Shown here one piece after another: positions 1 through 60,708 of a DNA stretch of 60,708 bases. The stretch covers positions 1-60,708 of the forward strand of contig JBDRZL010000010.1 in the NCBI GenBank assembly GCA_039803925.1, given 5' to 3'. A program made the translations under genes and the position numbers. Under the pieces are notes generated by a model. That model saw only the letters and a program-made list of their open reading frames with translations. It searched no databases and was not told where the DNA came from. This DNA comes from a candidate division WOR-3 bacterium. GTDB lineage: Bacteria > Hydrothermota > Hydrothermia > Hydrothermales > JAJRUZ01. The first letter of the stretch is position 1. Every line of letters starts with the position of its first letter.

Positions 1-51
1 GGCAAGATTTTTACCTATAAAACCGGCAACTCCTGTTATTAAGATTTTCAA
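1..51 (-). CDS. NAD-dependent sugar epimerase/dehydratase, N-terminal fragment cut by the window edge
   Basis: Only the first 17 codons are inside the window. They read LKILITGVAGFIGKNLA, the first beta strand and glycine-rich dinucleotide loop (GxxGxxG) of extended short-chain dehydrogenases such as UDP-glucose 4-epimerase and dTDP-glucose dehydratase. The start is taken as TTG at 51 because an in-frame TAA lies two codons upstream (55-57). The family interconverts nucleotide sugars for surface polysaccharides, which fits the neighbouring glycosyltransferase genes. The substrate cannot be read from this fragment. Confidence 0.7.
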   Translation of the reverse strand, partial: MKILITGVAGFIGKNLA

Positions 52-68
52 TTTTTAATTTTAAACCA

Positions 69-556
69 TTAAATACCTTTAAATCTATAAATTTCTGCAA
101 CTATTCCGCCTCCAAATATCACAAATTATGTATTAGTTATGAATTTTAAAGGAAAATGTAGTAAAAAGGGTAAAAAATATACCACACTTTTCTTCTGGTT
201 TTATATATTTTTTGAAGAAAATAAGTTAAAAGCAAAAACTTATCCCCAAACTAAAAAGCCATCTTGCTGCATCTGGTCCCTGAATAAAAGCAGAAATAAA
301 ATGAATAAATCCTGTGAATTGGTATTATAAACCAGTATTTCTTTTGATATAACAAAAAAAGAGAAATTGCTATCAATAAAACTGTAAATAATCTCGGAAA
401 TAAAAGATTTTTAAAAAAAAATAAAGAATAGGAAGATTAACTAAAAAATTAAAAGGAACCTCCAATTTAAAAAGGTCCTTATAAATATCCTTACCCTAAA
501 GTAAAATAATAGAACCATTAAGGGGAATACCCTCCTTAGAAGTTATTTGAGCAAAA
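69..556 (-). pseudogene. Decayed tandem copy of the adjacent GT-C membrane glycosyltransferase
   Basis: Three blocks align in order with the intact gene at 563-2083. Bases 69-120 match its last codons (FGGGIVAEIYRFKGI versus FGENKVAKIYRIKIK). Bases ~145-340 match ~1003-1185. Bases ~355-556 match ~1800-2035. The N-terminal block reads GIPLNGSIILL, then TAG (496-498), then GKDIYKDL; the intact copy has GIPLNGSIVLLEGKDIYKDL, so a glutamate codon has become a stop. Most of the middle is deleted and the extreme N-terminus is missing where it abuts the intact gene. The copy cannot make a full product. The short forward frame at 139-330 lies antisense to it and is not a gene. Confidence 0.8.
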
Positions 557-562
557 ATACAC

Positions 563-2083
563 TTATTTTATTTTAATTCTATAAATCTTTGCAACCTTAT
601 TCTCCCCAAAATCAATTTCCTTTACTTTTTCATAATTTTTTATTACAAAATTATATATATAACTTTTTTCCCAATCCTTTGGATAAAAAATATTTTCTGT
701 ATGAATAACATACTTAATTTTCTTTAAATTTAAATATTCAACAATCTCTAATTCTGACTCAAAGGGCAAAAAATATGGCTCAATAAAATCATACCTTACA
801 GGTATTTCTTTTTCATAAAGAAAATAAAATATCGTTCCATTATCAAGAAAAAAAACCTCACCTTTTCCCTCTGTATTCTCTTTGAAAAACTTCTTTAATT
901 CCATATACCCCTTCTTTTCTTCCTCCTTTACAAAAACTAAAAACCTTTTATCACTAAAAAAAATCTTACCCTTTATCAAAAATTCTGCATGAGTTAAAAA
1001 TCTAAAAGGAAAATAAATTAAAACAGGTAAAAGTATATAGAAGAATTTTTTTAATCCTGATTTATATATTCTTTCTAAAAAATAACACATCAACAAAAAA
1101 CCAATCCCTAAACTGTAAATACCCCTCATCACATTTGGCCCCTGAATAAACATTGAAATAAACTGAAAAAAACCTGTTATAAGAAATAGAAAGTAATAAG
1201 AGTTCTTTTCCTTTTTTAAATTTATAAAAGAAATAAAATATATAAAAGGAGGAAGTATATTCACAAAAAATGTAATAAAATCACTGTAAATCAGATTAAT
1301 CTTTAATTTTATTAAATTAAGATAAAAATCTTTAAAATTATTGAAATAATTGAACCAGTCATTGTTATAATTCCACTGAGCCTTTGTATAACTTCCCTTA
1401 ATTACATAAATGTAAATACTTCTAAAGTAATCATCAAGGATACCTCTATAAAATGCATAGGAAAACCATAATACAAGAGGTAATAAAAAACCATAACAAA
1501 ATATCATTAAAATTTTAAAAAAATCTTTTTTATGTTTTATCAAAAAAAATATTACTAAACTTAAAAAATTAAACAAACCGTTATTTATCATTGTAAGTAA
1601 ATTAAGACCTGTAAGAAGCCCTGATAGAAATAAAAAAAGATAATTTTTATTTTTTATAAAAATTAAAATAAAATAAACAGAGAAAACATTTAAAATAAAA
1701 GAATACCACTTATGTGAAGGAATAATACCCGTTAATATTAAAGTACTAATGGAAAATAAAAAAATAAATAATAAAGAAAATTTTTTATTTAGAATTTCCT
1801 TTGATAAAAGAAAAATAAAAAGAAAAGATATTGAAACTAAAAGTGATGTAAAAATCCTCGGGAAAAGAAGGTTCTGAGGCAAAAATTTAAGAAGAGGTAA
1901 ATTTATCAAAAAAGTTAAGGGTCCTTCTATTTTAACAAGATCCTTATAAATATCTTTCCCTTCAAGCAAAACTATTGAACCATTTAAAGGAATACCCTCA
2001 TCATCTGTTATCGGTGCAAAAAGAGAAAAAAAAGAAAATAAAATAAAAAGGAAAATAAAGAGAAAAAAATTTTTATTTTCCAT
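563..2083 (-). CDS. GT-C fold polytopic membrane glycosyltransferase-like protein (PMT/ArnT-like)
   Basis: A 506-residue protein with about ten hydrophobic segments and a ~110-residue polar C-terminus. An acidic motif (TDDEG, about residues 26-30) follows the first membrane segment. That is the layout of GT-C glycosyltransferases (GT39/ArnT-like), which take sugars from polyprenyl-phosphate donors and use acidic residues in the first loop. Expected location is the inner membrane, acting in surface glycan or lipid modification; donor and acceptor are unknown. Neighbours are a GT9 glycosyltransferase (divergent) and a sugar epimerase (downstream). A decayed second copy lies immediately downstream. 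TATAAT ends 6 bases before the ATG with no ribosome binding site, so the mRNA may be leaderless. Confidence 0.6.
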   Translation of the reverse strand: MENKNFFLFIFLFILFSFFSLFAPITDDEGIPLNGSIVLLEGKDIYKDLVKIEGPLTFLINLPLLKFLPQNLLFPRIFTSLLVSISFLFIFLLSKEILNKKFSLLFIFLFSISTLILTGIIPSHKWYSFILNVFSVYFILIFIKNKNYLFLFLSGLLTGLNLLTMINNGLFNFLSLVIFFLIKHKKDFFKILMIFCYGFLLPLVLWFSYAFYRGILDDYFRSIYIYVIKGSYTKAQWNYNNDWFNYFNNFKDFYLNLIKLKINLIYSDFITFFVNILPPFIYFISFINLKKEKNSYYFLFLITGFFQFISMFIQGPNVMRGIYSLGIGFLLMCYFLERIYKSGLKKFFYILLPVLIYFPFRFLTHAEFLIKGKIFFSDKRFLVFVKEEEKKGYMELKKFFKENTEGKGEVFFLDNGTIFYFLYEKEIPVRYDFIEPYFLPFESELEIVEYLNLKKIKYVIHTENIFYPKDWEKSYIYNFVIKNYEKVKEIDFGENKVAKIYRIKIK

Positions 2084-2089
2084 AAATTT

Positions 2090-2097
2090 ATTATAAA
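2090..2097. promoter_or_regulatory. Overlapping divergent -10 elements (bidirectional promoter)
   Basis: Only 26 bases separate the start codons of the divergent genes at 2083 (-) and 2110 (+). The minus strand carries TATAAT (2095-2090) ending 6 bases before its ATG. The plus strand carries TATAAA (2092-2097), 12 bases before its ATG. The two boxes share their central bases, so the promoters should compete or fire from one open complex. Neither gene has a Shine-Dalgarno sequence. No clear -35 element was identified for either. Confidence 0.5.
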
Positions 2098-2109
2098 ATA
2101 AAAATCACT

Positions 2110-3096
2110 ATGACAGATATATATTTTGAAAATATTATCTTTTTCAGATGGAAAGGACTTGGAGACCTTATTCTTGACACACCTCTTTTTAGAATAATAA
2201 AAGAAAATTTTAAAAATGTAAATTTAAAAGTCTTAACATCACCCTCAAATAAAGATGTCCTCATAGCAAACCCTTATATAGACGAAATCCTTCCTAAAAA
2301 AAATCTTTTAGAACTTCTCTTTAAAAAATGTGACCTCTTTGTTGATATGATGGGAAACTCTATGACACTTATTCTTTTTGCTCTTTTAAGACCAAAATAT
2401 AGAATGGGCTTTAAAAAGAAAATCCCCTTTTTAAATTTAAAAATACCCTTTGATCCCTCACCCACTTATACAGTTAAACATAGATTAAAACTTTTAAAAC
2501 TTTTAAATATAGAAAATCAACCTGAAAATCCTTTGCCAGAAACCTATCTTTATAAGGAAGAAGAAAAAGTTTTTAAAAGGAAATTCAAAGACTTATTAAA
2601 AAAAGATTATATCACAATTTTCCCTTACGCAAGAGGCAAAGTAAGAGATTTTCCCTCCTACATTTTTTCCTTTTTAAATGATAAATTCAAGGAAAAAGGA
2701 TTTAATGTTTTTTTTATATTTGATAGAATGGGAGAAAAGAAATTTTTAGAAATTAAAAAATTATGTAAAATAGAGCCAGAATTTATATTCTCTCCAAATT
2801 TAAGGGAACTGATTTTTATATTAAAGTATTCAAAACTTTATATAGGTCCTGATACAGGTCCTAAACATATAGCAGTATCACAAAAAACTAAAACCTTAAC
2901 ACTTTTTACCCATACAAACCCTTTAAACTGGACACCACCTGATTTTCAAAATCATAAGTTTATAAAACCTACTCTTGAATGTCATCCCTGTGAAACAAAA
3001 AATTTAAATTACTGTAAAAGAAAAGATTTTAAATGTTTAAGCCTTTTTGAACCTGAAAAAATTTTTGAAATTTCCTTAGAACTATTAAAAAAATAA
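2110..3096 (+). CDS. Glycosyltransferase family 9 (heptosyltransferase-like)
   Basis: A 328-residue soluble protein of GT-B fold. The N-terminal FFRWKGLGDLILDTPLF is the GT9 start (phosphate-handling loop and first helix). The C-terminal half has IGPDTGPKHIAVSQ, the conserved sugar-nucleotide binding region of heptosyltransferases (WaaC/WaaF/WaaQ, usually GxDTGxxHLAAA). Length matches the family. It probably adds a heptose or similar sugar to LPS core or a related surface glycan at the cytoplasmic face of the inner membrane. A cysteine cluster near the C-terminus (CHPCETKNLNYCKRKDFKC) is also common in GT9 proteins. Its 3' end overlaps the convergent lnt gene by 68 bases. Confidence 0.85.
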   Translation: MTDIYFENIIFFRWKGLGDLILDTPLFRIIKENFKNVNLKVLTSPSNKDVLIANPYIDEILPKKNLLELLFKKCDLFVDMMGNSMTLILFALLRPKYRMGFKKKIPFLNLKIPFDPSPTYTVKHRLKLLKLLNIENQPENPLPETYLYKEEEKVFKRKFKDLLKKDYITIFPYARGKVRDFPSYIFSFLNDKFKEKGFNVFFIFDRMGEKKFLEIKKLCKIEPEFIFSPNLRELIFILKYSKLYIGPDTGPKHIAVSQKTKTLTLFTHTNPLNWTPPDFQNHKFIKPTLECHPCETKNLNYCKRKDFKCLSLFEPEKIFEISLELLKK

Positions 3097-4543
3097 AAAA
3101 AACAAAATAAAAAATATCAATTAAATAACCGTATTTAACATAAATAGTCTCATCAGAAAAAATTTTTACCTCACCTTTAATAACACCCCTTTTAAAGAGA
3201 GGAATTTCCTTTAGAATTCTGCCCTTTTCATCAATAACACAACTTATCCCACTTCTTGCTGACCTTACAAGATATCTTCTTGTTTCTATTGCCCTGAAAA
3301 TTGCCAGGTCTCTGTGAACTTTTGGACCAAGAGATTTTCCAAACCAACCATCACTTGTTATATTGATAAGTAAATTAGCACCTTTTTTAACAGCTTCCCT
3401 TGAAATTTCAGTAAAAATTGATTCAAAACATATCGGAACAAATACTAAAAAGTCTTCAATTTTAAACAATCTCAAAGTTTTCCCTCTTGAATAATTTCCC
3501 TGTCCGAAATCAAGTTTTCTTAAAAAGGGAAAAATCTCATCATAGGGTAAAGCCTCACCAAAAGGTGTAAGATGGGTTTTATGGTAATAATCAATAAGCT
3601 CTCCTTTTTTATTTACAAGAAAAGCAGTATTAAAAAATCTGTATTTTCCTTTAATTTTTATTGCATCGGCATTACCAAAAATAAGATAACTTTCAGTTTT
3701 TTTTGTAAAATTACTGACAATTTTCAATACATTTGTATCATATCTTGCAAAAGAAGGAATAGAGGATTCAGGAAATATAGAAATTAAAACTCCTTTAACA
3801 GAAAGAGAATCATATATCTTCTCTGCTATTTTAAATTCCTCTCTCTGAGAATAATTCAGAGGTATGTGAGGTTGATAAAGAGCTATCTCAATTTTTCTAA
3901 ATTCCCTATTTTCTTTTTTTAAAAGATAAATTCCAAAAATATGAAGTAAAAAAATTAAAAAAATAGAAAAAGCTATGTATAATTTTTTTAAAGTGAAAAT
4001 TAAAAAATTAAAAAAAACAATCAAGAAAGTTATAAAAAATGGACCTGTAATTTCAATTATCTGAATTAAAGGTAAATTATTTTTCTGTGATAAAAAAAGA
4101 ACTACCCATGGAAAACCTATTTCTGATTTTGAACGGATTATTTCAAGAAGGGTATAGATTAAGGGCACTAAAAGAAAAGAGAAATTTTCTTTATGGAATT
4201 TTTTAAAAAAATAAGTAAAGATACCAAAATAAACTCCATGGGTTAAAAATATTAAAAAGGTCCCAAGAGTTATCCAAAAACTTGCTTCCTTTTCAATTTG
4301 AGTTAAGTTAAAAATCCAGTTCAACTCGCAAAAAGAAAAAATAGTGCCATACAAAAAGCCTGACAGAAAACTTCTTCTAATCCTTTTTAATAAGACGAAA
4401 AGGGGAATAAAAGAAAAAAAAGCAAAAGGGAAAAAATAAAAAGGAGGAAAGGAAAATAAAAGCAAAATTAAGGATAAAATAAATAAAAGAATATTTTTAA
4501 CTTCTGATTTTTTCAATAATTTCAAGAATCTTAATTCCTTCAT
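3029..4543 (-). CDS. lnt: Apolipoprotein N-acyltransferase
   Basis: A 504-residue inner-membrane enzyme that adds the third acyl chain to the N-terminal cysteine of lipoproteins. The N-terminal ~200 residues form several membrane segments. A nitrilase-type (CN hydrolase) domain follows, with the triad visible: Glu in FPESSIPS (~257), Lys in HKTHLTPFGEALP (~321) and Cys in PICFESIF (~369). A final membrane segment closes the protein, and length matches the family (~510). It is the last gene of the minus-strand run and overlaps the upstream oxidoreductase gene by 47 bases, so a slightly later start is possible. With lspA elsewhere in the window it implies triacylated lipoproteins and hence an outer membrane. 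Confidence 0.93.
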   Translation of the reverse strand: MKELRFLKLLKKSEVKNILLFILSLILLLFSFPPFYFFPFAFFSFIPLFVLLKRIRRSFLSGFLYGTIFSFCELNWIFNLTQIEKEASFWITLGTFLIFLTHGVYFGIFTYFFKKFHKENFSFLLVPLIYTLLEIIRSKSEIGFPWVVLFLSQKNNLPLIQIIEITGPFFITFLIVFFNFLIFTLKKLYIAFSIFLIFLLHIFGIYLLKKENREFRKIEIALYQPHIPLNYSQREEFKIAEKIYDSLSVKGVLISIFPESSIPSFARYDTNVLKIVSNFTKKTESYLIFGNADAIKIKGKYRFFNTAFLVNKKGELIDYYHKTHLTPFGEALPYDEIFPFLRKLDFGQGNYSRGKTLRLFKIEDFLVFVPICFESIFTEISREAVKKGANLLINITSDGWFGKSLGPKVHRDLAIFRAIETRRYLVRSARSGISCVIDEKGRILKEIPLFKRGVIKGEVKIFSDETIYVKYGYLIDIFYFVFFIFLIVLRKFQKFFQVQKGLNI

Positions 4544-5477
4544 CTATTTTGAATTTCGGAATTTCAGCTCCTGTTATAGAGTTAACAAAATGCTCAAGAA
4601 GTAAATCAAAGGAGAGCCTATAAAAACTTTTTTCCTCTGTTATTCTTGGTGTTATATCTATAAGTTGTCCGAAATGTTTCTGAACTATCTTAAAAGGTGA
4701 AAGATAAGCATTTCCCTTTTCACAGTATATTTCAATCTGAAATTTATCACTTTCAATAAAAGGATCCCATAAAATTTCTATTAAAACACCTGTATTATCT
4801 TTTAGTTCTAAATAAAGGGTCCCCTCCCATTCAATTCCATTCTCATTCTTTTTGAAAGCTTTTAAAAACTTTAATGGTTCAGTTTTAAAATATGTATAAT
4901 ATATTTCAAAAATATGAATGAGAGTTGAATGGAAAACTGAACCAGCTGAATTTGGATCCTGCATCCATAAAGGCCCTGAGAATTCAAATCTTTTCCTTCT
5001 TCGTATAAATTTAACATGAATGATATTACCCAGAACCTTTTTATCAAAAACAATTTCCTTTATTTTTAGAATATCAGGCCTTAAAGAATAATTCATCGCA
5101 GGCATATAAATTCTTTGAGTATCAGCAATCTTCTTTTTTAACTCATAAGCCTCTTCCAGTCTTATTGATACAGGTAATTCACAGAGAATATGTTTTCCAT
5201 AAGTGAGAGCAGCAAGTGCAATTGGATAATGAAGATGATTTGGAGTTGTTATAATAACAGCATCAACATTTTTATCAGAAAGTAAATCTTCAAAATCAGT
5301 ATAAATTGCTTCAGCACCATGTATTTCCTTAGCCTTATATAACTTTGCTTCGTCAAGATCACATAAAGCATATAGATTTATCTTATCTCTTAATCTTTTA
5401 ATTGAGGGTATATAACCTATCTGGGAAATATGACCAACACCTATTATTCCAATGTTTATTCTTTTGTTATCAACCAC
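4497..5477 (-). CDS. Gfo/Idh/MocA family oxidoreductase with altered EKP motif
   Basis: A 326-residue protein with an N-terminal Rossmann fold (GIIGVGHISQIGYIPSI, then CDLDEAKLYKA) and the typical NTPNHLHYPIALAAL-like stretch (here TTPNHLHYPIALAAL) before GKHILCE. The family uses NAD(P) to oxidise or reduce sugars, inositols and related compounds. Members normally have EKP after the cysteine, and that lysine is catalytic. Here it reads CELP, with leucine in place of lysine. The protein may therefore have lost classical dehydrogenase chemistry or act on an unusual substrate. It overlaps the sensor gene upstream (8 bases) and lnt downstream (47 bases), so the three are probably co-transcribed. 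Confidence 0.85.
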   Translation of the reverse strand: MVDNKRINIGIIGVGHISQIGYIPSIKRLRDKINLYALCDLDEAKLYKAKEIHGAEAIYTDFEDLLSDKNVDAVIITTPNHLHYPIALAALTYGKHILCELPVSIRLEEAYELKKKIADTQRIYMPAMNYSLRPDILKIKEIVFDKKVLGNIIHVKFIRRRKRFEFSGPLWMQDPNSAGSVFHSTLIHIFEIYYTYFKTEPLKFLKAFKKNENGIEWEGTLYLELKDNTGVLIEILWDPFIESDKFQIEIYCEKGNAYLSPFKIVQKHFGQLIDITPRITEEKSFYRLSFDLLLEHFVNSITGAEIPKFKIDEGIKILEIIEKIRS

Positions 5478-7467
5478 TTCTTATCTCTTCCTCAAGAATT
5501 CTCATTCTATCAGAGATAAGCTTACATTCATTTATTCCATTCTCAATTTTTTCAAGTAGATAATTAATTTCTTTGAGTTCATCTAATATCTCTTTCATTT
5601 TCTGATTACCGGTTTCAGTCTCCTGTAATTCCTCACCTATCAGTCTTATAACTTCTGTAAGCTTGAATACAGTAGTTTCAAAAAACAAAGGTAAATTTTC
5701 AATTTTTGGTAATAGATCAAGAGTATTAATCAAAAGTTCTTTTTCCTTTTCACCAGATTCAGTAAATTTCCTTTTATAATTTTCTATTAATTTTTCATAT
5801 TCAACAATAAAGTTTTTGGTATTTTCAAGTATTTCGCTTGTAGAAGAAAATTCATGGGTCAATTTTGTAATAACATTTTCCACTGATTGAGCAAGTGTCC
5901 CGATTTCTTCTGCTATTATAGAAAATCCCTTTGCTTCCTCACCCATTCTTGTTGCTTCAATAGAGGCATTAAGAGATAAAAGTCTCGTTTTAGAAGCATA
6001 ATCTTTCATAAATTCAACAAAACCCTGTATTTTCTCAAGTAAAGTTACAACCATAAAAATGTTATCCTTTAACCTTTTAAACTCCTCGATTAACTTTCCA
6101 AAACTTTCCTCAGCAATTTTTAAGGAATAAAGTATCATCTCTACTAAAGATCTTTTGCTTCTAAAGAAGGAAACAAAAGAAGAAAGTTCAGAAGAACCTT
6201 TCTCAAATTCACGAGCTATATTTTCAAGAATATCAAAATTTTTACTTATTTTGTCCTGTATATCTCTAAAAGAACCCTCAACATGGGAAAGGGAAAGACC
6301 AAATTTCGAGGTATAAGAAGAGAAATTCTTTAACATTTCAATAAGTCTTGAGGTTTTATCCTTAATAGTCTCTGATAGATCAGGTAATTTCTGGATTGAA
6401 AGATAACTTCCAATTATTCTGCTCACTAAGTAAGAAACAGTTAAAAGTCTTTCTCTATCATCCTCAGAAAAATTATCCTCCAATTTAGATTCAAATATAA
6501 TCAAACCTGATAATTTATTATCCCTGTAAAGAGATATTGCATAAAAGGAAAGAGTATCCTTTGAAATAAATTTATAATCCTTTTCCCTTTTTTTAATATA
6601 AATTCTTTCATTTTTTAATAAATCATTAAAGAGATTAAAAGAAAAAATCTCTCCAACATAATTTTTATCATCAGAAAAAATACACTTAAAATTTTCATTC
6701 TCTTTAACAAAAACTTTCATGGAATCAAAAGGAATATAATCTAAAAGAATTTTTTTTACATCCTGAAAAGCTTTTTCAAGGGAAAAAACACCTGCAAGAC
6801 TTTCCTCTATTTTATGTAAAAGAAAAAGCCTATCAAGTTTTAAAGAATCTCTAAGAGTCAATATACTTATAAAAATAACAGGAATAAGTATAATGAAACC
6901 ATAAATGTTATTATCCCTTAAGAAATTAAAAATAAAGAAAATTAAAGAAGTATAAAAGAAAAGAAAAACAATCTCTCTTGAAAGAATATATAAATGTTTC
7001 TTAAATGAAAATCTTGACTTTAATATTAGAGGAAAATAGAAAAAAAGAGGATATAAAAAAGAGGTAATTATAAGAAAGATAAGCAATTTTAAATTAATCG
7101 AAAAATTTAGATATCTAATAAGACTTAAAAATAATGCTCCTGATAGATAGGAAGAAGAACCATAAAGGACACTCTCTATACTATTTTTTAAAATGAAATG
7201 TCCAAATAAAAATATTGAAAGGAATGAAGCAAAAGCTCCTGAAAAGGGTGATAGGTAAGAGAAGAAAGCAGATATTACAGGACAAAAGGAAAAAAAATAA
7301 AAGTTTCTTATCGGGAATCTAAAAAATCTAAAAAAAAACACAAGAAGAAAAGTTATAACAAAAAGAGGAAGGGAAAAAAACTTTTCTCCTGAAAATGTTA
7401 ATAACCTGTAATGCAAGAAAGAAAAAAATACACTTAAAATTAAATGAATAATGCTTAATAAAGTCAT
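5470..7467 (-). CDS. Membrane GAF-domain protein with MCP-type signalling module
   Basis: A 665-residue protein. Residues ~1-205 form about six to eight membrane segments, ~215-345 look like a GAF sensory domain (KIEESLAGVFSLEKAF onward), and the rest is a long coiled coil. The segment around 489-512 (SKTRLLSLNASIEATRMGEE, then AKGFSIIAEEIGTLA) is the tip of a chemoreceptor signalling hairpin, the CheA/CheW contact site in methyl-accepting chemotaxis proteins. There is no periplasmic ligand domain or obvious HAMP. No che genes are in the window, so its partner kinase is unknown. It lies 16 bases after topA and overlaps the next gene by 8. Confidence 0.75.
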   Translation of the reverse strand: MTLLSIIHLILSVFFSFLHYRLLTFSGEKFFSLPLFVITFLLVFFFRFFRFPIRNFYFFSFCPVISAFFSYLSPFSGAFASFLSIFLFGHFILKNSIESVLYGSSSYLSGALFLSLIRYLNFSINLKLLIFLIITSFLYPLFFYFPLILKSRFSFKKHLYILSREIVFLFFYTSLIFFIFNFLRDNNIYGFIILIPVIFISILTLRDSLKLDRLFLLHKIEESLAGVFSLEKAFQDVKKILLDYIPFDSMKVFVKENENFKCIFSDDKNYVGEIFSFNLFNDLLKNERIYIKKREKDYKFISKDTLSFYAISLYRDNKLSGLIIFESKLEDNFSEDDRERLLTVSYLVSRIIGSYLSIQKLPDLSETIKDKTSRLIEMLKNFSSYTSKFGLSLSHVEGSFRDIQDKISKNFDILENIAREFEKGSSELSSFVSFFRSKRSLVEMILYSLKIAEESFGKLIEEFKRLKDNIFMVVTLLEKIQGFVEFMKDYASKTRLLSLNASIEATRMGEEAKGFSIIAEEIGTLAQSVENVITKLTHEFSSTSEILENTKNFIVEYEKLIENYKRKFTESGEKEKELLINTLDLLPKIENLPLFFETTVFKLTEVIRLIGEELQETETGNQKMKEILDELKEINYLLEKIENGINECKLISDRMRILEEEIRSG

Positions 7468-7483
7468 AAATTATTTTAAGTTA

Positions 7484-9529
7484 TCATTTAAAGAATTTTC
7501 CACAAGAGGGACATCTATAAAAAGTTTTTTTATTTTTATAAATTTTAAAAGAATAATCAAAAGAACAGTAGGGACATCTTTTTTCAAAGGGAGGAAAAGC
7601 TGATACAAATTTACACTCTGGATAAAGAGAACAACCATAAAAAATTTTTTTGTTTTTTCTTTTAACTAAATAACCCTTTTTACATTCAGGGCACAAAAAT
7701 TTCTTTTCAATATAATCCCTTTTATATTTACATTCTGGAAAATTTGAACAGGAAATAAACTTACCATATTTACCCCATTTTACTAAAAGCCTTTCTCCAC
7801 ACTCAGGACATTGCTCCTCAAGATATTCTTCAAGATATTCCTTTTTCAAACCATAAAGATTTTCCTCTACTTTAAATAGAACTTTACTGAATTCTTCCCA
7901 GAAATTTTTGAGAAATTCCTTCCTCCCTAAATTTCCTTTTTCAATTTCATCAAGTAAATCTTCCATTTTCTTAGTAAATTCAACATTAAAAATTTCAGGA
8001 AATTCCTTTACAAGTATATCACAAACTTTTTTACCAAGTTCAGTAGGGAATAAAGTTTTACCTCTTTTTTCCACATAATTTCTCTGATAAAGAATTTCAA
8101 TTATTGGAGCATATGTTGAAGGTCTACCAATTCCAAGTTTTTCTAAAGTCTTAATAAGTTCAGCCTCTGTATATCTTTCAGGTGGATTCGTTTCTTTCTC
8201 TAAAATATTTACATCCTTTATTTTTAATGTTTCCCCTTTTGAAAGCTGAGGAATATAGATTTCCTCAAAATCTTTTCCTATTATTTTCATAAACCCATCA
8301 AAAACTATCTTTTTACCTTTTATTTCTCCTTCAATTTCGCCATTTATAAACTTTATTTTTTTATACTCTACTTTTGCATTTTCAGAAAAAGATGAAAGGG
8401 TTCTTAAATATATAATTTCATAAAGTTTAAGTTCATCCTCCTTTAAATAATTTGAAAGGTCCTCTGGTTTTAAGTTTAACTTTGTAGGTCTTATTCCCTC
8501 ATGTGCTCCCTGAATTCTCCCTTTTTCCTTAAATACTCTCTCCTTTTTTCTAACATATTCCTCCCCGAAAATTTCTCTTATCTTCTTTTTAATCTCAGGT
8601 ACTACTTTCTCACTTATTCTCACAGAATCTGTTCTGTGATATGTTATAAGCCCTATTCTTCCTTCAGGAGTTTCAAGTCCTTCAAATAATCTCTGTGCTA
8701 TCTGCATTGTTTTACCAGGTGAAAAAGAAAGAATCTTGGAAGCACTTTCCTGTAAAGTGCTTGTTTTAAAGGGTTCAGGTGGAGTTATTTCTCTAATTTT
8801 ACTTTCTACATTCTCTACTTTTATAAGAGAATTAAACACTTTATTTTTTATTTCTTCTGCAAACTCTCTTTCCTTTATTTTGCTTACATCCTTCCCCTTA
8901 TATTTTTTTATCTCACCTTTAAACTCAACTCCATTTTTTAAAAATATAACTTCAACCTTAAAAAATTTCTCTGGTATAAATTTCTCTATTTCTCTTTCTC
9001 TTTCTACCAATAATCTCAAAGCAACAGTCTGAACTCTCCCTGCAGATAGTCCCCTTTTTATCAATTTCCAAAGTAGTGGTGAAACCTTATAACCTACAAT
9101 TCTGTCAAGGATTCTTCTTGAAAATTGTGATTCCACTTTATTCATATCAATCTCAACAGGATTCTCCACTCCTTTTTTAACTTCCTCTTCTGTTATTTCG
9201 TAAAAAAGCACTCTTTTGGCATCACTTCTTTTAATTATCTCCTTTATATGAAAAGCAATTGCCTCTCCTTCTCTATCAGGATCTAAGCCCAATAAAATTT
9301 TTTCAGCATCTTTTGCTTCTTTTTTTAGCTCTTCTAAAATTTTTTTCTTACTTTCTATTATTTCAAATTCTGGTTCAAAATCTTTTTCTATATCAATTCC
9401 AAATTTATTTTCAGGTAAATCTTTAACATGACCCCTTGAGGCAAGAACCTTAAATTCACCTTTTAGATATTTTTCAATCGTCTTTGCCTTTGACGGAGAT
9501 TCCACTATAAGAATATTTTTCTTTTTCAT
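7484..9529 (-). CDS. topA: DNA topoisomerase I (type IA)
   Basis: A 681-residue enzyme that relaxes negative supercoils by transient cleavage of one strand. The N-terminal Toprim domain starts NILIVESPSKAKTIEKYL and contains the metal-binding LGLDPDREGEAIAFHI. The catalytic tyrosine is in IGLITYHRTDSVRIS. Three C-terminal zinc ribbons of CxxC type follow (CPECGERLL, CPECKKGYL, CPYCSFDYS). Length and order match bacterial TopA. The start ATG overlaps the stop of the MFS gene by 4 bases, so it is translated from the polycistronic message. Confidence 0.96.
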   Translation of the reverse strand: MKKKNILIVESPSKAKTIEKYLKGEFKVLASRGHVKDLPENKFGIDIEKDFEPEFEIIESKKKILEELKKEAKDAEKILLGLDPDREGEAIAFHIKEIIKRSDAKRVLFYEITEEEVKKGVENPVEIDMNKVESQFSRRILDRIVGYKVSPLLWKLIKRGLSAGRVQTVALRLLVEREREIEKFIPEKFFKVEVIFLKNGVEFKGEIKKYKGKDVSKIKEREFAEEIKNKVFNSLIKVENVESKIREITPPEPFKTSTLQESASKILSFSPGKTMQIAQRLFEGLETPEGRIGLITYHRTDSVRISEKVVPEIKKKIREIFGEEYVRKKERVFKEKGRIQGAHEGIRPTKLNLKPEDLSNYLKEDELKLYEIIYLRTLSSFSENAKVEYKKIKFINGEIEGEIKGKKIVFDGFMKIIGKDFEEIYIPQLSKGETLKIKDVNILEKETNPPERYTEAELIKTLEKLGIGRPSTYAPIIEILYQRNYVEKRGKTLFPTELGKKVCDILVKEFPEIFNVEFTKKMEDLLDEIEKGNLGRKEFLKNFWEEFSKVLFKVEENLYGLKKEYLEEYLEEQCPECGERLLVKWGKYGKFISCSNFPECKYKRDYIEKKFLCPECKKGYLVKRKNKKIFYGCSLYPECKFVSAFPPFEKRCPYCSFDYSFKIYKNKKTFYRCPSCGKFFK

Positions 9530-10791
9530 TTTCTTTTTAAAAGAAAAAATATAGTAGAAATCATTAAAATTAAACCGTTAAAAAATATAATTTTGGCTGG
9601 ATAAATCCATTCAGCAAGAATTCCAAAAATATAGGATAAAATAAGGAATATACCATTTATAATTAACTCCTTACTCGCAAAAATTCTTCCCCTGAATTCT
9701 GAAGGAACATTTTCATGTAAAAGGGTATCTTGAGAAATCATAACAGGTGAAAGCAAAAGACCACCTAAAAAGGATAAAAATCCTATATAGGCAAATTTTT
9801 TGAGAAAGGGAAAGATTATAAGTAAGGCTGAGATTGTAAGAAAGGAATAAATGATAACATTTTTTCTGTCCCATTTATCACCAAGAAAACCCAATATAAA
9901 AGCACCTGAAGCCATTCCAAAAGCTGTTAAAGCCCCAAGTTTTCCAACTCCAGTTGTTCCATATCCAAGAAACTGTTGAACTAAAATAACAATCAAAACA
10001 TATACATTTGCACCTACAAAAACAAGAAATAAAATAGAAAAAAGAACAAAGGATACATTTTTATCTTTCTTTATCAATGAAATGGCGTCTTTTAAATCAG
10101 AAACAGTTTTTTGAAAATAATTTTTTTCCTCCTCAATTATTAATTTTGCAAGTTCTTCTTTTTTATGTGTTCTGTGGTCAGGAATAAAAATAAAAATTAA
10201 AAAAAAGCCCGAAAGGAAAAAAGTGATTCCATCAAGATAAAAACCCGCTTGCCATCCCTCAATACCAAAATTTTTCCATATTTCCCAGTCTACAATAAGT
10301 CCTCCTAAAAAAAGACCAAGAACTGTTGCAAGTCTTCCAGCTAAAGTTATAGTTGAATTAGCTGCTAAAATTTCATCACTTGATTTTAAAAGTCCTGGTA
10401 CTATAGCCATTTTTGTTGCATTATAAACAACACCTATAAGAAAAACAAAAAAGACTATAAAATACATGGGAAATATATGTCTGAAAGATAAAACGAGAAG
10501 AGGTATCATAATAACAAGTATAGCTCTTGCAAAATCACCAAAAATAAGTATTTTTTTTCTATTCATCTTGTCAGCAATTATACCTGCAATTGGTCCAAAA
10601 ATAACACCTGGAATTGTAAAAAAGAAAGCAAGATGTGAAAAGGCAACCGAATGTCCATAAGCGTAAGCTCTAACAAGCGCTATTAAAGCCATATGGTCAA
10701 GTTTATCTCCTATAAGGGAAATTGTTTGAGCAAGGGAATATAAAAGAAAATTCCTGTTTTTAAAAACTTTTGTAATTCCCTTATCTTTCAA
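9526..10791 (-). CDS. Major facilitator superfamily transporter
   Basis: A 421-residue protein with about 12 hydrophobic segments. The loop between segments 2 and 3 has GIIADKMNRKKILIFGD, the MFS signature (GxxxDRxGRR). The related loop FLGDKWDRKNVIIYS occurs in the second half. N-terminal RNRNFLLYSLAQTISLIGD-like residues (here FKNRNFLLYSLAQTISLIGD) place it with the EntS/MFS_3-type exporters rather than sugar permeases. Substrate unknown. It overlaps the GT4 gene by 11 bases and topA by 4. Confidence 0.85.
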   Translation of the reverse strand: MKDKGITKVFKNRNFLLYSLAQTISLIGDKLDHMALIALVRAYAYGHSVAFSHLAFFFTIPGVIFGPIAGIIADKMNRKKILIFGDFARAILVIMIPLLVLSFRHIFPMYFIVFFVFLIGVVYNATKMAIVPGLLKSSDEILAANSTITLAGRLATVLGLFLGGLIVDWEIWKNFGIEGWQAGFYLDGITFFLSGFFLIFIFIPDHRTHKKEELAKLIIEEEKNYFQKTVSDLKDAISLIKKDKNVSFVLFSILFLVFVGANVYVLIVILVQQFLGYGTTGVGKLGALTAFGMASGAFILGFLGDKWDRKNVIIYSFLTISALLIIFPFLKKFAYIGFLSFLGGLLLSPVMISQDTLLHENVPSEFRGRIFASKELIINGIFLILSYIFGILAEWIYPAKIIFFNGLILMISTIFFLLKRK

Positions 10792-11929
10792 TTTTTATTT
10801 TCTCCTTAATTTCAAAATAATAGGACTCAACTTGAGATGCTATTTTATCCCAGGAAAATTTTTCTATAACTTTTTTTCTTCCCATTTCTCCCATCCTTAT
10901 TCTTAAATCCTCATTTTTCAAAAGATAGATTAATTTTTCAGCAATATCATCAGGATTTTTTGGCTCTGAGAAGAAACCCTCCTTTCCATCTTCTAAAACA
11001 AATCTGTAACCCTCTATATTTGAAGCTACAACAGGAACAGATGATGCCATTGCTTCAAGTAAAACAATCCCCTGAGATTCGTACCCTATAGCAGGGGAAC
11101 AAAAAACATGTGAATCAGCGTAAATTTTAGGTAAATCTTCAAAGGAGACTCTCCCGAGAAATGAAACATTATCCTTCAATTCAAATTTTGCTTTTTCTTT
11201 TTCAATTCTTAATAGAGGGCCAGTTCCAACAGCTATAAGATGAGCATCCTTTACTTCATTTATCACTCTTTTAAAAGCTTTTCTTAAATATTTAAAACCC
11301 TTTCTTTGCTCAAATCTCCCTACGAACAAAACAATCTTTTTATTTTTTGGTAAATTACTTTCTCCCTTTTTTGAAGGACTGAACCTTTCAATATCAACTC
11401 CGTTTGGAATAATTCTGTATTCGCCACCGAAATGCCTCTTTATTGAGTCTCTTGCAACTGGAGAAACAGCAATTTTTCCATCAATTTTTTCAAAGATTTT
11501 AATCAAATGTCTTTTAAATATTTCATAAAGTTTTGAAGGGTCGTGAGCAGCATGAAATGTAGAAAAATTTAAGGTATTGGAGTACTTTAAAGCATAATAG
11601 GGCATCATAGGGGCAAGGGGACCATGAGTATGAATAATATCAAATTTACCTTTTTCAATTATTTCCTTTATTTTCTTTCCACCTCTTGCAGAAAAAGTAA
11701 TTCTGCCAACAGATTTATTAAAAAGAATCGGAATTGATTTTCCTATCCTTATTGTCTTTTCATCATCTTTATAATCAGGAAAATCATCTTTACTATAACC
11801 ACATGTTAAAACATAAACATCGTGACCCCTTTTTTCTAATTCTTTTTTTAAATGATAAATATGTTCAGAAATTCCTCCTACATAAGGATAATAAAAATCA
11901 GAAGCAAATAGAATCTTTAAATTTTTCAT
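10781..11929 (-). CDS. Glycosyltransferase family 4
   Basis: A 382-residue GT-B enzyme. The N-terminus has ASDFYYPYVGGISEHIYHL, the acceptor-side glycine-rich loop seen in PimA/MshA-like enzymes. The C-terminal half has VGRFEQRKGFKYL and ESQGIVLLEAMASSVPVVAS, the EX7E nucleotide-sugar motif of family 4. It transfers a sugar from a nucleotide donor, probably to a lipid or surface glycan at the cytoplasmic membrane. The exact linkage cannot be deduced. It overlaps its neighbours by 4 and 11 bases in the aminotransferase-GT4-MFS-topA run. Confidence 0.88.
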   Translation of the reverse strand: MKNLKILFASDFYYPYVGGISEHIYHLKKELEKRGHDVYVLTCGYSKDDFPDYKDDEKTIRIGKSIPILFNKSVGRITFSARGGKKIKEIIEKGKFDIIHTHGPLAPMMPYYALKYSNTLNFSTFHAAHDPSKLYEIFKRHLIKIFEKIDGKIAVSPVARDSIKRHFGGEYRIIPNGVDIERFSPSKKGESNLPKNKKIVLFVGRFEQRKGFKYLRKAFKRVINEVKDAHLIAVGTGPLLRIEKEKAKFELKDNVSFLGRVSFEDLPKIYADSHVFCSPAIGYESQGIVLLEAMASSVPVVASNIEGYRFVLEDGKEGFFSEPKNPDDIAEKLIYLLKNEDLRIRMGEMGRKKVIEKFSWDKIASQVESYYFEIKEKIKIER

Positions 11930-13122
11930 TTATTTTTTTCTTTAAATTTCTTAATTCCCTCTAAAAATATATTTAAAGCAACCTCCAGTTTATTTGAATT
12001 TAAAACAAAGGCTATTCTTACTTCATTTTCACCTTTTCCTTTTGTAACATAAAATCCATTACCAGGTGCCACCATTACAGTTTTCCTTTCTATTTCAAAA
12101 TTCCTTAATAAGAACTCTGTATACCTTTCACTGTTAATATCCTTTAAATCAACCATCGTATAAAAGGCGCCGTGTGGTTCAAAGGAAAAAATATAATCCG
12201 AACTCATTAATATTTTCATTCCCATTTTTATTCTCTTTTCGTACTCTTTCCTACATTCTTCTATGAATTTATCCTCCTTATTAATAACCTCAGCACAGGC
12301 ATACTGTTCAATAAGAGGAGCAGAAAGTCTCGCCTGCATTAGTTTTAAAATATTTTCCCTTAATTTTTTATTCCTTGTAACAAGAGCACCAATTCTTGCT
12401 CCACAGAGAGAATATCTTTTGGATACTGAGTCAGCCACAATTGCTAAATCATAAATTTCCTCAAATTCAAGAATTGAATAATGTTTATAATCTCCATATA
12501 CAAATTCCCTGTATACTTCATCGGCTATTATAAAAAGATTGTGTTTTTTTGCTAACTTGATTAAAACCTCTATTTCCTCCTTAGAGTAAACTTTTCCAGT
12601 TGGATTGTTAGGATTTGCGTAAACAATAGCTCTTGTTTTCTTATTAATATATTTCTCTATTTCCTTTTCAGGAGGTAGTAAGAAATTGTTCTTTATAGAG
12701 GTCGGAATTGGAACAAGTTTAACACCTGCAATTTTGGCAAAAGTATTATAATTTGTATAAAAGGGCTCAAATACAATTATTTCTTCTCCCCAATCAGAAG
12801 TACTGAAAAAAGAAAAAATAAGTGCTTCACTACCTGCTATTGTTACAAGGACATCTTCAGGTTCAATTTTATATCCCCTTCTTAAATAATATCTGTACCA
12901 GGCATCTTTGAGTTCAGGAATGCCATCAGAGGGGCCGTATCCAATTATTTCTTTATTAAACTCTCTTATAACTTTAAAAAAAGTTTCAGGAGGTTTAACA
13001 TCAGGTTCTCCAATATTAAGATGAAAAACTTCTATACCCTTCTTTTTTGCTTCATTAGCAAAGGTATAAAACTTTCTTATAGGAGAATATTGAGCCTCTT
13101 GAATTCTTTTTGATATTTTCAT
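11926..13122 (-). CDS. PLP-dependent class I/II aminotransferase (aspartate aminotransferase-like)
   Basis: A 398-residue fold-type I enzyme. Visible motifs are HLNIGEPDVKPPETF at the N-terminus, NPNNPTGKVYSKEE, the cofactor aspartate in IADEVYREF, and the lysine that binds pyridoxal phosphate in DSVSKRYSLCGARIG. A C-terminal RIAF holds the carboxylate-binding arginine. This pattern fits the aspartate/tyrosine/aromatic aminotransferases; the preferred amino acid is not certain. It is the first gene of an overlapping run with GT4, MFS and topA, 35 bases after the thiamine-binding protein gene. Confidence 0.88.
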   Translation of the reverse strand: MKISKRIQEAQYSPIRKFYTFANEAKKKGIEVFHLNIGEPDVKPPETFFKVIREFNKEIIGYGPSDGIPELKDAWYRYYLRRGYKIEPEDVLVTIAGSEALIFSFFSTSDWGEEIIVFEPFYTNYNTFAKIAGVKLVPIPTSIKNNFLLPPEKEIEKYINKKTRAIVYANPNNPTGKVYSKEEIEVLIKLAKKHNLFIIADEVYREFVYGDYKHYSILEFEEIYDLAIVADSVSKRYSLCGARIGALVTRNKKLRENILKLMQARLSAPLIEQYACAEVINKEDKFIEECRKEYEKRIKMGMKILMSSDYIFSFEPHGAFYTMVDLKDINSERYTEFLLRNFEIERKTVMVAPGNGFYVTKGKGENEVRIAFVLNSNKLEVALNIFLEGIKKFKEKNK

Positions 13123-13157
13123 TTTTTAAATTTTAAAAAATTGGGTTTGAACCATAT

Positions 13158-13469
13158 TTATTTTTTAAAATGTTTTTTAAGGGATTCAATCTTATCAAGA
13201 GGACTCTGCTCTTTATCCCTCCTTTCATCAATCTTTATTACCGTTGAAACTCTCATTGCTCCCTTTCTAAACATCACCTCCTGCATTTTAATTATAGCCT
13301 TAAAAATTTTTTCTTTATCACCATAAAGAATTGTAAACATTGGATCTATCTCATACTTTATATCAGGATATTTATCAAGAACTTTCAAACTTTCTGCTAT
13401 AAACTCTGAAACTGAGGCGCTTCCTGTGCCAATAGGTGTAATACTAACAGCAACAATTACTTTTTTCAT
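13158..13469 (-). CDS. MTH1187/YkoF-like thiamine-binding protein (UPF0045)
   Basis: A 103-residue protein matching the small MTH1187 family along its whole length: VSITPIGTGSASVSEFIAES at the N-terminus, and a conserved centre and end with RVSTVIKIDERRD. Family members form ferredoxin-like dimers or tetramers, and some bind thiamine or hydroxymethyl-pyrimidine. The physiological role is not established. It has its own promoter: TATAAT ends 7 bases before the ATG, overlapping a perfect inverted repeat (see next entry). Confidence 0.85.
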   Translation of the reverse strand: MKKVIVAVSITPIGTGSASVSEFIAESLKVLDKYPDIKYEIDPMFTILYGDKEKIFKAIIKMQEVMFRKGAMRVSTVIKIDERRDKEQSPLDKIESLKKHFKK

Positions 13470-13476
13470 ATTTATG

Positions 13477-13503
13477 ATTATACTTTTAAAAGATTTTAAA
13501 AGT
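13477..13503 (-). promoter_or_regulatory. Promoter with overlapping 10-bp perfect inverted repeat
   Basis: On the minus strand TATAAT occupies 13482-13477 and ends 7 bases before the ATG at 13469, so transcription should start at or next to the start codon. Immediately upstream, 13482-13503 is a perfect inverted repeat with arms ACTTTTAAAA and TTTTAAAAGT around a 2-base centre. It covers the spacer of this promoter and lies just past the secG stop codon. It could be an operator for a dimeric repressor. Its A+T content makes it a poor terminator hairpin. Confidence 0.45.
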
Positions 13504-13506
13504 AAA

Positions 13507-13869
13507 TTATTTTTTCTCTTCCTTTACCTTCTCTTCTTGTAAGGGAAGAGGTGAATTTTCTCCTTTTGGCTCCTCTGAAAATAATGGAATAATATTAGAA
13601 ATACCCGGTCTTTCAGTAATCCGGGCTCTATTTTCAGGTGAACTGGATTTTGAGACAATTGCAATTAAAATAGCAAGAAGCCCTATAAAAGCAGCAAGTC
13701 CCCAGGTCAATTTCTGGAAAAAAGTTGGAGCACCTCTAACACCAAGAAGGTCCTGAGCACCTCCACCAAAAAAAGCACCAAGCCCCCTTCCCCTTGGTTG
13801 CTGAACGAGAATAACTGCAATTAAAATTATTACAAGGAATACATGTAAAAAAATTAAAAGAGCTAACAT
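13507..13869 (-). CDS. secG: Preprotein translocase subunit SecG
   Basis: A 120-residue protein with two membrane segments. The conserved core VILVQQPRGRGLGAFFGGG lies between them, the hallmark of SecG. It assists SecYE/SecA-driven export across the inner membrane. The C-terminal tail is charged and longer than the minimal form. The start overlaps the end of tpiA by 7 bases, and tpiA-secG is a common gene pair. It is the last gene of the rpsP operon. Confidence 0.93.
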   Translation of the reverse strand: MLALLIFLHVFLVIILIAVILVQQPRGRGLGAFFGGGAQDLLGVRGAPTFFQKLTWGLAAFIGLLAILIAIVSKSSSPENRARITERPGISNIIPLFSEEPKGENSPLPLQEEKVKEEKK

Positions 13870-14621
13870 AATATATAATTTAAAGCAATTTTTATAAGTT
13901 TTGCAAACAAATCTCCTTTCAAAGAGGTTCCTCCAACAAGACCACCTGAAATCTCTTCCTTTGAAATAAGAGGGTCAAAATTCTCAGGGGTTATACTTCC
14001 TCCATACAATACAGGAACCCTTACACCATAATTATTTTCCATAAATTCAATTATAAACTTATGAGCTAAAAGTGCTTCATCAGGAGTTGCTACCCTTCCT
14101 GTTCCTATTGCCCAAACTGGCTCATAGGCTATTATTATTTTTTTAATTTCTTCTTTTTGAAGAAACTTAAAACCTTCCCTTATCTGTATTTCAAGAACTT
14201 TTTCTATTTCTCCTTTTTCTCTTTCCTCAAGTGTTTCACCAACACAAAAAACAGGTTCAAATCCAAATTCTATTGCCTTTTTTAATTTTTTTGCAAGTAA
14301 ATCATCATCTTCTTTAAAAATTTTTCTCCTTTCTGAATGACCTATTATTACTCTTTTTACTTTTAAATCTTTAAGATGTAAAGGAGAAATCTCACCTGTA
14401 AAAGCACCCTTTTCCTCAAAATACATGTTTTGAGCACCAACTTCAACATTTATCTTTGACAGAATCCTTTTTGCATAACTTATGTGAGTAAAAGGAACAA
14501 AAACTGCTACTTCAATTTTTCCACTTTTATCACTATACTCCTTCAAAAAATCATCTCTCCACTTTTTAATATCTCCCTTTAACATATTCATTTTCCAGTT
14601 TCCGAATATAAATTTTTTCAT
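13863..14621 (-). CDS. tpiA: Triosephosphate isomerase
   Basis: A 252-residue TIM-barrel enzyme that interconverts dihydroxyacetone phosphate and glyceraldehyde 3-phosphate in glycolysis. Residues visible: FGNWKMN (catalytic Lys), IIGHSERR (His), AYEPVWAIGTGRVATP (catalytic Glu plus the mobile loop 6) and VLYGGSITPENF (phosphate binding). Full length for the family. The start overlaps the rnhB stop by 4 bases. Confidence 0.97.
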   Translation of the reverse strand: MKKFIFGNWKMNMLKGDIKKWRDDFLKEYSDKSGKIEVAVFVPFTHISYAKRILSKINVEVGAQNMYFEEKGAFTGEISPLHLKDLKVKRVIIGHSERRKIFKEDDDLLAKKLKKAIEFGFEPVFCVGETLEEREKGEIEKVLEIQIREGFKFLQKEEIKKIIIAYEPVWAIGTGRVATPDEALLAHKFIIEFMENNYGVRVPVLYGGSITPENFDPLISKEEISGGLVGGTSLKGDLFAKLIKIALNYILC

Positions 14622-15238
14622 AAAACCCCCTTTTCTTTTAAAATTGTTTTAATAGGTTCAAAAGTTTTCCTGTGTAAGGGAGAAACTCCCTTTTTCTTTA
14701 TCATTTCAACATGAAAATCAGAATAGTACCCTTTATTTATATCAAATCTATAATCGGGGTAAACTTCGTGCATTGCCTCCATCCACATATCCCTTGTTAC
14801 CTTTGCTATTATACTTGCTCCTGCTATTACATCAATCCTTTTATCACCCTTTATAACCACAATCTGTCTCTTTTTTAAAGATTTGATTTTAAATCCATCA
14901 ACAAGAATAAGGTCAGTCCTTATTCTTAAATTTCTTATTGCTCTTTTCATTGCAAGGTAATTTGCCTCCTGAATACCGATTCTATCAATCTCTTCTGGAA
15001 AAACAAATCCCACACCAAATCTAATATTTTTTTCTAATAACCTGTCTAAAAACTCTCTTCTTTTCTCATAAGTTAAAATTTTTGAATCCCTTACAAAAGA
15101 AATATTTTCTCCTTCTGGAACATATAAGGCACAAGCAACTATCGGACCTGCAAGAGGACCCCTTCCTGCTTCATCTACTCCAATTGGTTTTTTTGCCTTT
15201 ATATTAATATAATCTAAAAACCTGTAAACACTCTCCAA
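14618..15238 (-). CDS. rnhB: Ribonuclease HII
   Basis: A 206-residue enzyme that nicks RNA-DNA hybrids and removes single ribonucleotides from DNA. Motif I is GVDEAGRGPLAGPIVACA with the metal-binding Asp-Glu. Further acidic residues are in LILVDGFK and in the IIAKVTRDMWMEAMHEVYPD block, all typical of RnhB. Length matches the family. It follows rplS with one base between, the usual bacterial rplS-rnhB order. Confidence 0.95.
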   Translation of the reverse strand: MESVYRFLDYINIKAKKPIGVDEAGRGPLAGPIVACALYVPEGENISFVRDSKILTYEKRREFLDRLLEKNIRFGVGFVFPEEIDRIGIQEANYLAMKRAIRNLRIRTDLILVDGFKIKSLKKRQIVVIKGDKRIDVIAGASIIAKVTRDMWMEAMHEVYPDYRFDINKGYYSDFHVEMIKKKGVSPLHRKTFEPIKTILKEKGVL

Positions 15239-15239
15239 A

Positions 15240-15614
15240 TTACTTCAACTCCTTAATCCTTGCCTTTTTACCTTTCTTCTCCCTTATCCAGAAAATTTTT
15301 GCCTTTCTTACCTTTCCCCTTCTAACAACCTCTATTTTTTCAATAAAAGGTGAATGGAGAGGAAATGTCCTTTCAACACCGATTCCCTGAGTAACTCTTC
15401 TAACAGTAAAAGTTTCTGATAATCCACTCCCCCTTCTTTCAAGAACAATACCTTCAAAAGGCTGAATTCTTGTCTTTTCTACAAGTTTCTTTGTCTTCGT
15501 ATCTTCCTTTAATTCGGTAATCTTAACATGAACTCTAACAGTATCACCTGCCCTGAAATCAGGAATATCCTTTTTCATAAATTTTTCTTCAACTTTTTTT
15601 ATGAGAGTCTCCAT
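15240..15614 (-). CDS. rplS: 50S ribosomal protein L19
   Basis: A 124-residue protein. The family core is clear: [13 protein letters not shown] at the start, [36 protein letters not shown], and the basic end [21 protein letters not shown]19 sits at the 30S-50S interface. No strong Shine-Dalgarno precedes the ATG. A hairpin lies in the 61-base leader after trmD (15633-15653), so expression may be separately tuned. Confidence 0.96.
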
Positions 15615-15632
15615 TTCTTAAAAAAATTTTTA

Positions 15633-15653
15633 AAAGGAGAATTGAACTCCCTT
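15633..15653 (-). terminator. Stem-loop with T-rich tail between trmD and rplS (attenuator or partial terminator)
   Basis: On the minus strand AAGGGAG pairs with CTCCTTT (seven pairs, one G-U) around the loop TTCAATT. It is followed by TTTT, then A-rich sequence and a run of seven T. It sits between the trmD stop and the rplS start. This could end part of the trmD message or form an L19 autoregulatory site. The stem-loop also resembles a tRNA T-arm, but no other tRNA parts are present. Confidence 0.4.
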
Positions 15654-15675
15654 AGATAAACTTTTTGAAAATTAA

Positions 15676-16404
15676 TTATACCTTTTCCTTTAATTCCTTT
15701 TCAATCTCTTTTAAGAGAATTTTATCCTCCTCCTCTAAATTTGCCCTTTCAATAAGGTCTTTTCTCTTCAAAAGTGTTTCTTTAAGAGCCTCTTTTTTTA
15801 AATACTTTCTTATTTCTTCATGATTCCCTGAAATCAAAATTTCTGGAACTTTTTTTCCTTCAAATTCTCTGGGTTTTGTGTAAACAGGGTAGCCAAGGAC
15901 TCCTTTCTCAAAAGAATCTTCTTCTCTTGAATCCTTATCTCCCATTGAGCCGGGTAAAAGTCTTGAAACTGCATCAATAAGTACATATGCTGCTGGTTCC
16001 CCTCCTGATATAACATAATCACCTATGGAAATTTCATCATCCACATAATCTCTTATTCTTTCATCAATTCCCTTATATCTTCCACATATAATTGTTATAC
16101 TTTCTTTTTTTGATAAATCATGTATTATTTTTTGATTTAAAACCTTTCCTCTTGGATCCAAAAGAATTTTATAAGTATTTTCCTTTATACTTTTTAAAGC
16201 CTTTACAGTAACATCAACCCTTATAACCATTCCTCCTCCCCCACCGTAGGGTCTATCATCCACCTCCTTTGGACCTTCTGCAAATTTTCTTAAATCAATT
16301 GCTTTAAGTAAAAGGGAACCTGATAATATTGCTCTTTTTATTGGACCAAATTCTTTAATCTTTTCAAAAAAATCAGGAAAAAGTGTGATGCAATAAATAT
16401 TCAT
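15676..16404 (-). CDS. trmD: tRNA (guanine-N1-)-methyltransferase
   Basis: A 242-residue SPOUT-class enzyme that methylates G37 of tRNAs reading CNN codons, preventing frameshifts. The trefoil-knot AdoMet site is seen in DDRPYGGGGGMV, IICGRYKGIDERI and YVISGGEPAAYVLIDAVSRL, followed by LPGSMGDKDSREEDSF. Length and order match the family. It overlaps no neighbour; rimM ends 2 bases before it. The last codons include GTATAAT over the stop codon, which could act as a -10 for rplS. Confidence 0.96.
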   Translation of the reverse strand: MNIYCITLFPDFFEKIKEFGPIKRAILSGSLLLKAIDLRKFAEGPKEVDDRPYGGGGGMVIRVDVTVKALKSIKENTYKILLDPRGKVLNQKIIHDLSKKESITIICGRYKGIDERIRDYVDDEISIGDYVISGGEPAAYVLIDAVSRLLPGSMGDKDSREEDSFEKGVLGYPVYTKPREFEGKKVPEILISGNHEEIRKYLKKEALKETLLKRKDLIERANLEEEDKILLKEIEKELKEKV

Positions 16405-16406
16405 TT

Positions 16407-16889
16407 TTATATTAAATTTTCTGAATTAACTTTTATTAATTTCTTTTTTTTATCAACACCTTTAACAAAATCCTTTGCCCATGGTAAAATAATTTCCTTA
16501 CCCTCTTCTGTTTTAATGTATAGTCTTTTTAGAAAAGCTGTTTTTTCAACAAAGTCTATTTTACCTAAGTATCCTTTTTTAACATCATAAACCTTATACC
16601 CTGTTATATCTTCTTCATCCCTTTTTTCTCTTTTTTTAATATAAAGAAGAGTTCCCTTTAAAGAATCAGCCTTTTCTTTTGAATCAACTGAACTTAAAGT
16701 TATTATATAAGATTTTCCCCCGCGTCTTTCAAATCCTTTTAAAACACAAAACCTTTCTTCGCCTTTATAATAGAAAAATAACTTTTTGCCTCTTTGTAAA
16801 GTTTTTTCATTATTTACAAGAAGTTTCGCTAAAATTCTCCCTTCTTTTCCGTAGCTCTTTAGAATTTTTAAGATATAAAAATTTTGCAC
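16407..16889 (-). CDS. rimM: 16S rRNA processing protein RimM
   Basis: A 160-residue protein with two beta domains. The N-terminal KILKSYGKEGRILAKLL corresponds to the family G-x-x-G start, and the C-terminal PRC-barrel part contains YKVYDVKKGYLGKI and EIILPWAKDFVKGVD. RimM binds S19 and helps 30S head maturation. Its position between the KH gene and trmD is the standard bacterial order and supports the call despite low sequence conservation. Confidence 0.9.
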   Translation of the reverse strand: MQNFYILKILKSYGKEGRILAKLLVNNEKTLQRGKKLFFYYKGEERFCVLKGFERRGGKSYIITLSSVDSKEKADSLKGTLLYIKKREKRDEEDITGYKVYDVKKGYLGKIDFVEKTAFLKRLYIKTEEGKEIILPWAKDFVKGVDKKKKLIKVNSENLI

Positions 16890-16894
16890 TCAAA

Positions 16895-17167
16895 TTAAAA
16901 ACTACCACTTGAACCAGGTTCTATAATGTCAAGAAGAGCTCTTTTACCCTTTTTAGCTCCAACAGCACTAACAAGGGTTCTTAGAGCCTGGGCAGTTCTC
17001 CCACCCTTCCCAATTATTTTTCCAACATCTGTGGGTCTAACTCTGAGTTCGTATATAACAGCTCTTTCTCCTGAAACCTCTTTAACTTCTACAGCATTAG
17101 GTTCATCCACAAGATGTTTTACAATATATTCTATTAGGTCTTTGAGTTCAACCTGTTCTCCCTTCAT
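16895..17167 (-). CDS. khpA: KH-domain RNA-binding protein (KhpA/YlqC)
   Basis: A 90-residue single KH-domain protein. The RNA-binding loop GKIIGKGGRTAQALRTLV contains GxxG and is followed by the basic helix AKKGKRALLDI. In Firmicutes KhpA pairs with KhpB/Jag and affects cell envelope and RNA metabolism. Its place between rpsP and rimM is conserved widely. A strong GGAGGT ribosome site stands 6 bases before the ATG, inside the short palindrome ACCTC-TG-GAGGT. Confidence 0.92.
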   Translation of the reverse strand: MKGEQVELKDLIEYIVKHLVDEPNAVEVKEVSGERAVIYELRVRPTDVGKIIGKGGRTAQALRTLVSAVGAKKGKRALLDIIEPGSSGSF

Positions 17168-17187
17168 TTTTTACCTCCAGAGGTTTA

Positions 17188-17211
17188 GGCATTTGAGGGA
17201 CTTGAACCCAC
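17188..17211 (-). other. T-arm-like stem-loop in the rpsP-khpA gap, possible tRNA 3' remnant
   Basis: On the minus strand GTGGG-TTCAAGT-CCCTC (17211-17195) has the exact layout of a tRNA T-arm: G53, loop TTCAAGT, C61, with one T-T mismatch in the stem. It is followed by AAATGCC in the acceptor position. No D-arm, anticodon arm or matching 5' acceptor (GGCATTT) is found upstream, where rpsP ends 13 bases away. It is not a functional tRNA. It may be a decayed tRNA 3' end or simply a regulatory hairpin. Confidence 0.3.
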
Positions 17212-17223
17212 AAGTTTAATTTT

Positions 17224-17478
17224 TCAGTTTGAAGACGCGGGGGATTCTCTTTTTGCTCTCTTAACAAGGGAAATAACCCTTTCAGTCATTTTAGCACCTT
17301 TAGAAGTCCACTCTTCAATTTTTTGTAAATCAATCTTGAAATCAGAATCTCTTCTCGGATCATAATGTCCAATTATATCAATAACCCTTCCTTCCCTTTT
17401 ATTTCTTGAATCCATAACCACAATTCGGTATCTTGGTTCTTTATTTTTACCAAATCTTGCAAGTCTTATTTTCAGCAT
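17224..17478 (-). CDS. rpsP: 30S ribosomal protein S16
   Basis: An 84-residue protein with the S16 pattern: MLKIRLARFGKNKEPRYRIVVMDSRNKR, then IDIIGHYDPRR, and a basic C-terminus (GAKMTERVISLVKRA). It binds 16S rRNA early in 30S assembly. It leads the rpsP-khpA-rimM-trmD-rplS-rnhB-tpiA-secG operon. There is no Shine-Dalgarno sequence; the -10 box ends 6 bases before the ATG, which predicts a leaderless message. Confidence 0.97.
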   Translation of the reverse strand: MLKIRLARFGKNKEPRYRIVVMDSRNKREGRVIDIIGHYDPRRDSDFKIDLQKIEEWTSKGAKMTERVISLVKRAKRESPASSN

Positions 17479-17484
17479 GTAATA

Positions 17485-17513
17485 ATTATAAGAGATTTAA
17501 TTTTATTTTTCAA
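17485..17513 (-). promoter_or_regulatory. Consensus promoter of the rpsP operon, leaderless spacing
   Basis: On the minus strand TTGAAA (17513-17508), a 17-base spacer, and TATAAT (17490-17485). The ATG of rpsP begins 7 bases after the -10, so initiation at the usual distance would start the RNA on or next to the A of the start codon. The -35 lies almost against the start of the divergent CPBP gene (17519). Confidence 0.7.
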
Positions 17514-17518
17514 GTCCT

Positions 17519-18163
17519 ATGGAAGATGTATTTATACTTATTTTTGCCCCTCTTATTCTGACCTTTACCCGCTATATGGGTATTTCCTTTGATTATATTA
17601 ATAACCTTATGGCTAAATCCTATTTCTTGAAAGAAATTCTAATCTATCTTCCTGATTTTCTTTTTCCCTTTCTCCTAATTTTAATTTTTAAAACAAAATT
17701 CTCTGATTATGGTTTTAGGTTACCTGAATTAAAATCTTTTATTTTTTACTTTTTTATTTTATACCTTTTAATGCTTCCCCTTTTAATCTATGCATCTGAA
17801 AGACCTGATTTTAAAAAATATTATCCAGAATATAAAAAAGCCCTTTTATCTTTAAGAATTTTTACAATTTATGAAATTATAAATTTTTTCACATATTTAT
17901 CAACTGAAGTTTTCTTTAGAGGTGTTCTTGTTATCGGGCTTTCAAGATTTTTTGGAATAAAATCAATATTAATAAGTAATTTTCCTTATGTTCTCGTCCA
18001 TTTTGGAAAACCTGTCCCTGAAATATACGGTTCCTTTATTGCCGGATTAGTTCTTGGATATATTGCCTATAAAGATAAATCCATTTTTACCCCAACACTA
18101 CTCCACTTTTCCTGTGCCTTTACCCTTGACCTTATAAGGTTTTTAGAGGTAAATAAAATTTAA
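17519..18163 (+). CDS. CPBP-family intramembrane protease-like protein
   Basis: A 214-residue protein with six or so membrane segments. The C-terminal half carries the CPBP (Rce1-like, Abi) motifs: STEVFFRGVLV, NFPYVLVHFG and PTLLHFSCAF. The usual first motif is EExxxR; here the first glutamate is threonine (TEVFFR), with the second Glu and Arg kept. The histidines of motifs 2 and 3 are present. The family includes prenyl-protein proteases and bacteriocin-immunity or protein-handling membrane proteins; the role here is unknown. It ends in a 4-base convergent overlap with the radical SAM gene. Confidence 0.75.
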   Translation: MEDVFILIFAPLILTFTRYMGISFDYINNLMAKSYFLKEILIYLPDFLFPFLLILIFKTKFSDYGFRLPELKSFIFYFFILYLLMLPLLIYASERPDFKKYYPEYKKALLSLRIFTIYEIINFFTYLSTEVFFRGVLVIGLSRFFGIKSILISNFPYVLVHFGKPVPEIYGSFIAGLVLGYIAYKDKSIFTPTLLHFSCAFTLDLIRFLEVNKI

Positions 18164-19305
18164 TAAACAAATTCTCTGATATCATAAACTGAAACCCTGA
18201 TTTTTTTCTCAGAGAAAAGTAATTTAAAAAAATCTATCTCCCTTTTTATTTCCTCATAATTAGCTTCCTCAGGATACAAGCCTTTAAAGGGATAATAAGG
18301 AGAAAGATATAAAATGTCACTTTTATCAAGACTTAAATTTTTTAATAAATCATAAGTTTTTGATTTATGCTCTTCCTCTAAATCACCCGCTATACCAAGA
18401 AGAATAATTACACCCACTGAAATACCTATCTTTTTTAAATTTTCCACTAAAAAAATAAACTCCTCAGGATTAAAGGGTTTATTAAGTCTCTTTAATAAAT
18501 TTTCACTTCCTGATTCAAGACCTATATATACCCTGAAAAGGGAAAGTTCCTTTAAAGTTTGCCAGAAATTTAAATTTTTTTTCCTCCCAGTCCATACATC
18601 TAAAAAGGAAGAAATTTTACTTAAGTTTTCCTCTTTAAAACTATTTTTTATAAGTTTAAAATATTCAAAAATTCTATCCTCTGTCAATAAAAGAGCATCA
18701 GCATCACCAAGAAAAATGTTTTTTCTTGTTTTTATACCTTCACCAAAAAATTTTTTTACCTTATTAATATGTAAGATTAATTCCTCTTTACTCAAAACTC
18801 TAAATTTTTCACCTTTATAGAAATTACAGAAAGTGCATTTATTATAAGAACAACCCCTTGTCACTTGAATATAAAGGGAAAGATACATATCAGGTGGAAC
18901 TATTGGAACCTTTCCATAAACTTCTTTAAAACTTTTTATTGTCCTTTTAAAATTTTTATAACCCCTTTTCAAAAAATCTTTTAAAAAACTTTTATTTTCT
19001 TTAAAAAATTCATCTTCAAGAGTATTTTCTGCCCTTTTATAGATTTCTTTTAAAAACCTTAAAGATTTAAATCTATTTATTAACTTTTCTCCATTTTTTC
19101 TCTTTTTCTCTATAATCTCACCTGAAAGCCCAATTCTATAACCTTTATTTTCCAAAAAAACATAAAGAATTCTTCCCTCTTTATCAATAAAAAAAAGACT
19201 TTTATCATTTCCTGTTAATACTATACCCTCTTTTTTAATATTAAGCCCTGGAAAACTTTCCACTAATTTAAAATCTCTCAACAGGATATCGCCAGTCCTT
19301 ATCAA
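18160..19305 (-). CDS. Radical SAM protein (Elp3/MiaB/NifB-like core)
   Basis: A 381-residue protein. The 4Fe-4S/AdoMet motif is VTRGCSYNKCTFCNFYKGEKFR, spaced C-x4-C-x2-C, a variant found in one subgroup of Elp3-like radical SAM proteins. LGDADALLL and VYIGLESGSENLLKRLNKP (AdoMet-binding GxxxGS) follow, then GISVGVIILLGIAG. No cobalamin domain is seen. The 140-residue N-terminal part is unassigned. It overlaps nadE by 38 bases, so it belongs to the NAD synthetase operon. Substrate unknown. Confidence 0.85.
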   Translation of the reverse strand: MIRTGDILLRDFKLVESFPGLNIKKEGIVLTGNDKSLFFIDKEGRILYVFLENKGYRIGLSGEIIEKKRKNGEKLINRFKSLRFLKEIYKRAENTLEDEFFKENKSFLKDFLKRGYKNFKRTIKSFKEVYGKVPIVPPDMYLSLYIQVTRGCSYNKCTFCNFYKGEKFRVLSKEELILHINKVKKFFGEGIKTRKNIFLGDADALLLTEDRIFEYFKLIKNSFKEENLSKISSFLDVWTGRKKNLNFWQTLKELSLFRVYIGLESGSENLLKRLNKPFNPEEFIFLVENLKKIGISVGVIILLGIAGDLEEEHKSKTYDLLKNLSLDKSDILYLSPYYPFKGLYPEEANYEEIKREIDFFKLLFSEKKIRVSVYDIREFVY

Positions 19306-20110
19306 GACACATTCTTGAAATTTTTGTTATTGTTGGTGGTCTCCTTTTATGCTCATTTTTAACTATTCTTTCATATAAATCCATTACAGCATTTTCACTT
19401 ATATTCAAAAGTTCCGATGTTTCTCTAACAGATAACTCAAGATCAACAAGACAGTATAAAACTCTATCTATCTGATAATATGTAAAACCAAGTTCTTCTT
19501 CATCAGTTTGACCTTTCCAGAGACCTGCAGAAGGCGTTTTTCTAACAATATCAGTTGGAATACTTATATATTCAGCAAGTTGCCAGACCTGGGTTTTATA
19601 AAGGTCTCCTATTGGGTAAATATCAGCACCAAGATCTCCATACTTTGTTCCATAACCTAAAAGAAGCTCAGTCTTATTTGAAGTTCCTACCACAAGCAAT
19701 TTTTTTGCATTTGCATAAAAATAAGCATAGATCATTCTAACTCTGGGTTTTAAATTTGTTAAACCCCAATCTATATCCCCTTTTATATCCCTCAAAGTCT
19801 CCTTAAAGGCTGAAAGAGGCTTATTTATCGGTATAATTTCATAATTAACCTTAAGTTCCTTACAGAGTTTTAAAGCATCCTCAATATCTTCTTTTGTAGT
19901 AATACCTTCCTCAGGCAATATAAGGGCATAAGTCTTTTTATTCCCGATAGCAAGACTTACCAATTTTAAAACAAGAGAAGAATCAACACCACCTGAAAGA
20001 TTTATAACAGCACCCTTAAAATTAAATTTTTTAACCCTCTCTCTTATTGAATTTACAATTGCTTTCTTTACAAGTTCTAACTCTTCCTCCTTAAATTTAA
20101 CTTCCACCAT
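19268..20110 (-). CDS. nadE: NAD+ synthetase, synthetase subunit
   Basis: A 280-residue ATP-pyrophosphatase-type enzyme that amidates nicotinate adenine dinucleotide to NAD+. The P-loop is INLSGGVDSSLVLKL. Later conserved blocks are VVGTSNKTELLLGYGTKYGD, ADIYPIGDLYKTQVW and PTDIVRKTPSAGLWKGQTDEEELG, all NadE. The glutaminase domain usually fused in glutamine-dependent enzymes is instead a separate gene just upstream, overlapping by 14 bases. The two probably form one complex. Confidence 0.93.
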   Translation of the reverse strand: MVEVKFKEEELELVKKAIVNSIRERVKKFNFKGAVINLSGGVDSSLVLKLVSLAIGNKKTYALILPEEGITTKEDIEDALKLCKELKVNYEIIPINKPLSAFKETLRDIKGDIDWGLTNLKPRVRMIYAYFYANAKKLLVVGTSNKTELLLGYGTKYGDLGADIYPIGDLYKTQVWQLAEYISIPTDIVRKTPSAGLWKGQTDEEELGFTYYQIDRVLYCLVDLELSVRETSELLNISENAVMDLYERIVKNEHKRRPPTITKISRMCLDKDWRYPVERF

Positions 20111-20933
20111 TTTCCATCTCCTCGTATGCTTTTAATAGTTCCTCAAGAATATCCTTTCTTAACTCCCTCAACCTTGTATCTCTCCTTCTCAATCTCTTCG
20201 CTTCTTCAAGATCAACTATAACTATAACATAATCCTCTTCAAGTAATTTTCCTGTTTTTAAAATATTTCCAGATGCTGAAACATACATTGAATATCCAAG
20301 ATATGTAACTCCATCCTGACATCCTGCCTGATTGCAAAATACAAGGGGAATTATATTATCCCTTGCCCTTTGAACTAAAAAATCTTCCCATATTTCCTTT
20401 TTAAATCTTTCATAGGGGGAAGCACCAAGAACAATGAGTAAATCAGCTCCCCTTAAAGCCATTGCTCTTGAAGGCTCAGGAAACCAAACATCCTCACATA
20501 TAAGAATCCCTATCTTTATCCCCCCTATATTAAATACATCTAATTTTGTTCCTCTTTTAAAGTATCTCTTTTCATCAAACAATCTGTAATTCACAAGTTG
20601 AACCTTTCTGTAATTTCCTATAATTTTTTTATCATGTATCAAACAGGCTGAATTGTAAAAGAAACCGTAACTATCCTTCTCAACATAACCTATTATTGCA
20701 TAAAAATCATCAACTTCTTTCCTTATTCTATCAAGGGAAACTAAATTTTCATCTACCTTATCAAGGTATATATCACCGCTTCCATAACCAAGGGTCGAAA
20801 GTTCTGGAGTAACAAAAATATATGCCTTTTCCTTTTTTGCCTTTTCAATTGCCCTTAAAATCTTTTCCTCATTTCCCTTAACATCACCAAGCTGAGTTGA
20901 AAGTTGAGCAAGAAAAACTTTTACTTTTTTCAT
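20097..20933 (-). CDS. Nitrilase-superfamily amidase, probable glutaminase subunit of NAD+ synthetase
   Basis: A 278-residue carbon-nitrogen hydrolase. The Glu-Lys-Cys triad is visible: TPELSTLGYG, NYRKVQLVNYRLFDEKRYF and LICEDVWFPEPSRA. The stretch after the cysteine (GADLLIVLGASPYERFK) and CNQAGCQDGVTYLG match the glutaminase domain of glutamine-dependent NAD synthetases better than generic amidases. It would release ammonia from glutamine for NadE. The ATG overlaps the M20 peptidase stop by 4 bases and its end overlaps nadE by 14. Confidence 0.85.
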   Translation of the reverse strand: MKKVKVFLAQLSTQLGDVKGNEEKILRAIEKAKKEKAYIFVTPELSTLGYGSGDIYLDKVDENLVSLDRIRKEVDDFYAIIGYVEKDSYGFFYNSACLIHDKKIIGNYRKVQLVNYRLFDEKRYFKRGTKLDVFNIGGIKIGILICEDVWFPEPSRAMALRGADLLIVLGASPYERFKKEIWEDFLVQRARDNIIPLVFCNQAGCQDGVTYLGYSMYVSASGNILKTGKLLEEDYVIVIVDLEEAKRLRRRDTRLRELRKDILEELLKAYEEMENGGS

Positions 20934-22024
20934 ATTCTATTTAAAAAGTCTAAAAATATTTCCTTTAAATCATAAAGAGATTTTAAATCAACCCACTCCT
21001 CTTTTCCGTGTATCCCATCACCAATTCCATAAATCATAAGAACCGGTATTCCCTTTTCTGAAAAAAATCTTCCATCAGTAGCACCATATATCCTTCCATA
21101 TTCTACCTTTCCCTTTATTTTCTTAACAGATTCTGCGAATTTTTTCAGATAGGAATTTTCCCTATCAGTATAAACAGGCTCTCCATAACTTTTAACTTCC
21201 ATTTCTATACCCTTTTTATCCTTTAAAAATTCTCTTAATTTATTCTCAAAATCCTTTGCCCTCCAAGGGGGGGGAAATCTGAAATCAAGTTCCATTTCTG
21301 CCTCACCGGGGACTATGTTAACTGCTTTTCCTGCATTAAACTTTCCAAGGGATAGGGTAATTTTCCAAGTTGGTTCCTCAGGTGGACCTTTTTCTGAATC
21401 AACCCAGAGTTTATACTCTTTATATAAATCAATTAATTTATCAGCAGCATTTTCACCTTCCCATGGTGTTGAACCATGAGCCGATTTTCCAAATGCCTTA
21501 AATTTAACATGCAAAACCCCCTTACCCTCATTCATTATCTTGAAATTAAAACCACCGTCAGGGATTATTGCAAAATCAGGAAGTAAATTTTTATTTTTCA
21601 CCCAGTATTCAACACCATCCTTTGAACCAACCTCTTCATCTGTGGTAAAAAGAAAAGCAATATTTTTTTTAATTTTTTTCTCAATAAGTTCAAGCAGAAG
21701 AACAATCATTGAAGCACAGGAACCTTTCATATCAAAAGAACCCCTTCCATAAATCTTTCCATCCTTTTCAAAAGGAACAAACTGCTCTTCAGAATCAGGG
21801 GGAACAACATCAAGATGACCTGAAAATAAAACTAATGGTTTATAATTCTTTTCAAAGGATAAATAAATTGAAGGTTTATTATTAACATCAATTCTCTCTA
21901 TAAAAATGGGTTTATACTTGAAAATATTTTCAACATAATCGACTATTTCTTTAAGTGCGATTAAATTATTGCTTTCTGAAGGTATCCTTATTAAATCAAA
22001 AAGTATATTTTTTAAATTTTCCAA
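20930..22024 (-). CDS. M20-family metallopeptidase/deacylase (ArgE/DapE-like)
   Basis: A 364-residue di-zinc amidohydrolase. Metal ligands and catalytic residues are in LFSGHLDVVPPDS (HxD), GRGSFDMKGS (Asp) and FTTDEEVGSKDG (Glu-Glu). A dimerisation domain follows (HGSTPWEGENAADKL), then a final His near the C-terminus (GDGIHGKEEW). Family substrates include N-acyl amino acids, succinyl-diaminopimelate and dipeptides; which one applies here is not clear. It is the first gene of the run leading to the NAD synthetase pair. Confidence 0.88.
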   Translation of the reverse strand: MENLKNILFDLIRIPSESNNLIALKEIVDYVENIFKYKPIFIERIDVNNKPSIYLSFEKNYKPLVLFSGHLDVVPPDSEEQFVPFEKDGKIYGRGSFDMKGSCASMIVLLLELIEKKIKKNIAFLFTTDEEVGSKDGVEYWVKNKNLLPDFAIIPDGGFNFKIMNEGKGVLHVKFKAFGKSAHGSTPWEGENAADKLIDLYKEYKLWVDSEKGPPEEPTWKITLSLGKFNAGKAVNIVPGEAEMELDFRFPPPWRAKDFENKLREFLKDKKGIEMEVKSYGEPVYTDRENSYLKKFAESVKKIKGKVEYGRIYGATDGRFFSEKGIPVLMIYGIGDGIHGKEEWVDLKSLYDLKEIFLDFLNRI

Positions 22025-22027
22025 AAT

Positions 22028-22444
22028 TTATTGAGAAAGATAAAATAATAAGCTCCTCTGAAATTTTTTATCAAGATAAATTTCACAGGACCATTCACCT
22101 TGAGGGTCATAACTCCTTGTAACTACAGAGAATACAGTGATAAGTTTTGTAGAATCAGAATCAACAAGAATGGAATCACGGGCAAAATCCTGTCCATAAG
22201 GCTTGACCCAGAAACAACTTATTTTATGCTTACCTTTCATTCCCATCCAGTAAATCCAGAGATTTACTGTATCACCAAGAAAAAATTGATTTGTAATACC
22301 ATAGGGGTTTCCATTAACTACCTTGGTACATAAGACACTTTCAACTATAAATGGCCCTTCAGGGAAAACAATTTCTCTTATGGTTTCAACTTTTCTTTCA
22401 CAAAAATAGAAAAGGATGAAAATTAAGAAAAAAATTTTTTTCAT
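22028..22444 (-). CDS. Secreted or lipoprotein hypothetical protein
   Basis: A 138-residue protein. It begins with Lys-Lys and a hydrophobic stretch ending FYFCERK, resembling a short lipoprotein signal, but Phe sits at the -1 position where Gly/Ala/Ser is usual. The remainder looks beta-rich (GDTVNLWIYWMG, GEWSCEIYLDKK), perhaps an immunoglobulin-like fold. I do not recognise a family. It lies 3 bases upstream of the M20 gene on the same strand. Confidence 0.6.
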   Translation of the reverse strand: MKKIFFLIFILFYFCERKVETIREIVFPEGPFIVESVLCTKVVNGNPYGITNQFFLGDTVNLWIYWMGMKGKHKISCFWVKPYGQDFARDSILVDSDSTKLITVFSVVTRSYDPQGEWSCEIYLDKKFQRSLLFYLSQ

Positions 22445-22488
22445 AAGTTTATAAAATTAATATAAAAAACATAAAAAAATCAAGTTTT

Positions 22489-23088
22489 TCATATTTTATA
22501 TGGCATTACAAAACTAAAAATTCTCCTTTTGTTTTTATCCCTTCTATAAGAAGGCAGAAAATTTTTTTCAAAGGTGCAAAGACTTGAAAGATGTATATTT
22601 TTAACTCCCATTTTTAAAAGCTCATATACACTTTTTCCCCTTAAATCATAAAAAAATTTATTCTTTCTTTTAAATAAAAATTGGTTGTCAAAATCTTTAA
22701 ACTCAATTCCAACTTCATAACAGTTTGAACATATTGAAGGTCCAAGATAAGCATAAAGATTTTTAAGGTTAAATCCGTATTTTAAAAATTCTCTTATTCC
22801 TTTTTTTATTATCCCCTTAAAAAGTGAGCGCCATCCTACATGAAAAATCCCATAAAAAAGCGGATTTTCCGTTAAAATAACAAGAGGAATACAATCAGCA
22901 GTCTTTACACATAAAATTTTACCAGTTCTTGTTATAAGTCCATCACCTTTTTTATCCTTTTCCTTATAATCCTCGGCAAAAAACACTTTATCACCATGAA
23001 CCTGATTTAAAGAAATATATTCAAATTCAGGTTTTTCATCAATTAGTGAAATAATAAGATTATTCCCTACTTTATTTTTAATTTTCAC
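22489..23088 (-). CDS. pgeF: Peptidoglycan-editing factor PgeF / purine nucleoside phosphorylase-like (YfiH, Cu-oxidase_4)
   Basis: A 199-residue protein of the DUF152 (laccase-domain) family. Diagnostic pieces are LNQVHGDKVF, KTADCIPLVIL (metal ligand Cys), FHVGWRSLFKGI (His) and LGPSICSNCYEVG. Family members cleave or phosphorolyse purine nucleosides; E. coli PgeF also keeps L-Ser out of peptidoglycan precursors. It is somewhat short compared with ~240 residues. It overlaps the HD-domain gene by 4 bases. Confidence 0.9.
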   Translation of the reverse strand: MKIKNKVGNNLIISLIDEKPEFEYISLNQVHGDKVFFAEDYKEKDKKGDGLITRTGKILCVKTADCIPLVILTENPLFYGIFHVGWRSLFKGIIKKGIREFLKYGFNLKNLYAYLGPSICSNCYEVGIEFKDFDNQFLFKRKNKFFYDLRGKSVYELLKMGVKNIHLSSLCTFEKNFLPSYRRDKNKRRIFSFVMPYKI

Positions 23089-23621
23089 TTAAAATTTTCC
23101 TCCTTTTCTGAAAGAACTTTTATCATAAAATTCACATGCTCCTCCATATCCAGATTTGCCTCTTTTAAAAACTTCTCAACAAGCTTTCTATCAACACCCC
23201 TTGCAAAAGCTTTATCCTTCCACTTTTTCTTGAAAGTAGTGTATTTTATTTCCTTAAAACTTTTACCCGGCATAACAAGGGAAATAGCAATAAGAAATCC
23301 TGAAAGTTCGTCTACTGCAACAAGATATTTTTCAAGAAGAGTTTCCCTTTTTTCCTCTGGATAGGCATGTTTTTTAATTGCAGAGATTACCTCACTATCG
23401 ACCTTATCTTTTAAAAATTCAACAGCTTTTTCTGGATGTAATTCAGGATATTTCTCATAATCAAGGTCATGTAAAAGCCCTGTTATGAACCATTTATCCT
23501 TATTTTCTTCTAATTTTTCAGCATAGGCTTCCAAAATGTAAGCCACAGAATATAGATGCTTTTTTAGATTAAAACTAAAAACCCATTCATCAAGAATTTT
23601 AATTGCCTCTTTTTTATCCAT
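23085..23621 (-). CDS. HD-domain phosphohydrolase
   Basis: A 178-residue HD-domain protein. The metal site is GLLHDLDYEKYPELHPEKAV, with a preceding His in LKKHLYSVAYILEAY. Residues IKKHAYPEE and VAVDELSGFLIA complete the pattern seen in small HDIG hydrolases annotated as metal-dependent phosphohydrolases. Nucleotide substrate unknown. It is translated together with pgeF (ATGA overlap) and diverges from the Crp-like gene. Confidence 0.82.
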   Translation of the reverse strand: MDKKEAIKILDEWVFSFNLKKHLYSVAYILEAYAEKLEENKDKWFITGLLHDLDYEKYPELHPEKAVEFLKDKVDSEVISAIKKHAYPEEKRETLLEKYLVAVDELSGFLIAISLVMPGKSFKEIKYTTFKKKWKDKAFARGVDRKLVEKFLKEANLDMEEHVNFMIKVLSEKEENFK

Positions 23622-23672
23622 AGAAATTTATTTTAAGTAAAAGTTAAACACTTTTTAAAATTTTTATTTTCT

Positions 23673-23701
23673 TTGAAAAAAATAAATTTTTAGGTTATAA
23701 T
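23673..23701 (+). promoter_or_regulatory. Promoter of the Crp/Fnr-like gene
   Basis: TTGAAA (23673-23678), a 17-base spacer, TATAAT (23696-23701). A GGAGGT ribosome site at 23720-23725 precedes the ATG at 23732. Unlike the housekeeping promoters noted elsewhere in the window, this gene has a ~24-base leader with a strong Shine-Dalgarno. Confidence 0.7.
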
Positions 23702-23731
23702 TTAGAAGTTAGTGTATTTGGAGGTATAAGT

Positions 23732-24321
23732 ATGGATAAAGTTTTGTATAAAAAAAATGAATACATATTCAGGGAAGGAGATGATCCGAATTATATATAT
23801 ATCATAGATTCAGGTAAAGTTAAGATTTTTAAAGTTAAACAACACAAAGAAAAAATTTTAGCAGTATTAGGTCCTGGTGAGTTATTTGGAGAAATTGGAG
23901 TTTTATCAAAATCAAAAAGAAGTGCAAATGCTTTTACACTTGAAGATACTGTTTTAGAAATAATTAAGGAAGAGGAAATTTCTGATATTAAAGAATTAAA
24001 AATTTAGATGAAAAAATAAACCTTATATCTTTTCTTCATGAAGAATTTAGATTATGTTTTTACTTTGGTGTTAAATATATGGAAGATAAGAAAACAGTTT
24101 TTGATATTGATGAAATTGCATATTTCACAGATATTGAAGAAGAAAAAATATCTTACTTCTTAGATAATTTGGAACAAAAAGGCATTGTTAATAGAAGAAA
24201 AGATAAATATGTAATGATTAGAAAACCAGAATTAATTTTTGAACACACTAAGTATTTATTTTTAGAAGAAAAATTCAGAAGGAAAGAGAAATTAAAAGAA
24301 AAATTTTACCCTTTACTCTAA
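23732..24321 (+). pseudogene. Crp/Fnr-family transcription regulator, frameshifted
   Basis: The first frame (23732-24007, 91 residues) is a cyclic-nucleotide-binding domain: YIFREGDDPNYIYIIDSGKV, then GPGELFGEIGVLSKSKRSANA. It stops at 24005. A second frame, one base back and open from ~23992 (ATG at 24079), continues DEKINLISFLHEEFRLCFYF and then a helix-turn-helix region (FDIDEIAYFTDIEEEKIS, LDNLEQKGIVNRRKDKYVMI). Joined, they make a normal ~195-residue Crp-like protein. The break is at GAATTAAAAATTTAG, an A5T3 tract. It could be a true mutation, a sequencing error or slippage. The end overlaps the convergent phosphatase gene by 9 bases. Confidence 0.75.
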
Positions 24322-25767
24322 AAGAGAAGAACCATCTATATCAGAAGGGATTTCAAGATTTAAAAAATTAAGAACCGTAGGTAATATATCGGTTATTTTT
24401 GCATAACTTTTCTCTTTTAAACTAATCTTTCTTCCCTTTTGAGAAATAATCAGTATCCCCTTAGTGTCATGGTCACCTGTTTTTTCTGTCATAGACTCAC
24501 CAAAAAATTTTAAATCAGGAAAAGGAACCCAGGAAGAAACATAGGCAAAGTCATCAAGGGAATAAACAATATCAGGCATTAAATCTAAATTTTCACCTTT
24601 AAAAATTTCTTCCCTTTCAAAAATTCTTATTTTAACCTTAAATTCCCTTGAAAGATCAATTAAGGAATTTTTTATATCCTCTATAATTTTTTCCTTTTCT
24701 TTTTTTTCAACGAATCCAAAAGGGAATCTATCTTTCTGATTTATATATATAAATCCATAATAACCGAATCCAAAAGCATAGGTTTTTTCAAAATCAATAT
24801 CAGAATAGGAAAATCCGACTTTTGAAGCTGTTTTACCGAAACTTTCCTTATTTTTTCTCAAAATCCCCTCAAGACCCAATTTATAAATGATCTTTGATAG
24901 TTTTAAAGGTGAAAATCCACTTTTATAGGAAATCATTTTTAATAAGTTTTTGTAATTCTTTTTTAATTTTAAAAAACCTTCTTTTAAAAGAAAGGAATTT
25001 ATATAGAAATGTCCTTTTAAATCCTGAAAACCATGGTCTGACATTAAAATAATTAAAGTTCCCTCAGGTAAATTTGAGACAATTTTATCTATTTCTTCAT
25101 CAATTTTTTCATAGACAGATTCTACTTTTTCTTTATCATACCATAACCAGTGTTGGGCATGATCACAAGTCATGAAAACTCCCATAAATAAATCAAAGTA
25201 TTTATTTTTAACTAAATATTCCATAACATCTCCATGAATCTCTGTAAGTTCTATTAAATCCCTGAAAAATATCTCTGGATTTTTCTTTGAAAATTTAACT
25301 TTTTCTCCTATCCTATAATTGGGAAATTTCTTCAAAAGTTCATTTTTAAACTCACTTGGATATGTAAAATCAGAGTTTAAGGAAGGTGTTAAAAAACCAG
25401 ATACAAATATACCATTTATTTTTTCAGGCGGATATGTGAAAGGAACAAAGTAAATAATGGATTTTAAATTATTTAAAGACAGAATGTTCCATAATTTTTT
25501 TTGTTTTCTCAATTTAAAAGAGGATAACCTGTATTCCAGCTTATCATCTAATTCATAGAAATCAAGTATTCCATGCTTACCAGGATTTTTGCCTGTCATA
25601 AAGGAAGACCAGGCTGAAGGTGTAAGTGGCGGAATAGTCGTTTCAAGTTCGTATTTTTTCCCTTCTTTTATAAGATTTGAAATGGCCTTTAATTTTCCCC
25701 TTTTAAATAAAGGATCAATTATCTTAAAAGTTGCACCATCTATTCCTATTATACAGACTTTATTCAT
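24313..25767 (-). CDS. Alkaline-phosphatase-superfamily phosphodiesterase/nucleotide pyrophosphatase-like
   Basis: A 484-residue enzyme. Metal and nucleophile motifs: IIGIDGATFKIIDP at the start, then PPLTPSAWSSFMTGKNPGKHG with the nucleophile Thr/Ser, MSDHGFQDLKGHFYIN and KTGDHDTKGILI. This is the type I phosphodiesterase/pyrophosphatase subgroup, common in bacteria of unknown substrate and often encoded near TPR proteins, as here. No signal peptide is seen, so it is likely cytoplasmic. TAAAAT ends 7 bases before the ATG. Confidence 0.82.
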   Translation of the reverse strand: MNKVCIIGIDGATFKIIDPLFKRGKLKAISNLIKEGKKYELETTIPPLTPSAWSSFMTGKNPGKHGILDFYELDDKLEYRLSSFKLRKQKKLWNILSLNNLKSIIYFVPFTYPPEKINGIFVSGFLTPSLNSDFTYPSEFKNELLKKFPNYRIGEKVKFSKKNPEIFFRDLIELTEIHGDVMEYLVKNKYFDLFMGVFMTCDHAQHWLWYDKEKVESVYEKIDEEIDKIVSNLPEGTLIILMSDHGFQDLKGHFYINSFLLKEGFLKLKKNYKNLLKMISYKSGFSPLKLSKIIYKLGLEGILRKNKESFGKTASKVGFSYSDIDFEKTYAFGFGYYGFIYINQKDRFPFGFVEKKEKEKIIEDIKNSLIDLSREFKVKIRIFEREEIFKGENLDLMPDIVYSLDDFAYVSSWVPFPDLKFFGESMTEKTGDHDTKGILIISQKGRKISLKEKSYAKITDILPTVLNFLNLEIPSDIDGSSLLE

Positions 25768-25798
25768 AAGGTTTATTTTAAATTAATTCATATTTATT

Positions 25799-25826
25799 TT
25801 GAAAGTAGAGAGTAAATTCCTATAAA
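25799..25826 (+). promoter_or_regulatory. Promoter of the TPR-ileS-dksA-lspA-sprA run
   Basis: TTGAAA (25799-25804), a 16-base spacer, TATAAA (25821-25826). The ATG is at 25837, so the untranslated leader would be only about 3-5 bases, with no ribosome site. All following plus-strand genes to 35521 overlap one another, so this may drive the whole run. Confidence 0.5.
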
Positions 25827-25836
25827 ATTATAAAAC

Positions 25837-26529
25837 ATGAAAGAAGAAAAATTGTTTAATGAGGCAAAAAAATTATATAATGAAGGAAAATTATGGGAGT
25901 CTTTGAAAATTATGAAAGATCTTGCACAAAAAAGAGAAAACTATGCTGATTTTCAGCATTTTCTTGGAGTTATATACTATTCTCTTTCAATGCTAGATGA
26001 AGCAATTTCCCAGTTTGAAAAGGCAATTGAAATAAATCCGAACTATATTGAAGCACACCTTAACTTATCAATAGCTCTTAATGATAAGGGGGATTACATA
26101 AGAGCAAAGGAACATTACGAAAAGGCTGTAAAACTGGAAAAGGAAGGAGGAAGAATACCCGTAAGTTTAAGAAATAACCTTGCAAATACTTATATGAAAT
26201 TGGGGGATACTTTTTATGAAATAGGTGAGTATGAAAGAGCAAAAGAGGAATATGAAAAGGCAATTGAAATAGCACCTTATTTCCTTGATATAAGAACAAA
26301 GCATGCAAGAACTCTTATGCAATTGAATGAAATTGAAAAAGCTATATATTCCCTTGAAGAAATTCTTTTGTTAAATCCTAAATATGAGGAAGCAAAGGTA
26401 ATACTTGGGATATGTTATTATAAAAAGGGAGAAAAAAATAAAGCGCGGGAAATTCTGCAGGAAGTTTTAAAAAATAACCCTGAAAATTCAAAGGCAAAAG
26501 CCTATATTAGTATGCTCAAAAATGAATAG
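25837..26529 (+). CDS. Tetratricopeptide-repeat protein
   Basis: A 230-residue protein built of about five to six TPR units. Typical A/B helix signatures are YYSLSMLDEAISQFEKAIEI with NPNYIEAHLNLSIAL, then YERAKEEYEKAIEIAP and YYKKGEKNKAREILQEVL with NNPENSKAKAYI. No signal peptide or other domain. TPRs mediate protein contacts and the partner is unknown. It leads into ileS with an 8-base overlap. Confidence 0.88.
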   Translation: MKEEKLFNEAKKLYNEGKLWESLKIMKDLAQKRENYADFQHFLGVIYYSLSMLDEAISQFEKAIEINPNYIEAHLNLSIALNDKGDYIRAKEHYEKAVKLEKEGGRIPVSLRNNLANTYMKLGDTFYEIGEYERAKEEYEKAIEIAPYFLDIRTKHARTLMQLNEIEKAIYSLEEILLLNPKYEEAKVILGICYYKKGEKNKAREILQEVLKNNPENSKAKAYISMLKNE

Positions 26530-29296
26530 CGAAAAACTAAAAGAAACACTCAATCTTCCAAATACAAAATTTCCAATGAAGGCTTCTCTTAAAGAGAGAG
26601 AGCCTCTTATGCTTAAATTCTGGGAGGAAAAAAGGGTATATTTCCGTATTCTTGAAGAAGATAGACCCTTATTCATCCTTCATGATGGACCTCCGTATTC
26701 CAATGGTCACATACATATAGGTACAGCAATGAATAAAATCCTCAAAGATTTTATAGTTAAAAGTAAAATGATAATGGGATATAAAACTCCCTATATTCCT
26801 GGATGGGATAACCATGGGATGCCAATTGAAAATGAAGTAATAAAAGAAGATAAGGAAATAAGAGAAATCCTTTCAAAAGACCCTTTTGCGCTTAAAAAAG
26901 AAGAAGTAAGAAAAACCTTAAGGAAAAAATGCGAGAATTTTGCCAGGAAATGGATGAATATACAGAAAGAGGAATTTAAAAGGCTTTTATGTATGGGAGA
27001 CTGGGAGAATCCTTATTTTACAATGCATCCTGAGTATGAGGCTGAAGAGCTTAAAATACTGGCTCAACTTGCAAAGTTAGGGTATATAGAAAAAGGATTT
27101 ATGCCACTCCACTTTTGTGCTCATTGTAAGACTGTCCTCGCTATGGCTGAAATTGAATATAAAAATAAAACATCTCCATCGATTTACTTTTTAATGGAAC
27201 CATTAAACATTAAAGAGTTTCCAGAAAAAACTTATATTCTTGTATGGACAACAACTCCCTGGACAATAATTTCAAATGTTGCCCTTGCCTTTAACCCCTA
27301 TTTCCATTATGGTGTAATTGAAACAGAAAAAGGTAGATTCCTCTTTGCTCTTGAAACCCTTGATAGGTTAAAAGAAGAACTTCAATTTGAAAAATTTAAT
27401 GTTTTAAAAGAATTTAAAGGGGAGGAACTCGAATATAAAAAGTTTTTACACCCCTTTTATAATAGAGAATCTCTTGGAATCCTTGCAGAATTTGTAGAAA
27501 AAGAAACAGGTTCAGGAATAGTTCATATTGCTCCTGGTCACGGAAAAGAAGATTTTGAAATAGGAAGCAAATATAACTTACCTATATTATCTCCAATTGA
27601 TGATACAGGAAAATTTACAAAGGAAGCAGAAGGATTTGAGGGAATGGATACAGATTCTGCATCAAAAAAAGTAATAGAAATTCTTGAAAAAAATAATAAA
27701 TTATTAAAGAAAGGAGAAATTATTCATTCCTATCCCCACTGCTGGAGATGTAAAAATCCTTTAATTTTCAGAGCCACAGAACAATGGTTCTTAAGGGTTG
27801 ACCACAAAAATTTGAGAAAAAGAGCACTGGAAGAAATTAATAAAGTTAACTGGATACCACCAGCAAGCAAGCAGAGTATTTATAATGCAGTTCTTGAAAG
27901 ACCTGACTGGTGTATATCAAGACAGAGAGCATGGGGTCTTCCTATACCTGCTTTTAAATGCAAAAAATGCTCTAAGAGTTTCATTGATCCTGATTATGTT
28001 TTAAAACTTGCAAATCTTGTTGAGAAAAAGGGATCACAGATTTTCTGGGAAGAAAATGAAATAGAGCTTCCACTCTGTCCTTTCTGTAAATCAAAGGAAC
28101 TTGAAAAGGAAAAGGATGTTCTCGATGTTTGGATAGATTCAGGAGTCACAAATTTAATTGTTCTTAAACAGAGAAATCTCTCTTGGCCAAGTGATGTTTT
28201 TATTGAGGGACCAGACCAGCACCGTGGATGGTTCAATGCTTCTTTAATGATAAGTGTAGCTATAAAGGAAAAGGCACCCTATAAAACAGTTATCACCCAT
28301 GGATGGACACTTGATGAAAAAGGGAGGGCAATGCATAAATCCCTTGGAAATGTTATATCCCCCCTTGAGGTTATAGAAAAGTTCGGTTCGGAAATTCTAA
28401 GAGTATGGACAGCTTTTTCTGAATATACACAGGATGTGAGGATTTCTGACAATATTTTGAACCTCATGGTTGAAAATTACAGAAAAGTAAGAAACACATA
28501 CAGGTTCCTCCTCGGTAATTTATACGATTTTAATCCAAAGGAGAATTCAGTTAATTTTGAAGAAATGTTACCTGTTGATAAATACATGATGATTAAAACT
28601 GATGAATTTAAAGAAAAAATTATTGATTTTTATGAAGAGTATTCTTTTCACAGAGCCTTCCATCTTTATCACAAATTTTGTGCCCTTGATTTATCTTCTT
28701 TTTATCTTGATATATTAAAAGATCGCCTTTATACCTTTTACTTTGATTCAAAGGAGAGAAGAAGTGCACAAACTGCCCTTTACTATATACTTAAGACACT
28801 AATTGTTCTTGGAGCTCCTATTTTATCTTTTACCTGTGAAGAGGCATATCAAGAAATGCCTTATAAAGAAAAGGATAGCGTCTTCCTTGAAACAGTAACA
28901 AAGGAAAGGAAATATAAGGATGATAACCTTGTAAAGGATTTTGAAAAAATTCTTGAATTAAGAGATATCGTCTTTAAATTACTTGAGGAAATGAGAATTA
29001 ACAAAAAGATTGGCTCCTCCCTGGAAGCAGATGTTTACATTGAGGGGGAGGACGAAATTATAGAAAAATATTTTGAATATTTACCAGAAATTTTTATAGT
29101 TTCACAGATTAAAAAGGGGAAACCACAAAGTTTTGAACTTTCATCAGAAAAGGAAAATATCAAAATCTATGTTAAAAGAAGTAAGGGAGAAAAGTGTGAT
29201 AGATGCTGGCGATATCTTGAAGAGGTTAAGAAAAATGAGAAAAAATTATGTAAAAGGTGTGAAGAAGTTCTTTTAAAAAAAGGATTATTTATATGA
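26522..29296 (+). CDS. ileS: Isoleucyl-tRNA synthetase
   Basis: A 924-residue class I synthetase charging tRNA-Ile. The HIGH motif is SNGHIHIGTAMNKILKDF. GWDNHGMPIE follows, the editing domain lies between residues ~190 and 400, and RPDWCISRQRAWGLPIP is conserved. The KMSKS loop is divergent: RAMHKSLGNVISP, with His replacing the usual first serine. The C-terminal zinc site (CDRCWRYLEEV, then CKRCEEVL) marks the bacterial type. It overlaps the TPR and zinc-finger genes by 8 and 4 bases. Confidence 0.96.
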   Translation: MNSEKLKETLNLPNTKFPMKASLKEREPLMLKFWEEKRVYFRILEEDRPLFILHDGPPYSNGHIHIGTAMNKILKDFIVKSKMIMGYKTPYIPGWDNHGMPIENEVIKEDKEIREILSKDPFALKKEEVRKTLRKKCENFARKWMNIQKEEFKRLLCMGDWENPYFTMHPEYEAEELKILAQLAKLGYIEKGFMPLHFCAHCKTVLAMAEIEYKNKTSPSIYFLMEPLNIKEFPEKTYILVWTTTPWTIISNVALAFNPYFHYGVIETEKGRFLFALETLDRLKEELQFEKFNVLKEFKGEELEYKKFLHPFYNRESLGILAEFVEKETGSGIVHIAPGHGKEDFEIGSKYNLPILSPIDDTGKFTKEAEGFEGMDTDSASKKVIEILEKNNKLLKKGEIIHSYPHCWRCKNPLIFRATEQWFLRVDHKNLRKRALEEINKVNWIPPASKQSIYNAVLERPDWCISRQRAWGLPIPAFKCKKCSKSFIDPDYVLKLANLVEKKGSQIFWEENEIELPLCPFCKSKELEKEKDVLDVWIDSGVTNLIVLKQRNLSWPSDVFIEGPDQHRGWFNASLMISVAIKEKAPYKTVITHGWTLDEKGRAMHKSLGNVISPLEVIEKFGSEILRVWTAFSEYTQDVRISDNILNLMVENYRKVRNTYRFLLGNLYDFNPKENSVNFEEMLPVDKYMMIKTDEFKEKIIDFYEEYSFHRAFHLYHKFCALDLSSFYLDILKDRLYTFYFDSKERRSAQTALYYILKTLIVLGAPILSFTCEEAYQEMPYKEKDSVFLETVTKERKYKDDNLVKDFEKILELRDIVFKLLEEMRINKKIGSSLEADVYIEGEDEIIEKYFEYLPEIFIVSQIKKGKPQSFELSSEKENIKIYVKRSKGEKCDRCWRYLEEVKKNEKKLCKRCEEVLLKKGLFI

Positions 29297-29655
29297 AAGA
29301 TAAGGAAATTGAAAAATTAAAGAAAAAAATAATAGAAAAAAGAGAAAAAATAATAAAATTTTTAGAAAAAGCTGAAAAAAGCGGAATGAGCTGGGCTGAA
29401 AGTGGTGAAAGGATATTTCATCACCATATATCAGATACTGCCACTGATGAGGAATTAAAGGAACTTGCCTTTATGAATGCTACAAGATTAAGGGAAGAGC
29501 TTGCTCTTATAGAAGATGCAATTTCAAGAATAAAAGATGGAACCTATGGTATATGTTTAAAATGTTCAAAACCTATTCCTTTATACAGATTAAAAGCAAT
29601 ACCCTACGCAAGATACTGTATTAAATGTCAGAGGGAAATAGAGGAAAAAGCATAA
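29293..29655 (+). CDS. TraR/DksA-family zinc-finger protein
   Basis: A 120-residue protein with an N-terminal coiled coil and a C-terminal four-cysteine zinc finger (GICLKCSKPIP, then YCIKCQREIEE). This matches the small DksA/TraR proteins often encoded beside lspA. DksA proteins insert the coiled coil into the RNA polymerase secondary channel, but the acidic tip motif of true DksA is not obvious, so function may differ. It overlaps ileS by 4 bases and lspA by 31. Confidence 0.88.
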   Translation: MKDKEIEKLKKKIIEKREKIIKFLEKAEKSGMSWAESGERIFHHHISDTATDEELKELAFMNATRLREELALIEDAISRIKDGTYGICLKCSKPIPLYRLKAIPYARYCIKCQREIEEKA

Positions 29656-30122
29656 AGGATATTTTAAAAAGAATCCTATTCGGACTTTCTCTTGGAATTT
29701 TAGTTTTCATTCTAGACCAATTAACAAAAAACCTGGCTTTAAAAAATCTTGAATACGGGGTTCCCTTTGAAATCCTTGGACCTTATTTTAGATTTACTCT
29801 TGTTTTTAACCCATACGGTGTTTGGGGTTTACCAATTACTAAGGTTTTGCCTTATGAGCCTATAGCACTTTTTGCCATTTTACTTTTGTTTATTTTCATT
29901 GCCAAAGAAAAAAAATTTCTTTATAATGTATTTTACGGGTTTATACTGGGTGGAGCCTTTGGAAACCTTTTTGATAGATTAAGAATGAAAGCAGTTGTTG
30001 ATTTCATAGAAGTTGGTATTTCAGAGAATCTTCATTGGCCAATTTTTAACATTGCTGATACTTTTATATCCATAGGAATTGCTGGAATAATCTTTTTTTC
30101 AATTATAAGAAAGGAAAAATGA
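29625..30122 (+). CDS. lspA: Lipoprotein signal peptidase (signal peptidase II)
   Basis: A 165-residue inner-membrane aspartyl protease that removes lipoprotein signal peptides. Four membrane segments. Conserved boxes are LDQLTKNLAL, GGAFGNLFDRL, AVVDFIEV and FNIADTFISIG, the last two holding the catalytic aspartates. The annotated start overlaps the zinc-finger gene by 31 bases; a slightly later start is possible. It works after Lgt and before Lnt. Confidence 0.95.
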   Translation: MSEGNRGKSIKDILKRILFGLSLGILVFILDQLTKNLALKNLEYGVPFEILGPYFRFTLVFNPYGVWGLPITKVLPYEPIALFAILLLFIFIAKEKKFLYNVFYGFILGGAFGNLFDRLRMKAVVDFIEVGISENLHWPIFNIADTFISIGIAGIIFFSIIRKEK

Positions 30123-33100
30123 TAATTTTACTATTTATTTTAGCTAAATCTACATACCTTGATTCTCTTTTGCTTAAAAACCTTAATAAAAATTATGAAA
30201 CAGATAGTTCAAAGAATTTTGATAATTTTGAATTAATATTTTCCTATAGAAAAGATCATCTCGTTAGAATAGAAAAAAAGGAAATAGAGAAAAACCTGGA
30301 TAAAAAAATTGAAGAGATAACAAGACAAGAATTAAATAAAAAAATAGAAGAAAAAGCAGCTTTCAGGGGAACAGGACTCATACCAGATATAACAATTCCA
30401 ATTCCTGTTGAGCTCCCTTTTGGATTAACAGATGAAACAAAGGTAAAAATAGGTGGATTTCAAAATTTATCAATGGGATTGCAGAGGGATGAATTTTCAT
30501 CAGAGTCACGAAGAACTTCTCAGGGTGCATCAAGTCCTGGTATAAAGCTTGAACAACAGCTAAAGGTTAATGCAGAAGGAATAATAGGGGGTAAAATACA
30601 CCTTTTACTTGACCATGATTCTCAAAGGGAAACTCAAGATTTACAAACAATCAAAATAAGATATGAAGGAGATGAAGATGAAGTAATAAAATACCTTGAA
30701 GGTGGTAATCAAATAGGAGGGAGAGGTGCTACTGGTGGTCTTTTTGGGCTTGCAGGAAAATTCCAGTTTGGTTCTTTTGATTTTGAAGCAACAGCATCAA
30801 GAGAAATGGGTAACAAAAAAGAAATCGTCCTTTCAAAAGGTGGAGTTGTTGAAGATACAGTAAAAATTGAAGATAAGGATTATGAAAAAAATAAATTCTT
30901 TTTAATACCTCTTTCACCTGGAGACCAAATAATAATAGATTCAATTTTTGTTTTTTATAATGATAATATTGAATCAAATGACACTTTAATAAGAAACCCC
31001 TTTAAGGGTAAAACTTTTCTTTATGAAAATCCTGATTCTTTCAGTAATAAAATTTACACCTTTCAAATTCTTAAAAGAGATTCAGCATATTCAAACATAT
31101 TTTTCAGTAACATAATTGAAATTAAAATCCCAACATCTACTGACTTTATACTTGCTGTTGCATACAAAACTAAAAACTCAGGATGGATAGGAAAGTTAAA
31201 TAAATCCAATCCCCTTGATACTTCAAACAAATTCCTTCTTTTAAGGGAATATGGATTAAATAACTATAAAGACCCTACATGGAAATTCATGTTAAAAAAT
31301 ATTTATTATGTTGGTCAGATTGACTCTGCCTCATTAAAGATTGTAAGATATGATTCTCCATACAATATTGAACAAGAAAATGGTAAGACTTTTCTACACA
31401 TTTTAGGTCTTGATAAAAATTCAGACGGAGTTTTAGATAGATATATAAATTATGGAGGGGTAACGAATTTTATTCCATATGTTAATGGTTATTTATTTAT
31501 TCCAAAGCCTGAACCTTTTGCCTATGATTCTCTGAGTGTAAAGGATACAATAATTTACAGAACCTTTTCAGAAACAGAGATTTCCCAGAGAGATCATATT
31601 TATAAAATCATCACTGTTACAAGGAGAAGACCAACAACAATAAATCTTGGAATGACAGGAATTGTAAAAAATTCTGAGGAAATCTATTTTGGAAGTGAAA
31701 GATGGGAATCTGGGAAAGATTATATAATTGATTATGATTCAGGTATTATGCAGATTTTGAATAAGGATTACTTAAATGACCTTTCCCGTGAATTGAAGAT
31801 TAAATTCAATGAAAGAGCTCTGTTTCAAACTAAAAAAAGAACCTTTATGAATTTAAAGGGTAATTATAATATATCAGAGAATTCTACTCTTACTTTTGGT
31901 GTTGATTACAGAGGCGAGTCAACTGCGGAACAGAAAATAAGATTTGGAGAGGAACCTAAAAGGGTTTTTCTTTTTAATTCAAATTTAAATCTTGAAAAAG
32001 AGTTGCCTTTTAATTTCTTTTCTTTTTTACCCTGGTTAAAGGAATTAAGGGAACCCAAATTAAAAATTTTATCAAGATTTAACCAGTCTTTCCCTGATCC
32101 TAATACAAGAAATTATGCATATCTTGATGATATGGAATCAGCTACCCTTGAAATTTTTGCTGATTTAAACCATTTTAACTGGATTTACGGTTCATTACCT
32201 TCATATTTAAAGGATTCAACAAATGGTTACATAAGAACTTTTGAAGACTATTTTGAAAATAATTTAATATGGTTTGAGACAAATAAATTTTTATATAAAG
32301 ATATTTACCCATACATTCCAGGACAACAGGGTAACAGAACTTTAAGTGTGCTTGAAGTAATTTTAAAACCTGGCAATAAAGGAGATGTTGGATTTGCCTC
32401 CTTAAATCAACTCATTTCAAAAGATGGTATTGATATAACATCCTACGGTTATCTGGAAGTTATTGTAAAAGGTAAAAGCGGTATAATAGGAATAGATATA
32501 GGTTCTGAAATCGCAGAAGATGCCTGTTTCAGAGATTCAAAGGGAAATCTGTTAGGAATAGGGATATTAAATTCAGAGGATGGAGCAAATGGTGGATGGA
32601 AAGACTCAAAATTACAGGCTAGAGAGGATGTCGGGCTTGATATGGTGCCCGATGGAGCACCAGGTGATGCTGGTAATGATAATTACGAATATGGAGATAT
32701 TAATAAAATAAATAGAACAGAAGGAAATGGAAAACTTGATACAGAAGATATTGATGGAGACGGTTTTAATCCTGATAGAGATGATTGCTTTACCTATATA
32801 ATAGATTTAACAAGGGATTATTATCAGATATACAATGGTTTTAAGTTTTACAAAATCCCCCTTGATAAATTCGCAAAGAAATATGGGAACCCTGAAATCA
32901 TAAGAATTAAAAAAATTAGAATATTTTTCACAGGATTTTCAAAGACTGATACAGTATATATAGCAAAAATTAGCATAACGGGTAATAAGTATATTTCCCA
33001 AGGAGTTTTTAATAATGGAAAACCTGTAAGTGACCCTGATAAAAAACTCACAGTCTTAACCTACAGCAATCAGGAAGATGCAAATGTATATAAACCTCCT

Positions 33101-35521
33101 CCTGATGCAGTTATAGAAAAAACCCAGGAGGGTGAATCAGAAGAAAGAACACTTGTTTTGAGATTTGAAAATTTCGGTCAAGGTGATTATGGAACAGCAT
33201 CAAAAAAATTATTTTCACCACAGGATTACTGGCAGTATAAAAAAATAAGTTTTTATTTAAAATCTTATCCAGATACACTAAGAAATAAACCCCATTTCTT
33301 TATAAAATTTGTAACAGTAGATACAAACAATTACTATGAATATAAAGTAGAAAATGTTCCCTCCTTTTGGGAAAGATATGAAATTGATATTGAAAAATTT
33401 ACAAACCTTAAACTTAAAAGAGGAAAAGAAAACATAAATAAATTATTCTCAGACCCTGCTTTTCCTGGATATTATGTAAAGGGACATCCAAACTTTAAAA
33501 GAATAGACAGGTTCATTATAGGTGTTAAAAATGAAAGTGATAAAGTAATTTCAGGTGAAATATGGTTTAATGAACTCTTACTTAGTTCCCCTGATAGAAA
33601 AGGAGCCTATTCTCTTGAAAATACAGCAATAATGGATATGGGAGAAATTGGTAATATGAATTTAAACTATGCAAGGAGCTCTCCAGGTTTTTCCGGTATG
33701 AATTTACAGAGAGAAACTTTTTCAAATGAAGATATTGGTGGAAGTATAAAATTAAACCTTGACAAATTATTCAATATTAATTTTTTAAATTTACCAGTTA
33801 ATTATTCTATAAAAAATTCAAAGAAGTTGCCTATCTTCAAAACTGGAAGTGATGTGAGGCTAAATGAAAATCTCGCAGAAAGAGAAAAAAATACCTCTTT
33901 CAATAATGGGTTTAATTTTTCTCTTTCAAGAAAAATTACATCTCAGGAAACAAGTAAAAATATTTTAGAAAGAATAATGAAATATACAGTTAATCCAATG
34001 AATTACAATTTATCTTACCAGTATAATAATAATTTATCACCTGCTAATTTAAATTATAACAGAAACTTTCAACAATCCCTTAGCTATAAACTTAATTTAC
34101 CTTTCACTGGTTTAAGTTTTCTTAATCAAAAAATAAAACCTTTTCCACAGAATATTAATATGGTTATAACCCACTCTAAAGTTAAAAATAAGGGATTATC
34201 TTTTGATCCCAGGGATTCTTTATGGGTTCAAACAAATATTTATAAAAGGGAAGGAGGAAACTTGGATTATAGTTTCTCAGGAATATCGCCTCTAAACTCA
34301 ATAAATATCGATTTTGGAGGAAAAATTGACTATGATATAGGTTTAAAAAAATTAACAAATAAATTTTATGGTAAAGACATAAAAAGGTCTTCTTTTTATT
34401 ACTTTAAATACAATCCCACACTTCCTTTAAATTTAAAAAAATTCATAGGAAATTTAAGTTTCTCTTACAACCCAACCTTTAATGACGAACATGACCCTAT
34501 AAATCAAAAGGATAGTATAAATCCTTTAAGAACTGTAAACAATACATCAAATTATACAATTCAGGGTAATGTTAATACTTTTGAAATTATATACTTCATT
34601 GTAAGTTTAGGTAATAAAGAAGCATTAAAAGATATAAATAAATTGAGAAGTATTTTCCAACCAGTTAATGTGAATTATTCAAGAAACTTAAATTCAAGAT
34701 ATTATGAATTAAGAAAAAGTCCGAGTTTTCTGTATGAAATAGGGAAAACAATGAATCCTCGTGTTGATTATGTTGAAAATATAAATAATAACATAAATGA
34801 TTCAAGAAATTTAAATTTAAATACAGGAACAAGAATTCAGGATATAAGTGTAAATCTTTCTTATGGATTAAGAAATAATTTGAGCTACCTTCCCTACCAG
34901 AGAACCAAAACAATTACAAAAGGGCAAAATTTCCCTAATATCACAGTTCAAATTGATATGTTAAACAAGAGAATAAAATTTTTAGACCCTATGCTTTCAA
35001 GTTTATCTTTTAAAACATCATACAATCTTGATGTATCAAAAGATGAAGGGACTAATGTCACAAATGAGAGAAAGTCTAAAAATTATACACCTTTATTTTC
35101 AATTCAAGGAAGGACAAGGAATGGTGTAGGATTTACTTTGAATTATAATAAAAACGAAATAATAAATTTATCAAATTCAGCTGGTTTTATAACAGAATCT
35201 AAAACTTTTTCAAAGGGAATTAATATCAATCTTGATTTTTCAATTTCAAGGTCAATTTCCCAAAAATTATTCGGATTTTTAAAAGTAAAATCAGAAGTAA
35301 ACGCAAATATTTCCTTTACAAACCAGAATAACAGAACTCAAATTAGGGGAATTGAACAGCAAAACAACACAAGCACAAATCTTAATGGAGCTTTAAATTT
35401 CAGGTTTACTGATGATATAACAGGAAGCTTCGGTATTCTTTATAATTCAAATAAAGATAACATTCAGGGAATAACAAACAAAAGGTATGAAATAAATTTT
35501 GGAGTTAGAATTAACTTTTAA
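30119..35521 (+). CDS. SprA/Sov-like outer-membrane translocon of type IX secretion
   Basis: An 1800-residue exported protein with a short hydrophobic signal at the N-terminus. Features shared with the SprA/Sov family: the early FRGTGLIPDITIPIPVELPF block, repeated amphipathic beta strands, a central NYAYLDDMESATLEIF motif (~residue 665), a glycine/aspartate-rich calcium-like stretch (~857-887, TEDIDGDGFNPDRDD) and a long C-terminal series of aromatic-ended beta strands. In Bacteroidetes SprA forms the 36-strand outer-membrane channel of the T9SS; size is somewhat smaller than the usual ~2400. It follows lspA with an ATGA overlap. The LVIVD protein at 51.3 kb is a plausible substrate. Confidence 0.85.
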   Translation: MIILLFILAKSTYLDSLLLKNLNKNYETDSSKNFDNFELIFSYRKDHLVRIEKKEIEKNLDKKIEEITRQELNKKIEEKAAFRGTGLIPDITIPIPVELPFGLTDETKVKIGGFQNLSMGLQRDEFSSESRRTSQGASSPGIKLEQQLKVNAEGIIGGKIHLLLDHDSQRETQDLQTIKIRYEGDEDEVIKYLEGGNQIGGRGATGGLFGLAGKFQFGSFDFEATASREMGNKKEIVLSKGGVVEDTVKIEDKDYEKNKFFLIPLSPGDQIIIDSIFVFYNDNIESNDTLIRNPFKGKTFLYENPDSFSNKIYTFQILKRDSAYSNIFFSNIIEIKIPTSTDFILAVAYKTKNSGWIGKLNKSNPLDTSNKFLLLREYGLNNYKDPTWKFMLKNIYYVGQIDSASLKIVRYDSPYNIEQENGKTFLHILGLDKNSDGVLDRYINYGGVTNFIPYVNGYLFIPKPEPFAYDSLSVKDTIIYRTFSETEISQRDHIYKIITVTRRRPTTINLGMTGIVKNSEEIYFGSERWESGKDYIIDYDSGIMQILNKDYLNDLSRELKIKFNERALFQTKKRTFMNLKGNYNISENSTLTFGVDYRGESTAEQKIRFGEEPKRVFLFNSNLNLEKELPFNFFSFLPWLKELREPKLKILSRFNQSFPDPNTRNYAYLDDMESATLEIFADLNHFNWIYGSLPSYLKDSTNGYIRTFEDYFENNLIWFETNKFLYKDIYPYIPGQQGNRTLSVLEVILKPGNKGDVGFASLNQLISKDGIDITSYGYLEVIVKGKSGIIGIDIGSEIAEDACFRDSKGNLLGIGILNSEDGANGGWKDSKLQAREDVGLDMVPDGAPGDAGNDNYEYGDINKINRTEGNGKLDTEDIDGDGFNPDRDDCFTYIIDLTRDYYQIYNGFKFYKIPLDKFAKKYGNPEIIRIKKIRIFFTGFSKTDTVYIAKISITGNKYISQGVFNNGKPVSDPDKKLTVLTYSNQEDANVYKPPPDAVIEKTQEGESEERTLVLRFENFGQGDYGTASKKLFSPQDYWQYKKISFYLKSYPDTLRNKPHFFIKFVTVDTNNYYEYKVENVPSFWERYEIDIEKFTNLKLKRGKENINKLFSDPAFPGYYVKGHPNFKRIDRFIIGVKNESDKVISGEIWFNELLLSSPDRKGAYSLENTAIMDMGEIGNMNLNYARSSPGFSGMNLQRETFSNEDIGGSIKLNLDKLFNINFLNLPVNYSIKNSKKLPIFKTGSDVRLNENLAEREKNTSFNNGFNFSLSRKITSQETSKNILERIMKYTVNPMNYNLSYQYNNNLSPANLNYNRNFQQSLSYKLNLPFTGLSFLNQKIKPFPQNINMVITHSKVKNKGLSFDPRDSLWVQTNIYKREGGNLDYSFSGISPLNSINIDFGGKIDYDIGLKKLTNKFYGKDIKRSSFYYFKYNPTLPLNLKKFIGNLSFSYNPTFNDEHDPINQKDSINPLRTVNNTSNYTIQGNVNTFEIIYFIVSLGNKEALKDINKLRSIFQPVNVNYSRNLNSRYYELRKSPSFLYEIGKTMNPRVDYVENINNNINDSRNLNLNTGTRIQDISVNLSYGLRNNLSYLPYQRTKTITKGQNFPNITVQIDMLNKRIKFLDPMLSSLSFKTSYNLDVSKDEGTNVTNERKSKNYTPLFSIQGRTRNGVGFTLNYNKNEIINLSNSAGFITESKTFSKGININLDFSISRSISQKLFGFLKVKSEVNANISFTNQNNRTQIRGIEQQNNTSTNLNGALNFRFTDDITGSFGILYNSNKDNIQGITNKRYEINFGVRINF

Positions 35522-35523
35522 AT

Positions 35524-37599
35524 TTAAGCTATTTCAGTAAGCCACAATCTTTCATCAAGAGATAAATTTTCTCTTAAAATAACATTTTCTTTTTTTTCTA
35601 AAAAAGGATCAACAGTTAATAAATTTTTCACAGTTTCTCTTACTCTTATTAAAAGCTCCTTATCCTCAACCAAATCACCAAATTTAAAGGAAAAGAAACC
35701 AGATTGAGCATATCCAAGTATATTTCCAGGACCCCTTAATTTTAAGTCAAGTTCTGAAAGTTTAAATCCATCATGAACATTTCTAAAAGCAGAAATTCTC
35801 TTTAAAGTCTCAGGTGGCATATCTTTAGAACAGAAAATAAAACAAAAACCCTTTTCTAATTTTCTTGCAACTCTTCCTCTTAACTGATGCAGGGTAGAAA
35901 GTCCAAGCCTTTCAGCTCCTTCAATTACCATATATTTAACATCTGGGACATCTATTCCAACTTCAAGAACTGTGGTAGAAACAAGAACTTTTATATCTCC
36001 TCTTTTAAATTTTAACATTATCTCATCCTTTTCTTCCTTTCTCATTCTTCCATGAATATAACTTATTGAAATATCTTTAGCCCATTTATTTTTTAATTCC
36101 TCATATAACTCAATACAGGATTTTGTATCAAGTTTCTCTGATTCTTCTATTAAGGGAGCAATAATATATGCTTTTGCCTTTTCTTTATTTAATGCTTCAA
36201 AAAATCTCCTGTAAAATTCTTCTCTATTTTCTATGTAAATAACCTTTGTTTCAACAGTTCCTCTTCCTGGTGGCATCTCTTTTAAAGTTAAAACATCAAG
36301 GTCACCGTAATAAGTCAGAGCAAGAGTACGGGGTATTGGAGTTGCTGTCATAACAAGAAAATGAGGGCTTTCTCCCTTTGAAAGTAACCTTGCTCTCTGA
36401 GAAACTCCGAACTTATGTTGCTCATCAATTATAACAAGTCCAAGATTTTTAAATTGGAGTTTTTCTTCAAGGAGAGCATGGGTTCCGATTAAAATCTGTG
36501 TTATTCCATTTCTAACCCTTTCGTATATTTCCCTTTTCTCTTTTAAGGTTCTACTTCCTGTTAGAATATCACAAGAAACATTCAATTCTTTTAAAAAATT
36601 TAAAATAGTTTCGTAATGTTGAAAAGCAAGAATTTCTGTTGGAGCCATAAAAGCAACCTGGTATCCATTTTCTATTGCTCTCAGGGCAGCATAAATAGCA
36701 ATAACTGTTTTACCTGAACCCACATCCCCCTGAAGAAGTTTACGCATTGAATAGGGTTTTGATAAATCAATTTCAATTTCTTTTATTGCCTTTTTCTGGG
36801 ATTCCGTTAATTCAAAAGGTAAATCATCAAGAAATTTTCTTGTTAAAGTAGGAGGTAAAATAAAGGGTGGTGCTTTTGTTTTTCTTCTCTTATATATAAA
36901 GAGTTTCAAAAAGAAGTAAAAAAACTCCTCAAATTTTAAAGTATAAATGCTCTTTTCAATTAATTCATAAGATGAAGGAAAATGAAGATTTTTAATTGAT
37001 TCTTTTTTACTTAAAAGCCCAAATTTCTTTCTCATATCTTCTGGAATTGTCTCAGGAATTAAATTTAAAAATTGTGTAAGAGTTTCATAAATGATTTTTC
37101 TTAAAGTTTGTGGCTTGATTTCTTTACCAAGGCTACTATATATGGGAACTATTTTACCTGCATGAATCAAGTCCTTATTTTCTCTATCAAGTATTTCAAA
37201 TTCAGGATGAAAAATTTGATAAATGGAACCAAACCTTTTCACTTTACCAGAAACAATAATCTCTTTATCAAGAGGGAAATAATCCTTCATATAGGGTGTA
37301 TTTACAAAAACAAGTTCCATAAATCCTGTTTCGTCTTTTATTATAACTATGAATAATTTTTTATCCTTTGTCTTTCTTTCACCCCTTGCAAAGATTTTTC
37401 CCATAACTACAACTTCTTCATCCTCTTTTAGATCTTTTATTTTTTTGATTATCCTTCTATCAATATATTTTCTTGGTTTAAAATATAAGAGATCTTTTAC
37501 AGTTTTTATACCTGCTTTTAAAAAAACTTTCTTTCTCCTTGTTCCTACACCTTTAATTTTATCTACTGGAATCTCAAGATTTTTAATTCCACTTTTCAC
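35524..37599 (-). CDS. recG: ATP-dependent DNA helicase RecG
   Basis: A 691-residue superfamily 2 helicase that reverses stalled forks and processes branched DNA. An N-terminal wedge/OB domain is followed by helicase motifs: LQGDVGSGKTVIA (Walker A), IIDEQHKFGV (DExH), TATPIPRTLALTYYGDLD, VLEVGIDVPDVKYMVIEGAERLG and LHQLRGRVAR. The C-terminus GPGNILGYAQSGF is typical. It overlaps leuS by 4 bases and ends 2 bases from the convergent sprA stop. Confidence 0.96.
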   Translation of the reverse strand: MKSGIKNLEIPVDKIKGVGTRRKKVFLKAGIKTVKDLLYFKPRKYIDRRIIKKIKDLKEDEEVVVMGKIFARGERKTKDKKLFIVIIKDETGFMELVFVNTPYMKDYFPLDKEIIVSGKVKRFGSIYQIFHPEFEILDRENKDLIHAGKIVPIYSSLGKEIKPQTLRKIIYETLTQFLNLIPETIPEDMRKKFGLLSKKESIKNLHFPSSYELIEKSIYTLKFEEFFYFFLKLFIYKRRKTKAPPFILPPTLTRKFLDDLPFELTESQKKAIKEIEIDLSKPYSMRKLLQGDVGSGKTVIAIYAALRAIENGYQVAFMAPTEILAFQHYETILNFLKELNVSCDILTGSRTLKEKREIYERVRNGITQILIGTHALLEEKLQFKNLGLVIIDEQHKFGVSQRARLLSKGESPHFLVMTATPIPRTLALTYYGDLDVLTLKEMPPGRGTVETKVIYIENREEFYRRFFEALNKEKAKAYIIAPLIEESEKLDTKSCIELYEELKNKWAKDISISYIHGRMRKEEKDEIMLKFKRGDIKVLVSTTVLEVGIDVPDVKYMVIEGAERLGLSTLHQLRGRVARKLEKGFCFIFCSKDMPPETLKRISAFRNVHDGFKLSELDLKLRGPGNILGYAQSGFFSFKFGDLVEDKELLIRVRETVKNLLTVDPFLEKKENVILRENLSLDERLWLTEIA

Positions 37600-40067
37600 T
37601 CAATAACAAAACTTATAATTTTACCCTTTACATAATGAACTTTCTTTATTTTTTTGTTATCAATATACTTTTTAACATTTGGAGAATTCTTAGCAATTTC
37701 AATAACTTCCTTTTCATCTAAATCGGGCTCTATTTCAATCTGACCCCTAACCTTTCCGTTAATTTGAACTGGTATAACAATCCTTTCTTCCTTTAAAAAT
37801 TCAGCATATATTTTAGGCCAGTTTTTTTTCATAAGAGTCCCTTTTTCTCTATAAGACCATAATTCTTCGCAAAGATGGGGTGCAAAGGGATAAAGAAGTT
37901 TTAAAAGAACATATAAAGAATGGGCAAAAGAAGGAGAATTTTTATTTTCAAAATTATATAAAAAATTAACAAAATCCATCAGAGAGGCAAGAGCTGTATT
38001 GAATTTAAAATTCTCAATATCTTCAGTCACTTTCTTTATAACACTGTAGCATTTATAAAGTAATTTTTTTTCTTTATTATCATAATTTGAAGGTGGATTC
38101 TCTTCTGCTTTTATAAATACTTCTTTATTTTCATCTATAATTCTTTTAACTCTTAAAAGGAATCTTTCTGCTCCCTTCACTCCTTCTTCAGTCCATTCAA
38201 AATCTTGCTCTGGAGGACCAGCAAATAGAGTATAGACTCTTGCTACATCTGCACCTTTTTCTTTAACAAAATCCCTTATTAATACTGCATTACCTGCCCT
38301 TTTACTCATCATTTCAAGACCACCATCCTTTGTTCTCTTTAAAACCATTCCTTGTGTAAATAGTCTTAAAAATGGTTCCGGTGTATTAACAAGACCTTCA
38401 TCATAAAGAACCTTATGAATAAATCTTGAATAAATCAGGTGTCCTGTAGCATGCTCTACTCCACCTACATAAAAATCAACAGGCATCCATTTTTTAACAA
38501 GTTCCTTATCAAAAATTTTTTCATTATTAGAGGGGTCAATATATCTTAAAAAATACCAGGAGGAATCAACAAAAGTATCCATTGTATCTGGGTCTCTTTT
38601 TGCCTTTTCCTTACATTGCGGACAAATTGTATTTATGAATTCTTGTGAAGATTCAAGTGGACTTACACCTTTAGGAATATAATCTACAATTTCAGGTAGT
38701 AAAACAGGTAAATCCTTTTCAGGGACAGGGACAATTCCACATTTTTCACAGTGAATAATTGGTATTGGAGCACCCCAGTATCTCTGTCTTGAAATTAACC
38801 AGTCTCTTATTTTAAAAGAAATTTCATATCCTCCCGTATTTCTTTCTTTTAAATATTCATTTAATCTTTTGATACCTTCTTCTGAAGTTAAAGAAGAGAA
38901 CTCACCGGAATTAACCATAATTCCATATTCTTCCATTGCTGAATTCATATCCTCTACACTATTAGGATAGCCATCTTTCTGCACCACAATTTTAATTTTA
39001 AGTCCGTGAGTTTTTGCAAACTCAAAATCCCTCTGGTCATGAGCTGGAACACCCATAACTATTCCTGTACCGTAATGGGTCAGAACATAATCTGCTGTAT
39101 AAATTGGAAGTTCTTCCTGTGTTAAGGGATGAATAGCATAAAGTCCTGTAAAAACACCCTCTTTTGTTTTTTGTTCCTTTGTTCTTTCTATATCTGACTT
39201 TAAAATTGATTTTTCTCTGTACTTTATAAGTTCATCTTTATTAGGTGAAATTTCTATAATCTGTTCCATCAATTCATGTTCAGGAGCAATTGCAAGAAAG
39301 GTGACACCGAATATAGTATCAATTCTTGTTGTAAAAACAGGTAAATCAATATTTTTATTCTTTAATTTAAAGATAATTTTTGTTCCTTCACTTTTTCCGA
39401 TCCAGTTCCTTTGCATTTCAATAACTTGTTTAGGCCATTTTCCTTCAAGATATTTAAGATCTTCAAGAAGTCTATCAGCGTATTCTGTTATTTTAAAAAA
39501 CCATTGAAGAAGATTTTTTTTAGTAACAAAAGTTCCACATCTTTCACATTTTTTATCAACAACCTGTTCATTGGCCAAAACTGTCTGACATGACGGGCAA
39601 AAATTGACATAAGCTTTTTTTCTATAGGCTAACCCCTTTTTATAAAGTAAAAGAAAAAGCCATTGGGTCCATTTATAATAATCTGGTTTACAGGTAAAGA
39701 TTTCCCTTGACCAGTCATAGGATATTCCCATTTTTTTAATATCCTCTCTTGAGTCTTCAATATTTTTAAAAGTCCATTCCCTTGGATGTATACCCCTTTT
39801 AATTGCAGCATTTTCAGCAGGCAACCCAAAAGCATCCCATCCAAAAGGGTGGAGAACATCTTTTCCCTTCATTCTGAAATATCTTGTAAGAACATCTGTT
39901 ATTGTATAATTTCTTGCATGACCCATATGGAGATCCCCAGAAGGATAGGGGAACATACCAAGAATATACATTTTATTATTTGGAATCTTCGGTGCAGAAA
40001 ATAAATTATTTTCTTCCCAGAATTTTTGCCATTTTTTTTCTATTTCATAAAAATTGAATTTCTCCAT
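37596..40067 (-). CDS. leuS: Leucyl-tRNA synthetase
   Basis: An 823-residue class I synthetase. The HIGH motif is GDLHMGHARNYTITDVL. The editing insert carries TRIDTIFGVTFLAIAPEH, and the catalytic core has DTMDTFVDSSWYFLRY. The KMSKS loop reads EMMSKRAGNAV, with Met for the first Lys. A cysteine pair (CPSCQTVLA, then CERCG) marks the zinc domain. It begins 2 bases after rpoC, an unusual extension of the rpoBC cluster. Confidence 0.96.
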   Translation of the reverse strand: MEKFNFYEIEKKWQKFWEENNLFSAPKIPNNKMYILGMFPYPSGDLHMGHARNYTITDVLTRYFRMKGKDVLHPFGWDAFGLPAENAAIKRGIHPREWTFKNIEDSREDIKKMGISYDWSREIFTCKPDYYKWTQWLFLLLYKKGLAYRKKAYVNFCPSCQTVLANEQVVDKKCERCGTFVTKKNLLQWFFKITEYADRLLEDLKYLEGKWPKQVIEMQRNWIGKSEGTKIIFKLKNKNIDLPVFTTRIDTIFGVTFLAIAPEHELMEQIIEISPNKDELIKYREKSILKSDIERTKEQKTKEGVFTGLYAIHPLTQEELPIYTADYVLTHYGTGIVMGVPAHDQRDFEFAKTHGLKIKIVVQKDGYPNSVEDMNSAMEEYGIMVNSGEFSSLTSEEGIKRLNEYLKERNTGGYEISFKIRDWLISRQRYWGAPIPIIHCEKCGIVPVPEKDLPVLLPEIVDYIPKGVSPLESSQEFINTICPQCKEKAKRDPDTMDTFVDSSWYFLRYIDPSNNEKIFDKELVKKWMPVDFYVGGVEHATGHLIYSRFIHKVLYDEGLVNTPEPFLRLFTQGMVLKRTKDGGLEMMSKRAGNAVLIRDFVKEKGADVARVYTLFAGPPEQDFEWTEEGVKGAERFLLRVKRIIDENKEVFIKAEENPPSNYDNKEKKLLYKCYSVIKKVTEDIENFKFNTALASLMDFVNFLYNFENKNSPSFAHSLYVLLKLLYPFAPHLCEELWSYREKGTLMKKNWPKIYAEFLKEERIVIPVQINGKVRGQIEIEPDLDEKEVIEIAKNSPNVKKYIDNKKIKKVHYVKGKIISFVIE

Positions 40068-40069
40068 AG

Positions 40070-43000
40070 TTATGCTGCAAGATACTGTTCTTCCTCCTCA
40101 ATTTTAGGCAAAACTTTAATTTGCTGAAATTCTCTTAAACCTGTGCCACAAGGAACAAGGGAACCTACAATCACATTCTCTTTTAAACCTTTTAATTCAT
40201 CTCTTTTTCCATAAAGAGCAGCTTGAGCAAGAACTCTTGTTGTTTCCTGGAAAGATGCAGCAGAAATGAAACTATCTGTAGAAAGAGCTGCTTTTGATAT
40301 CCCAAGAAGAACAGGAGAATAGACAGCTGGCCTTCCTCCTCTTTCCCTTGTTCTTTTATTTTCCTCCTCTAATTGCTCAATATTAACAAATTGTCCTCTA
40401 ACAAAATGTGTATCTCCAGGATCCTCTACCTTCACATTTCTCATCATCTGTCTTACAATTATACCTATGTGTTTATCATGGATTCTAACACCTGAGAGCC
40501 TGTAAATCTCCTGTATCTGGTCTAAAAGGAATTCCTGAACTTCAATCCTACCTTTAATTCTCAAAATATCATGGGGATCAATAGGTCCAAGAGTAAGTGG
40601 TTCACCTGCATTAATTTTTTCTCCATCATCAACAAGAAGATACTTGCTATATGGAATTTTATATGACATTTCAAGTCCTGACTCAGAAATTATTTTAACT
40701 TCTCTATAACCCTTTTCTGGCTTTCCAACTCTCACAATACCACTAATTTCAGCGAGAATTGCCTTATCTTTTGGAACTTTAGCTTCAAAAAGATCATTTA
40801 CTCTGGGAAGTCCACCTGTAATATCTCTTGTTTTTCCTGCTTCCCTTGGCAATTTAGCTACTATATCACCAGCTTTTACTTCTTGACCTTCTCTAACAGT
40901 TATTCTTGCTTCTTTTGGAAGCGCAATTTCTTCAACTACTTTTTTGTCTTTTAATATTTCTATTCTTGGGTGTAGTTTTTTAGATCTATCTTCAATAACT
41001 GTTATTTCAACTTTACCCTCCTCAGCAGTTTCAGTGTATGTAACACCTTCCTCAAGATCTACAAATTTCACGACCCCGGATTTTGTGGCAAGAATAGGTA
41101 TTGTATAGGGTTCCCATTCACACAAAATATCACCCTTTTCAACCTCAGATTTATCTTTTACTTTCAATTCGGCTCCTTGAGGAACAGCAAAGTATCTTTT
41201 AACTTCAGGATTATCTTTGTGTGTTACAACAATCATTCCCTTTTTAGAAATAGAAACTATTTTACCTTCGCTATTTTCTGAAATATTTAAGTTAATAAAG
41301 AGAACTTTTCCTGGGAAAGGTGCTTCATGTGTTGATTTTTCAAGAACTCTTGTTGCAGCTCCACCTATATGGAAGGTTCTCAATGTAAGCTGAGTACCAG
41401 GTTCTCCTATACTCTGTGCAGCAAGAACACCCACAGGTTCACCTATTTCTACAACTCTTCCTGTGCCAAGATGCTTACCGTAACATTTTACACAAATTCC
41501 ACCCTTTGATTCACATGTCAAAACATGGCGAACTTTTACTTTTTCTATTCCGAGATCCTCTATTTCTTTAGCCTTTTCCTCTTTGATTAATTCGCCTACT
41601 TTTAGAATAATTTCACCTGTGAATGGGTTTCTAACATTTTCTGCTGAAAAATGTCCTTCTATTCTTTCTGAAAGAGTTTCAATGATTGTTTCACCTTCCT
41701 TTAGAGCACTTACTTCTCTTCCTTGAATAGTTCCACAATCTTCTTCAACTATAACCACTGACTGAGCTACATCAACAAGTCTTCTTGTAAGATAACCTGC
41801 ATCAGCAGTTTTAAGAGCCGTATCAGCAAGACCTTTTCTTGCACCGTGTGTAGAAATGAAATATTCAAGAACAGTCATTCCCTCTTTCAAATTTGATTTA
41901 ATTGGTGTTTCTATAAATTCTCCTGTTAAACCAATTATCCTTTTAGGTCTTGCCATAAGACCCCTCATTGCTGCAAGCTGTTTCACCTGGTCTAAGGATC
42001 CTCTCGCACCTGAATTCATCATCATGTATATAGAATTAAACCCATCTCTATCATTTTTCATAAGTTCAACCATCTTTTCAGTTAATATTTCAGTTACCTC
42101 TGTCCATAAATCAAGAATAGCATTGTATCTTTCTCCTGCTGATATTCTACCCTTTAAAAAGTCATTTTCTATTTTTTCAAGCTGTCTTTCGGTTTCTTTA
42201 AGAATTTTCTTTTTATCAGGAGGAACAATCATTTCGTCCATACCAAAAGTGATTCCTGCTTTTGTAGCCCAGTAAAACCCAAGATCCTTCAGTTTATCCA
42301 GAACTTCCTCACAAATAAGGGAACCCTTTTCCATATAAATTTCTTTAATTAATTCCTGCAATTTCTTTTTTGTCATCTCCTCATTAATGTATTCAAAACC
42401 TTCTGGAAGAGTTCTGTTAAATATTATTCTGCCTACTGTTGTCTTTTTATTTTTTAAAGGAACTTCGTCAACTTCAATTTCTGCGTGAAGGTCCACTTTT
42501 CCAAGTTCATAAGCAATAATTGCCTCATTAAAGGTAGAAAACCTCATTCCTTCTCCTTTTGCTCCTTTTCTTATTTTAGTAATATAATGTAATCCTATTA
42601 CTATGTCCTGAGTTGGAGCCATTAAGGGAGAACCATGAGCAGGTGAAAGAATATTATGTCTTGGTAGCATAAGAAAATGTGATTCAAGTCTTGCTTCTGG
42701 TGATATAGGAACATGAACAGCCATCTGGTCACCATCAAAGTCAGCATTAAATGGAACACACACAAGAGGATGTAGCTGTATAGCCTTCCCTTCTATTAAT
42801 TTAGGATAAAAAGCCTCTATTGAGACTCTATGTAGAGTGGGGGCCCTATTTAATAAAACTGGGTGATCTTTAACAATATCTTCCAGAATCTCCCATATCT
42901 CCACAGGTCTTTCTCTAACAAGTTTTCTTGCACTTCTTAATGACTCAGCAATTCCTTTCTTTTCCAATCTTCTCTCTACAAAAGGTCTGAAGAGTTCAAG

Positions 43001-44107
43001 AGCCATTTCTTTGGGAATTCCTACTTCATTCAATTTCAAATCTGGACCAACAACAATAGTAGATCTACCTGAATAATCAACTCTCTTACCTAATAGATTT
43101 CTTCTAAATCTACCCTTTTTACCTCTTAACATATCGGAGAGAGATTTATAGGGTTTTCCTTGCTTACCCATTACAGGTCTTGACCTTCTTGAATTATCAA
43201 GTAATGCATCAACAGATTCCTGAAGTAATCTCTTCTCATTCCTTAGAATTATTTCAGGAGCACCCATTTTTGTTATATTTTTTATCCTGTTGTTTCTATT
43301 TATAACTCTTCTATAAAGGTCATTTAAATCACTTGTTGCATATCTTCCACCTTCAAGAGGGAAAAGGGGTCTCAAATCAGGTGGTATTACAGGTAATACC
43401 TCAAGAATCATCCATTCTGGTTTATTTCCTGAATTTATAAAAGCATCTACAATCTGCAATCTTTTTAAAACTTTCCCTCTCATTTGTGTTGTTTTTTCAG
43501 TTCTTAATTTAACCCTGAGCTCTGCAGAAAGTTCTTCAAGGTCAAGTTCTTTAAGAAGTTTCTTTATTGCAGGAGCACCCATCTCAGCTAAGAAACCATC
43601 CTTATATTCAGAAATTAATTCCTCATACTCTTTGTCCGTTAAAATTTGTTTTTTCTGTAAAGGAGTATCACCTGGATCAATAACAATATACTTATCATAA
43701 TAAAGAATACTTTCAAGATCGTTTGAAGTTATATCAAGTAAAAGAGCTATGGTGGAAGGTGGAATTTTATAAAACCATATATGAGCAACTGGAACAGCAA
43801 GTTCAATATGCCCCATCCTTTCTCTTCTTACAGAGGAAGAGGTAACTTCTACCCCACATTTATCACAAACAGTTCCTGCGAATCTTTTTCCTTTAAATGC
43901 TCCACAGGCGCATTCATAATCTTTGACAGGACCAAAAATTACTTCACAAAAGAGTCCGCCTTTTTCAGGTCTTTGAGTTCTATAATTTATGGTCTCTGCT
44001 GTTTTTACTTCACCATAAGACCAGCTTCTTATTGCCTCTGGTGACGCAAGTTTAATCCTTATTGCTTTCAAAACCTCAGGTTGTAATCCTGCTACTAAAT
44101 GTTTCAT
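40070..44107 (-). CDS. rpoC: DNA-directed RNA polymerase subunit beta'
   Basis: A 1345-residue catalytic subunit. The active-site motif [14 protein letters not shown] lies near residue 455. The N-terminal zinc finger is [10 protein letters not shown] with CDKCGVEVT, and a second zinc site is [13 protein letters not shown]. The bridge/trigger region includes [28 protein letters not shown]. Length is close to E. coli (1407). It follows rpoB after a 20-base gap with a purine-rich ribosome site. Confidence 0.98.
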   Translation of the reverse strand: [1345 protein letters not shown]

Positions 44108-44127
44108 TCCTTTAACCTCCTTTTTTA

Positions 44128-47100
44128 CTAAATTTTTTCTTTTTCAATTTCTACATCTAAACAGAGCCCTCTTAATTCATTCAACAATACATCAAAAGAA
44201 ACAGGTAAAGAGGGCTCAGGTGCCTCTTCTCCTCTTATAACTGCTTGATACAATCTATTTCTCCCTTTAACATCATCGGACTTAACTGTTAAAATTTCTT
44301 GAAGTGTATAGGCTGCTCCATATGCTTCAAGTGCCCAAACTTCCATTTCTCCAAATCTCTGTCCTCCAAATCTTGCCTTTCCACCTAAGGGTTGCTGTGT
44401 TATCATTGAGTAAGGTCCTACAGCTCTTGCGTGAATCTTATCTTCAACCATATGAACAAGCTTCATCATATAAATGTAACCAACAGTAACCTCTTGGGCA
44501 AGAAATTCACCGGTTCTCCCATCTCTGATTTTTACTCTTCCATTAGGTGGCAAACCAGCTTCCCTTAATTCTTTTTCTATTTCATCAATGGTCATACCTT
44601 CAAAAACTGGACAGGCATAATACACTCCCTTTTTCTTCGCTGCCCAACCAAGTATTGTTTCAAGAACCTGTCCAATATTCATTCTTGAAGGAACACCAAG
44701 CGGGTTTAACACAATGTCAATAGGCGACCCATCCTCAAGGAAGGGCATATCTTCAACAGGAGCAATCTTAGCAACAACTCCTTTATTTCCGTGTCTTCCT
44801 GCAAGTTTATCACCTACTTTCAATTCTCTTTTGTGGGCAACATAGATTTTAATCAGCATGTTAACACCATAAGGAAGTTCATCACCAATTTCAACAAGTT
44901 GCTTTCTTGATTCATATGTTTTTTGTATTTCTTCAAGTTTTTCATTTGCTTTTTTTGTAAGTTCTATAACTTCTTTCTCTTCCTTTTTACCCCCTAAAAA
45001 TCCTTCTTCAAAAACTACATCGAGGTATTTAGTTCCTCTAAAGAAATCCTCATTAAATGTGCTACCCTTTCTTAAAAGAATTTTACCTCTTTTATTTCTA
45101 AGGGAAATTTCTGTTCTCTTACCAAGCAAAATTTTAGAGAGCATATCTCTAAGTGAATATATTACCTTTTCCCTTTTTCTCAAAAATTCCTCTTCTAGCT
45201 TTTGCCTTCTTTCTCTTATTATCTTTTTAGCAAGAGGATGATCAAAATTTCTTGTTAAAATTACTACATCAACCACAACACCCTGAACTCCAGGAGGTAC
45301 TCTTAAAGATGAATCTTTAACTTCTCTTGCCTTATGTTCAAAAATTGCTTGAATTAATTTATCTTCAGGAGAATATTCCTTTTCTCCCTTTGGTGAAACC
45401 TTTCCTACAACAATATCATCTGGTCCAACCTCTGCTCCAATTCTGATAATTCCATATTCATCAAGATTCTTTAAAGCTTCCTCACTTATATTTGGAATAT
45501 CTCTCGTTATTTCTTCTGGTCCCAATTTTGTCTCTCTAACAGCTGTTTCAAGCTCCTTTATATGTATTGAGGTAAATACATCTTCTTTAACAAGCCTTTC
45601 AGAAACCACAATAGCATCCTCAAAATTATAACCATACCAGGGAATAAAAGCAACAAGTAAGTTTCTTCCAAGAGATAACTCTCCCATATCCGTAGCTGCG
45701 TTATCTGCAAGAAGATCTCCTTTTTTAACTCTATCTCCAGGCTTAACCCTTACTCTATGATGTAAAATTGTTTCCTGATTTGTTTTTTTAAAGTTTGTCA
45801 AATAATATATGTCAAGATCCTCTTCCTCAAAGGGATCTGTTTTTGAAGGCTTATCCGGTTTTATAACAATTTTTTTAGCATCAGCCTCAAGAACAATACC
45901 ATCCCTTTTTGCAAGAAGCACCATTCCCGTATCATATGCTATCTTTCTTTCCATACCTGTTCCTACTAATGGGGCTTCAGGTTCAATAAGTGGAACAGCC
46001 TGTCTTTGCATGTTTGAACCCATAAGAGCTCTATTAGCATCGTCATGTTCCAAGAAAGGAATTAGAGAAGCCGAAGGAGAAACAAGCTGTCTTGGTGAAA
46101 CATCAATAAAATCTACTTCTTCTTTTCTAACAGTAGGATAACCTCCTCCAAATCTTACAGGAACAAAATCCTGAACAATTTCACCTTTTTCGTTAATTTC
46201 TATATCCGCAGGTGCTATTTTATAATTCTTTTCTTCAACAGGTGTCATAAAAACAATTTCGTCTCTTACTTTTCCATTAACCACTTTTCTTAAAGGGGTT
46301 TTTATGAAACCGAACTCATCAACTTCAGCATAGGTTGTTAAAGAAGTAATAAGACCTATATTCTGACCTTCAGGAGTTTCAATTGGACAGAGCCTTCCAT
46401 AATGGCTTGGATGAACATCTCTAACCTCAAAACCTGCTGTTTCCCTTGTTAAACCTCCTGGACCTAAAGCTGAAAGTCTTCTTTTGTGAGTTAATTCAGC
46501 CAGAGGGTTTGTCTGGTCAAGAAACTGGGATAACCTGTTAACTGTAAAAAAGGACTTTAAAAGATTTGCAATAATCTTTGGATTGATGAGCTGTCTTGGA
46601 GTCATAATCTGATCTCTCTCTGAAAGCATTTTTTCCTTTATGTTCCTCTGAAGTTTCATAAAAGCCATCCTTAGATGATTTGTAAGAAGCTCACCAACCC
46701 TTCTTACTCTCCTATTTTCAAGGTGATCTATGTCATCAGGCTTTTCATTTCCATTATATAAATCAAGAAGTTTTTTGAAAAGAGCTATTAAATCTTCTTT
46801 AGTTAATTCGTGAACATTCTCATCAATGTTCAGTCCAAGTCTTGCATTAAGTTTATATCTTCCAACAGCTCCAAGCTCCATTCTAACTTTTGAAAAGAAT
46901 GTCTCATTAAAAAATTCTTCTGCTTCTTCTAAGCTTGGTGGCGCAATATATTTTAGCAACCTGTATATAGCATTAAGGGCATCATATCTTGTTTTAGCCC
47001 TATCATGGCTTATTGTAGTCACAATAACATCAAGACCAGGGGTTCCTACATTATAAACCTTTACATTTTGAATACCCAATGCCTCAAGACCTGCTATAAC

Positions 47101-47865
47101 TTTTTCTGTAATTAAATCCAAGGTATCATAAAGGAGCTCACCCTCTGGGCCTGTTATCTCCTCGGCAAGTATATAAAGTTCTGGTTCAATTGATTTTATA
47201 GGCTTTAATTCTGGTTCGCCAAAGAACAGTTTTAAAATATCTGAATTGGTATCATACCCCATTGCTCTTATAATCCTTGTAACTGGAAATCTTCTTCTTT
47301 TAAGAATAGTAACTCCAAATACTTTCTGAGAATCTATTGAGAATTCAATCCATGGGCCTCTATAGGGAACAAAAAGAGCAATATATTTATATTTTCCCTC
47401 TTCCTGATCTATATCAAAATAAACTCCAGGGGATCTGTGCAATTGGTTAACTATAACTCTTTCAATACCGTTTACAATAAAAGTTCCTCTTTGAGTCATT
47501 AGAGGCAAATCAAGAAAGAAAACTTCCTCTTCCCTTACTTTTTTTGTTTTACCTGTTTCTATATCAAGTTCTCTTAAAAGAAATTTAACATAAATAGGTG
47601 CACTGTATGTTAAATTTTTTTCAATACACTCTTCAGGAGTAAACCTTGGCTTTTCTACCCTGTATCCTACATATTCAAGAACAAATTTTTTACCTGGATC
47701 TTCAACCGGGAAAAATTCCCTAAAAAGACTTTCTAAACCAACATCTTTTCTTTTTTCTGGCTCAACATCTTCCTGAAGAAACTCCTTAAAAGAACTTATT
47801 TGAATTTTTAATAGATCCGGTATGGGTAAAATTTCTTTTTTTGTTCCAATTCTTTCTCTTAACAT
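44128..47865 (-). CDS. rpoB: DNA-directed RNA polymerase subunit beta
   Basis: A 1245-residue subunit. The rifampicin-region segment SQFLDQTNPLAELTHKRRLSALGPGG is intact, as are the KVSPKGEKE and GRHGNKGVVAKI blocks and the C-terminal GGKARFGGQRFGEMEVWALEAYGA. A 76-base gap with a GC hairpin separates it from rplL. No Shine-Dalgarno is evident just before the ATG; TATAAA ends 7 bases upstream. Confidence 0.98.
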   Translation of the reverse strand: MLRERIGTKKEILPIPDLLKIQISSFKEFLQEDVEPEKRKDVGLESLFREFFPVEDPGKKFVLEYVGYRVEKPRFTPEECIEKNLTYSAPIYVKFLLRELDIETGKTKKVREEEVFFLDLPLMTQRGTFIVNGIERVIVNQLHRSPGVYFDIDQEEGKYKYIALFVPYRGPWIEFSIDSQKVFGVTILKRRRFPVTRIIRAMGYDTNSDILKLFFGEPELKPIKSIEPELYILAEEITGPEGELLYDTLDLITEKVIAGLEALGIQNVKVYNVGTPGLDVIVTTISHDRAKTRYDALNAIYRLLKYIAPPSLEEAEEFFNETFFSKVRMELGAVGRYKLNARLGLNIDENVHELTKEDLIALFKKLLDLYNGNEKPDDIDHLENRRVRRVGELLTNHLRMAFMKLQRNIKEKMLSERDQIMTPRQLINPKIIANLLKSFFTVNRLSQFLDQTNPLAELTHKRRLSALGPGGLTRETAGFEVRDVHPSHYGRLCPIETPEGQNIGLITSLTTYAEVDEFGFIKTPLRKVVNGKVRDEIVFMTPVEEKNYKIAPADIEINEKGEIVQDFVPVRFGGGYPTVRKEEVDFIDVSPRQLVSPSASLIPFLEHDDANRALMGSNMQRQAVPLIEPEAPLVGTGMERKIAYDTGMVLLAKRDGIVLEADAKKIVIKPDKPSKTDPFEEEDLDIYYLTNFKKTNQETILHHRVRVKPGDRVKKGDLLADNAATDMGELSLGRNLLVAFIPWYGYNFEDAIVVSERLVKEDVFTSIHIKELETAVRETKLGPEEITRDIPNISEEALKNLDEYGIIRIGAEVGPDDIVVGKVSPKGEKEYSPEDKLIQAIFEHKAREVKDSSLRVPPGVQGVVVDVVILTRNFDHPLAKKIIRERRQKLEEEFLRKREKVIYSLRDMLSKILLGKRTEISLRNKRGKILLRKGSTFNEDFFRGTKYLDVVFEEGFLGGKKEEKEVIELTKKANEKLEEIQKTYESRKQLVEIGDELPYGVNMLIKIYVAHKRELKVGDKLAGRHGNKGVVAKIAPVEDMPFLEDGSPIDIVLNPLGVPSRMNIGQVLETILGWAAKKKGVYYACPVFEGMTIDEIEKELREAGLPPNGRVKIRDGRTGEFLAQEVTVGYIYMMKLVHMVEDKIHARAVGPYSMITQQPLGGKARFGGQRFGEMEVWALEAYGAAYTLQEILTVKSDDVKGRNRLYQAVIRGEEAPEPSLPVSFDVLLNELRGLCLDVEIEKEKI

Positions 47866-47889
47866 TTTAAAATTTATAAAAAGTTTTCT

Positions 47890-47906
47890 GCCGGTATTGG
47901 ACCGGC
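47890..47906. terminator. Hairpin in the rplL-rpoB gap
   Basis: GCCGGT-ATTGG-ACCGGC is a perfect 6-bp GC-rich stem in very A+T-rich sequence. Read on the plus strand it is followed by six T and more T-rich sequence, so it is a canonical intrinsic terminator against antisense transcription. On the minus (operon) strand it has A before and only weak T after, consistent with a partial attenuator or RNA-processing site between the ribosomal-protein and polymerase parts of the operon. Confidence 0.6.
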
Positions 47907-47941
47907 TTTTTTATATTTTTTATATCAAGAAAAATTCCTTT

Positions 47942-48334
47942 TTATTTTAACTCTACTTTAGCACCAAGAGCTTCAAGTTTTTTCTTTATTTCTTCAGCCT
48001 CTTCCTTTGATACACCTTCTTTGATAGGTTTTGGAACAGAATCAATCAATTCTTTAGCCTCTTTAAGCCCTAAACCTGTTATTGCTCTTACTTCCCTTAA
48101 AACCTTTATTTTTTCAGCTCCAGCATCTTGGAGAATCACAGTATATTCAGTTTTTTCTTCCTTTACTTCAGCAGAAACCACACTAGGGACAGCACCAGGA
48201 GCTGCTGCAAAAACAGGAGCTTGTGCGGACACTCCGAATTTTTCTTCAAGTTTCTTAATTAACTCCGCAAGTTCCAGTACTGTTAAGTTTTCTATTCCAC
48301 CTATTATCTCTTCCAAGGTTAATTTTTGTGCCAT
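47942..48334 (-). CDS. rplL: 50S ribosomal protein L7/L12
   Basis: A 130-residue stalk protein. The N-terminal dimerisation helix region ([19 protein letters not shown]) is followed by an Ala/Pro hinge and the conserved C-terminal domain: [13 protein letters not shown]-like residues (here [14 protein letters not shown]), [20 protein letters not shown] and the end ALGAKVELK. It recruits GTPase factors to the ribosome. It follows rplJ by 22 bases. Confidence 0.97.
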
Positions 48335-48356
48335 TTTTAACCTTTTAAAAAATTAA

Positions 48357-48884
48357 TCAGGGATTAGAACCCTCTTTTTTGTTTTTAATTTCAACCAAAA
48401 CATATAAAAGATTTCTTAAAAGTCCATTTAAAACAAATAAAAATCCATAAAGAGGCCCCCCCATTCTTGAAAGTAAATTTTGTATTAATACATTCCTGGG
48501 AGGTAATTTTGCAAGTATGTTTACATCTTCCTCGGATATTATTCTGCCTTCTATATAACCACCCTTAATTTTTCCCTTTTCCTTCTCTTTTGAATATTCA
48601 TAAAAAACCTTTAAGGGTGAAACAGGATCATCATAAGCCAAAAGCAGAGCAGAAACACCAGTAAGAAACTTTTCAATCCCTTCTATTTTCAATTTATTCA
48701 GGGCTATTTTAAATAGAGTATTTTTACCAACTTTTAAAAGTCCTTTTTCCTCTCTTATTTTTTTTCTTAATTCGTTGAGCTCAGCCACATTAAAACCGGT
48801 AAAATCAACCACATACATAGCCTTAACATTTTCCAAAATTTTTGTGAAACTTTCAACAGATTTAATTTTTTGTGCTGAGGGCAT
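48357..48884 (-). CDS. rplJ: 50S ribosomal protein L10
   Basis: A 175-residue protein. FTKILENVKAMYVVDFTGFN, ELNELRKKIREE and KVGKNTLFKIAL are L10 signatures, and the C-terminal helix carries the L12 dimers. It overlaps rplA by one base (stop/start), so no long L10 autoregulatory leader exists between the two genes. Confidence 0.95.
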   Translation of the reverse strand: MPSAQKIKSVESFTKILENVKAMYVVDFTGFNVAELNELRKKIREEKGLLKVGKNTLFKIALNKLKIEGIEKFLTGVSALLLAYDDPVSPLKVFYEYSKEKEKGKIKGGYIEGRIISEEDVNILAKLPPRNVLIQNLLSRMGGPLYGFLFVLNGLLRNLLYVLVEIKNKKEGSNP

Positions 48885-49600
48885 TATGTTTTCCTCCTTC
48901 TTGCTTCTTCAATTGAATAATTTAAATCTATTTTTAAACCAGGACTCATAGTTGTTGAAAGGGTAATTTTCTCAATATAATTCCCCTTTACACCTTGTGG
49001 TCTTGCATTTAAAACTTCATTTAAAAAAGCATAAAAATTTTCAATCAACTCTACTTCAGAAAAAGTTACCTTACCAATCGGAGCATGAATATTACCTGTT
49101 TTATCAACCTTAAACTCTATCCTTCCCTTTTTAAGTTCTTTCACAACCCTTCCTATATCTTTTGTAACAGTCCCTGTTTTAGGTGAGGGCATTAAACCTC
49201 TTGGACCCAAAATTTTACCCAGTTTTGAAACTTCTTTCATAGCTTCAGGTGTTGTAACAACAACATCAAAATCAAGCCAGCCCTGATTAATTTTATCTAT
49301 ATATTCTTTAAATCCAACATAATCAGCTCCAGCATCAAGAGCTTCTTTTTCTCCCTCACCAGGAGTTAAAACTAAAACTCTAACCTTTTTACCAGTTCCA
49401 TAAGGCAAAAGACATGTTCCTCTAACCATCTGGTCAGCCTTTCTTGGATCAACATTTAACTTGATAGCACATTCAACTGTTTCTGGAAATTTAGCTGTCG
49501 CAAGTTCCTTTAAAAGAGGTATAGCTTCTTCAGGTTTATAATACTTATTTCTATCTACTTTTTCAAGTAAAGCCAAAAATCTTTTACTATGTTTTGGCAT
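48884..49600 (-). CDS. rplA: 50S ribosomal protein L1
   Basis: A 238-residue protein matching L1 along its length: KYYKPEEAIPLLKELATAKF, then VLTPGEGEKEALDAGADYVG, LGKILGPRGLMPSPKTGTVT, and IHAPIGKVTFSE. L1 builds the mobile stalk and is often the translational repressor of this operon. A ribosome site (GGAGG) precedes its start, 11 bases after rplK. Confidence 0.97.
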   Translation of the reverse strand: MPKHSKRFLALLEKVDRNKYYKPEEAIPLLKELATAKFPETVECAIKLNVDPRKADQMVRGTCLLPYGTGKKVRVLVLTPGEGEKEALDAGADYVGFKEYIDKINQGWLDFDVVVTTPEAMKEVSKLGKILGPRGLMPSPKTGTVTKDIGRVVKELKKGRIEFKVDKTGNIHAPIGKVTFSEVELIENFYAFLNEVLNARPQGVKGNYIEKITLSTTMSPGLKIDLNYSIEEARRRKT

Positions 49601-49611
49601 TTTTACCTCCT

Positions 49612-50049
49612 TTAAGATTCTACAACTTCAATTCCCATACTTTTTGCTGTTCCTTCAATAATCCTCATAGCTGCTTCCAAGGTAGTTGCATTTAAATCAT
49701 TCATCTTCATTTTAGCAATCTCTTCAATATCCTTTTTTGTGACTCTACCTACTTTAACCTTGTTGGGCTCTCCAGAACCCTTTACTATTTGAGCCTTCTT
49801 TTTTAATAGAACAGATGCCGGAGGTGTTTTCAAAACAAAATCAAATGACCTATCCTTATAAACAGTTATAACAACAGGGATGATAAGCCCTGCTTCCATC
49901 TTTTTTGTAGCTTCATTAAACCTTTTACAGAATTCCATTATATTAACTCCGTGCTGCCCAAGAGCAGGGCCTATGGGAGGAGCAGGATTGGCCTGCCCCG
50001 CAGGTATTTGTAATTTTATTTGGGTTACTATTTCTTTTTTTCCCTTCAT
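49612..50049 (-). CDS. rplK: 50S ribosomal protein L11
   Basis: A 145-residue protein: [27 protein letters not shown] is the hallmark N-terminal loop, and the C-terminal rRNA-binding domain includes [10 protein letters not shown] and [21 protein letters not shown]. It forms the GTPase-associated centre with L10-L12. It begins 3 bases after nusG. Confidence 0.98.
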
Positions 50050-50052
50050 TTT

Positions 50053-50625
50053 TTACCTCACTCTTTCAACCATATCAAAATCAAGGTCAGAAACCATTGT
50101 TGCTCTTCCAAAAATTGTTACAACTACATTTAATTTTCCTTTATCAGGGAATACCTTATCAACTATACCTGTGAAATTTTCAAAAGGTCCAACAAGAATT
50201 CTAACCTTATCTCCTGGCAAAAAAGGACTTTCTGCCTTTCTTCTTTCCTGCTCCTCTTTTATTGTTAAAAGAAGTTTTTCAACTTCCTCTCTCTTAAGAA
50301 TTGGAATATCTTTCGTAGGGTCTCTTGCGAGTAATGGCCTTAAACCTGCATAATTTTGAAGCATTGTAATAACTTCCCTTGCATCCTTTTTTATTTCAAC
50401 AAGCACATATCCAGCAAAAAGGGGCTTCTGGTGTGGCACTCTTCTTCCGTCCTTCAAAATTCTAATTTTTGTCTCTGTAGGAACGAGAACCTGCTTTATT
50501 TTATCTTTTAAATTTTTTTCCTCTATAAAATTTTCAAGGATTTTTTTCACTTTGTTTTCCCTTCCTGACAGTGTCCAGAAAACTATCCACTGAGTTTCTT
50601 CTTTTAAATCTTTTAAATCTTTCAT
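50053..50625 (-). CDS. nusG: Transcription termination/antitermination factor NusG
   Basis: A 190-residue protein with an N-terminal NGN domain (QWIVFWTLSGRENKVKKIL, then PLFAGYVLVEIK) and a C-terminal KOW domain (PGDKVRILVGPFENFTGIVD). It links RNA polymerase to ribosomes or Rho. It overlaps secE by 4 bases; secE-nusG-rplK is the standard order. Confidence 0.97.
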   Translation of the reverse strand: MKDLKDLKEETQWIVFWTLSGRENKVKKILENFIEEKNLKDKIKQVLVPTETKIRILKDGRRVPHQKPLFAGYVLVEIKKDAREVITMLQNYAGLRPLLARDPTKDIPILKREEVEKLLLTIKEEQERRKAESPFLPGDKVRILVGPFENFTGIVDKVFPDKGKLNVVVTIFGRATMVSDLDFDMVERVR

Positions 50626-50813
50626 TTTAGTATTAAACCAATTAGTCTTGAAAAAATAAAGTCAAGCAGAAAAATAAAAATAGATACAATAATCGAAAAT
50701 ATAATTACACCTATAGTAGCACTCATAACTATTTTTCTTTCAGGCCATGCCATTCTATCCATTTCCACCTTTACCTCACGCAAAAAATTTATAAATTTTA
50801 AAACTGGATTCAT
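50622..50813 (-). CDS. secE: Preprotein translocase subunit SecE
   Basis: A 63-residue protein with one membrane segment preceded by the conserved amphipathic helix (FLREVKVEMDRMAWPERK), which is the SecE core. Minimal single-span form. It holds SecY together in the inner-membrane channel. Confidence 0.96.
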   Translation of the reverse strand: MNPVLKFINFLREVKVEMDRMAWPERKIVMSATIGVIIFSIIVSIFIFLLDFIFSRLIGLILK

Positions 50814-50818
50814 ATTTA

Positions 50819-50974
50819 TTACTTAATTTTAGTTTCCTTATGCACCGTATGCTTTTTACACCATTTACAGTATTTCTTTATTTCCATTTTTACCATCTTT
50901 TTATCCTTTGATTTTGTAATTCTATAATTCCTTCTTTTACAAACTGAACAGGTTAAAAAAAATAATTCCCTCAT
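50819..50974 (-). CDS. rpmG: 50S ribosomal protein L33
   Basis: A 51-residue protein found by translating the gap between tRNA-Trp and secE. It starts MRELFFLTCSVCKRRNY and ends YCKWCKKHTVHKETKIK. Two CxxC pairs (C9-C12 and C36-C39) make the zinc-binding C+ form of L33. AAGGAG stands about 13 bases upstream of the ATG. Placement between tRNA-Trp and secE is common in bacteria. Confidence 0.95.
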   Translation of the reverse strand: MRELFFLTCSVCKRRNYRITKSKDKKMVKMEIKKYCKWCKKHTVHKETKIK

Positions 50975-51002
50975 TCAGAGGTAATTCTCCTTCTATTAAA
51001 AA

Positions 51003-51076
51003 CAGGCCCGGAGGGATTTGAACCCCCAACCATCGGATTTGGAATCCGACGCTCTACCTTGTTGAGCTACGGGCCT
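51003..51076 (-). tRNA. tRNA-Trp (anticodon CCA)
   Basis: A full cloverleaf can be drawn. The acceptor is AGGCCCG/CGGGCCT with discriminator G. The D-arm is GCTC/GAGC with a GG in the loop. The anticodon stem TCGGA/TCCGA has loop TTCCAAA, giving anticodon CCA. The T-arm is GGGGG-TTCAAAT-CCCTC. CCA is not encoded (GTT follows in the DNA), so it must be added enzymatically. It leads the rpmG-secE-nusG operon. Confidence 0.97.
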
Positions 51077-51090
51077 ATTTGGGGTGTTTA

Positions 51091-51119
51091 ATTATACAAT
51101 ATTAAATTCAATTTGTCAA
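51091..51119 (-). promoter_or_regulatory. Consensus sigma-70 promoter of the tRNA-Trp/rpmG/secE/nusG/rpl/rpo operon
   Basis: On the minus strand TTGACA (51119-51114), a 17-base spacer (AATTGAATTTAATATTG), TATAAT (51096-51091). Both hexamers and the spacing are perfect matches to the consensus. Predicted start is near 51084, about 8 bases before the tRNA 5' end. It is the strongest promoter seen in the window and probably drives the genes down to rpoC, leuS and recG. Confidence 0.88.
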
Positions 51120-51354
51120 GTAAATGTACAATTTATATACATATTAGAATAATAATTGTTCCTTATATAATTTTTCAAAAAGTATTCAAGGGGTGAAAAA
51201 GTGTTAAAGACTTGATGTTGTTTTGCATAAAAAAATTTTTCCTTTTATTTATAATCTCAATGTTTCAGATGCCACTTCTTTTACCTTATAAAATACCATT
51301 TACCTCATATGGCACCAAAAATAAATAGTTCCTTATTTGTCCTTTCTACTAAAT

Positions 51355-53220
51355 TTACCTATTAACTATAACTTTTAAAATTTTTTCCTCCTTATTGTAT
51401 TTTAAAAAATAAATACCCGGGCAAATTCCATCCACGGATAATGAAATTTTTGAATTTAATTTATTCACCATATAAGTTCTAACTTTCTCACCAAGAACAT
51501 TATAAAGTTCAAATTGACTTATTTTATCTTTAATCAAAGGACTTAATTCAATCTTTATTTCGTTTTTAACAATATTATTTAATAATCTGAATTCTTCTTT
51601 TGAAAAATCTTTCTCCTTTATTCCTACTCCATAAAATTCATAAATCTGTAAACCAGCAGCAAAATCAGCAACATAGGCATAATTTCCTGAAACATAAACA
51701 TCAAATGCATATCCAGGTGTATCATAATATCCTGCTTCATATGGTGATGAAGGATCTGAAATATTTATTATCCTTAAACCAGCATCAAGATCAGCAACAT
51801 AGGCATAATTTCCTGAAACATAAACACCACATGCAGATCCAGGTGTATAATAATATCCTGCTTCATATGGTAGTGAGGGATTTGAAATATTTATTATCCT
51901 TAAACCAGCATAATCAGCAACACAGGCATAATTTCCTGAAACATAAACACCCCGTGCCGAGCCAGGTGTATCATAATATCCTGCTCCATATGGTGATGAA
52001 GGATTTGAAATATTTATTATCCTTAAACCAGCACTCCCATCAGCAACATAGGCATAATTTCCTGAAACATAAACACCACATGCCTGTCCAGGTGTATCAT
52101 AATATCCTGCTTCATATGGTGATGAAGGATCTGAAATATTTATTATCCTTAAACCAGCATCATAATCAGCAACATAGGCATAATTTCCTGAAACATAAAC
52201 ATCCCATGCCTGGTCAGGTGTATCATAATATCCTGCTTCATATGGTGATGAAGGATCTGAAATATTTATTATCCTTAAACCAGCATCATAATCAGCAACA
52301 TAGGCATAATTTCCTGAAACATAAACACTAAATGCATATCCAGGTGTATCATAATATCCTGCTTCATATGGTGATGAAGGATTTGAAATATTTATTATCC
52401 TTAAACCAGCATCATAATCAGCAACATAGGCATAATTTCCTGAAACATAAACATCACATGCATATCCAGGTGTATCATAATATCCTGCTTCATATGGTGA
52501 TGAAGGATTTGAAATATCTATTATCCTTAAACCAGCATAAGCATCAGCAACATAGGCATAATTTCCTGAAACATAAACACCATATGCAGATCCAAGTGTA
52601 TCATAATATCCTGCTTCATATGGTGATGAAGGATCTGAAATATTTATTATCCTTAAACCAGCATAATCATCAGCAACATAGGCATAATTTCCTGAAACAT
52701 AAACATCACATGCATATCCAGGTGTATCATAATATCCTGCTTCATATGGTGATGAAGGATTTGAAATATTTATTATCCTTAAACCAGCACTCCCAGCAGC
52801 AACATAGGCATAATTTCCTGAAACATAAACACCGTAAGAATAGGTTGGTGTGAAATAATAACCCAGTTTGATTGGATTTGATGCATCTGTAACATCCCAT
52901 ATCTCAAGTCCACCCTGTCTTGCTGCAATATATAATCTCTTATTTACTGATTCATAAAAAAGACCATAAACAATCCCCCTTGTATGAATTTTTTCTGAAA
53001 CTTTTTGAGGATTAGAAGGATTTGAAACATCTAAAATATATACACCACCACGTGAACCTAAAAATACAAGATTTCTTGAAGGATCAAAAGAAACTGCATA
53101 AGAAGGACCAAATGGCCAGTTACCTATGAATCTGACATTCAGTGAATCAAAGCCTCCTTTTACCTCTTTTTTATCAACAGGGAACCCATTTATTATTTGG
53201 ATTATTATAAATACCCACAT
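51355..53220 (-). CDS. Secreted LVIVD-repeat beta-propeller protein with T9SS type A sorting domain
   Basis: Start chosen at 53220, 14 codons inside the longest frame, because AAAAGGAGG stands just before this ATG and the next residues (MWVFIIIQIINGFPVD) look like a signal peptide. It makes about 621 residues. Two degenerate units are followed by ten near-identical 42-residue LVIVD units (GYYDTPG, then VYVSGNYAYVAD, then GLRIINISDPSSPYEA), predicted to form beta-propellers. The last ~80 residues (LYNVLGEKV, then ISLSVDGICPGIYFLKYN, ending VIVNR) match the Por/T9SS type A C-terminal sorting domain. It is likely a surface or secreted product of the SprA system. Confidence 0.88.
   Translation of the reverse strand: MWVFIIIQIINGFPVDKKEVKGGFDSLNVRFIGNWPFGPSYAVSFDPSRNLVFLGSRGGVYILDVSNPSNPQKVSEKIHTRGIVYGLFYESVNKRLYIAARQGGLEIWDVTDASNPIKLGYYFTPTYSYGVYVSGNYAYVAAGSAGLRIINISNPSSPYEAGYYDTPGYACDVYVSGNYAYVADDYAGLRIINISDPSSPYEAGYYDTLGSAYGVYVSGNYAYVADAYAGLRIIDISNPSSPYEAGYYDTPGYACDVYVSGNYAYVADYDAGLRIINISNPSSPYEAGYYDTPGYAFSVYVSGNYAYVADYDAGLRIINISDPSSPYEAGYYDTPDQAWDVYVSGNYAYVADYDAGLRIINISDPSSPYEAGYYDTPGQACGVYVSGNYAYVADGSAGLRIINISNPSSPYGAGYYDTPGSARGVYVSGNYACVADYAGLRIINISNPSLPYEAGYYYTPGSACGVYVSGNYAYVADLDAGLRIINISDPSSPYEAGYYDTPGYAFDVYVSGNYAYVADFAAGLQIYEFYGVGIKEKDFSKEEFRLLNNIVKNEIKIELSPLIKDKISQFELYNVLGEKVRTYMVNKLNSKISLSVDGICPGIYFLKYNKEEKILKVIVNR
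51640..52863 (-). repeat. Ten tandem ~126-bp coding repeats (LVIVD units)
   Basis: The units are 126 bases (one is 123, having lost a codon) and nearly identical in DNA as well as protein. Variation concentrates in two places: the 3-4 residues after GYYDTPG (for example YACD, QAWD, SARG) and the residues before AGLRII. The high identity means recent expansion, and unit number probably varies between strains. The long forward-strand frames here (51600-52853) are antisense shadows created by the repeats. Confidence 0.93.
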
Positions 53221-53472
53221 ATTTAACCTCCTTTTAATTTTAACAATTAAATTTTGCTCCAAATTTATTTAAAAAGTCAAAACGATGTAGAATACCATAA
53301 CATTTTAGACTGATAAGGATTATTAATATATGTTTTTAAAAAATAAAAGAAGGGGAGAAAAGTTATTTAAAGATTTATGAGGTTTTTTAGTATTATAAAA
53401 GAAAAGGTAATTGATTAACTCAATATTGAATTTTTTTTGTTCAATACGATTACAAGGAGTGTCTACTAAATG

Positions 53473-53795
53473 TTATTGATTTTGCTTTTTCCATAAATCT
53501 ACTGTAGCCATTCTTAACTCCAAAAGCATCTTTTGTTGCCTCGCCGCATGTTTTTCAAAAAATTTGATAATCTCAAGTCTCTTTAAAGCAACCCCCCTTA
53601 CTTTTTCCTCCCTATCTAATATTTCTTTAAAATTTTTTAGAGAGTTCTTTTTTAATCTTTTTTCTTTCTTCTCAAATGCTTCAAAATATCCTCAAATATC
53701 TTTAAAATCTTGCCCAGCAAAAAGAAATTGAGGGGATAAAAAGAAAAAAGGGATTTCCGATTATCCTTCCAAAAATCCACAGTTCGTGTTATCAA
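53473..53795 (-). pseudogene. Two overlapping broken frames of an unrecognised small protein
   Basis: The first frame runs from a possible TTG at 53795 to a TAA at 53652 (LITRTVDFWKDNRKSLF, then GKILKIFEDILKHL). The second opens at ~53691 and stops at 53473 (KEILDREEKVRGVALKRLEI, then AARQQKMLLELRMATVDLWK). The overlap and shared charged-helical character suggest one ~115-residue protein split by a frameshift. No family recognised. Just after the second stop is GTAGACACTCC, which resembles the end of some insertion sequences, but no matching second end was found. Confidence 0.35.
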
Positions 53796-54099
53796 AATTG
53801 GCTACCGATATTAAACAACTTTCAAACCATATTTCTGAAATTTAAAAATGAGATTTATCACACAATACAAACAAAAATAAAGTAACAGTTCTCAGGCTCG
53901 AACGATCGCCTTTGGCAATTTTCCTCGCACTGCTTTCCCTTTATATCCTATAATTCCATTGAGAGAGTTTATTCTTATTTGTTCCAATTCGCCTCGTTAG
54001 ATGTTTCTATCAACATTGTAAGCCACCATTAAAAATCTTTATCATTAACTTCTCGTGGATAAAAATTCTTAAGAGAACTTATTTTTGTGAATTTTTTTC

Positions 54100-54190
54100 A
54101 TATAACGGCTGAGCGTATCTGAAGTTCCGAGCGAAGCGAGGAATTTGGACTACTCTTGAAGGCACAGACTCAAATACGCTCGGTTAGGCG
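54100..54190 (+). repeat. attC-like imperfect inverted repeat
   Basis: The outer parts are ATAACGGCT and CGGTTAGGC; the latter contains GTTAGGC, a perfect integron core site (GTTRRRY). Inside, GAGCGTAT (54111-54118) pairs perfectly with ATACGCTC (54174-54181), and AAGT/ACT extends the stem past a short mismatch. The centre contains GAGCGAAGCGAGGAA. The layout (R box, spacer, L box, variable loop, ~90 bases) is that of integron attC sites, although the 5' ATATAAC matches RYYYAAC only 6 of 7. It ends 73 bases from the helicase stop codon. No integron integrase is in the window. Confidence 0.4.
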
Positions 54191-54262
54191 ACAGGAACAA
54201 ATGTGAGGGCAAACCACGATAGTGGCGAAGCGTTTTGCTTGGCGGTATTTCTATCATTTCTT

Positions 54263-57200
54263 TCATTTCTCGCCGTTTAGATTACTTTCGAGAAATTTTA
54301 AAACGACTCCTCTTTTTAATTGTTCATGACAGAATTGATTTTGATAGTTTCTAAGACAACCATAACAACTTGTTTCCATACCACAGGAACAATTTTTCAC
54401 CCGAGCCAAAGCACTTTTAAGAACTTCACTAAAGTTCTCCTCATCCATTAAGCGTTTCACATGCCCAGCCCCACCAGGAACATTGTCAAATAGAATAAGC
54501 ATAACTCCCTCCTCAGAGGGATAAAGGCAACCATCTAAATCTTGCCTTCTTATTCCAAAGGCTTGACTTGCACCTTCAAGAATTGCATAAAGCGAAGAAT
54601 ACCAAAAACTATCATCTTCTTGTCTAACCTGTGGTTCTTCAAAAAATATAGAAAGTACATCCGTTTTAAAAGTATGTCCAAGATGTGACGGTCCCCTTAG
54701 TGGAGATGAACACTCTATTCCGTAAGGCGTTTTATGTTTTCCTCTTTGCTTTTCAGAAAAGGCTGCTCCGCAAGTAAAACAAATCCAAAATCCAACTCCT
54801 TTTCCTCCTTTACAGATAACAGCTAATTCACCATCTGTGGAATACCTACACTTGATCTTGAATTTGCCGATAGAAAATTCCTTTTTTTCAGGAGTTTTAT
54901 ACGAAAAGAAATAAGGTCTTGTAGTAAATTCTCTCTTAGGCCGTGTCTCACCTGGTTTTCTTGGCTTAAAATCTTTAGAAGTTACAAAACCAAATATAGG
55001 TGTAATGAATTTGTACACTTTTTCCCGTGGAATACTTCCATGACACACGAAAGAAGGTGGCGTCTCCTCAATTGTACCTGTTTTGATGTAAAATCGGCCA
55101 CATTGACCGCAAATAGCATACCAATAAATTGGCCAAGTTTTATTCTTTACAACTCTTAAACCAGCACTTTCCCATACATATCCATTTGCAACCACCTGGC
55201 TACTAGGTGCAAATTCTGAGATTGCTATGCGTAAATCCCTTTCTAGTTGTATATTCTTAGAGGCAGGGATATGGGATAAAATGGCGAGCTCTACAACATC
55301 GACAGGAAAACCATATTTTGGGATAACAATATGTGATGCGAGAAAATCTATAAGTTGTTTTCTTTTGAGCTCTTCTAATCTTCGGCTTGCCCAATCCATA
55401 TCGTTATTTAATTCATTTCTCTTTTTCTGATTAGTCGTGCCTTTCCACTCTTCTTCCTTGTTCTTATAATATTCTTTTAAACGTATAAATTCATCTCTTA
55501 TTTTTTCATCAGCAATAGTAAGTGCTCCATCCTTGCCAATTAGTCTATCTGCCCAACCCCAATTTTCTATATCAAATATGGCATGGAGGTCATAAGGGAT
55601 AATCCTCTTTAATGACTTCAAAATAGACTTTGGCTTTGTTTTAAGATATTCTCTCAATTTTTCTGTTCCTGAAGTTTCTTTACTTTCCAGTTTAAAGAAT
55701 GATTCTACACTTCCGAAATAATCGGGATAATTTCTAAAGAAGTCTGCTAAAACAACAGAATAAAGATGGCGAGAGATGATTTTTTCATTGCGGATTTCAA
55801 CTGCAGGCGGTTTTATTCTTCCTTCCACCATTTTCTCAGACTCTTTAAAGTATGTAAGGTCGTGCGAACGGAGTTGGGCAAAAGTCAATGTAAAACCTAT
55901 AGTATCAAGTCTTCTGCCTGCTCTTCCAGCCCGTTGAATATAATTTGATGGCTCGGGTGGAACATTACGCAGAAATATTGCTTCTAACTCGCCAAGGTCA
56001 ACTCCTAATTCAAATGTTGTTGAGCAACTTAACACATTTATTTCTCCTTTTATAAATTTCTGTTGAATATTTGATGCATAATCTGTGGTAAGTTGAGCTG
56101 TATGCTCGTGCGATGTCATCTTTACAGGAGAAATTTTAGTATAGAGGTAGCGATAGTGATTTTTCAAAATCTCATCTCTATTTTGTGCATCTATTGGTTC
56201 AAGATTACCATTGCAGTTGAAAGTAGGACAAATTTCTTTCACACTTATAGGTGTAATTGTCCCGCATCGATCGCATATAAACCATGGAGAATTCTGATCT
56301 TCTTGAATAATTTTCCAATATTTATAGTCAAGTTTATAAAGCACTCCGTCCCTTGAATTACTAAATTGATGGATACCTTTTCCAGTCCAGTTTCTGCTAA
56401 GGTCTTCCCATATTTTCCCTAAAAGTTTTCTACATTCCTCATTGTCATCACTTTTCTTAGTAATCTTCTTATATAATTTGATTAAATATTCTAACCTTGC
56501 ATTTAACTTCCCAGGAGCAGGAATAAAAGAATATATTCCTTTTCTTATATCAGAACCCTCGCCTCTAAATTTATACTCCTTGTTTCTTGGAGAAAAGAAT
56601 TCGTCTTGAGGGTCTGGACCATCTTCGGGAAAAGTAATAGCCATATTGAAACGCAGAGTGTTAAGCAATACTTGGTATATAGCTATTGCCTCTTCATTAC
56701 TAAGATTCCATGGAGGCTCTTGTAATTCTTTAATCGGTTTCCAATCTTTAGGGATAATAGGTATAAACGATACTAATCCAACTCCCTCTATGGAATTTCT
56801 TCTATCCCAAATGCCGCAAAAATCTTGAAGAATCCATTTCCAGGTCTCTTTTTTCTTCTCTTTTTTATCTATGTCTGAGTCAAACACATTACTTTCTTCA
56901 GCAAGTTGTAAAACATCTTCGCATAGTGATTTAAGTCTATAATCAGATTCGGTTCTATTTTTCTGTAATGCCTCAACAATCAATCGCCGAAACAGAATCC
57001 TTTTGTATGTAAATTCCAGATATGGAGCAAAGAATGCAGCATCCTGCCTGCTATCTGAAAAGATAAGTATTTTTTTCTCCTTTATGCTTTCCTTTTCAAG
57101 ATTCTGGTATAAAGCTGTAGCCAATACTGCAGCTGGTGCATCTTGTTGAAAAATGAATTCTCGAACGATGTCAATAGAACGCAACCCGCACAAATAACAT

Positions 57201-59050
57201 TTATTAAGGATACTACCCTTAGGGGTAATCTCGATCAAGGTTCGTATCGTGTTACTTTCGTGGTTACAAGCGCATACAGGTTTGTCATCCCATATTGCTC
57301 CGCATTTTATACATAATTTCCAAGTTTTACCTCTTTCAGTAATTTCCTCAGGCACTGCAACTTCTTGGTCTTCATCATCCTCTAATTGGGTATCCTCTTC
57401 CCACAAAAGAAAGAATTTGTTTCTCCTTAAAGTGTCTACCTCAGCTAAAGAATGCTTCAATTTTCCTTCCTTAACATCACCAACCAAATATTCTTGTCCA
57501 CATCGGCGACAAGATGCCAGTTCAAAGACTGGATAGCCCTCTTCCGTTAATTCTCGTCTTTCCAAAAATATTTTTGGTTCAGGGTAAAGTGAGACAAAAA
57601 TACCCTCCGGTGCCCGTACAAACAAATGGTAGCGTGCAGGAAAAATGGGGGAGGATTCTCTATCAGGGCGAGCACGAACAGCTAAATTGATAAGGCTGAT
57701 GACATGCTGGCGGTCTTCATCCGATAACATATCCTTCCCAGCAATTTGTTTAATACAGTCCTCTAAATTTTTTGGTCCTTCCTCTAATATACTTTTTAAC
57801 TTTGTAACTTTTTCATCCTTTGAAAGGATCTCATAAAGAAACCTTTTGACATCGCCATTGCACTGCTTTTTTGACTCATTCAAAATATCTTCTGAGATAC
57901 CAAATTTTTTACAGATTTCGTAACATTGCTCTAATATAGAATCTTCAGATTTTTCTCGAATTACCCTATCTAACTCCGAGTATAACTGGATCGGGTAATT
58001 GATAGTGGGTTTTTCAATTTGAGTTTTAATCTTTTCACCTTTTATTACATCTTGTCGTTGAGGATCCTGTGGTTCATATTCAAATTTTTCTCCAAATAGT
58101 TTTGTAGCAAACTCTGCTACTTTGCCAAAATCCTCCTCTTCCTTTACCAGGGTAGCGCTGGTTGCTATACATTGTAGATCACCCTCCATATTTTTACAAA
58201 CTCTGTCTTTTAAACGGCGAATAAGCATGGCCATTTCAATACCAGAAGCTCCGCTGTAGATATGTGCCTCATCCAGGATTAAGAATTTCCAATTCTTTGC
58301 GTATTCGCCATCAAAGAAAGGCGAATCTTGCGGTCTTAAAAGTAAGTATTCAAGCATTGCATAGTTTGTTATAAGGATATGGGGTGGATTTTCTCGCATT
58401 TCCTCTCTTGAGAGAAGCTCACTTTTTACAGGTTCTACACCTGGATTTCTAAACCTAAATTGTGCTTCCCCTTCTTTCTTACTTTCTGGTGTATCTCCCA
58501 CATATCTGCCAAAGGTGATATTCACATCTTGTAGTTTCTTTTCCATAATTCTTGCAATTTCTCTTAGTCTTCGCAATTGGTCATTTGCCAATGCATTCAT
58601 AGGATATAACAGAAGTGCACGCACCCCTGGTGTAAGTTTACCTTCTTCATATTCCCTCAGAAGATGGTTAAAAATAGGTATAAGAAAGCATTCAGTTTTT
58701 CCACTTGCAGTGCCAGAAGCAATAACCACATTACGACCATTAAGTATCTTTCTAATTGCTTTTTCTTGATGCAAATATAGAGGACTGTTACGCAAATAAG
58801 GAAGGGCACCATAAATAACCTCTTCTAATTTCTCGGTTAGTACCCCTTCTTTAATCAAATCTCTCAGATAACAACCCCTTTTAAATGGTGGTGTTGCTTC
58901 TAATATTGGACCATTCGTAAACCAGAACTTCTCAGCTTCCTGGCGAAATAGTTTACGCAGATTTGCATCTCTTAAACGAAAAGTACTTGTTAAATATCTA
59001 ACATAACTTTCTCTAATATTCTGTGTTACTTTAAGCGGATCTATTGCCAT
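54263..59050 (-). CDS. Large DEAH-box helicase with DUF1998-like C-terminus
   Basis: A 1595-residue superfamily 2 helicase. Walker A is SGTASGKTE (~112-120), motif Ia LLYPMNALANDQL, motif II LDEAH (~259-263), motif III TSAT (~297-300), then IFSDSRQDAA (~663) and, after a long insert, TTFELGVDLGELEAIFLRN and YIQRAGRAGRR (~1011-1047). Several CxxC zinc pairs lie between (CRRCGQEY, CIKCGAIW, CYLCGLR, CDRCGTI, CGQCGRFY, CFTCGAAF). The end has DNVPGGAGH and a cysteine cluster (CSCGMETSCYGCLRNYQ), as in DUF1998/MrfA-like helicases. The architecture recalls large helicases of DISARM and Druantia defence systems. The ribosome site AAGGAGGT overlaps the end of the upstream gene. Confidence 0.85.
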   Translation of the reverse strand: MAIDPLKVTQNIRESYVRYLTSTFRLRDANLRKLFRQEAEKFWFTNGPILEATPPFKRGCYLRDLIKEGVLTEKLEEVIYGALPYLRNSPLYLHQEKAIRKILNGRNVVIASGTASGKTECFLIPIFNHLLREYEEGKLTPGVRALLLYPMNALANDQLRRLREIARIMEKKLQDVNITFGRYVGDTPESKKEGEAQFRFRNPGVEPVKSELLSREEMRENPPHILITNYAMLEYLLLRPQDSPFFDGEYAKNWKFLILDEAHIYSGASGIEMAMLIRRLKDRVCKNMEGDLQCIATSATLVKEEEDFGKVAEFATKLFGEKFEYEPQDPQRQDVIKGEKIKTQIEKPTINYPIQLYSELDRVIREKSEDSILEQCYEICKKFGISEDILNESKKQCNGDVKRFLYEILSKDEKVTKLKSILEEGPKNLEDCIKQIAGKDMLSDEDRQHVISLINLAVRARPDRESSPIFPARYHLFVRAPEGIFVSLYPEPKIFLERRELTEEGYPVFELASCRRCGQEYLVGDVKEGKLKHSLAEVDTLRRNKFFLLWEEDTQLEDDEDQEVAVPEEITERGKTWKLCIKCGAIWDDKPVCACNHESNTIRTLIEITPKGSILNKCYLCGLRSIDIVREFIFQQDAPAAVLATALYQNLEKESIKEKKILIFSDSRQDAAFFAPYLEFTYKRILFRRLIVEALQKNRTESDYRLKSLCEDVLQLAEESNVFDSDIDKKEKKKETWKWILQDFCGIWDRRNSIEGVGLVSFIPIIPKDWKPIKELQEPPWNLSNEEAIAIYQVLLNTLRFNMAITFPEDGPDPQDEFFSPRNKEYKFRGEGSDIRKGIYSFIPAPGKLNARLEYLIKLYKKITKKSDDNEECRKLLGKIWEDLSRNWTGKGIHQFSNSRDGVLYKLDYKYWKIIQEDQNSPWFICDRCGTITPISVKEICPTFNCNGNLEPIDAQNRDEILKNHYRYLYTKISPVKMTSHEHTAQLTTDYASNIQQKFIKGEINVLSCSTTFELGVDLGELEAIFLRNVPPEPSNYIQRAGRAGRRLDTIGFTLTFAQLRSHDLTYFKESEKMVEGRIKPPAVEIRNEKIISRHLYSVVLADFFRNYPDYFGSVESFFKLESKETSGTEKLREYLKTKPKSILKSLKRIIPYDLHAIFDIENWGWADRLIGKDGALTIADEKIRDEFIRLKEYYKNKEEEWKGTTNQKKRNELNNDMDWASRRLEELKRKQLIDFLASHIVIPKYGFPVDVVELAILSHIPASKNIQLERDLRIAISEFAPSSQVVANGYVWESAGLRVVKNKTWPIYWYAICGQCGRFYIKTGTIEETPPSFVCHGSIPREKVYKFITPIFGFVTSKDFKPRKPGETRPKREFTTRPYFFSYKTPEKKEFSIGKFKIKCRYSTDGELAVICKGGKGVGFWICFTCGAAFSEKQRGKHKTPYGIECSSPLRGPSHLGHTFKTDVLSIFFEEPQVRQEDDSFWYSSLYAILEGASQAFGIRRQDLDGCLYPSEEGVMLILFDNVPGGAGHVKRLMDEENFSEVLKSALARVKNCSCGMETSCYGCLRNYQNQFCHEQLKRGVVLKFLESNLNGEK

Positions 59051-59052
59051 TT

Positions 59053-60708
59053 TTATTTACCTCCTTTTAATGATTTTAAAATTTCAACATTCTTTGAATA
59101 TATGCTTTTTCTTCGTTTATCAAATGGAATATTTAAGCGACGAATATCATTCATATCCATGCCAGCTTCAATTATTTCTCCTTTACTAAAACCTTTACCT
59201 TTTCTAATCCTTCCAGCACCACCCATCACATCAGGTCTTATATTTTTCATGTTTTTTCTCTTCTTCGAAAGTTCAACTGTGACTGAGGGCATTAGTGGTT
59301 TATCCTCGCGTTTCTCTTTTGTTATCCCAGGTAAATGTATAACATCAACTTGGTTTAATAATTTTTTGTCTCCTGCTATTCGAATTTCCAACCTGATAAT
59401 CATTCTTTCGTTATTTTTCTTGATAGTATCATAAAACTGATTTAGTAATAGGTTATATGTCATATCTTTTCTTATAAATTTTGCTTCTTGCAACTTTTGG
59501 CCATTTGTTTCGAGAATAGCCAAAAGATCATATTTTGTATCAAAATCATTTGTGCAAATCATAAGATAAAAATCTGTTCCGGTAACCAATTCCTCTCTTT
59601 GTATGTGTAGAGGTTTATCATACCATGTTTCGTCTTTTGAAGTTTTCCATTTTAATCTCTTGAGAGTTATTTGGAAACCCGTTTTGGTCTCTGGTTTATC
59701 TTTTTTCACGAGTGAAAAACGAAGAACATTTTGTTCTGGTGAAAGTTCAACCTGATAGCCATTTTCTAAATACTTGTATTGGAACACTTTGTCAATTATT
59801 AACTCCCAATCCTGAAAATCTCTTTCCCAAAGAATTTGGATAATTTCTTGCTTATGCCCTCTGTTTGCCTCTGGGATTATAAGGCTTCTCGGATATATTA
59901 ATTGAAGATAGGGGATATAACGAAAGAATAGCGTCTCAGCAGGAAATCCATCTTTCTGTTCGCAGATATCCACCTGAAATTCTCCACATTCGCAAGGTAG
60001 GTAATCGGGTAGTTTTAACTCTAACGGCTCACTGCCTGTCCAATTCTCGGTAATAACTTTATAACCTGCCTGCCTATTTTGGATCCAGATTACCCAGCCC
60101 GATGGATTTACTGTTGGTGCTTTTATTTTGATGCTATTACCTGCAAATAGGGGCATTTGATTTTTGAAATCATCCTCAATTAATGCATCAGATTCTACCA
60201 AAAAAGATAGCTTACAAGGTATTTTCAACTCTTCTTCAGTTTGCCTGTTCTTTATCACAAGTTCATTGGTATTTTTTAAATTAATACATATTAGCTTGTA
60301 TTTTTCCCAAATCCATCTTTCGTAAATTATATCTGGATCAATGCTTGATTCAAAATCTTCCTTAAGAAGGAACCAAACATTTTTTCTGGGAAGAGGATTA
60401 ATAATCCCTTCCTCATTATATAGGTAATGCATTCTACCGCGGTTATTTCCTGTCGCAATAAATGGATATAGAATTTCATTTCTGTGTTTATAAATGTAAA
60501 CTCTTCCTTGAAGTTCATCTGGATAAACAATCTTAAACTCCTTTAATGGTTCTTCTAAATATTTTCTTTTTTCCTTTACTGTTATAATGCCTTGTTCATT
60601 CTTGCTTACTCTTACAGAAATAGTTTGTTCATTTCCATTATTTAACAGCAATTTATAGGATAGTTGCCGTGGAATATTGTTTATCGCTTTGAATTTCTGC
60701 TCTGGTAT
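59053..60708 (-). CDS. Unknown protein with C-terminal ribosomal L13e-like domain, 5' end outside the window
   Basis: The frame stays open to the window edge (upstream codons read QLSYKLLLNNG), so the true start lies beyond 60708 and at least ~551 residues are encoded. The bulk appears beta-rich, with blocks such as GWVIWIQNRQAGYKV and CECGEFQVDICEQKDGFPA, and no family I recognise. The last ~50 residues read GRIRKGKGFSKGEIIEAGMD, then IRRLNIPFDKRRKSIYSKNV and EILKSL. This matches the eL13 (L13e) signature GRGFSLEEL..AG..ARxIGIxVDxRR..NVxxLK. It is translated 2 bases before the helicase, whose ribosome site lies in its final Gly-Gly codons, so the two are coupled. Confidence 0.7.
   Translation of the reverse strand: MPEQKFKAINNIPRQLSYKLLLNNGNEQTISVRVSKNEQGIITVKEKRKYLEEPLKEFKIVYPDELQGRVYIYKHRNEILYPFIATGNNRGRMHYLYNEEGIINPLPRKNVWFLLKEDFESSIDPDIIYERWIWEKYKLICINLKNTNELVIKNRQTEEELKIPCKLSFLVESDALIEDDFKNQMPLFAGNSIKIKAPTVNPSGWVIWIQNRQAGYKVITENWTGSEPLELKLPDYLPCECGEFQVDICEQKDGFPAETLFFRYIPYLQLIYPRSLIIPEANRGHKQEIIQILWERDFQDWELIIDKVFQYKYLENGYQVELSPEQNVLRFSLVKKDKPETKTGFQITLKRLKWKTSKDETWYDKPLHIQREELVTGTDFYLMICTNDFDTKYDLLAILETNGQKLQEAKFIRKDMTYNLLLNQFYDTIKKNNERMIIRLEIRIAGDKKLLNQVDVIHLPGITKEKREDKPLMPSVTVELSKKRKNMKNIRPDVMGGAGRIRKGKGFSKGEIIEAGMDMNDIRRLNIPFDKRRKSIYSKNVEILKSLKGGK

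What the first reader, a model, noticed from the sequence alone, without database searches (positions are those of the whole stretch)
54263..60708. Coupled two-gene module: giant DUF1998-type DEAH helicase plus an unknown protein carrying an L13e-like tail
Seen: two genes 2 bases apart, the helicase ribosome site embedded in the last codons of its partner, and composition less A+T-rich than the rest of the window. A decayed region and an attC-like repeat lie next to it. Known: large helicases with DUF1998-like tails occur in DISARM (DrmA/DrmB) and Druantia (DruE) defence systems. Inference: this is a mobile defence-type module in which the beta-rich partner is a new component. No methylase or PLD gene is visible, so it is not a recognisable DISARM locus, but the window ends inside the operon.
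Basis: partly seen in the sequence, partly recalled or inferred. Interest (0 to 1): 0.72.

Follow-up and report, generated by a model that had tools for sequence, protein, structure and literature searches.

The report
Cassette-borne Druantia-like pair with ribosomal tail
This is a two-gene bacterial immune module, related to the Druantia anti-phage system, that appears to jump between genomes as an unusually large integron-type cassette and whose sensor-like protein ends in an exchangeable piece borrowed from ribosomal or transcription proteins.

Summary
A 1595-aa DEAH helicase (54263-59050, minus) follows its partner (59053-60708, cut off by the contig end) by 2 bp, with a Shine-Dalgarno inside the partner's last codons. 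The helicase is Druantia-like (PADLOC DruE, 638 bits; MZB domain), not DISARM. The partner is not wholly new: its core is tandem Ig-like domains, and profile comparisons link it stepwise to DruH (E 8e-18, then 9e-7). Its tail is unusual: an eL13 ribosomal-protein domain here and in five relatives, uS9 in four, RpoD-like sigma in two, C2H2 zinc fingers in others. Partners 50-90% identical in the core carry different tails. The 'attC-like repeat' is real: a covariance model built without the window finds it (E 6e-10). In a sister genus the pair sits between attC-type sites beside a restriction-modification cassette; in an Aquificaceae genome it is an exact 7,257-bp insertion in hsdM. Close homologues occur in Archaeoglobus and Aquificaceae; two same-genus genomes lack the pair. 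Best reading: a Druantia III-type defence pair moving as a ~7-kb integron-type cassette, with a minimal DruH whose C-terminus is an exchangeable nucleic-acid-binding head. Function is inferred; no integron integrase was found.

The parts
54263..59050 (-). Druantia-type (YprA-family) DEAH helicase, 1595 aa, without an added C-terminal nuclease domain
   Evidence: PADLOC DruE1 637.8 bits, DruE3 570 bits; Pfam DEAD, Helicase_C, MZB; matches a 2108-aa and a 1970-aa helicase and YprA in the PDB
58130..58771 (-). RecA1/DEAD domain (helicase residues 94-307)
   Evidence: Pfam PF00270 E 9e-27
55913..56134 (-). Helicase C-terminal domain (residues 973-1046)
   Evidence: Pfam PF00271 E 4e-12
54353..54589 (-). 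MrfA-type Zn-binding (MZB / DUF1998) domain (residues 1488-1566), fused to the helicase
   Evidence: Pfam PF09369 E 1e-13
59053..60708 (-). Partner gene: minimal DruH-like protein, N-terminus lost at the contig end (551 residues present)
   Evidence: profile link to long DruH-like partners, Prob 99, E 8e-18, and from these to canonical DruH, E 9e-7
59332..60300 (-). Tandem Ig-like beta domains (residues 137-459)
   Evidence: AlphaFold2 model, pLDDT mostly above 80 over residues 190-460; Foldseek matches to complement C5, MAG and ICAM Ig-type domains, prob 1.0
59068..59211 (-). eL13 ribosomal-protein-like tail (residues 500-547)
   Evidence: NCBIfam PRK12277 E 9.7e-15; eL13 chains are the only PDB hits of the partner profile A4
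59060..59066 (-). Shine-Dalgarno AAGGAGG for the helicase inside the partner's last codons
   Evidence: sequence
54099..54192 (-). attC-type recombination site closing the module: R'' GCCTAAC, 12-bp L stem, R' GTTATAT (junction G at 54106)
   Evidence: covariance model R1, 46.9 bits, E 6e-10; R'' is complementary to R' GTTAGGC at the left end of the same module in G003 and L042
54193..54262 (-). Conserved cassette end between helicase stop and attC (CCGCCAAGC.AAACGCTTCGCCACTATCGTGG)
   Evidence: Same segment downstream of the helicase in G003 and L042; in those two its reverse complement matches the left end

Best explanation
The pair is a divergent Druantia type III-like anti-phage system carried as a ~7-kb integron-type gene cassette. 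Gene 1 encodes a minimal DruH: a membrane-associated N-terminal helix and charged linker (seen in relatives, lost here at the contig end), tandem Ig-like sensor domains, and an exchangeable C-terminal nucleic-acid-binding tail, here eL13-like. Gene 2 encodes a DruE-like helicase made by coupled translation. Likely mechanism: the tail and Ig-like domains recognise a phage replication or expression intermediate near the membrane and load or license the helicase on 3'-tailed single-stranded DNA, which stops phage DNA replication. The helicase has no recognisable C-terminal nuclease of its own, so DNA cleavage, if any, needs a host nuclease. Shown: gene content, homologies, tail exchange, attC-type bounds and an exact insertion. 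Inferred: anti-phage activity, membrane location in this copy, DNA or RNA binding by the tail, helicase licensing, and an integron integrase as the mover.
For: Helicase: DruE 638 bits; about 40% identical over full length to many helicases that sit directly behind DruH-like genes. Partner: profile chain from window-type to long partners to canonical DruH, and Ig-like folds, matching the three Ig-like domains reported for DruH (PMC13192584). Tail exchange; sister helicases (support 1.0) whose partners share 50-90% identity up to the junction but carry eL13 (G070) or uS9 (L086). Cassette: successive sites in G003 have matching R'/R'' boxes (GTTAGGC/GCCTAAC, GTTGTCC/GGACAAC); exact 7,257-bp insertion in hsdM at G^ATG, 514-aa ORF restored in silico and aligned over 99% with uninterrupted HsdM proteins; cassettes of 7,222 bp (G003) and 7,123 bp (L085). 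Sporadic presence: 4 of 147 genomes; absent next to nusG in same-genus G001 and G002.
Against: No phage assay exists for this clade. The direct comparison of the short partners with canonical DruH fails; the link is stepwise, with uncalibrated pairwise E-values. No integron integrase above the NCBIfam cut-off in 14 genomes. The G003 copy is decayed (in-frame TAA, frameshift). The window's own left cassette end is beyond the contig. Mean pLDDT is only 68.8 and the tail is modelled poorly. Most genomes here are metagenome bins, so host assignments such as Archaeoglobus are not certain.
Confidence: 0.72

Rival explanations
1. Integrated-decoy model: the tail is bait. It imitates host translation or transcription proteins (uS9, RpoD) that phages attack, and binding by a phage protein triggers the helicase.
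For: Several tails are host information-processing proteins (uS9, and RpoD regions 2-4 in Chloroflexota); DruH is proposed as the protein-recognising sensor of Druantia III (PMC13192584).
Against: eL13 is not a bacterial ribosomal protein (general knowledge), yet eL13 tails sit in bacteria (window, G003, G070, L042, L085); the uS9 tail of the archaeal locus L086 scores higher with the bacterial than the archaeal uS9 model (41.7 against 30.5 bits); C2H2 tails have no such host counterpart.
Confidence: 0.15
2. The pair is a DNA-repair or housekeeping helicase system of the YprA/MrfA kind rather than immunity.
For: The MZB domain is shared with the repair helicase MrfA/YprA.
Against: DruE models outscore all others by hundreds of bits; no MrfB-like exonuclease partner; sporadic occurrence and restriction-type neighbours; absent in same-genus genomes.
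Confidence: 0.06
3. The repeats are ends of another mobile element (for example a hairpin-ended single-strand transposon or another Y-recombinase element), not integron attC sites. The defence reading of the genes would stay.
For: No integron integrase found in the genomes; end complementarity is longer than the usual 7-bp box, and the left junction in L085 is A^TT, not G^TT.
Against: Insertion without target duplication at a G; R''-L''-L'-R' layout; matching R'/R'' across consecutive cassettes with different cargo; further arrays of such sites in G003 and G070.
Confidence: 0.2
4. It is a remnant or unusual DISARM or ARMADA locus.
For: Related YprA-family helicase; DrmA models hit weakly (59 bits).
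Against: Zn domain fused to the helicase, as in Druantia and not DISARM; no BrxHII helicase, PglX methylase or PLD nuclease inside the complete cassettes of G003 and L042; Vsr tail of ARMADA absent.
Confidence: 0.04

Closest known systems
Druantia type III (DruH-DruE), in particular the III-B-like branch mostly without a nuclease domain (PMC12458937)
   Same: Two genes, DruH-like then DruE-like; YprA-family helicase with fused MZB domain; Ig-like domains in the partner; defence-type neighbours
   Different: Partner is about 680-810 aa where complete instead of about 1100, lacks the conserved DruH N-terminal helical domain, has a membrane-type N-terminus and a ribosomal-protein tail; no PLD nuclease domains on the helicase as in III-A
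Integron gene cassettes and integrase-less attC clusters (CALINs)
   Same: attC-type site after the genes, start codon near the left end, R'/R'' complementarity, G^WT-type insertion point, neighbouring cassettes
   Different: About 7.1-7.3 kb and two large co-translated genes, where cassettes are usually around 1 kb (general knowledge); no integrase found; crosses phyla
MZA anti-phage system sigma factor MzaA
   Same: RpoD-like sigma domains inside a defence system, as in the sigma-tailed relatives L062 and L068 (NCBIfam MzaA 232 bits for L062, below its cut-off)
   Different: There a protein of its own system; here the sigma domains are the C-terminus of a DruH-like partner
DISARM (DrmAB)
   Same: Large YprA-family helicase with a DUF1998-type Zn domain
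   Different: Domains split in two genes in DISARM; no methylase or PLD gene here

Membership tests
Druantia type III | DruE: YprA-family SF2 helicase with fused MZB domain | tested here: met
Druantia type III | DruH encoded next to DruE | tested here: inconclusive
   No PADLOC DruH hit; homology only stepwise by profile, not direct
Druantia type III | Ig-like domains in DruH | tested here: met
   compared with the published description
Druantia type III | PLD nuclease domains at the DruE C-terminus (III-A) | tested here: not met
   Helicase ends 29 residues after MZB; no PLD hit. The III-B-like branch most often lacks a nuclease domain (PMC12458937)
Druantia type III | Anti-phage activity | not testable with these tools
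   needs an assay
DISARM | Helicase (DrmA) and DUF1998 protein (DrmB) in separate genes | tested here: not met
   MZB fused
DISARM | Methylase and PLD gene in the locus | tested here: not met
   Absent from the cassette in G003 and L042, where both ends are seen; the methylases nearby belong to another cassette or to the interrupted hsdM
Integron gene cassette | attC site with R and L boxes downstream of the genes | tested here: met
Integron gene cassette | R' at the left end complementary to R'' at the right end | tested here: met
   Met in G003 and L042, 6 of 7 in L085; left end of the window copy not available
Integron gene cassette | Insertion without target duplication at a G^WT-type point | tested here: met
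   L042 exact insertion at G^ATG in hsdM
Integron gene cassette | Integron integrase (IntI) encoded in the genome | tested here: not met
   No hit over the TIGR02249 cut-off in 14 genomes; integrase-less attC clusters are known, so it may act in trans

The most novel reading that the evidence does not exclude
DruH-like proteins carry an exchangeable C-terminal targeting head, drawn from ribosomal proteins eL13 and uS9, RpoD-type sigma factor and zinc fingers, that decides which nucleic-acid intermediate the helicase attacks; complete sensor-helicase pairs spread among bacterial phyla and archaea, in part as ~7-kb attC-bounded cassettes.
Probability: 0.5. Interest if true: 0.86.

Novelty: new variant of a known kind. 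Interest (0 to 1): 0.72.

Why it matters
What Druantia senses is an open question. Natural tail swaps between otherwise closely related partners are a ready-made experiment: if the tail sets specificity, exchanging it should change which phages are stopped. The cassette finding would put whole multi-kilobase immune systems, not only small genes, within reach of integron-type capture, and gives a route by which one defence pair reached bacteria of several phyla and possibly archaea. No paper linking L13e to such a system turned up in the searches made.

Tried and rejected
DISARM/ARMADA reading: rejected on gene content. Composition as evidence of transfer: rejected, rpoB in the same window has the same GC. 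Folding energy of the single attC sites was not significant (z -0.86 and -0.87), so the case rests on the layout, the covariance model and the junctions. A home-made attC scanner had too many chance hits to be used alone. Rfam has no matching family. PADLOC finds no DruH in the seven long partners of this group that were tried. The A4 partner profile hits only eL13 chains in the PDB. No partner relatives by sequence in phage or plasmid records or by a partner scan of viral contigs. attC-type ends were not found by the covariance model at the G070 or G071 loci, so not every member travels this way. Host-ribosome decoy: disfavoured because bacteria have no eL13.

Full report
WHAT IS THERE. The window is one complete contig (C10, 60,708 bases) of a 1.84-Mb, 29-contig genome, so the operon cannot be extended in this assembly. 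On the minus strand the partner gene (551 residues before the contig end) stops at 59053 and the helicase ATG is at 59050, two bases away, with AAGGAGG nine bases upstream of the ATG inside the partner's last codons. Relatives show the same coupling: in G070 and G071 the two frames overlap by four bases.

THE HELICASE. Pfam finds DEAD (E 9e-27), Helicase_C (4e-12) and MZB (1e-13). PADLOC's DruE models lead by a wide margin (637.8 and 570 bits; DrmA only 59). The protein ends 29 residues after the MZB domain, so it carries neither the PLD domains of Druantia III-A nor the Vsr domain of ARMADA as described in PMC12458937. Nearest relatives are 75-79% identical over the aligned length: G003 (same family), L042 (an Aquificaceae bin) and L041 (an Archaeoglobus bin). 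In a tree of 85 helicases rooted with canonical DruE these four form a clade with support 1.0, with the Archaeoglobus copy as the window's sister (0.93).

THE PARTNER. Its core models as a row of beta-sandwich domains (pLDDT mostly above 80 over residues 190-460) and Foldseek returns tandem Ig-type domains (complement C5, MAG, ICAM) with probability 1.0, though TM-scores over the whole chain are low, as expected for strings of flexibly joined domains. Of the genes directly upstream of the 80 related helicases, most fall in one similarity cluster with it (single linkage). Profile against profile, the short partners match the long (1000-1600 aa) partners over 402 columns (Prob 99, E 8e-18), and the long partners match canonical DruH (E. 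coli YjiT and STY4851 family) over 402 columns (Prob 91, E 9e-7). The direct comparison of short partners with canonical DruH fails, so the link is stepwise. DruH is described as having three Ig-like domains and as the likely infection sensor (PMC13192584). I read the partner as a minimal DruH: the conserved DruH N-terminal domain is replaced by a hydrophobic N-terminal helix and a charged linker (seen in L041, L042, G070, L085, L086), lost here at the contig end.

THE TAIL. The L13e-like tail is real. The striking result is that this slot is exchanged. eL13: window, G003, G070, L042, L085, L066. uS9: G071, L072, L086, L097 (Pfam E 2e-10 to 7e-17). RpoD-like sigma regions 2-3-4: L062 and L068 (Chloroflexota). 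C2H2-type zinc fingers: L078 by Pfam and others by eye. An unrelated helical tail: L041. The cleanest case: the G070 and L086 helicases are sisters with support 1.0, and their partners are 50-90% identical up to residue about 600 and then unrelated, one ending in eL13 and the other in uS9, one in a bacterial and one in an archaeal bin. On the helicase tree the eL13 state needs five changes for six leaves and C2H2 five for eight. All identified tails belong to nucleic-acid-binding families. A host decoy is less likely: bacterial ribosomes have no eL13 (general knowledge), and the uS9 tail of the archaeal locus scores better with the bacterial model.

MOBILITY. Downstream of the helicase is an attC-type site (54099-54192 minus): R'' GCCTAAC, a 12-bp L stem, R' GTTATAT. 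A covariance model built only from four sites of other genomes (one of them in its joined, circular form) finds it at 46.9 bits, E 6e-10, and it is the only such site in the genome. In G003 three sites in a row have matching boxes: GTTAGGC ... module ... GCCTAAC/GTTGTCC ... methylase and MjaI-type endonuclease ... GGACAAC/GTTAAGT, then a decayed third cassette. In L042 the module (4671-11927, 7,257 bp) sits inside an hsdM gene at G^ATG; the flanks joined in silico restore a 514-aa HsdM that aligns over 99% of its length with uninterrupted HsdM proteins. The G^WT-type target agrees with published attG sites; the GWT consensus itself is from my own knowledge (Loot et al. 2024, cited in PMC12901181). 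Cassette lengths are 7,222 (G003), 7,257 (L042) and 7,123 bp (L085). Other attC-type sites of the phylum lie beside GmrSD genes. No integron integrase passes the curated cut-off in 14 genomes, so the enzyme would have to act in trans or be a different one.

DISTRIBUTION AND CONTEXT. The pair is in 4 of 147 genomes of the phylum. The same-genus genomes G001 (95% identical at nusG) and G002 lack it, also at the same chromosomal place. G070 has a Type ISP restriction enzyme upstream and a GmrSD gene downstream; G071 has a GmrSD gene upstream. The composition argument does fail: the module's GC (35.8%) equals that of rpoB in the window (35.0%).

HOW IT MOST LIKELY WORKS. By analogy with Druantia III, where DruE loads on 3'-tailed DNA and DruH is the likely sensor (PMC13192584; a DruH-DruE interaction is required in mycobacteria, PMC13316683), the partner would recognise phage material through its Ig-like domains and nucleic-acid-binding tail and license the helicase, blocking phage DNA replication. 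Everything after 'homologous parts, exchanged tails, attC-bounded cassette' is inference.

NOVELTY. A new variant of a known kind: Druantia III-like by its helicase and stepwise by its partner, new in the exchanged tails and in the cassette form. I do not file it as a confirmed Druantia III member, because the DruH link is indirect and the III-A nuclease feature was tested and not met.

Noticed in passing
L008 (G003:C3) 15103-17221: A 2,119-bp attC-bounded cassette carrying a DNA methylase (N6/N4 type) and an MjaI-type restriction endonuclease, next to the module cassette.
   Followed up: partly
L008 17290-17936: A third, decayed cassette with what looks by eye like a nucleotidyltransferase/HEPN toxin-antitoxin pair.
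   Followed up: no
L161 (G003:C80), L163 (G070:C46), L164 (G005:C75): attC-type sites next to GmrSD (DUF262) genes, one also near a weak Mrr-type nuclease hit: integrase-less defence cassettes may be common in this phylum.
   Followed up: partly
L062 and L068, upstream of the helicase: DruH-like proteins of about 1345 aa whose C-terminus is most of an RpoD-type sigma factor (regions 2-4).
   Followed up: partly
L041 3639-3712 and 11640-11713: A 74-bp perfect direct repeat on either side of the Archaeoglobus copy of the module; nature unknown.
   Followed up: no
L008 8632-8634 and about 14620: The G003 copy has an in-frame TAA in the partner and a frameshift near the helicase C-terminus, so that copy looks decayed.
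   Followed up: yes
window 51355-53262: Secreted-looking protein with about ten near-identical 42-aa repeats (YVSGNYAYVAD..GLRIINIS); the repeats are also present at the matching place in the sister genome G001.
   Followed up: no
L066 partner (1352 aa): A methanogen-lineage protein that has both the long DruH-like architecture and an eL13 tail, linking the short and long partner types.
   Followed up: partly
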